This document shows positions 1 through 42,950 of a stretch of DNA of 42,950 nt, piece after piece (position 1 is the stretch's first letter; each line of letters begins with the position of its first letter). A program made the translations under genes and the position numbers. This DNA comes from Candidatus Hydrothermarchaeum profundi. GTDB lineage: Archaea; Hydrothermarchaeota; Hydrothermarchaeia; Hydrothermarchaeales; Hydrothermarchaeaceae. The notes beneath the pieces were generated by a model. That model worked only from the letters and a program-made list of their open reading frames with translations, did no database searches and had not been told where the DNA came from. The stretch covers positions 504,045 through 546,994 of the forward strand of contig MTMF02000009.1 of NCBI GenBank assembly GCA_002011125.2, written 5' to 3'.

Positions 1-1229
1 TTTCTCCGATTTATCTGGAAATGACTCCAATTAAAGATGATCAGGAAGGGGAGACAGAGAGAGTCAAAATAGGAATGCTGCCGACCATGATTAAATCAAA
101 AATATGTAACTTGTATGGCTTGACGAGGGAGGAGCTTATTGAAGCGGGTGAAGACCCATTAGATCCTGGCGGTTATTTCATTGTTAACGGCTCTGAGAGG
201 GCTTTAGTTACAATAGAAGATCTCGCTCCTAATAAAATAATGCTTGAAAGAACAGAGAAATATAACCGAATAACTGAAGTAGCCAAAGTATTTTCTAAGA
301 GAGGGGGATTTAGAGCCTTAGTTACCGTTGAAAGGGATAAAGAGGGAATGATTGGTGTTTCATTTCCTTCAGTGCCCGGGAATATTCCTTTTGTCATACT
401 TATGAGAGCATTGGGGGTGGAAACAGATCAGGGCATAGTAAATACGATTTCCGATGATCCTGAGATAATTCAGACAATATTAGAGAATCTGGAAGAGTTT
501 CTTGAGGTAAAAAGCTCGGCTGATGCTATGGAAATAATTGGAAAGAAAGTCGCTGCAGGTCAGACTAGAGACTACAGGCTTAAGAGAGCTGAGCAGGTTA
601 TAGATAGATATCTGCTCCCGCACATAGGAGTTGAACCTGAAGACAGAATAAGGAAAGCATATTATCTTGGCAGAATGGTATTAAGGGTATTAGAACTTGC
701 TCTTGGAAGGAGAGAGCCTGATGATAAAGATCACTATGCTAATAAGAGGCTTCGTTTAGCAGGGGACCTGATGGAGGACCTTTTCAGAGTGGCGTTTTAT
801 AATCTTACTAGAGATATAAAATACCAGCTGGAAAGAGCAGTTGTCCGCGGTAAAGAGCCCTCTGTGCAAACCGCTGTGCGTGCTGATGTTCTTACCGAGA
901 GGATACGCCATGCTCTCGCTACTGGCAATTGGGTCGGAGGTAGGGCGGGAGTTAGTCAGTTGCTTGATAGGACAAATTACATATCGGTATTATCTCATCT
1001 GAGAAGGGCGGTTTCACCTTTAAGCCGGTCTCAACCGCATTTCGAAGCTAGGGATCTTCATCCGACTCAATGGGGTAAGATTTGTCCAAGTGAAACTCCA
1101 GAAGGCCCTAACTGTGGTCTGGTTAAAAATCTAGCTTTAGCATGTGAGTTCTCTACGGGTTATGATGAAACATTACTTTTACCGAAGTTATACGAATTAG
1201 GGGTTAAGAAGATTCAGAAGACAGGGTGA
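1..1229 (+). CDS. rpoB2: DNA-directed RNA polymerase subunit B'' (5'-truncated by window)
   Basis: This is the N-terminal half of the split archaeal RNA polymerase beta-like subunit, part of the lobe/protrusion region of the enzyme. The frame is open from position 3 ([10 protein letters not shown]), so the ATG at 21 is internal and the true start lies upstream of the window. Family-typical blocks include [20 protein letters not shown] and, near the end, [20 protein letters not shown], the segment close to the usual B''/B' split. Its TGA stop (1227-1229) overlaps the GTG start of rpoB1, which indicates translational coupling. About 409 residues are visible. Identification is secure; only the missing 5' end limits it. 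Confidence 0.97.
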
Positions 1230-3046
1230 AAAAAATGGAAGCTAATATATATGTTAATGGCAACCTCATAGGCACTCATTCAAATCCTTTAGAGTTTGTT
1301 AAGGAGTTAAAAGAGCTCAGAAGGAAGGGAAAAATCTCCGGGCAGACCAACATAGCTTATTTTGAGGATACCAATGAGGTAGTAATTAATACGGATGCCG
1401 GTAGGGCTAGGAGGCCTCTTATAGTCGTAGAGAATGGGGTACCTAAGCTTAAGGAATCCCATGTAGAGGCACTAAAGAAAGGGGAAATGGATTGGGATGA
1501 CCTGGTATCTAAAGGAATTGTTGAGTATTTGGACTCAGAAGAAGAGGAAAACGCCTATATAGCGGTTAAGGCCGAAGAGCTTACGCCTGAGCATACTCAC
1601 CTGGAGATTGATCCTCTTTTCATGCTTGGCATTTGTACGGCTATTCTCCCCTTTCCCGAGTACAACTCTTCTCCCAGGAACACTATGGGTGCAGGTATGT
1701 CAAAACAGGCCTTAGGCTTTTACTCTTCAAATTATAAGTATAGGGTTGATACGAGAGGACATCTACTTCATTATCCACAGAAGTCTCTTGTTCAAACTGA
1801 GGTGATGGATAGTATTGGTTACAATAATAGAGCTAGTGGTCAGAATTTTGTAGTTGCTGTGCTATCCTACGCCGGGTATAATATGGAAGATGCCTTGGTA
1901 CTCAATAAAGCCTCGATAGAGCGTGGATTAGGCAGGTCAACATTCTTTAGAGCATATGAGGCTGAGGAAAGGCGTTATCCTGGAGGACAACTCGACAAGT
2001 TTGAGTTGCCAGATGAAGAAATAAGAGGCTATCGTTCTGAAGAAGATTATGCTCATCTGGGAGAGGATGGTCTAGTAGAACTTGAGGCTGATGTTAATTC
2101 TGGGCAGGTATTAATAGGAAAGACGTCACCTCCTAGATTTTTAGAGGAGATAAGTGAGTTTGGAATAGCACGTGAAAAAAGAAGAGAGACGTCTGTAACC
2201 GTTAGACATGGGGAGACAGGTACAGTTGACTTTGTAATGCTAACTGAAAATGTAGGTGGGAATAGACTCGCAAAAGTTAGGGTTAGAGATCAGAGAATAC
2301 CTGAGCTGGGCGATAAATTTGCTTCTAGACATGGGCAAAAGGGCGTGATAGGTGCTATAGTTCCACAGGAGGATCTTCCTTTTACGGAGGAGGGAATTAT
2401 TCCTGACCTTATAATTAATCCGCATGCCATACCCTCTAGGATGACGGTGGGTCAGGTTCTAGAGATGATCGGAGGCAAGGTCGCTTCCTTAGAGGGGAAG
2501 AATACGGATGGAACAGCGTTTTCAGGGAATACTGAGGAAGAGCTAAGAAGGGCTCTTAAAGAGAATGGCTATAAGTCGACCGGCAGAGAAGTCATGTATA
2601 ATGGGATGACTGGAGAGAAAATAGAAGCAGAGGTTTTCATAGGGGTTGCGTATTATCAGAAACTTCATCATATGGTTGCAGGTAAGATTCACGCAAGATC
2701 AAGAGGCCCTGTGCAGGTATTGACTAGGCAACCTACGGAAGGAAGAGCCCGAGAGGGTGGCTTGAGGTTTGGTGAGATGGAGAGAGACTGTCTTATAGGC
2801 TATGGTGCAGCCTTGTTACTCAAAGAGAGACTATTAGATGAATCTGATCGATATGTGATGAACGTTTGCGAGAAATGTGGTTCAATAGCAGTCCATGATA
2901 AAATTAGAGATACTATCTACTGCTCTATTTGTGGAAGAGATATTGATGCGGCTGAAGTAGAAGTAAGCTATGCATTTAAATTACTCCTAGATGAGTTGAA
3001 ATCGCTAGGAATAAATCCTAAGCTTATTTTGGGTGAAAAGGCATAA
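1226..3046 (+). CDS. rpoB1: DNA-directed RNA polymerase subunit B'
   Basis: This is the C-terminal half of the split beta-like subunit and carries active-site and clamp elements. Visible motifs are [33 protein letters not shown], and [22 protein letters not shown]-terminal zinc site CEKCG...CSICG lies around residues 550-575. Length (603-606 aa) is normal for B'. The start is either GTG 1226, which overlaps the rpoB2 stop, or ATG 1235; both are in frame and only three residues differ. It is followed after 10 nt by rpoA1, so the four polymerase genes form one operon. Nothing is unusual in the protein itself. Confidence 0.97.
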
Positions 3047-3056
3047 GGTGGTATGA

Positions 3057-6881
<3,825 letters not shown>

Positions 6882-6882
<1 letters not shown>

Positions 6883-7184
6883 TGGTTAATGTTGACAGAG
6901 CAATACGAGTTGCGGTAGACACAGGAGATGTATTAATGGGTGAGAGGGAGACTCTTAAGGCAGTAAAGAACGGGGAATGCAAGCTGGTAATAGTTGCTTC
7001 TAATTGCCCTTCTAATCTAAGAGAAGATTTAGAGAGGTTTGCAAAGATTTCTGGTGTACAAATCTACGAATATAAGGGTTCTAGCCTTGACTTAGGTGCT
7101 GTATGCGGCAGGCCTCATGTTATATCAATGCTTGGAGTTAAAGAAGCAGGCGATTCAGATATTTTTGAACTTGGTAGGAGGTAA
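6882..7184 (+). CDS. rpl30e: Ribosomal protein L30e
   Basis: This is a 100-residue protein of the L7Ae/L30e RNA-binding fold, a component of the archaeal large ribosomal subunit. Family signatures are the N-terminal segment with TGDVLMGERETLKAVKNGE, the VIVASNCPSNLREDLE loop, and the C-terminal LGAVCGRPHVISMLGV strand. Its position between rpoA2 and the nusA-like KH gene is the classic archaeal arrangement. Its start shares one base with the preceding stop. Confidence 0.96.
7176..7182 (+). promoter_or_regulatory. Shine-Dalgarno site that fixes the nusA TTG start
   Basis: AGGAGGT sits 6 nt upstream of the TTG at 7189, inside the end of the L30e gene. It supports TTG 7189 rather than the in-frame ATG at 7096, which would overlap L30e by about 90 nt. 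Confidence 0.75.
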
Positions 7185-7188
7185 TCTC

Positions 7189-7608
7189 TTGAAGTCGCTC
7201 AAGCTATCTTCTGAGGATATACGATATATTGCCCTCTTTGAGAATCTAACTGGAGCAGTTACAAAGGACTGCATTCCAGATGACAACGAGAACAAGATCA
7301 CTTTCATCGTAAGAAAAGGAGACATGGGCTTAGCCATTGGAAAAAAAGGGACAAATATCCAGAAAGTAAAGCAAACCTTAGGAAAAAAAGTTGAGGTCAT
7401 TGAGCATTCCGATGATCCCAAAGAGTTTCTGAGGAATCTCTTCTCTCCCTATAGGGTTAAAAAAGTAAATATAACAGAAAAAGTTGCCCACGTTGAAATC
7501 GATGAACGTGACAAAGCCATGGCGATTGGTAGAAAGGGAAAAAATTTAGAAAAGATAAAGTTATTAGCAAAAAGACATCATGATGTTCATGATATAATAG
7601 TAATTTGA
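7189..7608 (+). CDS. nusA: Archaeal NusA-like transcription termination factor (two KH domains)
   Basis: This is a 139-residue protein made of two KH RNA-binding domains, the short archaeal version of NusA. Both domains show GxxG loops: AIGKKGTNI around residue 46 and AIGRKGKNL around residue 112. The frame extends further upstream, but the strong Shine-Dalgarno sequence at 7176-7182 and the length and N-terminus of archaeal homologues favour TTG 7189. Encoded between L30e and S12, it probably acts in transcription elongation or termination of the same operon class, though the archaeal function is known less well than the bacterial one. Confidence 0.93.
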
Positions 7609-7618
7609 GGTGCAAGTG

Positions 7619-8056
7619 ATGGCCAAAAAAACTACAGGAGAATTTGCAGGTAGGAAGCTAAAACTCCGTAGGAAGACGTTTAGATGGAACGATCCAAAAT
7701 ATAAAAAGAGAGTTCTAAAACTAAAGGAAAAGTCAAATCCTCTAGAAGGAGCTCCTATGGCGAGGGGAATCGTACTCGAGAAGGTGGGTATAGAAGCTAA
7801 ACAACCAAATTCAGCAATAAGAAAATGTGTCCGAGTACAGCTCATAAAAAGCGGCAGACAGGTCACCGCATTCACGCCTGGAAACAGGGCAATAGATTTT
7901 ATCGACGAGCATGATGAAGTAATTATTGATGGAATAGGCGGTAGAAAAGGAGGTAGTATGGGAGACATCCCTGGAGTAAGATTTAAGGTTATAGCGGTTA
8001 ACAATGTTAGTCTTAAGGAACTTGTAAGGGGGAGAAAAGAGAAACCCATAAGGTGA
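7619..8056 (+). CDS. rps12: Ribosomal protein S12
   Basis: This is a small-subunit decoding-centre protein of 145 residues. The conserved [20 protein letters not shown] and [17 protein letters not shown] blocks are present. An in-frame GTG exists at 7610, but ATG 7619, just after a GAGGTG ribosome-binding sequence, gives the canonical [14 protein letters not shown] start. The TGA stop overlaps the ATG of S7. Confidence 0.97.
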
Positions 8057-8652
8057 TGGGATTGAAGATATTTGGTATATGGGATACTAGCGGTGTAGAG
8101 GTCAGAGATCCGGGTTTAAAATCGTATATTAATTTGAAGCCGTATTATGTTCCTCACAGTGGAGGAAGACATGCAAAAAAACCGTTTGGTAAATCTGAAA
8201 TTAATATAGTTGAAAGACTTATTAATAGGATAGCAGTTACGGGGCATGAGGGTAAAAAACATAAAAGGACTAGCGGGAGGAATACCGGAAAGAAAATCCT
8301 TCATAGTAGAATTGTCAAAGAGGCCTTTGAGATTATAGAAAAAAGAACAAAGAAAAACCCAATCCAGGTGCTAGTAGATGCGTTAGCTAATGCTGCGCCT
8401 AGGGAAGATACAACTCGGATTAGATATGGAGGTATAGTATATCACCAGAGTGTTGATATATCGCCGCAGAGGAGATTGGATCTCGCATTGAGATATATAA
8501 CTGTAGGTGCAGCTAAATCCGCTTTTAGAACCAAGAAATCAATAGCTGCTGCCCTCGCAGACGAAATAATAGCGGCAGCAAACTATGATATGAAATGCTA
8601 CTCAATATCTAAGAAGGAAGAGCTGGAAAGGATAGCCAAAGCTGCAAGGTGA
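8056..8652 (+). CDS. rps7: Ribosomal protein S7
   Basis: This is a small-subunit head assembly protein of about 198 residues. Diagnostic stretches are [14 protein letters not shown], the [20 protein letters not shown] segment, and [13 protein letters not shown]. An upstream in-frame GTG (8053) is possible, but ATG 8056, overlapping the S12 stop, is the likely start. It ends by overlapping the extended frame of the EF-2 gene. Confidence 0.96.
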
Positions 8653-8657
8653 TAACT

Positions 8658-10817
8658 ATGGGTAGAAGAGAAGAGATGATCAAAAAAATCGAGAAGCTCA
8701 TGAATGAGAGAGATAGAATCAGAAATATGGGTATAGTGGCTCACATAGATCATGGGAAAACTACTTTAAGTGATCATCTTCTCGCAGGGGCCGGCATGAT
8801 TTCTACCGAACTTGCAGGTCAACAGCTCTATCTAGATTCTGACATATTAGAGCAGACTAGGGGTATAACAATTGATGCAGCAAATTGTTCAATGGTCCAC
8901 GAATATAAGGGAGAGTCGTATCTTATTAACATGATAGACACCCCAGGGCATGTTGACTTCGGGGGGGACGTCACGAGGGCTATGAGGGCGGTAGATGGAG
9001 TTATAGTTGTAGTTGATGCGGTAGAAGGAACCATGCCACAAACTGAAACTGTTTTGAGGCAAGCGTTGAAAGAGAGGGTGAAACCTATTCTGTTTATAAA
9101 TAAGGTTGATAGACTCATCAACGAGTTAAAGCTAACGCCTGAAGAAATGCAACGTCGATTCATCATGATAATAACAGAATTCAATAAAATAGTTAGGGAC
9201 ATGGCACCTCCAGAGTTTAAAGATAAGTGGCAAGTAAAAGTTGAAGATGGAAGCGTCTCCTTCGGTTCAGCGTATCACAGGTGGGCTATAAATGTTCCTT
9301 TGATGAAAGAGAGTGGGCTGACCTTCAAGGATATTATAGAATATAATGAGAAAGGTAATCACAAGGAGCTTCGGTTAAAGGCCAAGATTCATGAGGTTAT
9401 ACTGGATATGGTAACGAAACACCTGCCCAGTCCAGTTGAAGCGCAGAAATATAGAATACCTAACATTTGGCCTGGCGACATAAATAGTCCTGAGGGACAA
9501 GCTATGTTGAATTGTGACCCGGATGGTAAGCTGGCTATAATGATTACAGATCTAACAGTAGACCCTCAGGCAGGTGAGGTAGCTACGGGGAGAATTTTCT
9601 CAGGAACTTTAAAGAAGAGTCAAGAGGTATATCTGCACAACTTAAAAACTAAGGCTAGGGCTCAGCAGGTTGGCGTATATTTTGGCCCTGAAAGGATGCC
9701 GACGGCCTATGTTAAAGCAGGCAACATCGCTATGATTACTGGACTTAAAAATGTGCAGGCAGGTGAAACGGTATCTGAAGGAGAAGGATTATCTGAGCCT
9801 TTCGAGGAGATAAAGCATGTATCTGATCCGGTTATAACCGTGGCAGTGGAAGCGAAGAATACAAAGGACCTACCTAAGCTAATAGAAATACTGAATGTTA
9901 CTGCAAGAGAGGATCCTACAATAAGGGTTGAGATTAACGAAGAGACAGGAGAGCATCTGCTCTCAGGCATGGGTGAATTGCATCTTGAAGTTCTTACATA
10001 TAGGATTAGAGAAAAAGGCGTTGACATAGAAGTATCCCCTCCAATAGTGGTATACCGTGAATCAGTGCAAAAAATCTCTCCAGTAATAGAGGGGAAATCT
10101 CCTAATAAGCATAATAAATTCTATCTTCAGGTAGAACCTCTTGAGCCTGAAGTGCTCCAGGCTTTAGTATCAAAAGAAATAAAATATGATAGACTTAAGG
10201 GCAAAGAGCTAGCGGATGCTTTTATGAAACATGGTATGAACAAAGCTGAGGCTAAAGGCGTTATAGATGTCTATGAGAACAATGTTTTAGTTGATGTTAC
10301 TAGGGGTATACAATATCTTAACGAAGTCATATCGCTAGTGCAAGAAGGCTTCCGTGAAGCTATGGAAGATGGGCCTCTCGCAAAAGAAAAATGCTTAGGT
10401 GTTAAGGTTAAGCTAACGGACGCAAAGTTGCATGAGGACTCTATTCACCGCGGCCCCGCCCAAGTGATTCCAGCGGTTAGGGACGCTATACGGCAAGCCA
10501 TGCTTCAGGCGGGAGCGCTTTTATTAGAACCAAAGCAAAAGGTATTTATCCATGTGCCGCAGGATTATATGGGAGCAGCTACTAGGGAGATCCAGAGTAG
10601 AAGAGGCCAGATCCTTGACATCCGGCAGGAGGACGGGCTTGTAGTAATGGAATCTAAGTGCCCTGTGTCAGAGATGTTTGGATTTGCTGGGGATATCAGG
10701 TCTGCCACGGAGGGCAGAGCTCTTTGGTCAACTGAGCTGGTTGGATTTGAAAAATTGCCGGCCGAGCTTCAAGACCAGGTTATAAGTGAAATAAGAAAGA
10801 GGAAAGGTTTAAATTAA
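8658..10817 (+). CDS. fusA: Translation elongation factor 2 (aEF-2)
   Basis: This is the translocation GTPase of the archaeal ribosome, 719 residues. The G1 loop [10 protein letters not shown]3 DTPGHVDF and G4 NKVD are intact. Near the C-terminus, [17 protein letters not shown] contains the histidine (about residue 597) that is converted to diphthamide in this family. An in-frame GTG lies at 8649, but ATG 8658 with AGGTGAT just upstream gives the standard MGRREEM start. Its position after S12 and S7 follows the conserved str-type order. Confidence 0.97.
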
Positions 10818-10850
10818 CAAAAAATAAGTTCATTTGCAAGAAAGATAAAT

Positions 10851-10857
10851 AGGAGGT
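10851..10857 (+). promoter_or_regulatory. Shine-Dalgarno site of the aEF-1A gene
   Basis: Perfect AGGAGGT, 5 nt before ATG 10863. The 45-nt gap after aEF-2 is AT-rich and could also hold a promoter, but no convincing TATA box was picked out. Confidence 0.6.
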
Positions 10858-10862
10858 ATAAT

Positions 10863-12149
10863 ATGGCTGAGAAACCACATCTAAACTTGGTATTTATTGG
10901 ACATGTAGATCACGGCAAGTCCACCGCCGTGGGCAGGCTTCTCTTTGAGTTAAAGGCAGTTGGAGAGCATGTATTGAGACAATATAAAGAAGAAGCCGAG
11001 AAGATAGGGAAGGCTACCTTTGAGTTTGCATGGGTGATGGACAGACTAAAGGAAGAAAGGCAAAGAGGCCTGACTATAGATATATCTCACACTAAGTTGG
11101 AAACCGATAAATATTATTTCACCGTTATTGATGCTCCAGGGCATAGAGATTTCGTTAAAAACATGATTACTGGAGCTAGCCAGGCAGATGCCGCAGTACT
11201 GGTAGTTGACGTGGCACAGAAAGATGAAAAAGGCGGACTAATGCCTCAGACTAAAGAGCACGTTTTCCTGTCCAGAACCCTTGGTATAGGGCAGATAATT
11301 GCAGCGATTAACAAGATGGACACAGTAAATTACGACCAAAAGAAATTCGAGGAAACAAAAGCACAGCTTGAGAAGCTTTTCCAGATAGTAGGCTATAAGT
11401 CTGATCAAATAATTTATCTGCCAATGTCTGCTCTGAAAGGCGATAATGTAACTACTAAGAGCGATAAGATGCCGTGGTGGGATGGTCCAACTCTCAAGGA
11501 AGCTATCGATATGCTTAAGGTGCCTGAGAAACCCACGCATTTGCCACTTCGCATACCTATCCAAGATGTCTATTCTATAACGGGCATAGGTACTGTTCCA
11601 GTAGGCAGAGTAGAGACAGGCGTACTAAAGGTAGGCGATAAGGTTGTCTTTGAGCCGGCAGGAGTTACAGGTGAAGTAAAGAGTATAGAAATGCACCACG
11701 AGTCTATCCCTAAAGCCGAGCCTGGAGACAATATAGGTTTTAACGTGAGAGGCGTAGGCAAAAATGATATAAGAAGAGGAGACGTATGCGGACATCCTGA
11801 TAATCCTCCAACAGTAGCAAAGGAGTTTACCGCCCAGATAGTAGTACTCCAGCATCCAAGCGCTATAACAGTGGGCTATACGCCTGTGTTCCATTCACAC
11901 ACAGCTCAAGTGGCTTGCAGAATTACAGAGTTGATCAGTAAGCTTGATCCAAGGACAGGCAATGTCCTAGAAGAGAATCCGAAATTCTTAAAGACTGGAG
12001 ATGCAGGGGTTATTAGAGTAGAGCCTACTAGGCCCATGGTAATCGAGAAAGTCAAAGAGATACCCCAGATGGGCCGATTTGCTATTCGGGACATGGGTAT
12101 GACGGTTGCAGCAGGCATGGTAGTTAACATTACTCCGGCGAAGAAATAA
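10863..12149 (+). CDS. tuf: Translation elongation factor 1-alpha (aEF-1A)
   Basis: This GTPase delivers aminoacyl-tRNA to the ribosome. It is 428 residues, the usual length. The P-loop is [10 protein letters not shown]3 is [12 protein letters not shown] and G4 is NKMD. The eukaryote/archaea-type insertions and the C-terminal barrel segment [18 protein letters not shown] are recognisable. It follows aEF-2 after 45 nt and precedes S10 by 15 nt, the common archaeal order. Confidence 0.98.
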
Positions 12150-12164
12150 TATAAGGGACGCAAT

Positions 12165-12473
12165 ATGCAGAAGGCAAGAATAAAGCTCAGTGGAACAGAT
12201 CATAAGAAGCTAGAAGAGGTCTGTGCTCAGGTTAAAGAGATTGCCAAGAAGACAGGGGTAGATATGGCTGGGCCTATACCCCTACCAACCAAGAGGCTGA
12301 GAGTACCGGTAAGAAAATCACCATCTGGAGATGGAACGGCCACTTGGGAGAAATGGGAAATGAGGATTCACAAGCGCTTGATAGACATTGAGGCGGATGA
12401 GAGGACTATGAGGCAGATAATGCGGGTTAAAGTACCTGACGGCGTTAACATCGAAGTTGAGCTTAGAGCATAA
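12165..12473 (+). CDS. rps10: Ribosomal protein S10
   Basis: This is a small-subunit protein of 102 residues. The [21 protein letters not shown] stretch is split only for length here; its core [15 protein letters not shown] is diagnostic of archaeal/eukaryotic S10 (S20e-like), as is the [19 protein letters not shown] segment. It is the last gene of the core operon. T-rich sequence (12492-12500) follows the stop and may terminate transcription. Confidence 0.96.
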
Positions 12474-12488
12474 TTCTTGCCTTTTAGG

Positions 12489-12514
12489 AAATTTTTTATT
12501 AGGGTATTATATAA
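12489..12514 (+). promoter_or_regulatory. AT-rich terminator/TATA region before tRNA-Ser
   Basis: The stretch contains a T-run after the S10 stop and two TATA-like sequences (TTTTTATTA and TATTATATAA). The first is centred about 29 nt from the tRNA 5' end, the better spacing for an archaeal promoter. The same T-run could end the ribosomal-protein transcript. Confidence 0.4.
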
Positions 12515-12525
12515 GGATGTTTTAT

Positions 12526-12645
12526 GCCGGGGTAGTCTAGACCGGTAAGGCGCAGGCCTGGAGTTTTATCTAATATATTCTAGTTAGGAAACCAGATAGC
12601 CTGTGTTGCTCATGCAACGCGGGAGTTCAAATCTCCCCCCCGGCG
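12526..12645 (+). tRNA. tRNA-Ser(GGA) with 34-nt anticodon-loop intron
   Basis: The acceptor stem GCCGGGG (12526-12532) pairs with CCCCGGC (12638-12644), with discriminator G 12645 as in serine tRNAs. A long variable arm, GTTGC/GCAAC with loop TCAT (12605-12618), shows class II. The T arm is GGGAG/CTCCC (12621-12637). The anticodon stem CAGGC (12553-12557)/GCCTG (12599-12603) encloses C-T-GGA-G; anticodon GGA is at 12560-12562. An intron at 12564-12597 sits at the canonical 37/38 position. CTGG/CCAG forms the central 4-bp helix, flanked by 3-nt bulges AGT and ATA, so this is a textbook bulge-helix-bulge for the archaeal splicing endonuclease. CCA is not encoded. Confidence 0.95.
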
Positions 12646-12783
12646 CTCATTAAAATCCTTCATCAAAGCACGATTCATGCTTATTTTCCGCAGATTTACC
12701 CTAATTATCTTGTGCTATTTTTTCATTCACCCTTTAATTCACTCTCAGATTTGAACTTGTATCTAATTTTCAGATCAGCAGAG

Positions 12784-13068
12784 CTAACCTTTTTCTATCA
12801 CTCTCTCTATATAGTCCGTTATCTCTTTGCTTAGAGCCGGATTGAGGGATACTGTTTTCCCACCCTTATGTAAAAGGAGATAACCGTCCTCCACAAGAAC
12901 CTTGACGAGCCCTTTAATCCGCTTCCCATTCCTCTTGACTTTTTTGGAAAGCCAGTTAATCAGGGTGTCTACGGGCAAATACTTCGCTCCCCAACAACCT
13001 TTTCTTAACAACCTGTTCATTATGTCGGCTTTTATTTCCGCATCGCTTTTGACTGACATAAAGTTCAC
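12784..13068 (-). CDS. Small unknown protein, possible winged helix
   Basis: This 91-94 residue protein is not recognised by family. Predicted helices (around KADIMNRLLRKG and DTLINWLSKKVKR) are followed by a beta-hairpin-like segment, VLVEDGYLLLHKGGKTVSLN, which resembles a winged-helix layout. The start is GTG 13068 or ATG 13059. It is transcribed divergently from the winged-helix gene at 13130, and a TATA-like element at 13091-13100 lies at leaderless spacing from both. A regulator role is inference from fold and context only. Confidence 0.6.
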   Translation of the reverse strand: MNFMSVKSDAEIKADIMNRLLRKGCWGAKYLPVDTLINWLSKKVKRNGKRIKGLVKVLVEDGYLLLHKGGKTVSLNPALSKEITDYIERVIEKG

Positions 13069-13082
13069 TTATAATACCTTTT

Positions 13083-13100
13083 AAAGGAAAAATATAAATA
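13083..13100. promoter_or_regulatory. Shared TATA/BRE region of two divergent genes
   Basis: AATATAAATA (13091-13100) is preceded on the plus strand by purine-rich AAAGGAAA, a BRE-like element. Its centre is 34 nt upstream of ATG 13130 and 28 nt from GTG 13068 on the minus strand. It therefore could drive near-leaderless transcripts in both directions. Confidence 0.5.
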
Positions 13101-13129
13101 CTTTTATCCTCCAATTTGTTCTTGAGAAG

Positions 13130-13507
13130 ATGCCAGAAGAGCTGTACACAAAAAAAGAATACGGGTCGTTACTGATAAAGACCCTGGGAGACTCGCCAAA
13201 GCTGAGGATAATAGATTTCTTCCTAGACAACCCTATGTTCGACTTTACCAAGAAAGAAGTCATCGAAGCCCTAGGAATGAGCAAGCAAACCCTCTACAAG
13301 TACTTCCCGGATTTGGAAGAATATGGGGTGATCGAAGTTTCTAGGAAGATAGGAAAAGCCAAACTCTACAAGATAAACTTGAAGCATCCCCTAGTCAGTA
13401 TGCTTAGGGAATACGAGAAAAAAATCTCGCTTCAAATAGCAGAGAAAGAAAGAGCCAAACTTCAAGAACCCGTGCCAACGCAGCCCAGGGAAAAATTGAA
13501 AACTTAA
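13130..13507 (+). CDS. Winged-helix DNA-binding protein
   Basis: This 125-residue protein has a clear winged-helix core. TKKEVIEALGMSKQTLYKYF supplies the helix-turn-helix (roughly residues 42-61), and the wing follows in YGVIEVSRKIGKAKLYKINL. A charged C-terminal tail (AEKERAKLQEPVPTQPREKL) has no recognised domain. Proteins of this ArsR/MarR-like size are common archaeal transcription regulators. It lies just inside the accessory block after tRNA-Ser and is divergent from another small gene, so autoregulation of the shared promoter is plausible. No target can be named. Confidence 0.8.
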   Translation: MPEELYTKKEYGSLLIKTLGDSPKLRIIDFFLDNPMFDFTKKEVIEALGMSKQTLYKYFPDLEEYGVIEVSRKIGKAKLYKINLKHPLVSMLREYEKKISLQIAEKERAKLQEPVPTQPREKLKT

Positions 13508-13700
13508 ATCGGCTAACCGCAAAAACCTAAAACCACCAAAAACGGCCATTATAAGTTTTTAAGTTCAGACCTGAATATTTACCTAGCCCTCGGCGCTTTT
13601 TTTACCGGTAAATTAGGGAAAGACAAAGACTATCTAGGAAAGGGCTATTTATGTCTAATTGCCCCAAGACGTCCATAAAAAATGTTTACATCTACTAGGA

Positions 13701-14160
13701 TCATGCTCTCATCCTTTCCCAGATTATTTTCCTGATTTCTCGCTTCTCTTCTTCAAGAGACATCTCAGACTGGGTCCCGACAAGATTGAATAACGCTTTA
13801 TCCACCCTGGATGAGGGGAAGTGCTGCATGAACTCCTCTTCTGGGGTGAGAACTTTCCGATGGATCTTCGACTTCCGGATGAACTCACCGTACCGAATAA
13901 ACGTATCTGAGGAGATCGTGGAGGGCATGTGGTTATACTTCTTCTTTATTTTCGATATACCGACCTCTCCTCCTGTGAAAGCCTTTCCCACAGAACTCTG
14001 CCAATCTTGAGCCCGTTCTCTGTCAGGCTGAAGACCTCGATCTTCATTTCTTTTATCTGGGCCGGGGGGAGGTTTTCCACACACTATTCATCTGCTACTT
14101 TAAGGTAGTCCCCGTCGAAAATCTCCACAGGTTTTTCTTCTATCTCTAAGGCTCAAATCT
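13701..14160 (-). pseudogene. Decayed gene of unknown family (in-frame stop plus frameshift)
   Basis: On the minus strand a coherent protein can be read in pieces. EEKPVEIFDGDYLKVADE ends at a TAG, the same frame resumes as VENLPPAQIKEMKIEVFSL and TENGLKIGRVLWERL, and then a frameshift near 13950 leads into KIKKKYNHMPSTISSDTFIR and a C-terminus ending KIIWERMRA at 13701. The uninterrupted 127-codon frame begins out of phase with the first part, so its annotated-looking N-terminus (MCGKPPPGP...) is spurious. The family is unknown; the LWERL...KKYN pattern is vaguely like archaeal SocA/YwgA-type proteins, but that is a guess. Confidence 0.6.
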
Positions 14161-14248
14161 GATTCAAAGTTTCTCTGTAGTTGAAGACCTTCCTTGAAGG
14201 CAAGTTTGGCCTAGGGGGTCGCAATTTATGGGTTTCGGGTGGGTAATA

Positions 14249-14284
14249 AATGACAACCTAAATGACAACCTAAACGACAACCAT
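14249..14284 (+). repeat. Three tandem 12-nt repeats next to the fic stop codon
   Basis: AATGACAACCTA occurs twice in a row (14249-14260, 14261-14272) and is followed by the variant AACGACAACCAT. The array abuts the 3' end of the minus-strand fic gene. No function is evident. Confidence 0.75.
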
Positions 14285-15321
14285 CATTTAAGTTCATAAT
14301 GGGCGCCTCTCCCGCTTCCTTTGAGTTCTATCACATCCATTTTGACGAGTTTTGATAGTTCCTTTAAGGCTGCCTGCCTGGTGATTTTAAACATATTTGC
14401 CACATTTCCTGCCGTTATCCTTCCGTTTCTCTGCATGAATTCTATTATTTTCATTTGTCTTTCGGTTAAAGCAATCTGTCCTTTTTCCTTTCTTTTTCTT
14501 CCTTCAACAGAGAGCTGTAGAACTTTTTCTTTAACCCTTGATATTGAAATCTTTACTCCTTCTGTGAAATACTCAAGCCATGGGGTCAAATCAAGTGCGT
14601 TCTGATCAACCGATTTTAGAGCTTCATAATAGGCTCTTCTGTCACTGTCATAATAATCATCCAGTGTAAAGAACCTTTTGATGTCAAATTCTCTTAGATA
14701 GAGAATAAGGGTGGCAAGTGCCCTTGCGGTTCTTCCATTTCCGTCTGCAAAGGGATGAACCCTCACGAATTCATAGTGGGAAATGCCAGCAACAATAACA
14801 GGATGAAGTTCAAGAGTTTCTTTGGAATTAAGCCATTTGATAAAGTTTTTCATCAATTCGGGGACTTCCTCTGACGGTGGAGGCATGAATATAACCTGGC
14901 CTGTAATTCTATTGCCAACATAGACCAGAATTTTTCTGTATTTTCCTTCCCATTCTGGATTATCAAGCGTGTCTTTTGTTATGTCTTTATGCAACTTTAA
15001 GATGTGTTCCTCTGTAATCTTTCCGTTTTTCTGATATTTTTCTATGTTTTCAAGCACTTTTAGATAATTCAGGACTTCCTGTTTTGCCCTTCTTGTCGCG
15101 GTTACCTTTCTTCCCTGTGCGAGGTTGCTTACTTCCTCAAGAGTTAATGGATTTCCTTCAATGGCTGTGGATGCATGGGTTGCCCTGATTAGGGCTTCTC
15201 TTCTCAAAGATATCTCCCATTTAGGAATGAGATATGCATTCAGAATAACCTCTCTTGCCGAGGTAATTTCAACGAGGTTGTTGACTATGGCGTTCGTGTA
15301 TCTGAAATTTGGCTTAAGCAT
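14284..15321 (-). CDS. Fic-family protein (predicted AMPylating enzyme) with C-terminal winged helix
   Basis: This is a 345-residue Fic/DOC enzyme. The catalytic motif HPFADGNGR is intact at residues 189-197, so transfer of a nucleotide moiety to a target hydroxyl is expected. STAIEG at residues 51-56 matches the S/T-xxx-E-G/N inhibitory helix, on the N-terminal side as in class II Fic proteins, implying self-inhibition through its glutamate. Residues about 284-345 form a winged helix (LTERQMKIIEFMQRNGRIT onward). It overlaps the end of the methyltransferase gene by 8 nt and is the last gene of the helicase-methylase-fic cassette. Targets are unknown. Confidence 0.9.
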   Translation of the reverse strand: MLKPNFRYTNAIVNNLVEITSAREVILNAYLIPKWEISLRREALIRATHASTAIEGNPLTLEEVSNLAQGRKVTATRRAKQEVLNYLKVLENIEKYQKNGKITEEHILKLHKDITKDTLDNPEWEGKYRKILVYVGNRITGQVIFMPPPSEEVPELMKNFIKWLNSKETLELHPVIVAGISHYEFVRVHPFADGNGRTARALATLILYLREFDIKRFFTLDDYYDSDRRAYYEALKSVDQNALDLTPWLEYFTEGVKISISRVKEKVLQLSVEGRKRKEKGQIALTERQMKIIEFMQRNGRITAGNVANMFKITRQAALKELSKLVKMDVIELKGSGRGAHYELK

Positions 15322-18300
15322 TTTCTCCCTCTATCACTTTAACCCAAGGGTGGGATTTTATCTTTTTAATAGTTTCCATTATCTCCCCATCCGCAGTTAT
15401 CTCCTCATAGACCTTTTCAATGGCTGTCATCTTTTCTTCATCCGACCCCAACTCTTCAATATCAATAAGATAGGGCTCCACCAGTTCGGCAAGATTGGTG
15501 GGCACGCCGTCTTCTTGGAATTTTTCTTTGAAGTATAATGAATAAATTAAAGAATCAAGTATTTTTCCAGAAAAAAAATCAATAATTTTAGAAACTTGAT
15601 GAGCATTATTATTGAGAAAAATTAAGTAACTTGACAGTTTTAAAAATCCTGTAATTTTTTCGGGGATTATAATTGGAAGATCTTTTAGAAACGAAATTGG
15701 ATATCTTAAAGAACCTTGTGGGATTCTAGCAGAATAGAATTTTTTCTTGTGAATCCAGTTAAATAATTTTGAATTCAACAACGTTAAAATATACTTATTT
15801 TTCTCGATGTCGTTTGTACTAAAAGAATGGACAGCAACTAATAAACCAATGCCTTCAGTGTCAATAGCTGCAGTTAATTTTTTTGCAACCCCTCGAATTA
15901 TTATTTTGTTTTTCTGTAAAAACAAATCTTTTGTGTCATCAGATAGAGGAGCACTCTCAATGGAGATATGCGGAAAATTGAAATTCTTTTTATAGATTTT
16001 TACATTTTTACCCCACAAAAATCCATAAGGTTTTATGTAGCTATTTGTTACGATTTTGCAAGATTTTTTGTCAGTCTTTCCTTCGTGTATATAGGACTCC
16101 ATATTCCAATATTCAAATCCCATGACCCCTGTTCGAACATCTCCGACCTGTCCCAATGGAACTGAATTAGAACTACTTGAGCTGAGTATTTCATTTACAC
16201 TCTTATCACTGAAGACTTGGAAATGTCCACTGGCAGAATCAATTAATTCGCTTTTTTTGATAGATTTGCCTTTATTTTTATTTAAAGTTCCTAGTTCTTT
16301 TTCGGATTCAATTATGATAATTTTTACTTGATAGTCTCTTTCATTTTTTTCTTTTCTTAGGATCATTACAGCTGTCGAAACTAAAGCATCTTGGAAGATA
16401 CTCTTTGCTTTTGAAAAATCAATTATTTCCCTGATAGTACAATTTTTTAAAAGAAAATCTCTTAACTTTTTCCCGTAATCTGCAACAAAATATTTGTTAG
16501 ATGTAATATAACCCATAAGCCCCTTTTCGTTCAAAACATTGATTGATTTTTCAAAGAACAGAATGTAGATATCATACGGCCCGTATGCAGTAGAATAAAT
16601 TTTATTAAATATCTTTTTTTCAGCAGGGATCTTTGAGGCTTTCACATATGGTGGATTCCCTATCAAAATATCGAAACCTCTTTCACCTTTTGGTCTATCA
16701 GGATCAAAAACTTCATAGAACTCAAAGCCCCAATGGAAGGGGTGGAGGGCCTCAAGCTCTTCTTTGGAGATTTTGATTTTGTAATCCACAGTAAGCATCC
16801 TGTGGAATTTTTCATTGAGCTCTGGTCTGAACTTCTCGTTAATCCGCTCGATGTCCCTTTTCAAATTCTCGGCAATCTTCGGGTCAGTAGTGGCTTTGTA
16901 TTGATCAAGAAGAGCCCCCTTTGCTTTTATTATTTGCATTGTCGTATCTGCAGAGTCCAGGGTCGTCTGTTCCACAAGGGGGGCTTCCACAAAGCCGATT
17001 AGACTGTTGCCGTGCATGATATTGTAATCGATGTTGGGGAGGGGTTCCACGCTCTCGATACTCAGGTCAGAGATCATGGAAAGCCACAGCCTGAGCTTTG
17101 CGATTTCGACAGCCCCATCCTCTAAATCGACGCCGTAGATGTTTTGGGTGGCTATGATCCTCTTAAAATAATAATCTGGGGAACCATAACTATCAATGGC
17201 CTTGTTCTCGGCGGAAAAAACCAACTCGTCTTTAAGAATTCTATAGCACTTGCGATAGAGGGCAAGAAGTATCTTGTGGGCGGCCATGAGAAATGCTCCG
17301 CTCCCGCAGGCGTTATCCAGCACCCGGAGTTCTTTCAAAATATTGAAATAGAGATAGGAGACCCTGTCAATTTCATTTTTGGAGAATTCCTGCTTGTCCA
17401 GCAATTCGGACCAGATGTTCTTGTAATCTGTCCCAAACCTCTCGTTCAGCCTGTCCCGTAGATATGGATAGATGGTGTTCATGGATATGTATTCGGTTAT
17501 TTCCGAGGGGGTATAATAGGCCCCCTTGCACTTCCTCCCTGTTACACTCTGCTCGAAAATGTGGCCGAGTATCGAGGGAGTCAGGACGACCGCATCCTCA
17601 TGCCGTTCCTCAACGACCCACTCATAGGAGTCAAAGAGTCTGAAAATCTCTCCCCATATCCCGTCCTTTATCGATATCTCATTATCAATCTCAACCTCCT
17701 TCTTTCTAAAAAGACCTCCATTGAGATAGGGAATGTTTCCAAGATTTACTCCGTTCACTTCGATTTTTTCATGAAAAGGGTGGTCATAGTTGAAGGCATT
17801 GAAGAAGAGGGGTTTGAGGTAGTCGTTGAAGAAATTCCTTTTTTTGTCCCTGTTTCTATAGAGATTTGTTAAGTAATCCTTTTCTATAATCTCTCTGCTT
17901 TGGAGGAAATAGATGAAAATAATCCTATCAAGAAGCACTTGGGAATAAAACCATCTCTCATCGTCATCCAGTCCCTTTAGCGAATCTGAAAGTCTGGTCT
18001 TTATAACCTTATATTCATCATAGAACTTCTTTACAAGGGGTTTGGTATCAAAAAGTGCCTGGAAACTGTCATTGTATGCTTTGTCTTCATATTTCAGGGC
18101 ATTCAGCAACTGGAGCCTGCTCAGCTTTGTATAGTCCCTCTCCCTGCGGTTCTTGTCATAGACGAACTTGAAAGGAGTATGGTATTCAGAGAATATATAG
18201 TAAACGTCGAAGTCATTATCTATGAAAATGTAGTAGGGCGTCATATGGACACCCTTCTTTTCTCGAAATAATTGATAGGCGTGTGAGTAATTCAAATCAT

Positions 18301-18430
18301 CAGTGAAATAATACTTGGCTTTATGCTCCCTGTCGATCCAGAAAGTCTCCTCATCAATGTATACAAAACCCTTATCATGGAAAAAATGCTCCTCAAAGTC
18401 TTCCCTCGAAGAGATGTCTTCAAACTTCAT
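15314..18430 (-). CDS. N6-adenine DNA methyltransferase (Eco57I/type IIG-like)
   Basis: This 1038-residue protein has the order motif X region (GAYYTPSEITEYI, about 303-315), AdoMet-binding motif I LDNACGSGAF (371-380), and catalytic motif IV NPPY (592-595), which is the gamma-class N6-adenine methylase pattern. Residues about 740-1000 resemble a TaqI-C-type target-recognition region (TLLNSKLFNWIHKKK, ARIPQGSLRYPISFLKDLPI). No PD-(D/E)xK nuclease motif was found at the N-terminus, so cleavage is probably supplied by the upstream PLD-helicase, whose stop overlaps this start by 4 nt. The DNA encoding the recognition region (about 15.54-16.56 kb) is visibly more AT-rich than the rest. It probably marks self DNA in a restriction/defence system. 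Confidence 0.88.
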   Translation of the reverse strand: MKFEDISSREDFEEHFFHDKGFVYIDEETFWIDREHKAKYYFTDDLNYSHAYQLFREKKGVHMTPYYIFIDNDFDVYYIFSEYHTPFKFVYDKNRRERDYTKLSRLQLLNALKYEDKAYNDSFQALFDTKPLVKKFYDEYKVIKTRLSDSLKGLDDDERWFYSQVLLDRIIFIYFLQSREIIEKDYLTNLYRNRDKKRNFFNDYLKPLFFNAFNYDHPFHEKIEVNGVNLGNIPYLNGGLFRKKEVEIDNEISIKDGIWGEIFRLFDSYEWVVEERHEDAVVLTPSILGHIFEQSVTGRKCKGAYYTPSEITEYISMNTIYPYLRDRLNERFGTDYKNIWSELLDKQEFSKNEIDRVSYLYFNILKELRVLDNACGSGAFLMAAHKILLALYRKCYRILKDELVFSAENKAIDSYGSPDYYFKRIIATQNIYGVDLEDGAVEIAKLRLWLSMISDLSIESVEPLPNIDYNIMHGNSLIGFVEAPLVEQTTLDSADTTMQIIKAKGALLDQYKATTDPKIAENLKRDIERINEKFRPELNEKFHRMLTVDYKIKISKEELEALHPFHWGFEFYEVFDPDRPKGERGFDILIGNPPYVKASKIPAEKKIFNKIYSTAYGPYDIYILFFEKSINVLNEKGLMGYITSNKYFVADYGKKLRDFLLKNCTIREIIDFSKAKSIFQDALVSTAVMILRKEKNERDYQVKIIIIESEKELGTLNKNKGKSIKKSELIDSASGHFQVFSDKSVNEILSSSSSNSVPLGQVGDVRTGVMGFEYWNMESYIHEGKTDKKSCKIVTNSYIKPYGFLWGKNVKIYKKNFNFPHISIESAPLSDDTKDLFLQKNKIIIRGVAKKLTAAIDTEGIGLLVAVHSFSTNDIEKNKYILTLLNSKLFNWIHKKKFYSARIPQGSLRYPISFLKDLPIIIPEKITGFLKLSSYLIFLNNNAHQVSKIIDFFSGKILDSLIYSLYFKEKFQEDGVPTNLAELVEPYLIDIEELGSDEEKMTAIEKVYEEITADGEIMETIKKIKSHPWVKVIEGENA

Positions 18431-21400
18431 TCTAAGGCCTCACTGCAAACGATGTAGGTAAGGGGATCCTCTTTCTCCTCAATCTCCTCAACCATTCTCG
18501 CAAGATTGTGGTCATAATACAATATCTCAAGTTTCTTCATCAACTCTTCCCCCTTAATCTCGTTGTTTTTAATCAATGTTAACTGTTTGTTCAACGGCTT
18601 TGATGGAATCTCTGTGGTGAAGACCCTTTCAAACTCTACGATCTTCGATATTAGGTCTTCCTTCTCTTTCGCATCTTCGAATTCTGATACCTCGACCTCT
18701 TTTCGAAACTCGTTTAGGGCTTTTTTGATATACCTCTGGCCGGTAGTGAGCTTCACTTTCTCCCCGGCATCTTCGGCCTCTTTAACCATCTGGGAAAACT
18801 TCTTCTTCATATCAGAAACCGTCTTGTTATATCCTGGCGGAATCTTGAGCACCGGCTCATCCTTATTACATTTTATGATTTTGAGAATCTTAGCCTCATC
18901 TTCAAAGACGATATTACCCTTCGGGTCCAGTAAGTATAGCCTCTTGTAGTTGCCTTTCTTCAAAAACACAAACCGATACTTGTTCCCATCTGGTGATTGT
19001 CTGGCGCTCCTGACCCCCATGGAGATATTTTTAATCCTTTCAAGGAGTTCAGGCTCTTCTTTCTGGAGTTTTCTGATGATATCCTCTGCCTCAGATACCT
19101 TTACTTTCTCATCCTCTTCTTCAAACCGGTCAAGCTCTTCTGGGTTCTCGTCATATATTGCATACATGGCTTCGGTGTTCAACATTTCCCTAGTATGGAG
19201 GATGTACGTATCCTCGCCGATGGCAGTATGTATCTCTTTTATTCTAATATCGAGTTTTTCCTTAAGCTTCAGGTTCTTCTCAAGCTTTTTCTCAGGGAGA
19301 AAATTGTAAACTCTGATAACCTCGGCCTCTGTTCCGATCCGATCCACCCTGCCAATCCTCTGAATCAGTCTGACTGGGTTCCAGTGAAGGTCGTAGTTAA
19401 TAACATCAGAGCAGTCCTGTAGATTTAAGCCTTCTGAGAGGACATCTGTTGATATTAGGATATCTATCTCTTCCTCTCCATTTTCAAACGTATATTGATT
19501 AGAGCGTGGAGCGAACCGTCCAACAACCTTATGCCGGTCTTTAGTATTACCGGTTATGACCTCCATGTTCCTCTTGAAGTGACCTTTAAGTTCTTCATAG
19601 ATATAATTGGCTGTGTCCACGAATTCTGTAAAAACAAGAACCTTCTTTCCCTTGAGTTCCGGGGATTTTAATTTAGTCATTAGTTCGCGAAGTTTTGTAT
19701 CAGTCCATAGCCCGGGAATATCCTTTACAAGACCGAATATCTCCTCCAAAATCCTCAGGTCTGAACTGATATCGGCTTCAAGAGCCGGGACATCAAAATC
19801 TTTTATGTCATATTTCTCTGACAGGCCTTCAATATTCTGCAAAATCTCAGCAAGGTCCTCATCTTCCTCAATTTGCGAGTCATAGATGACCTTCTGGACC
19901 TCTTCCCCAGCAGGTACATATCCTTTTTTTAATGCTTCAAGAAAAATTGTATTGATTTTTATAAAGTTCTCAATGCTTCTTTTGAAGGCAAAGCTTGAGC
20001 TCTCAAACCTTTTGAAGAGACCTGATCTCACAAGTCCCTTGAGATTCTGTCCTGCACTTTTCAGTTCGAGATAAGGATGTTTATTCTGTTTGGCTGGCAA
20101 TACGTAATCATAAAGGCCGTATCTTGCAAGAGTTAGCCTAGATAACGACTCGTAAACCCTGTCGTAGATGCCTTCATAAACCTCGTCTATACTGTAACTC
20201 AAGGTCTTCAAGTCCCTCTCGGGGAAATAGTTTCTTTTCTTGCCGATTCTAACATAATACTTTCCGTTATTATCCTTTTTTCCATAATATTTTATGATCT
20301 GCTTTCTCGTCCTTCTGACAAGGAGATGGCTCAAGATGCTTGAAAGAGCGGCTTCACCGTTTTCAACAGTCTTGAAGAACTCTTTGAGGTTTGCCGGGGC
20401 CACGGGAATTTTAGTCCTGTCCTTTGCATGAAAGAGCTTAATCTGATAGTAAATATCTAGTGGCGTATTGTTTAGAGGGGTTGCTGTTAAAAGAACCGTC
20501 TTTCTCCTTGATGTGAAGGGCTGGAGCAGTTCATATCTCTTGGTGTTGGGGTATCTGAAATTGTGACTCTCATCGATTAGGACAATATCACAGTTCTCGT
20601 ATCTCTTAAGTAGGTTCTTATTTCTATCACTCAGCATGCTCATGGACAAAACCTTGGCTCCGAGTTCGTATTTCTCGTTGGATTCTTCCCACATATCCAC
20701 AAGCGACTTGGGACAGATTATCAGCGGTTTATAACCATAAACATCGGCGAAATATTTGAGGACACCTGAGCCGATATAGGTCTTTCCCAACCCAACAACA
20801 TCAGAAATAAAGGCACCATTGTACTGTTTGATTATGGATATTGCAGTTTTAACAGCCACTTCCTGAAAGTTGGTGAGAGTCGGCAGAGTGTCCTTCCAGA
20901 ACAGCTTGATATCCTTTTCCTCCTCAAGCCGGTCTTCCACCAAATGGTAGAGGGTTTTGAGATATAGTTCGTATGGCGTGACTTCAGCTATGGGCCAGGA
21001 GACTTTTAACAGTTCCATTAAGCTTTCATCAAAATTTTCTGAGTTTTTCCATAAATCCATGAACCATTTTGTCAAATCTTCATGGTCTCTTTCGTCTCGT
21101 GTTTTGATATTGAGTTCCGTATTGTGATACATCCCTGCCATTGACAGATTGCTTGATCCGATGATTGCCATACCCGGGCCATATTGGGCTCGAAGATCTG
21201 GCGGATAGTCGAAAATATATGCCTTGCTGTGAAGCCTCCCCCGCGTATAAACTCTCACCCGGATTTTCTCTTTGGAAATCAACTCAGCAAGGTTATACAT
21301 CCACCCCTCATTTTCATCGGTTTGATCCATCCCTTCGAGAGTAGATTTAACTCGTTGCTTAGTATCGTCCAATTTTTGTTTTTTCTTCCCAAATTCAATT

Positions 21401-21669
21401 TTTTTATTTGCAGACTTTACACGTTCGAGATGGTTATATCCTTCTGCCAACTGTTCTATTGTTTCTCTATCCGATGTGTTACCTATCAAAAGCCGGAGCT
21501 TTTTGAATCCTTCCCTATTCAATTCCCTCTGAATGCCACTAAATCCGCTGAGAAAGAAGTAGCCAATTGCGAATTTTGCTTCTACACTCCCATCAAGGGC
21601 TTTCTTTACATTATAAAGGAGTTGCCTTTCGATGACATCTTTATTGTTATCTATTATATTGGATGCCAT
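18427..21669 (-). CDS. PLD-nuclease/SNF2-type helicase fusion
   Basis: This 1080-residue protein has an N-terminal phospholipase-D-like nuclease domain (HSK at about 147-149, then GSSNLS at 171-176) fused to a SNF2/RapA-like superfamily 2 motor. Motor motifs are SDVVGLGKT (about 289-297), LIDESHNF (364-371), LLTATPLNN (393-401), and motif VI LIQRIGRVDRIG in the second lobe. The C-terminal 250 residues are charged and helical without a recognised domain. The start ATG 21669 has a GGAGGAG Shine-Dalgarno sequence. It is the first large gene of the methylase-fic cassette. Helicase plus PLD plus methylase recalls DISARM (DrmD, DrmC, DrmMI), but DrmA/DrmB are absent, so I call it only a restriction-like module. 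Confidence 0.85.
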   Translation of the reverse strand: MASNIIDNNKDVIERQLLYNVKKALDGSVEAKFAIGYFFLSGFSGIQRELNREGFKKLRLLIGNTSDRETIEQLAEGYNHLERVKSANKKIEFGKKKQKLDDTKQRVKSTLEGMDQTDENEGWMYNLAELISKEKIRVRVYTRGRLHSKAYIFDYPPDLRAQYGPGMAIIGSSNLSMAGMYHNTELNIKTRDERDHEDLTKWFMDLWKNSENFDESLMELLKVSWPIAEVTPYELYLKTLYHLVEDRLEEEKDIKLFWKDTLPTLTNFQEVAVKTAISIIKQYNGAFISDVVGLGKTYIGSGVLKYFADVYGYKPLIICPKSLVDMWEESNEKYELGAKVLSMSMLSDRNKNLLKRYENCDIVLIDESHNFRYPNTKRYELLQPFTSRRKTVLLTATPLNNTPLDIYYQIKLFHAKDRTKIPVAPANLKEFFKTVENGEAALSSILSHLLVRRTRKQIIKYYGKKDNNGKYYVRIGKKRNYFPERDLKTLSYSIDEVYEGIYDRVYESLSRLTLARYGLYDYVLPAKQNKHPYLELKSAGQNLKGLVRSGLFKRFESSSFAFKRSIENFIKINTIFLEALKKGYVPAGEEVQKVIYDSQIEEDEDLAEILQNIEGLSEKYDIKDFDVPALEADISSDLRILEEIFGLVKDIPGLWTDTKLRELMTKLKSPELKGKKVLVFTEFVDTANYIYEELKGHFKRNMEVITGNTKDRHKVVGRFAPRSNQYTFENGEEEIDILISTDVLSEGLNLQDCSDVINYDLHWNPVRLIQRIGRVDRIGTEAEVIRVYNFLPEKKLEKNLKLKEKLDIRIKEIHTAIGEDTYILHTREMLNTEAMYAIYDENPEELDRFEEEDEKVKVSEAEDIIRKLQKEEPELLERIKNISMGVRSARQSPDGNKYRFVFLKKGNYKRLYLLDPKGNIVFEDEAKILKIIKCNKDEPVLKIPPGYNKTVSDMKKKFSQMVKEAEDAGEKVKLTTGQRYIKKALNEFRKEVEVSEFEDAKEKEDLISKIVEFERVFTTEIPSKPLNKQLTLIKNNEIKGEELMKKLEILYYDHNLARMVEEIEEKEDPLTYIVCSEALE

Positions 21670-21734
21670 CTCTTCTCCTCCTCAACCACACTTGCGTAAT
21701 TGTCGATGATCCTTTCTGCCGGGTTCATATTCAT
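21654..21734 (-). CDS. Possible 26-codon leader ORF overlapping the helicase start
   Basis: An ATG at 21734 opens a short frame reading MNMNPAERIIDNYASVVEEE and ending at TAA inside the first codons of the helicase gene. Its composition is protein-like and it overlaps the helicase Shine-Dalgarno sequence, so it might couple or modulate helicase translation. It could equally be chance. Confidence 0.3.
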   Translation of the reverse strand: MNMNPAERIIDNYASVVEEEKRWHPI

Positions 21735-22036
21735 CCCCCATATATGGGTCTTATTTTATGTCCCTTTCCCAAGGATGCGCAAGAAAGGTGTTCGGTTAAA
21801 ATTAGGTGGGTTTAGTATAAAAAATATCCGAAAACCAAAATTAGGATTTACTAGTAGAGCTCCGCCGAAACATCGCCCCGGCGTACGTCTACTCTAACTT
21901 TATATACATAGTCTGTCTGAAAATATGCGTTAATGAGAGAGGAATAAGTTAATAGTATTTCCTCTGCGACTCGCTGAAGAAGCTGTGTAAAATAGATAAA
22001 ATTTTATTTCGGTAAAAATCTTTCTAAACTTAATAA
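21735..22036. other. Intergenic region between helicase operon and tRNA-Leu
   Basis: No convincing gene. The minus strand holds a possible TATA (ACATAAAATAAG, about 21750-21765) for the helicase operon. The plus strand has a strong TATA-like TTTATATAC at about 21899-21907 with no gene behind it, and an AT-rich box (AGATAAAATTTTATTT, 21994-22009) about 32 nt before tRNA-Leu that can serve as its promoter. Confidence 0.4.
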
Positions 22037-22122
22037 GCGGGGGTGCCCGAGATTGGTCAAAGGGGACAGGCTTAGGACCTGTTAGCTTAGTGCTTGCGAG
22101 GGTTCGAATCCCTTCCCCCGCA
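22037..22122 (+). tRNA. tRNA-Leu(UAG)
   Basis: The acceptor stem GCGGGGG (22037-22043) pairs with CCCCCGC (22115-22121), with discriminator A 22122. The anticodon arm ACAGG-CTTAGGA-CCTGT gives anticodon TAG (22073-22075). A class II variable arm and the T arm with loop TTCGAAT are present. No intron and no encoded CCA. Confidence 0.95.
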
Positions 22123-22163
22123 TTTAATATTTTTTCTTGTACAAATTTAATGCTTTTTATCTG

Positions 22164-22177
22164 TTTTACCGGTAAAA
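22164..22177. repeat. 14-bp perfect palindrome TTTTACCGGTAAAA
   Basis: A perfect inverted repeat 41 nt beyond tRNA-Leu. Its 12-bp core TTTACCGGTAAA recurs at 13601-13612, also intergenic. It could be an operator for a dimeric regulator. Confidence 0.45.
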
Positions 22178-22313
22178 AACTGCATTATCATTCAACATCG
22201 AAAAACCCATTATTCGAAGGAATGAGGGACTCTAAAAAGTCCGTAGCCATTCCATTATTGTTTTCTTACGAAGAGTGAAACTTTAATAGAATGCGCATCC
22301 AACTTAAAAAGGA

Positions 22314-22655
22314 ATGTTTGAAATTTTAAAAATAGATAAAATTAAGAGAGGAAGGATTTATTCTTTGAAAGTCGGGGAGAGGGAAATAAGGATTCTCCTC
22401 ACATTTCATGCAGTTGAACGGGCGAGGGTCTGGAATTTAAAAGATAAACATGTGCTGTCTGCTATTTTATACCCGGAAGAAGTGTTAGAGGGACATCGCC
22501 GCAGATTCATCGCCCACAAGAGGAGAGGAAGACATTTAATAAGAGCAGTTTATGAGTATGATAAAATGTTGCCCGTCGTTATAACAGTGTATTATCCGTA
22601 TAAAGAGAGATATTTCAAAGGAGGCAAGACTTTTGCAGATAAGATACTCCCCTGA
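22314..22655 (+). CDS. DUF4258-like protein (putative toxin of a pair)
   Basis: This 113-residue protein matches the DUF4258 pattern. FHAVERARVWNLKDKHVLSA is followed by a basic segment (RRRFIAHKRRGRHL) and a strand ending in VVITVYYPYKERYF. DUF4258 proteins are often RelE-like and encoded beside small partners. Here the next gene overlaps by 23 nt and is DUF2283-like, a recurrent pairing considered toxin-antitoxin-like. An AAGG sequence precedes ATG 22314. Toxicity is inference; no catalytic residue can be assigned. Confidence 0.72.
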   Translation: MFEILKIDKIKRGRIYSLKVGEREIRILLTFHAVERARVWNLKDKHVLSAILYPEEVLEGHRRRFIAHKRRGRHLIRAVYEYDKMLPVVITVYYPYKERYFKGGKTFADKILP

Positions 22656-22845
22656 TGCAGACGTTCTAATAATCAAGCTGAGAGAAGGCAAACCCATGGA
22701 TTCAAGGGATGTCGCAGAGGGCATCATCGCCCATTATTCGAAGGATAAAAAAATCCTAGAGATAGAGATCTTGGATGCTTCCAAGGTTGTTCAGCTTAAG
22801 GACTTAAGCCTTTCGATAAAGGGGCTAGAAGCTGTTAAGGCTTAA
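22633..22845 (+). CDS. DUF2283-like small protein (putative antitoxin)
   Basis: This 70-residue protein with the DUF2283 layout reads YSPDADVLIIKLREGKP, then AEGIIAHYSKDKKILEIEIL and DASKVVQL. The start is TTG 22633, supported by AAAGGAGG at 22617-22624 (8-nt spacing) within the end of the upstream gene. The overlap implies co-translation with the DUF4258 protein. The antitoxin role is inferred from context. Confidence 0.75.
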   Translation: MQIRYSPDADVLIIKLREGKPMDSRDVAEGIIAHYSKDKKILEIEILDASKVVQLKDLSLSIKGLEAVKA

Positions 22846-22957
22846 AAAGAACCTTACCAGCAAATTCGTACTGGGATTCCTCCCCCCTACCTCCCCTACA
22901 CTTATTTTAACATCTAGGAAACAGGGCATTTCTATCTAGAGTTTGGTTATTAAGTAT

Positions 22958-23215
22958 GTGAAGTTTACGGAGCGATAGCGGAGTTAGATGGCTTTGTCTG
23001 CAAGATAGAGGATGAAATATTAGAATAGGGTCAAAATAATTAAAGTTCTAGAAGTTTGCATGTTTATTTCATTGATAATGGAACAATCAGAAAGGGAAAT
23101 GATGTCTTCACATTAATTGAAAGACCTAGAGAAGCCAGAAGTGCTGTCATTGAGGTAATATAGAAGAAACAGGTGAGACGCTGTTCTCTGAGAGATGCAT
23201 AAGAATGAGAAATAT
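22958..23215 (+). pseudogene. Relic of an unknown gene, sharing its 3' tail with the propeller gene
   Basis: A degraded plus-strand frame reads EVYGAIAELDGFVCKIEDEI, a stop, then HVYFIDNGTIRKGNDVFTLI and ERPREARSAVIEVI. After a 1-nt deletion it continues EETGETLFSER. The last 35 nt (23163-23197) are identical to 35164-35198, the end of the propeller gene. No family is recognised. Apart from this relic the 22846-23232 stretch shows nothing else. Confidence 0.55.
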
Positions 23216-23232
23216 ATCAGGGGAGTTATAAT

Positions 23233-23676
23233 TTATATCTCCTTCACGAAGTGGGTGCCCAAGCGTGAGAGTTCTGCAATGAGGTAAGGGAATTCGTAGA
23301 CCTTTTCGCGCCTGAAGCCCATCTTTTCCATAGTTCTCATGGAGGCTATATTGCCTTTTCTGACGAAGGCGATTATCCTCTTTACTCCCATTTCTTTAAG
23401 GACTTTTTCCGTCTCCTCCATCAACATTGTGCCAATTCCTTTCCTCCTGTAGCTTTTCAAAACTCCGATAGCAATAAGCTCTGCTGTTCTGCTCCCTTGG
23501 GAAATACGGCAGTAGGTGAAACCAACCTGTTTATCTTCATCCTTCGCAAACAGTATCAGTCTTCTGGAAGATATTATGAAGAGGAGGTTTGCTGTAATGA
23601 GCCACCCACAGGTTCTATAGCATAGTTTAATGGCCATTAAGACCTCGTCCGACTTTTCGATCCGTATCTCAGCCAT
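23233..23676 (-). CDS. GNAT-family N-acetyltransferase
   Basis: This 147-residue GNAT-fold protein is predicted to transfer acetyl from acetyl-CoA. The acetyl-CoA-binding motif A is LKSYRRKGIGTMLMEETEKV, and the motif B-like segment is VRKGNIASMRTMEKMGFRRE. AATG 23676 follows a GGAGGT ribosome-binding site. It lies 4 nt after the SpoIIM-like gene, so the two are co-transcribed. The substrate is unknown; RimI-like protein acetylation is possible but not indicated. Confidence 0.85.
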   Translation of the reverse strand: MAEIRIEKSDEVLMAIKLCYRTCGWLITANLLFIISSRRLILFAKDEDKQVGFTYCRISQGSRTAELIAIGVLKSYRRKGIGTMLMEETEKVLKEMGVKRIIAFVRKGNIASMRTMEKMGFRREKVYEFPYLIAELSRLGTHFVKEI

Positions 23677-23680
23677 TTTT

Positions 23681-24352
23681 CTATTTTACCTCCAAATAAG
23701 CTGCCAAAAGTAAAAGCAATTGTATGAATATTACCTTCCTTAAGGTTTCTCCCCCTACTATTCTCTCTTGTAACTCCCTAGTGAAGCCTTCAAAATCTTC
23801 CTTAAATAACGTGACTTTTAGGTCACGAGCTATGTTGAGAGCTATTACAACACTTGCAACCATAGCTGGGAACTCAATGAGTCCATGAGGCATCAAAGAG
23901 CTGAGAAAATATCTGATGGGATAATGGGTCAAGAGGAGTCCCATAACAACCCCATTAACCCCGATAGCAAAGAGAGGCACAAAGTTCAGGAAAAAATAGC
24001 ACGACCGGAAGAAGGGACTAAAGTCTTTGAAAGGTGGATGAAGGGCCTCAGCCACCTTATAGAGGGGCTTGGTTAAGGTCTTTAGTAAACCGTAGGTTTC
24101 CTCCGGTAAAACTGTGTATACTTTCACCTCAATCAAGACGAAAAGAATCCCCAAATAAATGATAGTGAGGGAGGCGAGAGAGTTCTTCAAGAATATCTGG
24201 AAGAAAGGATTTCCGCCTGAAACAGGTGCAAAGAGACTTGGAAGTGATGAAATCTTCTCCATGGCAGCATCAGAATAGCTAGGAACAAGTCCAAAAAGGA
24301 GTCCGATAGTAAACAGGTAGAGCCAAACTAAAAGAGTGAGCTGTAAGGCCAT
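23681..24352 (-). CDS. SpoIIM/DUF95-type integral membrane protein
   Basis: This 223-residue protein has about five hydrophobic segments (roughly residues 2-22, 52-72, 112-138, 155-172, 203-221). The block NGVVMGLLLTHYPIRYFLSS followed by LMPHGLIEFPAMVAS matches the SpoIIM/DUF95 family, where a conserved PHG.E.PA motif sits between membrane helices. In archaea these proteins have no link to sporulation, and their role in the membrane is unclear. It forms a two-gene operon with the acetyltransferase. Confidence 0.78.
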   Translation of the reverse strand: MALQLTLLVWLYLFTIGLLFGLVPSYSDAAMEKISSLPSLFAPVSGGNPFFQIFLKNSLASLTIIYLGILFVLIEVKVYTVLPEETYGLLKTLTKPLYKVAEALHPPFKDFSPFFRSCYFFLNFVPLFAIGVNGVVMGLLLTHYPIRYFLSSLMPHGLIEFPAMVASVVIALNIARDLKVTLFKEDFEGFTRELQERIVGGETLRKVIFIQLLLLLAAYLEVK

Positions 24353-24562
24353 GTAGAAATTATATTAAGGAAATATTTATAGATTTTATTTGGTTTTCTT
24401 TTTACAACAAATAATTTTCCAGATAAGGCTTTCTTCTTCCTTGATTAAGATGATTAATAAGACTAAATAGTATCTTCTAGTGAATTTAGGATTCAATGTT
24501 CAATATAGTAAATTGTGCATTATTTTTTTTAAGTTTGATAAAGAAGATAATGTAGTAGCCCT

Positions 24563-25309
24563 ATGGGAACAAAAAATAGGAAAGCTGGCAGCCATAGCGT
24601 CCATTGGGGCGCTGTTGCAGATTCAGATGATGAGGTTAAATCGTTCATAATTGGAGCTGTGGAAAAACCTAGGTGGATAGAATCGCTGGAGTTGCATGAT
24701 AGAAAGATAGACACCTACTTTTCAAAGGGTGAATACTTGAACACCTGTACCATAATCGTTAACAACGAGATTTGGACGGCCTATCCTTTTATCTCCAGTG
24801 GAGTGGTCCATAGGATTCAGATAGATGAGATTGAGGAATGGGAGAACGGTATTGAGGCGCAAATTCATGGTGGCCTAGAGGACGCTTCTATAACATTTTT
24901 TGACACCATGTATTTTAAGAACAAAGACACCTATAAAGGGGGGGAGAAATACAGATTTTCTATTTCAGCCTTGGCATATGCCCTATCTAAGGCTGACTCC
25001 AGAGTTATCAAAGATATTGATGGAATGGAATTCTCAACTGAAGGACTAGCCGGATATTTTCCCTTCGGTGAAGGGGATGTTGATGACTTTCTCTTTCAGA
25101 CCCCGGTAAAGGAAGTCTCAGAACTAGGCTTTGGGGATAAGAGGGTTTATAAAGTCAAGGCAGCTCTTTTCAGGGCAGATTACGGCTCAAGGGATGTGGA
25201 TATTTTCATCTATGCTTCAGAAAAGGCGACCAAGGGCTATGTTCCAAAGGTAGGCGAGGACATCGGTGGGCTTCTCTGGCTACAGGGGTATCTCACTGGA
25301 GATGAATGA
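24563..25309 (+). CDS. Conserved-looking protein of unknown function, 248 aa
   Basis: Not recognised. It is a soluble, acidic, mixed alpha/beta protein without a signal peptide or membrane segment. The C-terminal motif VGEDIGGLLWLQGYL resembles the end of small DUF families with OB-like folds that carry a GxxIxGxxWLQG signature, but I cannot name the family. No catalytic cluster is obvious. It is monocistronic, with no clear Shine-Dalgarno sequence before ATG 24563. Confidence 0.7.
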   Translation: MGTKNRKAGSHSVHWGAVADSDDEVKSFIIGAVEKPRWIESLELHDRKIDTYFSKGEYLNTCTIIVNNEIWTAYPFISSGVVHRIQIDEIEEWENGIEAQIHGGLEDASITFFDTMYFKNKDTYKGGEKYRFSISALAYALSKADSRVIKDIDGMEFSTEGLAGYFPFGEGDVDDFLFQTPVKEVSELGFGDKRVYKVKAALFRADYGSRDVDIFIYASEKATKGYVPKVGEDIGGLLWLQGYLTGDE

Positions 25310-25495
25310 GTTCTATAACTTCCATGGAGTCGTTGGAGAAGGGGTTTTTAGCTAGGGTGATGGTGTTCCATGTTTTTTGACGGTTCAACTGCATAGGCAT
25401 ATTTATTCTATGTCTGTTCCCGAATAAAAAAATTGGTCCTCTGGGAAAAATAGTTATTTAAGAAATTAGAATTCTAATTTGTCGGAGGTGCACGA

Positions 25496-25732
25496 ATGAT
25501 TGCAAAGCAGGGGGACAAGATTGTCCTGATTGAGCCTGTCAGGAGCGAATTCAGCGATACCGTTTATCCACCCGGAACCGAAGGAGTAGTTGTTGAAGTA
25601 TATGCGAGCCCTGAAGAGGGCTACGCTGTTGACCTGAGCATCCCTGACGACACCCAGCCCGGAGGGTACCGATATGATAACGTAGTCTTATCTCCCGAGC
25701 AGTTCAGGATCGTTGATTTCGAGGAAAAATAA
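25496..25732 (+). CDS. DUF4926-like small SH3-fold protein
   Basis: A 78-residue protein. GDKIVLIEPVRSEF, PPGTEGVVVEVYASPEEGYA and VVLSPEQFRIVDFEEK fit the DUF4926 pattern of a small beta-barrel that often accompanies toxin-like or plasmid-maintenance genes. GGAGGT lies 7 nt before ATG 25496, and TATA-like AATAGTTATTTAAG (about 25448-25461) precedes it. Its partner is not evident here. Confidence 0.7.
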   Translation: MIAKQGDKIVLIEPVRSEFSDTVYPPGTEGVVVEVYASPEEGYAVDLSIPDDTQPGGYRYDNVVLSPEQFRIVDFEEK

Positions 25733-25784
25733 AATTAGCTCCTTGGCGTCTTATGACCTTGTGCCTTCCTGCCTTCGATAGCAA

Positions 25785-26342
25785 TCATCGAGGCCGATAT
25801 ATGAGCCGTAGATTTGGCCAGGTGTATCCAAAGGCAATAGTCATCCATGCTTCTTGGAGAAGCTCTTCTCTTTTTCCTTCTACTTCCCGACAATTAAAAC
25901 GATTTTCAAATCCTTCATCGAATGAGAGTATTATTTCTCGATCAGAGAAATTTTCAAAAAGGTTTCTCATGAACCTAAGAACAGGAAGATCTAGTGGGGG
26001 AGTTGTGCGATAAAATTCATTTACTTTTTCCATGGTTCCGAATTCCAATGTATCCCAACCAGGTATGTTAAGCTGTTTTGCTAACTTACGATAGTAACGA
26101 ATCATAGATTCTCCATTATAGTCGCCATATAGGGCGGTATAGACTTCATTTTTCAGCTCAAATACCAAGAAGCGTTCTTTACGGTCTTTGGGGATATTGA
26201 ATAATTCTTCAATAGAGTAATTATGTTGAAGTTCTTCAAAATCAAGATTCCAAGCTACCTCTTTAGCTAATTTTAATATTTTTTCAGTTATACCATTTTT
26301 GTCGTTTTTTAGCTCGACCGCACCATAAAAGAAGAGGCTCAT
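25785..26342 (-). CDS. Hypothetical protein, 185 aa
   Basis: Not recognised. It is a soluble, charged protein with a mostly helical N-terminal half and an aromatic C-terminus (EAWMTIAFGYTWPNLRLIYR). No metal-binding or nucleotide-binding motif was seen. It is on the minus strand, in the same direction as the next hypothetical gene 80 nt upstream, so they may be co-transcribed. Confidence 0.6.
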   Translation of the reverse strand: MSLFFYGAVELKNDKNGITEKILKLAKEVAWNLDFEELQHNYSIEELFNIPKDRKERFLVFELKNEVYTALYGDYNGESMIRYYRKLAKQLNIPGWDTLEFGTMEKVNEFYRTTPPLDLPVLRFMRNLFENFSDREIILSFDEGFENRFNCREVEGKREELLQEAWMTIAFGYTWPNLRLIYRPR

Positions 26343-26421
26343 TTTATTCCTTTAATTCCCATTCAATTTTGTGAGGCAAGCATATATTCCATATTTAATT
26401 CCACTAGTATCTTACTCATTA

Positions 26422-26892
26422 TTATTCAAATCTTTCTTTCTCTTTATCGATTATCGAGTATATTATCTTTTTAATGTCTCTTATTTCCTTGGTCTCTGCG
26501 CCTCTTACCACTACCTCTACCGCCCAACCACCGATCCTAGTATAGGGCAGAACCACCTTCATCATACTCTTCTCATCCCCGGGAGGGATGAATGTGATCT
26601 CCAAATCAATTCCATCCTTCTCCGGGTAGAATGGTATCTCTTTAGGAATATGCCGTCTTAACCTCACAGGCTGTATCTTATCTCGTTCCTTCTCTTCTTT
26701 TACAAGCTTCTCGTAATCTGGATTTGGTATGTATTGCACATTATTGCTGTAGTCTATCCACAGGCCGTAGGCGTGTTTTTTTACATCGAAGTTCTTAAAA
26801 TGCTCAAAGTAGGCGGTCTGGCTTTTTATTTCCTTCGCAATATGCTGGACTATGTCTTCCATGACCCTCCGATCGGGAATTTCAATTTTCAT
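26422..26892 (-). CDS. Hypothetical protein, 156 aa
   Basis: Not recognised. The N-terminus is helical (DIVQHIAKEIKSQTAYFEHF). A central beta-rich part (DLEITFIPPGDEKSMMKVVL) and GGWAVEVVVRG follow, with a closing basic/acidic helix. A TATA-like TATAATATAAAT lies just upstream on the minus strand. No functional inference is justified. Confidence 0.6.
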   Translation of the reverse strand: MKIEIPDRRVMEDIVQHIAKEIKSQTAYFEHFKNFDVKKHAYGLWIDYSNNVQYIPNPDYEKLVKEEKERDKIQPVRLRRHIPKEIPFYPEKDGIDLEITFIPPGDEKSMMKVVLPYTRIGGWAVEVVVRGAETKEIRDIKKIIYSIIDKEKERFE

Positions 26893-27058
26893 TTAATTTA
26901 TATTATAGATGTTTTGAAGATTAATACTTTTACCTTAGGAGTAATACGTTAGGTGTAGGCATTACTGCTACTACTTTGACTCGAAGAAAAAATATAATAA
27001 AGAAAGACATCTTCTAGTTGGGAAAGCTTTAATACAGAAGATAGATAATTATAGAATC

Positions 27059-27262
27059 ATGTGCCTTATACCGCCTGAGCATATGAGGCGCTATGAGCAG
27101 GGGGAGGTACCTTTAGGTAAGGAGTTTGAATGTAGAAACTGTGGAGAATCCGGGATAGTGAATGTATGGAAGAACAAGCGGCCAGTATGCCCGAAATGTG
27201 GCTCCTCTGATGTAATCCTAACTCCTGGCGGGACTCATATGCCTGATGGTTGCCGCGACTAA
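27059..27262 (+). CDS. Small zinc-ribbon protein (copy A)
   Basis: This 67-residue protein has a CxxC pair at residues 25/28 (CRNCGESG) and a second at 44/47 (CPKCGSSD), a rubredoxin/zinc-ribbon arrangement. The N-terminus MCLIPPEHMRRYEQGEVPLG and C-terminus LTPGGTHMPDG have no known motif. A second, frameshifted copy lies at 32000. A TATA-like AAGCTTTAATA precedes it. It ends overlapping the convergent ZU5-like gene by 4 nt. It could bind nucleic acid or act as a subunit; the function is unknown. Confidence 0.75.
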   Translation: MCLIPPEHMRRYEQGEVPLGKEFECRNCGESGIVNVWKNKRPVCPKCGSSDVILTPGGTHMPDGCRD

Positions 27263-29589
27263 CAGGGTGGTTTTTTAACATGTTTTATTGTTAGGACACC
27301 TGTCATGGAGTACTCGATCAGGGTCCTCGGTGCCCCGGGTATGAATCTTTTCTCTCCCCTGTCAAGGGCTTCTTCTTCTTTCCAGAGGGATAAGCCGTGG
27401 TATGGGAAGTCTGGGTCGTTTATCTTCGCCCATGGCCAGCCGAGGGCGGGTTCGCCGTCCTTGACTAATATTATATCGCTCTTAGAAGCCACGGCTAGCT
27501 TAAGCTCTTTTTGCGTTATCCTTGTGGCCCAGAAGACCTTGTCTCTTAGAGCTTCTGACAGCGCTGTTACCTTGCTGGTTATCTCGTAGGCTGTTTCAGC
27601 AGGCTCTAGGTCTATGAATCCAACGTAGGCGTCATCTATGATGAAGTGAAGGCTGGGGGCTCCATCGTTTACTACGTACTGGGCCTTTAAGCCTTCTCCA
27701 AGGCTCAGGGCGGCCTTCGGTTCGAACTCGCTGTACGCCAGAAGGGTCTTAACTTTTGCTGGGGCTATGCTCATTCTGTAGTTCTCGGAGCTCGTTACTA
27801 GGTAGTCTTTTCCCTCGTAGGCGAAGACCCCGCCTGCCTCTGGGCCTGCGAGGACCTTGCCGAGCCTTATCCTCACCGGGGGCCCGCTGTCATGGAGGTA
27901 GAGGGAGTCATAGAGGGAGTCGCCTTCGATGTCTTTTATCGGTGAGAGGGTGTAGACCTCCCCTGATTCTCCTTTGATGTCCACGCTCAGCAGGGTCTCG
28001 TAGTCTCCTACTTCCTCTGGGAGCTTGTGCACGGTTACAGGGAGGGATGTTGTAACCCCCCCGATGGCGGCGGAGATGATGCCTGAGCCGGGGGCTTCAG
28101 GGGAGAAGGCGAGGGTCTCCCCGGTCTGGGAAATTCTGAACTCCGTTGAACTCCAGGAGACCTCTACAGGGTTGCCCGCGGGGCCGTAGGCAGTGAAGGT
28201 GGCTTGCTCGCCCTCATAGAAGCACGTGCGGTTACCCGGGGTGCCTATTGTCACCCCGCCGGTAATAGTTGCATTTCCTTTTTCAACACAATGAGCTATA
28301 CCATTGCCGCTTATCCCTCCGAACACGTAGTTATCCGGAGCCTCTTCTGGCGACATTTTAAAGGAAAAAGTAACGCTATGATAACCCGACCCTTCGCGAA
28401 TACAGGTAAACTTGAATTTTTTAGTCCAGCGTTCACCTGGCCTAAGAAGGGGATATACTGTGCCGTCCTTTTCTAACTCCAAACTACCTTTAGCAGTGGG
28501 TTCTATTTCCACATTTTTTAATTCAGTTGGTAGTTGTCCTTCTTCTAACTCCCCCTTAGGAAGGTTCTGGATAATGAATGTTGCTTCAAAAGAATTGCCC
28601 ACAGAAAGACTAATTTCATGGGGAATTATCATAATTTTAACCGTGCCAGCTTGTATAGTTTGTTGTCCTCCAACTCCGGTAATTGTAGCTTCTTTAGTTA
28701 TAATTGGTATTAGATATTTTTCATCAACGCATTCAGCAGTGCCTCTTATCCATATAGATACGTCAATAAGATTACTCGGCTCCTCCACCTGTGGAACCCA
28801 ATAGCCAACACTAGCGCCATATCTACCTTTTCCGCCGTGGCAAATATAATAAAAGGTTGTTTGGTAATGCTCCCCAGATTTAAGGATTCCAATCTCTTTT
28901 GAACTGCTTATCGTACCCACAGGAATATCCCAGACTTCGGGCCATATCGCTGCATATTTTATATCTGTAGGTTTTCCTTCCTTTAACTCCTCGGCTGGTA
29001 AGTTCCAGATTTCAAAATCCGCCTTAAAAATACTTTCAGGAGGAAGGCTTATTCTTTCCGGACGCATTTTAAATTTAATAGTCCCCATCCGTTTAACCAC
29101 CCAACTGAAATGGCTGGTGTTTCCTTCTATATACGCCTCTCCAGGTCCCACCACCACCCTCTGATCCTGGAGGAGCTCGACTTCTCCCCTGCCATTAACG
29201 GTGAGGAGGATGGGTGGCGCTACTTCTGTCTTGTTCGCGGTTATGTTGTAGAGGGAGCTGTCTAGGGCTATCTTGATGGTCACTGGCTTCTTGAAGGCTA
29301 TGCCCTCTGGTCCGAGGCGGTATGGCTGCCCGATGACTGGCATCTCCCTCAGAGCCTTTGGTAGTTCATCTACGGAGGTAGCCTCACAGGTGACGGTGGT
29401 TTCCTTCTTTAAGGCGCCCTCTGGCACATCTACCAACACTCTGCCGTTGTCGCAGCTGAGGTTACCGCCCCCGGGGCCTATGATCGCTGAGGCTACTGCG
29501 ATTTCGCCTGGGCCGTGGAGGAGAAATAACAGGGCAACACTCGTGGCTAAGGCAGCCAATAATAAGAGATAAGTCTTACTCCTACCCAT
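27259..29589 (-). CDS. Secreted/anchored multidomain protein with ZU5-like domain
   Basis: This 776-residue protein has a basic start and hydrophobic segment at about residues 6-35, predicting export with anchoring or cleavage. Residues about 37-165 look like a ZU5-type domain (IGPGGGNLSCDNGRVLVDVP and PEGALKKETTVTCEA). Two homologous beta-rich units follow at about 169-310 and 316-450, sharing IxxPExISLxxxxxFxAxFxIxNLPxxELxEG and paired cysteines. A third region may be Ig-like (about 455-530), and the rest is unassigned. The protease gene lies 62 nt upstream on the same strand. A surface structural, adhesive or self-processing role is inference. Confidence 0.75.
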   Translation of the reverse strand: MGRSKTYLLLLAALATSVALLFLLHGPGEIAVASAIIGPGGGNLSCDNGRVLVDVPEGALKKETTVTCEATSVDELPKALREMPVIGQPYRLGPEGIAFKKPVTIKIALDSSLYNITANKTEVAPPILLTVNGRGEVELLQDQRVVVGPGEAYIEGNTSHFSWVVKRMGTIKFKMRPERISLPPESIFKADFEIWNLPAEELKEGKPTDIKYAAIWPEVWDIPVGTISSSKEIGILKSGEHYQTTFYYICHGGKGRYGASVGYWVPQVEEPSNLIDVSIWIRGTAECVDEKYLIPIITKEATITGVGGQQTIQAGTVKIMIIPHEISLSVGNSFEATFIIQNLPKGELEEGQLPTELKNVEIEPTAKGSLELEKDGTVYPLLRPGERWTKKFKFTCIREGSGYHSVTFSFKMSPEEAPDNYVFGGISGNGIAHCVEKGNATITGGVTIGTPGNRTCFYEGEQATFTAYGPAGNPVEVSWSSTEFRISQTGETLAFSPEAPGSGIISAAIGGVTTSLPVTVHKLPEEVGDYETLLSVDIKGESGEVYTLSPIKDIEGDSLYDSLYLHDSGPPVRIRLGKVLAGPEAGGVFAYEGKDYLVTSSENYRMSIAPAKVKTLLAYSEFEPKAALSLGEGLKAQYVVNDGAPSLHFIIDDAYVGFIDLEPAETAYEITSKVTALSEALRDKVFWATRITQKELKLAVASKSDIILVKDGEPALGWPWAKINDPDFPYHGLSLWKEEEALDRGEKRFIPGAPRTLIEYSMTGVLTIKHVKKPPC

Positions 29590-29651
29590 AAATATAGATT
29601 AGCTCTTGGAATAAAGAATTTTCCTTTTCCTGCATTATAGACTTGGTAATA

Positions 29652-30578
29652 CTATTTTTTCTCATGAATTATCAGAAGTTTTAGCTTGGGGTCTAGGGTG
29701 TAGATGACCTGGTTTAGCACGCTCTGGCCGAGCATTGGGTAAATCCACATGGGTTGCTGCATGAGAAACACTAAGCTGTCGTTGAAGGTAAGGTTGTCGA
29801 TCTGTAGGTTGGCGAAGGCGTAGTCGAGCCTCCCGAGGTTAGGTGTTTCAAAGCCGGTTTTCTTCCTCTCTATCCCCAGCTCCTCAACAGTGCTGGGAGG
29901 CAAGGTTGTGTCGCTTAACCCCGTGTCCAGGAAGAAAGACACCTCTCTACCGTTTATCTTCCCCGGGAGAAAAACGATTCCATTCTCTATCCTCAAGGGG
30001 ATAACAGCAAGGGCTTCTCCCGGCAGGCTACCCGGCTCTCGGACTACAATGATGTTGCTCTCCGCGTCAATCGTCCACTGATACCTCAAGATGATGTCTG
30101 TTCCAAGGAAGCCGTCGATTCCGGGGAAGACCTCCTCCCGGTAGACCTTAACAGGATAATCCCTGTAGGTGTCGTTGAAAAGCCTGAAGGATAGCCTCGC
30201 CTCCCCCACGAGTATCGGCTTGCCCATGGAGTCCCTCCAGCTCGTATCCTTGACAGGAAGCAGTTCTAAGCCGAGCTCTCTGGCGAGCCTCGAGGATACT
30301 AGGGTCCCCACGATAGCCCCGGTGTCCCAGCTGAAAAACTTGGAGAAACTCTGGAACTCCACTTCAACACCGAAGACCCTGTTGTCCCTCCCTGGGGCTT
30401 TGCTTCCAAGGATCGGCACGAGCTCAGCCCGGAAGCCTCGTTGGAGGTAGTCTTTTTCTTCAATCCCAGGCTTCTGATGAGTTTCTCCCGTCTGCCGGAA
30501 AAAAAGTATTAAGACTGCAAACACCATGAGAGCCAGCAGTAATGGCAGGAAACGGAGGTTGTTAGATACCAGGGACAT
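29652..30578 (-). CDS. Membrane-anchored protein with two retropepsin-like aspartyl protease domains
   Basis: A single N-terminal membrane segment (residues about 9-27) is followed by two related halves. Half 1 has WDTGAIVGTLVSSRLARELG (catalytic D at 85) and later GIDGFLGTDIILRYQWTID. Half 2 has FFLDTGLSDTTLPPSTVEEL (D at 218) and later YPMLGQSVLNQVIYTLDPK. Each half thus carries the DTG and the downstream hydrophobic LG.D.L element of retropepsin-like proteases, so one chain could form the two-aspartate site that retropepsins make by dimerising. The active site would face outside. It lies just upstream of the ZU5-like gene, a plausible substrate or partner. Confidence 0.8.
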   Translation of the reverse strand: MSLVSNNLRFLPLLLALMVFAVLILFFRQTGETHQKPGIEEKDYLQRGFRAELVPILGSKAPGRDNRVFGVEVEFQSFSKFFSWDTGAIVGTLVSSRLARELGLELLPVKDTSWRDSMGKPILVGEARLSFRLFNDTYRDYPVKVYREEVFPGIDGFLGTDIILRYQWTIDAESNIIVVREPGSLPGEALAVIPLRIENGIVFLPGKINGREVSFFLDTGLSDTTLPPSTVEELGIERKKTGFETPNLGRLDYAFANLQIDNLTFNDSLVFLMQQPMWIYPMLGQSVLNQVIYTLDPKLKLLIIHEKK

Positions 30579-30819
30579 TAATATAAAATTACTCGGCGAA
30601 TAAAAAAAATTTTTCTTCTCTAGTTAATCGTAACTAGGCGGGAATAAACCCTAAAAAATGAGGTCTGGAATAACTTGAAGTGAGCAATCTGATATCCCCG
30701 AACTTTTAGTGAAATTCTTAAGGAAAAATTAGAAAGTACCCCATGGGTATAGGCAATGAAGAGTTCCGTCCATGAGCTTTCCAACATAACTGTAAAAAGG
30801 CCCCTGTCAGGGTGGTTAT

Positions 30820-31530
30820 CTACAAAATTTTTTCAAGGCCCCTGATATCTTTTCTTAGATGAGTGGTATAGCGGGGCAGGTACTCTAATATTATATTGCC
30901 CTGCCAGCCTTTACTTTGTAATAGTTTGACTACTTCAGCGCAGAAACTGTCAATAGGCAGATGATGCTCCTTTTCTCCTTTTGCAGATAGGTGTACCACC
31001 CTTATATTATGCCAATAGCTTTCTATGATCCGAAGTATCAATGAATTATCCCGTATGTGAGATACATCTAATGTCATGGGCAGCCCTCTTTCAACTATTT
31101 CTAGGGGCTGAAACAGCCTTTTCCTTCCTCTGAAGGTTTCAATACAAAACTTGGCATCTGAACCTTCCTGCAGTCTCCTTAGGAACATTAAAGCTTTCTC
31201 CTGAAGCGTGGCTCTGTTAGATTTAACTTGGTTAGGATGAACTGTAACATCTCTAACACCAAGAGCATTTGCAAATTCTAAGGTCTTTTTACCCCAGGTT
31301 AAAAAAGCCTCTTCCGAGATCCTCCCCTGCGTGGCATGTATAGACAGTATCTCTAATTTCTCCTTTAAGAAAAACTCCAGTACTTCCTTCAGTCTATCCT
31401 CTATGGGAAGCCAGAGTTCCTGATATCGCCACGGCAAGGCGAGTTCTATGGGAAAATCTACATCAGAAAAGCTCTCTAGGTCCTCGAGTCTGTCAAAGCT
31501 AACTCTGCCGCCTATTCTAACAGCTGCCAT
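30820..31530 (-). CDS. Xylose isomerase-like TIM-barrel protein (AP endonuclease 2 family)
   Basis: This 236-residue protein has the sugar-phosphate isomerase/endonuclease IV fold. Likely metal or substrate ligands sit at strand ends: SIHATQG, VTVHPN, FCIETF, TLDVSHI, RVVHLSAKGEKEHHLPID and ILEYL. The spacing matches the family, but it is shorter than endonuclease IV, and its N-terminal half is less conserved. It could be a sugar or polyol isomerase/epimerase or a DNA repair nuclease; no neighbour helps to choose. Confidence 0.78.
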   Translation of the reverse strand: MAAVRIGGRVSFDRLEDLESFSDVDFPIELALPWRYQELWLPIEDRLKEVLEFFLKEKLEILSIHATQGRISEEAFLTWGKKTLEFANALGVRDVTVHPNQVKSNRATLQEKALMFLRRLQEGSDAKFCIETFRGRKRLFQPLEIVERGLPMTLDVSHIRDNSLILRIIESYWHNIRVVHLSAKGEKEHHLPIDSFCAEVVKLLQSKGWQGNIILEYLPRYTTHLRKDIRGLEKIL

Positions 31531-31654
31531 ATACTTTAATAATGAGCCCCTAGATAGTTTTTTAAGTATTGGGAACCGTTTTTAGTAATAGCGACTTGAA
31601 GAGCCTGCAAGGAATAGATATAAGAGATTAGAAAATAAAAAGAGGGGAGACATT

Positions 31655-31894
31655 ATGTCGAAACAAACTATCAAGAAAAAATATATTGGCTCTGCTACTA
31701 TGCAAGACAACGGCACGATTTTACTACAACTTCGAGCCGAAAGCTCTGAGGGCACTATCGGTGATGTGCTGTTGAAGTATCCACCCCAGCATCCACAATA
31801 TCGCAAAATCCTCCGGCATGTTGGTGGATTAAAACCGGGCGAGTGCAAACCTGTTTCACCTTGGCCTGAAGAAGAGAATTCAAAGTATAGCTGA
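31655..31894 (+). CDS. Small conserved-type protein, 79 aa
   Basis: It contains GSATMQDNGTILLQLRAE and PPQHPQYRKILRHVGGLKPG, a pattern I associate with short uncharacterised bacterial/archaeal proteins. ATG 31655 follows GAGGGGAG. The opposite strand is also open, but that frame is low-complexity and has no initiation signal. Function unknown. Confidence 0.65.
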   Translation: MSKQTIKKKYIGSATMQDNGTILLQLRAESSEGTIGDVLLKYPPQHPQYRKILRHVGGLKPGECKPVSPWPEEENSKYS

Positions 31895-31999
31895 AAGGTA
31901 GGACCAATACTTTTCTTTAGAGCTCTTTTTTTGATTATTAAAACAAAACAATAAATACTCCATACCATTACTAATAAAATAAAGGGAAGGGCTGTTGCA

Positions 32000-32246
32000 A
32001 TGTGCATTATACCTCCGGAAGTAGCAGATGCCTATGAAAAGGGGGGAGGTACCCCTGGGCAGGGAGTTCGACTGTAGAAACTGTGGAGAATCCGGGATAG
32101 TGAATGTGTGGAAGAACAAGCAACCGGTATGCCCAAAATGTGGCTTCCCTGATGTAATCCTAACTCCTGGCGGGACTCATATGCTTAATAGACCTATTTT
32201 CTGGTACAGGCTACAATGGTGGCTTTCCCATCTTCTCCTAAACTAG
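32000..32246 (+). pseudogene. Small zinc-ribbon protein, copy B, frameshifted at a G-run
   Basis: MCIIPPEVADAYEKG is read from ATG 32000. A run of six G (about 32041-32046; copy A has five at the equivalent place) then shifts the frame. In the next frame the protein continues GREFDCRNCGESGIVNVWKN and PVCPKCGFPDVILTPGGTHM, almost identical to copy A at 27059, and ends with a different tail at 32246. It could be a pseudogene, a sequencing error, or a phase-variable or slippage site. Confidence 0.7.
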
Positions 32247-32263
32247 ATTCCGCAAGATTTTTG

Positions 32264-32548
32264 ATGTTGGAAGGAGAAATTATTTTAAAAATGAAGTTGC
32301 TTTCCAAGGAAGAAAGGGAATATTTCGAGGACCTCGAGAAGAATTTCGACAGCCATGTGGAGAAGTACAGGGAAGAAAAGGAAAGGCAGCTGAAAGAAGG
32401 AAAGAGGAAAGAACTCGAGGAGGAACTCAGAGGCATAGAGGGTTACCTGGAAGGTATTTGGAGAGGAGAAATTTCTGACATCCAGGTAAATATCAGGTTC
32501 CATAGCGCTAAGTTACAGGTACTTAAAGAGGTTCTTGAAATTTGTTGA
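32264..32548 (+). CDS. Small charged, probably coiled-coil protein
   Basis: About 94 residues, dominated by heptad-like charged helix (YFEDLEKNFDSHVEKYREEK and RKELEEELRGIEGYLEGIW). The start is uncertain: ATG 32264, ATG 32291 (MKLLSKEERE), or further upstream at 32216. The last possibility overlaps the frameshifted zinc-ribbon gene. Its TGA overlaps the TTG start of the LRR gene, so the two are translationally linked. No family is recognised. Confidence 0.6.
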   Translation: MLEGEIILKMKLLSKEEREYFEDLEKNFDSHVEKYREEKERQLKEGKRKELEEELRGIEGYLEGIWRGEISDIQVNIRFHSAKLQVLKEVLEIC

Positions 32549-33387
32549 TAGAAAAAATGAAAGAACTCGACGAGAGTTTTATTTCGGGTGTAATTATAGA
32601 GGAACTCTGGAAAGACGAGGACAAGGTTGAACAACAGGGTAGTGGTTGGTTTTCCAGAGAGGGAGAGTGGAGTTGTAACCTTAGAGAGGTAAAAGTAGAC
32701 GATGTCAAGAAGCTCCGGGAGGGAGGCTACGAAGTATCTGCAACCTGCAACATGGAAATCCAAACAGCACAAGTATATTCCTTTGACCATCCCCCAAAAG
32801 AAGCTCTTGGACGGGTAACGGTAAAAGTAAACGAGGACCTCAAGGTGGAGGAGTTCGATTATAAATGGATGAGCGAAGCTTTGGGTGGGCGATGTGGCTA
32901 TAGCTTGGAAGAGATAACTGAGTGCAGGGACCTGCAGATGCTAGAGTTGGAATATCAGAAGCTCACCGAGCTACCTCCCGAGATAGGAGAGCTAAGGGAC
33001 CTTAGGTATCTGATTATAAGAGGTAATTCCCTAACTCAGCTTCCACCAGAGATAGGGAAGCTTAAAAACTTGGAGTATCTTGATTTATGCTTAAACCGCC
33101 TTACTGCTCTCCCAGCAGAAATAGGAGAGCTTCGAAGCTTGTGGAAGCTTGATTTAAGGAGCAACCAACTCACTCGTCTTCCAGTTGAGATCAGGAACTT
33201 AACAAATCTGAGGTATCTCTACCTAGGAAATAATAAATTCTCTAAGGATGAAAAATCAAGGATCAGGGAGTTCCTGCCGAGGTGCCGGGTTTCCTTCTGG
33301 TTCTGGGGACCGCATTACGGCGTGTTTTTAGGGAATTTGGATGAGGAGTTAGAGGAGTTAGAGGAATCATTCAGGAGGCACTCATAA
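32542..33387 (+). CDS. Leucine-rich repeat protein with unnamed N-terminal domain
   Basis: A 281-residue protein (from TTG 32542/32545, or ATG 32557). Residues about 1-115 form an unnamed domain that includes KKLREGGYEVSATCNMEIQ and LKVEEFDYKWM. Residues about 130-240 hold five 23-residue LRRs of the ELPPEIGEL type (LRDLRYLIIRGNSLTQLPPE is one). The C-terminus is aromatic then acidic (FWFWGPHYGVF, DEELEELEESF). No signal peptide. LRR arrays of this kind bind proteins. Its stop and the next gene's ATG overlap or abut, and that gene carries the same N-terminal domain without LRRs. Confidence 0.85.
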   Translation: MLIEKMKELDESFISGVIIEELWKDEDKVEQQGSGWFSREGEWSCNLREVKVDDVKKLREGGYEVSATCNMEIQTAQVYSFDHPPKEALGRVTVKVNEDLKVEEFDYKWMSEALGGRCGYSLEEITECRDLQMLELEYQKLTELPPEIGELRDLRYLIIRGNSLTQLPPEIGKLKNLEYLDLCLNRLTALPAEIGELRSLWKLDLRSNQLTRLPVEIRNLTNLRYLYLGNNKFSKDEKSRIREFLPRCRVSFWFWGPHYGVFLGNLDEELEELEESFRRHS

Positions 33388-33791
33388 TGAAAATGCTTAC
33401 AAAGGAAGTTATAGAGAAACTGGTACGCCGGGAGCTTGAAAAAGGTGAAAAGGAATTTGGGGAGTTATTCACAGCAGCTCAAGAAGGGAGGATAACTTGG
33501 GAGGAATTCAGGGATAAGAGCAGGACGCTACAAGGCTACGGCGTCTGGTGGAGCTCGGAGGCGCACTATTCCCTTGGAAAGGTGGAGGTAAACGAGGTCA
33601 ACGAGCTGGGAGATGGTCTCTATGAAATCTCCGCGACATGTGACATGTTTTACGAGAGCGGGCATATAGTCTGGGGTGAAGGAGGAGAACTCGAAGAGTA
33701 TGCCATAAGGCCTAAAAAAGCATCTGTAAAGATAAAGCTCAGGGTCAATGACGCTCTTAAGGTGGAGGAGTTCAACTTCCGGTGGATTTGA
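33387..33791 (+). CDS. Companion protein with the same unnamed domain, no LRR
   Basis: This 134-residue protein aligns with the N-terminal domain of the preceding LRR protein. Shared features are a helical start, LGKVEVNEVNELGDGLYEIS followed by ATCDMF, and LKVEEFNFRWI at the end, compared with GGYEVSATCNME and LKVEEFDYKWM upstream. It therefore behaves as a free-standing version of that domain. It is immediately followed (1 nt) by the propeller gene. Function unknown. Confidence 0.75.
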   Translation: MKMLTKEVIEKLVRRELEKGEKEFGELFTAAQEGRITWEEFRDKSRTLQGYGVWWSSEAHYSLGKVEVNEVNELGDGLYEISATCDMFYESGHIVWGEGGELEEYAIRPKKASVKIKLRVNDALKVEEFNFRWI

Positions 33792-33792
33792 A

Positions 33793-35205
33793 ATGAAATT
33801 AAGGTTGAAGGAATTGGAGAAAGCCGAGAACGTGACCATTGAGCTAGGCGATGACCTGGTCTGGGTGGGAGCAGAGAACGGCTTTTATAAAATAGACAGG
33901 GTAAGAAAGCAGGTATTGGAGAGGTTCCCTATAAGGGAGAGGGTTTTCCCGGAGAAGGAATCGGTAAGGGTGGCCATCGACGGCGACTGCGGGATACTTT
34001 GGCTCGCTGCCGAGGGGTGCGTGGTGAGGTTTGACGGGAGAGAACTCAGAAGGTTCACTCCTGAAGACGGGCTCCCAGAGGAGTCCCCTGACTGCATTGG
34101 AGTAGATGAGAGGGGAAGAGCATGGGTTGGCTACTCTGGGGTAATATGTTGGTTCGACGGAGCGAGATGGCACAGGGTGGAGCTGGAGTTCAAGCATTCC
34201 ACGTTCACCCCGGGTGCAGATGTAATAGGTTTCGATGGCATGGGCGGGGTATACGCGGCTGACACCCATGTGCTGTCCGTGGTTAAAGGAGAAACCTATG
34301 AGTGGGTGGTGCTTAATGAGGATTTCAACACGATTGATAGTGGCGACACTCCGGAATGCATTCACATAGCTGGTGATGGTTCGGTCTGGGTAGGCACATG
34401 GGGAAATGGAATGATAGTGGTAAAGGAAGGAGCCGTTAAAAGACTGGCTTCTGGGGGCTATGAGCGCGTTGAAAGTCCTCGGGGCATGAGAGAGGATTCA
34501 AAGGGCAATCTGTGGCTGTGCTGCAGTAGGAGCCTTTTCAGGATAGATAAATTTAAAATAGAGGAGTACAGCCTTAGGGGCAAGATACCCGGGGTTGTGG
34601 TAGACTTCAGGGTGGACAAGGATGGCAATTTCTGGCTTCTTACCAAGCCCGGCAACGAAGTGCTGGTGTTGCCGCAGAGGGAGATTCTCGCCCCATTGGA
34701 GGTGAGAGAAGCGAAGGGGAAATTTAGCGGGCTTCCCGTGGTGAGGGTAAGCGGTTTCGAGTATGTTGATGCTAGCTTGAATGCGGATTTCTGGAGCACG
34801 AAGGAGCACAAGAGGATGGCGAGGATATGCATGAAAAAGTCTTTCGGGCTTTTTTTGCGCAAACTTTGGCTGTTTTTGGGCATACGCCTAAGAAAGGTAA
34901 ACGAGGAAAAGCTGAGAGAAGCAGACGAGAAAGCCTTGGCTAAGCTCCGAGGGGAGGTAATGGAGGAGATGCTCAGGCTGGGGGAGAGGCTTAAGGAAAA
35001 AGGGCTGGAGAAGTGTCTGCGGGCTTTCATGGGTGCCCATGGCCTGGCAATCCCTGCCCTTGCGGAGAGGATAAAGTACAGAGGCAGGGATGCCTGGGTC
35101 TTCGCGGCTAACTGGGGGTTCGGTTCTATGGATTATAGTCACATAATCTTGGAGGTAATAGATGAAGAAACAGGTGAGACGCTGTTCTCTGAGAGATGTA
35201 GATGA
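33793..35205 (+). CDS. Beta-propeller (regulator-propeller-like) protein with unknown C-terminal domain
   Basis: 471 residues from ATG 33793; an upstream in-frame start at 33748 overlaps the previous gene and is less likely. The N-terminal ~310 residues contain repeated propeller blades: LVWVGAENGFYKID, ILWLAAEGCVVRFDG, RAWVGYSGVICWFDG, SVWVGTWGNGMIVVKEG, NLWLCCSRSLFRID and NFWLLTKPG. These resemble the Reg_prop blades of hybrid two-component sensors. There is no membrane segment or kinase. The C-terminal ~150 residues are basic then helical and end DYSHIILEVIDEETGETLFS. The final 35 nt recur in the relic at 23163. Confidence 0.8.
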   Translation: MKLRLKELEKAENVTIELGDDLVWVGAENGFYKIDRVRKQVLERFPIRERVFPEKESVRVAIDGDCGILWLAAEGCVVRFDGRELRRFTPEDGLPEESPDCIGVDERGRAWVGYSGVICWFDGARWHRVELEFKHSTFTPGADVIGFDGMGGVYAADTHVLSVVKGETYEWVVLNEDFNTIDSGDTPECIHIAGDGSVWVGTWGNGMIVVKEGAVKRLASGGYERVESPRGMREDSKGNLWLCCSRSLFRIDKFKIEEYSLRGKIPGVVVDFRVDKDGNFWLLTKPGNEVLVLPQREILAPLEVREAKGKFSGLPVVRVSGFEYVDASLNADFWSTKEHKRMARICMKKSFGLFLRKLWLFLGIRLRKVNEEKLREADEKALAKLRGEVMEEMLRLGERLKEKGLEKCLRAFMGAHGLAIPALAERIKYRGRDAWVFAANWGFGSMDYSHIILEVIDEETGETLFSERCR

Positions 35206-35245
35206 TGAGTAAGCAGGCGAGGATTAAAACCAGAAAGTGAAGGCG

Positions 35246-36781
35246 ATGACCCATAGGCCCCTTGAACCTGATGTGGAGAAGATGAAGGCAAAAGGAGATG
35301 TTGCAGGGCTGATAGAAGCCCTCAGCTATGGGGACCCCGAGATTCGGATAAAGGTCGTGGGGACTCTAGAGGAGATGGATGTCAAAAAGACAATAAAGCC
35401 CCTCCTACATGCCTTAAAGGACCCCAAGGTCGAGTACTGGGCGGAGTTGGTTCTGAGGAGAATCGTTAACCCCCAGGTGATTGAGCCTTTGATTCAGGCA
35501 TTGAAGGACGAGAATCAGCGGGTTCGCTGGCAAGCCAGCTTGCTCCTTGCGATAATAGGGGAACCCGCAGTAGGACCCTTAATAGAGGTCTTGGAGGATG
35601 AAAATCCAGATGCCAAGGAGTATGCCGCCTGGACTCTAGGGGAGCTCGAGGATAGAAGGGCGGTGAAACCTCTTATTAGGGCTTTAAAGGACGGGCATGG
35701 AGGGGTTCGGCGGAACGTTGCTATGGCTCTCGGGAAGATAGCAGATGAAAGAGCAGTGGAGGCGCTGATAGATACCCTGATGGACGAGGAGATGGAGGTT
35801 CGAGAGGAGGCAGCTCTGGCCCTGGGCAAAATAGGGGACGAAAGAGCCCTAAAACCCTTGCTTCTGCTCTTGGAGGAGGACGATGAGGAACTGCGAAAGG
35901 TTGTGGGAGAAGCCCTTGGAGGCTTAGGGAAGCCTGCGGTCGGGCCTTTAATCCAAGCCCTGGAAGATAAAGACGACAGTATTCGATACATAGCGGCGGT
36001 GGCCCTGGGATTGATAAAAGATGCTGGGGCGGTGAAGCCTCTTATCCGGGCCCTCGATGACCCCGTGCCCCGAGTCAGGTCAAGGGCAGCCCGGGCCTTG
36101 GGAAACATCGGTGACAAAAGAGCAAGAGAGCCTCTCCTCAAGGCCCTGAAGGACGGAGATGTGGAAGTAAGGCGGGACGCAGCAGATTCCCTTAGCAGGA
36201 TAGGGAGCACGGAGGTGGTGGAGGCCCTGGTTCAGGCACTGAAGGATGAGGATAAGTGGGTTCGGACGCATGCTGTCTGGGGGCTTGGCAGGATAAGGCG
36301 CGGGGGAGTAGTGGAGCCCCTTATTGGTGCTCTGAAAGATAGAGACGGGTGGGTCCGGTGGAGCGCCGTTCAAGCTCTGGGAGAATTAGGCGATAAAAGA
36401 GCCGTAGAGCCCCTGATACGCGCTTTGGAGGAAGACGAGGACGTTAGCGTTCGGAGCTTTGCTGCCATTGCTCTCGGGAAGATAGGGATGAAAGAAGCGA
36501 CAGGGGCTTTAATCAAGGCTCTAAAAGATAAAGACTGTGAGGTCAGATATTGGGCTGTGTGGGCTCTTGGAGAGATCAGAGGCAGGAAAGCCATAGAACC
36601 GCTAATCCAGGCGCTAAGGGATGATGACTGGGGTGTCAGGTCCGAGGCAGCCCGGGTTCTTGGAGAGATTGGAAGCAAGAAGGCTGTGGAGGCCCTGCGC
36701 AGAGCCCTGGAGGATGAGGATGAAGGGGTACGGCGCGCTGTGGAGGAGGGTCTTAGATTTTCGTCTCTGGAACTGAGGTGA
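35246..36781 (+). CDS. HEAT-repeat (PBS-lyase type) protein, 16 repeats
   Basis: 511 residues (514 if GTG 35237 is used) made almost entirely of about sixteen 31-residue HEAT-like units of the form AVEPLIRALKDxDxxVRxxAAxALGxIGD. This is the PBS lyase HEAT_2 class. It is an extended alpha-solenoid scaffold for protein binding; no catalytic domain is fused. It starts 40 nt after the propeller gene in the same direction. GC content is clearly higher than in the neighbouring small genes. Confidence 0.92.
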   Translation: MTHRPLEPDVEKMKAKGDVAGLIEALSYGDPEIRIKVVGTLEEMDVKKTIKPLLHALKDPKVEYWAELVLRRIVNPQVIEPLIQALKDENQRVRWQASLLLAIIGEPAVGPLIEVLEDENPDAKEYAAWTLGELEDRRAVKPLIRALKDGHGGVRRNVAMALGKIADERAVEALIDTLMDEEMEVREEAALALGKIGDERALKPLLLLLEEDDEELRKVVGEALGGLGKPAVGPLIQALEDKDDSIRYIAAVALGLIKDAGAVKPLIRALDDPVPRVRSRAARALGNIGDKRAREPLLKALKDGDVEVRRDAADSLSRIGSTEVVEALVQALKDEDKWVRTHAVWGLGRIRRGGVVEPLIGALKDRDGWVRWSAVQALGELGDKRAVEPLIRALEEDEDVSVRSFAAIALGKIGMKEATGALIKALKDKDCEVRYWAVWALGEIRGRKAIEPLIQALRDDDWGVRSEAARVLGEIGSKKAVEALRRALEDEDEGVRRAVEEGLRFSSLELR

Positions 36782-36834
36782 GATAGCATGCTGTAGGTTC
36801 TGCGTGGCAGGTACATATAGCGAGGGGTAATGAA

Positions 36835-37290
36835 ATGGGAAGGTTAATTTATGCTGGATTAAACGGAGAAGCCGTTTGGAAGTATGTCCCCATAGTTCAG
36901 GACAGCGAGCAATACAGGATTGCAGAGGAGCTTGGGATAGGGAGAATGGAATACCCCCTGAGCAGGGTCCCTTACTGCAGGCACAAGAAACATGAGGAAG
37001 AGGAGTGCCCGGAGGAGTGCGAGTGGGACGACTGCCCCTTCGCCGGAGATATACTGTTTCTTCGGAGGGATGACCTGCCAAGGCTCAAGAAAGCCCTGGA
37101 GCCGCACCTCGGGGAAATCGAGAAGTACGAGAAGGAGCGTGGAGACAGAGATTCCATCCGGGTTAGAAGGCTCATAAATCTTACAGAGAAATACCCAGAC
37201 ATCCACTTCTGGAGGATGGTGAAGGCAATTGTCGAGTATATGGAGAGAACGGACTTGGACGCTTATGAGTTCTGGGGAGAATACGAATGA
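36835..37290 (+). CDS. Unknown protein with cysteine/histidine cluster, 151 aa
   Basis: Not recognised. Residues about 45-70 contain YCRHKKHEEEECPEECEWDD followed by CPF, four cysteines plus histidines that could bind zinc. The rest is helical and charged (RLKKALEPHLGEIEKYEKER). It is co-directional with the HEAT gene upstream and an unknown gene 20 nt downstream, so it probably belongs to the same transcript. Confidence 0.65.
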   Translation: MGRLIYAGLNGEAVWKYVPIVQDSEQYRIAEELGIGRMEYPLSRVPYCRHKKHEEEECPEECEWDDCPFAGDILFLRRDDLPRLKKALEPHLGEIEKYEKERGDRDSIRVRRLINLTEKYPDIHFWRMVKAIVEYMERTDLDAYEFWGEYE

Positions 37291-37310
37291 CCCGTCCATG
37301 GTGAGGTAGC

Positions 37311-37760
37311 ATGGGGACGTACCACGCAATAGCTCCGGTTGACTGGTCCAAACTCTGGAGGGAGGTCATGCCCTCGTGGTACCGGTGCTTGAAGGGGAAA
37401 GACCTGAAAACCTTTGCAGACACTTTTGTCAAGGACCGGAGGGAGTACGATGATATCAACGATACCTTCTTCACGGAGGTGTTGGAGGAGTGGCATAGGG
37501 TATTGAAGACCCTGCCCGACGGGTGGCATGCTGACTTTGACTGGCTGTCCCGGTCAGGGATATTCCGTGCCTTCCGCTGCGAGGGGTACGCGCACCAGGA
37601 ATACATAGAGGAACTGGATGCAACGGACCTTCTAATCAATGCGGTGGTTCAGCACGCCGGGGTTGTGCTCTCTGGGAGAGACAGGTTTTCCTTCTCGCCC
37701 TATGACAGGTTCTATAGCAAGTTGCACGACTACCCAGAGATACAGGTGGGCTGGCACTAA
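37311..37760 (+). CDS. Unknown protein, 149 aa
   Basis: Not recognised. It starts MGTYHAIAPVDWSKLWREVM after GGTGAGGTAGC, and is rich in aromatic residues and aspartate (LPDGWHADFDWLSRSGIFRA). It ends 4 nt before the frameshifted gene at 37765. No membrane segment or known motif. Confidence 0.62.
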   Translation: MGTYHAIAPVDWSKLWREVMPSWYRCLKGKDLKTFADTFVKDRREYDDINDTFFTEVLEEWHRVLKTLPDGWHADFDWLSRSGIFRAFRCEGYAHQEYIEELDATDLLINAVVQHAGVVLSGRDRFSFSPYDRFYSKLHDYPEIQVGWH

Positions 37761-37764
37761 GAAC

Positions 37765-38123
37765 ATGTACTTCTTCCTCGACGTGCTGTTTCATCGAAGG
37801 GAGGTTAAAAAGGGATTCGTCTACGAGGACCGGGGCGTCGTGGATAAGGAAATCATTGACCTTTTGAGGTACCTGCTTTTTGGGTCCGCACCCTACCCGG
37901 GTCGATTCTCTGCCCCGCCGGTTGCGACTGGCCCTGGGGAAACATATGGATAATCCAGGGGTATCTCCTGCCCGGGGAGGCGAAAAAGCTGAGCTCCTAC
38001 TGGGCCGAGATAACCAAGCACATGAATCCGGAGGAGGACGAGCTTTCCACAATATTCTGCGACTGCGTACAGCGTTCAGCCAGGGCGAACGCAGGCTTAA
38101 TCACCCTTTATGATAGCTTGTAG
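37765..38123 (+). pseudogene. Frameshifted unknown gene
   Basis: From ATG 37765 the frame reads MYFFLDVLFHRREVKKGFVY and on to DLLRYLLFGSAPYPG. A one-base shift around 37890-37905 then leads into GSILCPAGCDWPWGNIWIIQ, GYLLPGEAKKLSSYWAEITK and a stop at 38123. Both halves have protein-like composition, so this was one gene of about 120 codons. It may be decayed or carry a sequencing error. Family unknown. Confidence 0.6.
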
Positions 38124-38322
38124 GAAAAACGGAAAACTTTTATCCTTCTTCAAAACGTCGAAGAATGTGGATGAGAGGTTCTCGACCGATTCGGTGGCAA
38201 TCCTCGTTTAGACGTAGAGACTCCCAGTTCTTCTGTTCATTACCTACAAAATCTGCGCACTTGATTGATAGAATCATAGTCCCCTAGCAACTTATAAGAA
38301 CTCTCGAGGAGTATAAAAGCCC

Positions 38323-38736
38323 ATGGGAAAAAACCTCCTTGTCAGCCTGAACCTGGGTTCTGCAATCGCCGGGGAAGCCGAGCCGGTTTACTTTGAAGAC
38401 CAGGAGCTAGAGGAGCTCAGGAGAGCTACTGGCAAAAAGCCTGGCTTCCGCTTTCTCCGGGAGGTGCTGTTCTCTCCCGCCTCCGAGGTGCCCCCTGAGA
38501 GCCTGCCGAGGCTTATCAGGGACTTAGCCGGGCTGTTGCTTCCCTACTACGGGCTCTCCCGGAGGAGCAGGGGCATCGTGATAGAGCTTATAACCAGGGC
38601 GGCGGACGCCATCGAAGAAAAAGATGCCCTCTGCCTCTGGGACAGCGACGCCGTGGGCAAGATAGACTATGAGAAGGCCGTAAAAAAGGTTGAAGATTTC
38701 TATCCAGAGAAGGAGAAGGGCAGGGACATAAAATAG
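38323..38736 (+). CDS. Unknown protein, 137 aa
   Basis: Not recognised. It has a mainly helical acidic sequence with an LIRDLAGLLLPYYGLSRRSR segment and an EKDALCLWDSDAVG turn. TATA-like CTTATAAGA (about 38290) lies 33 nt before ATG 38323, suggesting a near-leaderless transcript. It is followed after 10 nt by the VapB-like remnant. The 199 nt before it hold no gene. Confidence 0.6.
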   Translation: MGKNLLVSLNLGSAIAGEAEPVYFEDQELEELRRATGKKPGFRFLREVLFSPASEVPPESLPRLIRDLAGLLLPYYGLSRRSRGIVIELITRAADAIEEKDALCLWDSDAVGKIDYEKAVKKVEDFYPEKEKGRDIK

Positions 38737-38746
38737 GGTGATAAGT

Positions 38747-38848
38747 TTGAATATAACCATTAGAGATGTGGACGAAAAGGTCTTCAGGGAATTTAAGGCT
38801 GAGGCGATGAGGGATGGAACACGCCTTAGGGGAGCGCTAACAGATTGA
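38747..38848 (+). pseudogene. Truncated VapB-like antitoxin
   Basis: TTG 38747 opens MNITIRDVDEKVFREFKAEA and stops after 33 codons. The start matches ribbon-helix-helix VapB antitoxins of archaea, but the C-terminal helix that neutralises the toxin is missing. AGGGTGAT precedes the start. It lies next to the VapC remnant. Confidence 0.6.
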
Positions 38849-38870
38849 TGAGATACTTTATGGTGGTTAG

Positions 38871-39233
38871 ATGGCAGTGTTCATCGACTCCAGCGCGTTC
38901 ATAGCGTACTACAACAGAGGGACCTCCGCCACAGAGCCTCAGGGAATTAATAAAGAATTGCGTTAAGGGAGCCTTTGGGGAGTTCTTCACCTCTGACTAC
39001 GTGGTTCGAGAGGCAGTCACCGTAACGCTCCTTAAAACCGGCTTGAAGAGAGCCGTTGAACTCGGGGATTACCTATTAAACTCGGAGGTCACATTACTCG
39101 AAGTTGACGGAGACATCTTCAAAGAGGCTTGAGAGGAGTTCAAGACACCGAGGCTAAGCTTCACGGGATAGACAAGATTCTGACATTTGACAAGGGATTC
39201 AAAGGAATAAAAGGGATAAAAGCCATACTCTAG
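38871..39233 (+). pseudogene. Degraded VapC-like PIN-domain toxin
   Basis: MAVFIDSSAFIAYYNRG is a PIN-domain start with its first catalytic aspartate. After a frameshift and stop near 38960 it continues GAFGEFFTSDYVVREAVTVT and VELGDYLLNSEVTLLEVDGD. An in-frame TGA and a further shift plus deletion remove the central acidic region. The last piece, GIDKILTFDKGFKGIKGIKA, ends at 39233. Several lesions make it inactive. Confidence 0.8.
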
Positions 39234-39242
39234 GGAGTAATT

Positions 39243-42200
39243 TTAATCCAAAAGTTGCTCCAGGAGGGTCCTATACGCCTCAGAGGGCTCAACTCCTGAG
39301 AGCTCTATCAATTCCTTCAAATCCTCTATCCATCCCTTCCGTACGTAAGTCCTGTACATCTCTCTGAGGAATTCTTCTGGGAACTCGGGTTCGATGCCGG
39401 TAACCCATATCCAGTCCGCGACTCTACTTGCCCATCCCCTCTTCACCAGAGCTCTGTATCCCTTCTGGATGGTTTTCTCCGAGGGTTTAACCCCCGTTGC
39501 CTCTGCTAGGGCTTCTAGTTGGTCAAACTCTAGGTTCCGCATAATGGCGATATATCTTTTTTGAACGAGCTCCCCGGGAAGCTCTGGTTCGACTCCTGTC
39601 AGCTCCACTAACTCTTTAAAGATATCCGGGTTTCCCCTCTCTAGGAACATCCTGTAAACTTTTTGAAGGGTCTCCTCATGGGGGCTGGTTAGGGTAACCT
39701 CTACCAGAAATTTCACGCTGGTGTCCCAGCCCTTCCGTAGGTAGGTTTTATATATCTCCTGGAGGAATTCTTCTGGGAACTCGGGTTTAACCCCTGTGGC
39801 TATAACCAGTTCCTTGAAAAACGGCAGCCACCCCTTCTGCACTAGAGCCATGTAGCCTTCCTGCACGATCTCCTCAAAGGGCTCTACCCCCGTGAATTCT
39901 CTAAACCTTTTAAACTCATCTGGCCATCCCTCAGCCACGACGTTTATGTACGCCTCTTGGATAAACTCCTCGGGCAACTCCGGCTCAACCCCAGTAACCT
40001 CCTTTAACTCCTCTAGGAGATACATCGGCCTCCCCTCTTCGATGAAAGTTCTGTACACTCTCTGAACAGTTTCTCCTGGTAACTCTGGCTTAACTCCCGT
40101 AATCTCTACCAGATACACCAGGCTACTGGACCATCCCCTCTCTACGATGGTTTCATAAGCCTCCTGGAGGAATTCTTCTGGGAACTCGGGTTTAACCCCG
40201 GTAGCTATTACCAGCTCTTTCAGCTGCTTTAGGCTTCCATCCCTTACGAGGTCCCTGTACACTTCTTGTAGGAGATCCTCCGGTGGCTTGACCCCTGTGG
40301 TGTCTATCAGCTCCTTGAAATGTTCGAACCACTCTGAGGGAGGCAGCCCTTCTTGTACGCTCCATTCTACGAGGCTCCGATATTTTTTCCTGACAGCGTC
40401 CTCCGATGGCTTAACCCCTGTACGCCTCATTAATGCACCCAGATGGGACAGCCAGCCCTTCTCTAGGAAGGTTTTGCAGGCCTCCTGGACGAAGTCCTCC
40501 GATGGCTTAACCCCGGTAAGCTCCATCAGCTCCCAGATATCGTTCAACCACACTTCCTGCAGAAAGGTTTTATAGGTCTCCTGGACGAACTCCTCGGGCA
40601 GCTCTGGCTCTACCCCTGTGAGCTGCATCAGCGCCTCTACACCCGAGATGTTTCTTTCCAGCACGAAGTCTCTGTATTTCTCCTGGATCTTTCCTATGAG
40701 CATTTCTTTGTCTATGCCACGGGACTCGGCATAGGCAAAAAATCCCGAAGCCAAGGTAAAAAGTTTCAAAAGCCACTCCAGGAGGCTTCTGCCAGGCTTG
40801 ATTCCTGTGAACTCCATTAATTCCTTCAAGCTCTTTGGCTTCCCTTTTTGTATGAGGTTTGTATAGGCTTTCTGAATAAAATCCTCCGAGAGTCTGGGCT
40901 CAATCCCCGTGGCTTTCACCAGTTCTTTTAGATAACTTATCTGTCCATTCACCACCAAAGCCTTGTATCCCTCTTGAACCACCTTCTCCGACGGTTTAAT
41001 CCCTGTGGCCTTTATCAGTTCCTTGAATTCGCGGATTTCATTAAGCCAGCAAATCCTCGTCATTTTCGCTATAAAAAGCGAATACTGTTCTTGGACAAAG
41101 CCCTCGGGTAACCTTGGTTTAACACCCGTGGATTTTGCCGCATCTTTAAGGCGCTTTAGGTTTCTGCCGATTGAATGGCGCTCCGTGCACGCTAATCTTA
41201 CGCATTCCTTGTAGCACTCTTGGATGGCTTCATCCTCCAACTCGATTCCCAGAGCTCTGGCCGCGATTATAAAATCGTACACTCTGTGTCTTTGCTTGCA
41301 GCTCCGGTAGATTTCCTGAATATTTTCCTCCATCAGCTTGGTCCCTGTAACTTCTGCTATAATCACGAAATCGCACAGCCTGTTTCCCTTCTTGTATTTC
41401 TGGTAGACTTCTTGCAGGAAGGCGTTAGAGAACTTGGGCTTGATCTCTGTAACTTTTACGAATTCCCTTAACCCGGGCAAATCACATCCGCCCTTCAGAG
41501 CGAGATATTCATATGCCTCCTGAACCACTCGCTCAGCCGGGTCTATCCTCACAAACTCCTTAAACTCTCTAAAGCGCTCCACCCCTTGGTACTTCATAAT
41601 GTACTTGTACCTTCTCTGAACATCTCCCCAGCGTATCTTGAATCCTGTTACCTCCACCAGTTCTTTTATCACCCAAGGAGGAGCATGCCCTTCTCCCACC
41701 AGAACTTGATAAGCCCTACGAACAGCTTCCTCGGATAACCTGGGCTTGACCCCTGTAAGTTCGATGAGGTATTTTAAGCTGCCCGACCATGTATCCCTTA
41801 TAATAGCTTTGTATGCTCTCTGGAGGAATTCCTCTGGGAACTCGGGTTTTACCCCTGTGGCTATTATGAGTTCTTTCAGTGGTTTCAAGCTTCCATCCCT
41901 TACGAGGTCCCTGTACACTTCTTGTAGGAGATCCTCCGGTGGCTTGACCCCTGTGGTGTCTATCAGCTCCTTGAAATGTTCGAACCACTCTGAGGGAGGC
42001 AGCCCTTCTTGTATGCTCCATTCTACGAGGCTCCGATATTTTTTCCTGACAGCATCCTCTGATGGCTTAACCCCTGTACGCCTTATCAGTGCTTTTAGGT
42101 GAAGGAAGCACTCCTGCTTCAAGAAGGTTTTGCAGGCCTTCTGGACGAACTCCTCCGATGGCTTAACCCCGGTAAGCTCCATCAGCTCCCAGATATCATC

Positions 42201-42413
42201 TACCCGCTCTTTCCGGAGATAGCTTCTGTACGCCTCCTGGACGAACTCCTCGGGCAGCTCTGGCTCTACCCCTGTGAGTTGCATCAGCGCCTCTACACCC
42301 GAGATGTTTCTTTCCAGCACGAAGTCTCTGTATTTCTCCTGGATCTTTCCTATGAGCATTTCTTTGTCTATGCCCTTGGACTCGGCGTAGGCTAGCAAAT
42401 CCAAAGGTAACAT
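39243..42413 (-). CDS. Giant alpha-solenoid of ~28 PPR/TPR-like 32-34-residue repeats
   Basis: This 1056-residue protein consists almost wholly of units with consensus TGVKPE.PEEFVQEAY......G W..LKELxE, each 32 or 34 residues with a few 36-41-residue variants (for example the 40-residue unit containing EGLPPSEWFEHFKELID). Each unit predicts two helices; the G(V/I)(K/E)P turn and YxxxxxxxG spacing recall pentatricopeptide repeats, but the period is shorter than the PPR norm of 35. There is no signal peptide, membrane segment or catalytic domain. The N-terminal ~200 residues are repeated 552 residues later without indels. It is divergent from a membrane LRR gene at 42485. A protein- or RNA-binding scaffold is inference. 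Confidence 0.85.
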   Translation of the reverse strand: MLPLDLLAYAESKGIDKEMLIGKIQEKYRDFVLERNISGVEALMQLTGVEPELPEEFVQEAYRSYLRKERVDDIWELMELTGVKPSEEFVQKACKTFLKQECFLHLKALIRRTGVKPSEDAVRKKYRSLVEWSIQEGLPPSEWFEHFKELIDTTGVKPPEDLLQEVYRDLVRDGSLKPLKELIIATGVKPEFPEEFLQRAYKAIIRDTWSGSLKYLIELTGVKPRLSEEAVRRAYQVLVGEGHAPPWVIKELVEVTGFKIRWGDVQRRYKYIMKYQGVERFREFKEFVRIDPAERVVQEAYEYLALKGGCDLPGLREFVKVTEIKPKFSNAFLQEVYQKYKKGNRLCDFVIIAEVTGTKLMEENIQEIYRSCKQRHRVYDFIIAARALGIELEDEAIQECYKECVRLACTERHSIGRNLKRLKDAAKSTGVKPRLPEGFVQEQYSLFIAKMTRICWLNEIREFKELIKATGIKPSEKVVQEGYKALVVNGQISYLKELVKATGIEPRLSEDFIQKAYTNLIQKGKPKSLKELMEFTGIKPGRSLLEWLLKLFTLASGFFAYAESRGIDKEMLIGKIQEKYRDFVLERNISGVEALMQLTGVEPELPEEFVQETYKTFLQEVWLNDIWELMELTGVKPSEDFVQEACKTFLEKGWLSHLGALMRRTGVKPSEDAVRKKYRSLVEWSVQEGLPPSEWFEHFKELIDTTGVKPPEDLLQEVYRDLVRDGSLKQLKELVIATGVKPEFPEEFLQEAYETIVERGWSSSLVYLVEITGVKPELPGETVQRVYRTFIEEGRPMYLLEELKEVTGVEPELPEEFIQEAYINVVAEGWPDEFKRFREFTGVEPFEEIVQEGYMALVQKGWLPFFKELVIATGVKPEFPEEFLQEIYKTYLRKGWDTSVKFLVEVTLTSPHEETLQKVYRMFLERGNPDIFKELVELTGVEPELPGELVQKRYIAIMRNLEFDQLEALAEATGVKPSEKTIQKGYRALVKRGWASRVADWIWVTGIEPEFPEEFLREMYRTYVRKGWIEDLKELIELSGVEPSEAYRTLLEQLLD
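40190..40735 (-). repeat. Internal direct duplication, copy 2 (mate at 41846-42391)
   Basis: About 545 nt inside the solenoid gene is repeated at a constant offset of 1656 nt (552 codons), with long identical stretches, for example 40236-40360 against 41892-42016. At protein level both copies read GIDKEMLIGKIQEKYRDFVL and SGVEALMQLTGVEP, and continue through KELIDTTGVKPPEDLLQEVY. Confidence 0.9.
41846..42391 (-). repeat. Internal direct duplication, copy 1 (mate at 40190-40735)
   Basis: This is the N-terminal copy of the duplicated block in the solenoid gene. The fixed 1656-nt offset and absence of indels indicate a recent duplication or continuing gene conversion. Confidence 0.9.
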
Positions 42414-42484
42414 GCTAATAGATTTTTAACGTGTAGAGTTAAAAGTTTTATTGTATAAATGAAAAGAGTTTAAAACAAGGAGAA

Positions 42485-42950
42485 ATGAGGGCTGAGGAAA
42501 ATACTGAAGATTTACTTAGGGCTTTGAAATCTGACGCAGATACTGTCCAAGCCCTAGAGGGAAAGAGGCTTGGAGTGTCTGAGCCTCACGCTTCTTCTGC
42601 CAGGCATCGCAAGATTATGTCATTCTTCATCCTGGGAGTATTGCCCATCTCCCTAGCGGGATTGATGGTGTTTTTCCTTGCCACAAGGGCACCGATGCTC
42701 CTCCTGCTCCTTATACTGCTCTACGGTCTTGAACTCCTATTATTTATCGTGTTCTCCTTTGACCTAAGTTCAGTCGTTAAAGGCAGCCTGGTGTTCAAGG
42801 CGTCTATGGTTGATATGAGGTCTAGAGGGCTAACCGAGATATCAAGGGATGTCTGGAAGTATGGGCATTTGAAGATTCTCAGGTTGTCTCATAACCGCAT
42901 CGCCCATCTGCCGCCAGAGATAGGTGAACTCGAGGACTTAGAGGAGCTTG
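42485..42950 (+). CDS. Membrane-anchored leucine-rich repeat protein (3'-truncated by window)
   Basis: ATG 42485 follows AAGGAG, and the frame is open to the window end (about 155 codons). After a 38-residue polar start there are two adjacent membrane segments, at about residues 42-63 (IMSFFILGVLPISLAGLMVF) and about 66-88 (MLLLLLILLYGLELLLFIVF). A short linker and LRR units begin at about residue 119, LKILRLSHNRIAHLPPEIGE being the first. The LRR type matches the soluble LRR protein at 32542. A TATA-like TTGTATAAATG lies about 30 nt upstream. The full length and any further domains lie outside the window. Confidence 0.85.
   Translation, partial: MRAEENTEDLLRALKSDADTVQALEGKRLGVSEPHASSARHRKIMSFFILGVLPISLAGLMVFFLATRAPMLLLLLILLYGLELLLFIVFSFDLSSVVKGSLVFKASMVDMRSRGLTEISRDVWKYGHLKILRLSHNRIAHLPPEIGELEDLEEL

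What the first reader, a model, noticed from the sequence alone, without database searches (positions are those of the whole stretch)
39243..42413. Archaeal giant solenoid with PPR-like repeats of unusual 32/34-residue period
About 28 tandem two-helix units with a TG(V/I)(K/E)P turn and conserved Tyr and Leu positions make up the whole protein. The motif resembles pentatricopeptide repeats, which are rare in archaea, yet the period alternates between 32 and 34 rather than 35. It may be a new helical-repeat family.
Basis: partly seen in the sequence, partly recalled or inferred. Interest (0 to 1): 0.7.

Follow-up and report, generated by a model that had tools for sequence, protein, structure and literature searches.

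The report
New archaeal two-helix repeat solenoid
A long archaeal protein made of about 30 copies of a two-helix unit belongs to a previously undescribed spring-shaped repeat family that is scattered in tiny Woesearchaeota-type archaea; its nearest look-alikes are the plant PPR proteins, but it is not one of them and most likely works as a binding scaffold.

Summary
ORF 39243-42413 (-), 1056 aa, is almost entirely tandem units of 32 or 34 residues (about 30), far above chance. The family consensus is ELSEELVQEAYKTLLKEGRLDSLKELKELTGIKP, with a Q-x-x-Y pair in helix A and a TG-x-x-P turn. The 32/34 difference is a 2-residue change in the linker; 41-residue units carry loop insertions. It is two complete solenoids in one gene (aa 1-552 and 553-1056), with their first ~224 residues still 86% identical in DNA. 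AlphaFold2 gives a confident all-helical solenoid (pLDDT 87; 90 for a 179-aa piece). No Pfam, NCBIfam, PHROG, PADLOC or PDB sequence family contains it. It is absent from the other 22 genomes of its phylum, but relatives with the same end caps occur sporadically (about 6%) in a phylum that includes Woesearchaeota, and once on a bacterial contig. PPR proteins are the nearest solved structures, ahead of TPR, but TM is below 0.5, the PPR profile misses, the base-code position is not conserved and the protein is acidic. I call it a new alpha-solenoid family, PPR-like in topology but not PPR, most likely a protein-binding scaffold, probably gained by lateral transfer.

The parts
39243..42413 (-). 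Whole ORF, 1056 aa double alpha-solenoid of 32/34-residue two-helix repeats
42261..42413 (-). N-cap and first unit of solenoid 1 (aa 1-51): ...AYAESKGIDKEMLIGKIQEKYRDFV..., conserved in Woesearchaeota relatives
   Evidence: alignment with L022/L020, the same proteins as L049/L050
40794..42260 (-). Repeats of solenoid 1 (aa 52-540)
40758..40793 (-). Inner C-cap-like junction (aa 541-552, GRSLLEWLLKLF), matching the C-cap position of relatives
   Evidence: alignment; inferred
40605..40757 (-). Second N-cap and first unit (aa 553-603), 86% identical to the first copy
39285..40604 (-). Repeats of solenoid 2 (aa 604-1043)
39246..39284 (-). C-terminal cap (aa 1044-1056, SEAYRTLLEQLLD), matching SxEVYxxL.. 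of relatives
41742..42389 (-). Duplicated block, copy 1 (aa 9-224)
   Evidence: 86% DNA identity to copy 2, dN 0.10, dS 0.33-0.42
40086..40733 (-). Duplicated block, copy 2 (aa 561-776)

Best explanation
The ORF encodes a member of an undescribed alpha-solenoid repeat family, named here the QxxY/TGxxP repeat. Each unit is a 14-residue helix A, a 2-3 residue turn, an 11-residue helix B, and a 5- or 7-residue linker that contains TG(V/I)xP; the linker choice makes the unit 32 or 34 residues long (shown on the model). The repeats stack into a superhelix closed by family-specific N- and C-caps. The structural residues Q8, Y11, L26 and T30-G31-P34 are fixed, while the end of helix A, the A-B turn and the start of helix B vary between units and between the duplicated halves, which suggests a customisable binding edge. 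The most likely function (inferred) is a cytoplasmic scaffold that binds one or more proteins along this edge. The gene was probably gained laterally from a Woesearchaeota-type lineage and then doubled and fused (inferred from distribution and anatomy).
For: Repeats are real. AlphaFold2: aa 553-1056, pLDDT 87.2, 30 helices in A/B pairs with the stated lengths; 179-aa piece, pLDDT 90.5, pTM 0.80. Full-length relatives with the same caps in Woesearchaeota MAGs; 21 of 371 genomes of that phylum at E<=1e-5, with paralogues in some, such as a tandem pair of 328-aa solenoids in G506. Only the window's genome has a clear copy among 23 of its own phylum. It sits in a 1.9-Mb contig near the RNA polymerase/EF-2 operon, so it is unlikely to be contamination. 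Of 33 replacements mapped on five duplicated units, 26 fall in columns 9-22 (14 of 34 columns, p=1e-5), with dN/dS about 0.23 to 0.31, so the gene is under constraint. No known catalytic domain was found, and no signal peptide or membrane segment is apparent by eye. It is acidic, as are most relatives. Neighbouring genes are other interaction repeats: LRR, HEAT, TPR, beta-propeller.
Against: No partner, expression or phenotype is known. In two genomes of one family (G407, G970) a fused relative sits in the RNA polymerase/S12/S7/EF-2 operon, and PPR is the nearest structure, so a role with RNA or the ribosome cannot be excluded. Coordinates of the models were not available, so surface charge and the exposure of the variable columns were judged by sequence only. 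The variable columns may simply be the least constrained loops. No tree was built to test lateral transfer.
Confidence: 0.6

Rival explanations
1. It is a divergent prokaryotic PPR-type protein that binds RNA along helix A, one repeat per base.
For: PPR10, designed PPRs, mitoribosomal PPRs and LRPPRC dominate the Foldseek PDB list (E 5e-7, probability 1.0), and PRORP1 and THA8 lead for the short piece. hhalign of 107 family units aligns in register with designed PPR (Y-x-T..KxG.L....L..GIKP; E 3e-4; 0 of 60 and 1 of 60 shuffles reach it, against 2-29 of 60 for ANK, SEL1, TPR and HEAT). PPR_2 and PPR_1 are among only three Pfam hits for the G970 repeats, though at E 0.2-0.4. Fused relatives sit in a translation operon.
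Against: The Pfam PPR profile gives no hit on this ORF even at E 10. TM is 0.15-0.25 whole and at most 0.47 for the piece. The column that aligns with the PPR code residue is K/R in 17 of 26 units and N/S/T in 2 of 26. Protein pI is 5.3 and Woesearchaeota relatives 4.5-5.0. An earlier hhalign test with 11 rows was beaten by a shuffle.
Confidence: 0.17
2. It is a known TPR, SEL1, ankyrin or HEAT repeat that diverged beyond profile detection.
For: Similar unit length and helix-pair topology. Foldseek against viral models returns giant-virus ankyrin-type proteins (E 1e-5; TM up to 0.40).
Against: No Pfam TPR, SEL1, ANK or HEAT hit among the listed matches for the protein, its consensus or ten relatives. 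hhalign scores against their consensus units are near shuffle level. The model has no beta-hairpin. PDB ranking puts PPR first, not these.
Confidence: 0.13
3. It is a structural or elastic spacer whose repeats expanded by neutral slippage, with no specific ligand.
For: Repeat number and sequence turn over quickly between relatives, even where the fused N-terminal domain is well conserved.
Against: dN/dS of about 0.23-0.31 between the duplicated blocks, strictly kept turn and Q/Y positions, conserved caps.
Confidence: 0.1

Closest known systems
Pentatricopeptide repeat (PPR) proteins (PF01535, PF13041; PPR10, designed PPRs, PRORP1)
   Same: Two-helix alpha-solenoid of similar period; G(V/I)KP turn, conserved Tyr early in helix A, KxG-like A-B turn; best Foldseek neighbours.
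   Different: Period 32/34, not 35; helix B of 11 residues; no Pfam PPR hit; TM below 0.5; no conserved N/S/T at the base-code position; acidic; prokaryotic.
Ankyrin-type repeats of giant viruses
   Same: Helix-pair solenoids of about 33 residues; matches at E 1e-5 in viral predicted structures.
   Different: No ankyrin TPLHxAA or GADVN motifs, no beta-hairpin; TM at most 0.40.
TPR / SEL1
   Same: Two-helix units of 34 and about 36 residues.
   Different: No TPR or SEL1 profile match; turn motif and Q/Y signature differ.
HEAT_PBS proteins of the same genome (window 35237-36781; L061:9727-11256)
   Same: Long archaeal alpha-solenoids in the same neighbourhood.
   Different: Different unit and unrelated sequence; easily recognised by Pfam.

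Membership tests
PPR | Match to the PPR profile at curated cut-off | tested here: not met
   No PF01535 hit on this ORF at E<=10; hmmscan finds none. Sub-threshold PPR_2 0.22 and PPR_1 0.4 for G970 repeats only.
PPR | 35-residue period | tested here: not met
   32/34 with some 41; relatives mostly 32-37.
PPR | Right-handed two-helix superhelix that superposes on solved PPRs | tested here: inconclusive
   Foldseek probability 1.0 and E 5e-7, but TM 0.15-0.25 whole and at most 0.47 for a 179-aa piece.
PPR | Base-code residues (position 5 N/S/T, position 35 D/N/S) | tested here: not met
   Aligned column 12 is N/S/T in 2 of 26 window units and 8 of 81 others; alignment. Position 35 was not scored because the linker differs in length.
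PPR | Binds single-stranded RNA | not testable with these tools
   Needs biochemistry; acidic pI argues against.
TPR / SEL1 | Profile match | tested here: not met
Ankyrin | Profile match and beta-hairpin between helix pairs | tested here: not met
   No ANK hit; no strands in either model.
QxxY/TGxxP solenoid family defined here | Q8-x-x-Y11, T30-G31-x-x-P34, N-cap AExxGxxxxxLxxxVQxKY, C-cap after the last TGxEPS | tested here: met
   Shared by the window and two Woesearchaeota proteins; 107 units from 24 sequence entries.

The most novel reading that the evidence does not exclude
The family is a prokaryotic cousin of PPR within the same solenoid clan, used in small-genome archaea with the gene-expression machinery (fused forms sit in the RNA polymerase/S12/S7/EF-2 operon), so that PPR-type solenoids would have a prokaryotic relative rather than being essentially eukaryotic.
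Probability: 0.13. Interest if true: 0.8.

Novelty: new variant of a known kind. Interest (0 to 1): 0.45.

Why it matters
It adds a repeat family that the searched libraries lack to the alpha-solenoids, centred on archaea with very small genomes, where most proteins have no assigned function. Its simple consensus and tolerant length make it a candidate for designed binding scaffolds. If a deeper comparison ties it to PPR, it bears on where the PPR fold came from.

Tried and rejected
Pfam hits over cut-off for the protein and its consensus (UPF0154, Cdh1_DBD_1, GntR, NADPH_Ox and others) were rejected: they are summed, scattered short matches of unrelated models to near-identical repeats, in different registers. 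A first hhalign test that seemed to favour PPR was discarded because a shuffled unit scored higher; the broader 107-unit version is the one cited. Low-scoring genome hits, such as RNA polymerase (L038) and a secreted-looking protein (L033), were treated as chance. Plasmid, phage and viral-contig searches found no relatives. The 'Acidobacteria' relative (L051) may be misbinned: coverage 1.0, and none of 296 other genomes of that phylum has a match. Positive selection on the duplicated halves was rejected (dN/dS 0.23-0.31). No papers on such a family were found, but the library is open-access only.

Full report
OBSERVATION. The ORF at 39243-42413 (-) is open from ATG to stop and codes for 1056 aa. 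BLOSUM62 self-comparison gives sharp peaks at shifts of 66, 34 and 32 residues, well above 200 shuffles. Cutting after the TGxxP turn gives units of 34, 32, 41, 32, 34, 36 ..., and a unit profile recognises 28 of them clearly and two weakly. The 34-residue type has the linker KP-E-L/F-P-E-E-F and the 32-residue type KP-S-E-E-F. The 41-residue units have an extended loop between the two helices.

DOUBLE SOLENOID. An offset of 552 residues brings aa 1-224 onto aa 553-776, 68-98% identical unit by unit and 86% in DNA, with dN 0.10 and dS 0.33-0.42. Beyond aa 225 the halves no longer match in register. The inner segment aa 541-575 reads as a C-cap followed by a second N-cap when aligned with single-solenoid relatives. 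The gene is therefore two complete solenoids in one frame. One relative genome (G506) has two adjacent 328-aa solenoid genes that overlap by four bases, a plausible picture of the state before fusion (inference).

FOLD. AlphaFold2 on aa 553-1056 with four relatives gives mean pLDDT 87.2 and pTM 0.58: 30 helices, typically 14 (A) and 11 (B) residues, joined by 2-3 residue turns and by 5- or 7-residue linkers. A 179-aa piece with 11 rows gives pLDDT 90.5 and pTM 0.80 with the same pattern. The local fold is confident; the pitch of the whole superhelix is not.

RELATIVES. The window's genome has one copy and none of the other 22 genomes of its phylum has a clear one (one E 0.008 match). A scan of 394 archaeal relatives found one further genome, and its phylum was then sampled: 21 of 371 genomes match at E<=1e-5. 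The genome-contig scan named two of these sources as Woesearchaeota MAGs; L049 and L050 encode the same proteins as loci L022 (G478) and L020 (G501) of that phylum. These proteins (472 and 362 aa) share N-cap, repeats and C-cap with the window protein. A third relative lies on a bacterial contig (L051, 242 aa) of uncertain binning. Since the window copy lies in a 1.9-Mb contig, the simplest account is lateral gain by this lineage, followed by duplication; this is inference from distribution, as no tree was built.

FAMILY LIBRARIES. Nothing in Pfam, NCBIfam, PHROGs or PADLOC describes it. The few Pfam scores over cut-off are repeated short matches of unrelated models. Sequence search of the PDB finds nothing convincing. 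The PPR profile does not touch the ORF even at E 10.

WHAT IT RESEMBLES. Foldseek against the PDB puts PPR proteins on top for the half-protein (PPR10, E 5e-7, probability 1.0) and for the short piece (PRORP1, E 1.5e-3), but TM-scores stay below 0.5. Against viral predicted structures the best matches are giant-virus ankyrin-type proteins at E 1e-5. A profile of 107 units from 24 sequence entries aligns in register with designed PPR repeats better than with TPR, ANK, SEL1 or HEAT units. The PPR consensus used was verified against PDB entries; the other consensus units were typed from general knowledge. The alignment needs three indels per unit: four residues fewer in helix A, three fewer in helix B and about six more in the linker. 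So it works like a PPR/TPR-type solenoid, but membership in PPR fails on profile, period and code residue.

MECHANISM. Shown: the fixed positions are structural (Q8, Y11, L26, T30, G31, P34), and changes between the duplicated halves concentrate in columns 9-22, the end of helix A, the turn and the start of helix B (26 of 33; p=1e-5). Shown: purifying selection, an acidic protein and mostly acidic relatives. Inferred: this edge is the ligand surface, and the ligand is more likely protein than RNA. The near-invariant Gln (96 of 107 units) could form a ladder that binds extended chains or could stabilise stacking; these data cannot tell which. The neighbourhood is rich in other interaction repeats (LRR, HEAT, TPR, beta-propeller), consistent with a scaffold role but no proof.

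A COUNTER-CLUE. In G407 and G970, two genera of one family, a relative with a conserved ~225-aa N-terminal domain lies next to RNA polymerase A'' and the ribosomal proteins S12 and S7, followed in G407 by EF-2 (S7 was identified by Pfam in G407 only). The two proteins are 62% identical overall, and the repeat arrays differ more than the N-terminal domain. A third genome has the fusion at another place (G520). This keeps a translation-linked role open for that branch.

VERDICT. A real, undescribed alpha-solenoid repeat family, closest in shape to PPR but not PPR, best explained as a binding scaffold. The family and fold claims are strong; the function claim is moderate.

Noticed in passing
window 32542-42950 and L061:8530-17402: A cluster of interaction-repeat genes surrounds the ORF: LRR, beta-propeller, two HEAT_PBS proteins, TPR, and a membrane-LRR gene that starts 71 bp away divergently and runs into an assembly gap; a SUKH/SMI1 protein, a serpin and an AlkD-like protein are also present.
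   Followed up: partly
L064:5957-7300 and L098:7627-8817: An undescribed ~225-aa N-terminal domain fused to the same repeats, inserted in the RNA polymerase/S12/S7/EF-2 cluster of two archaeal genera; a third fusion lies elsewhere (L100:3-1511).
   Followed up: partly
window 14284-21669 (-): Fic protein, Eco57I-type methyltransferase and SNF2/PLD helicase genes in a row, looking like a restriction-type defence cassette.
   Followed up: no
window 38752-39240 (+): Remnant that reads like a broken VapB/PIN toxin-antitoxin pair (interrupted frames) just downstream of the repeat ORF; not searched.
   Followed up: no
window 27259-29589 (-): 776-aa protein with a ZU5 domain, a domain better known from eukaryotic scaffold proteins.
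   Followed up: no
L102:6293-11852: A 1059-aa relative followed directly by a 793-aa protein with no Pfam hit in genome G996.
   Followed up: no
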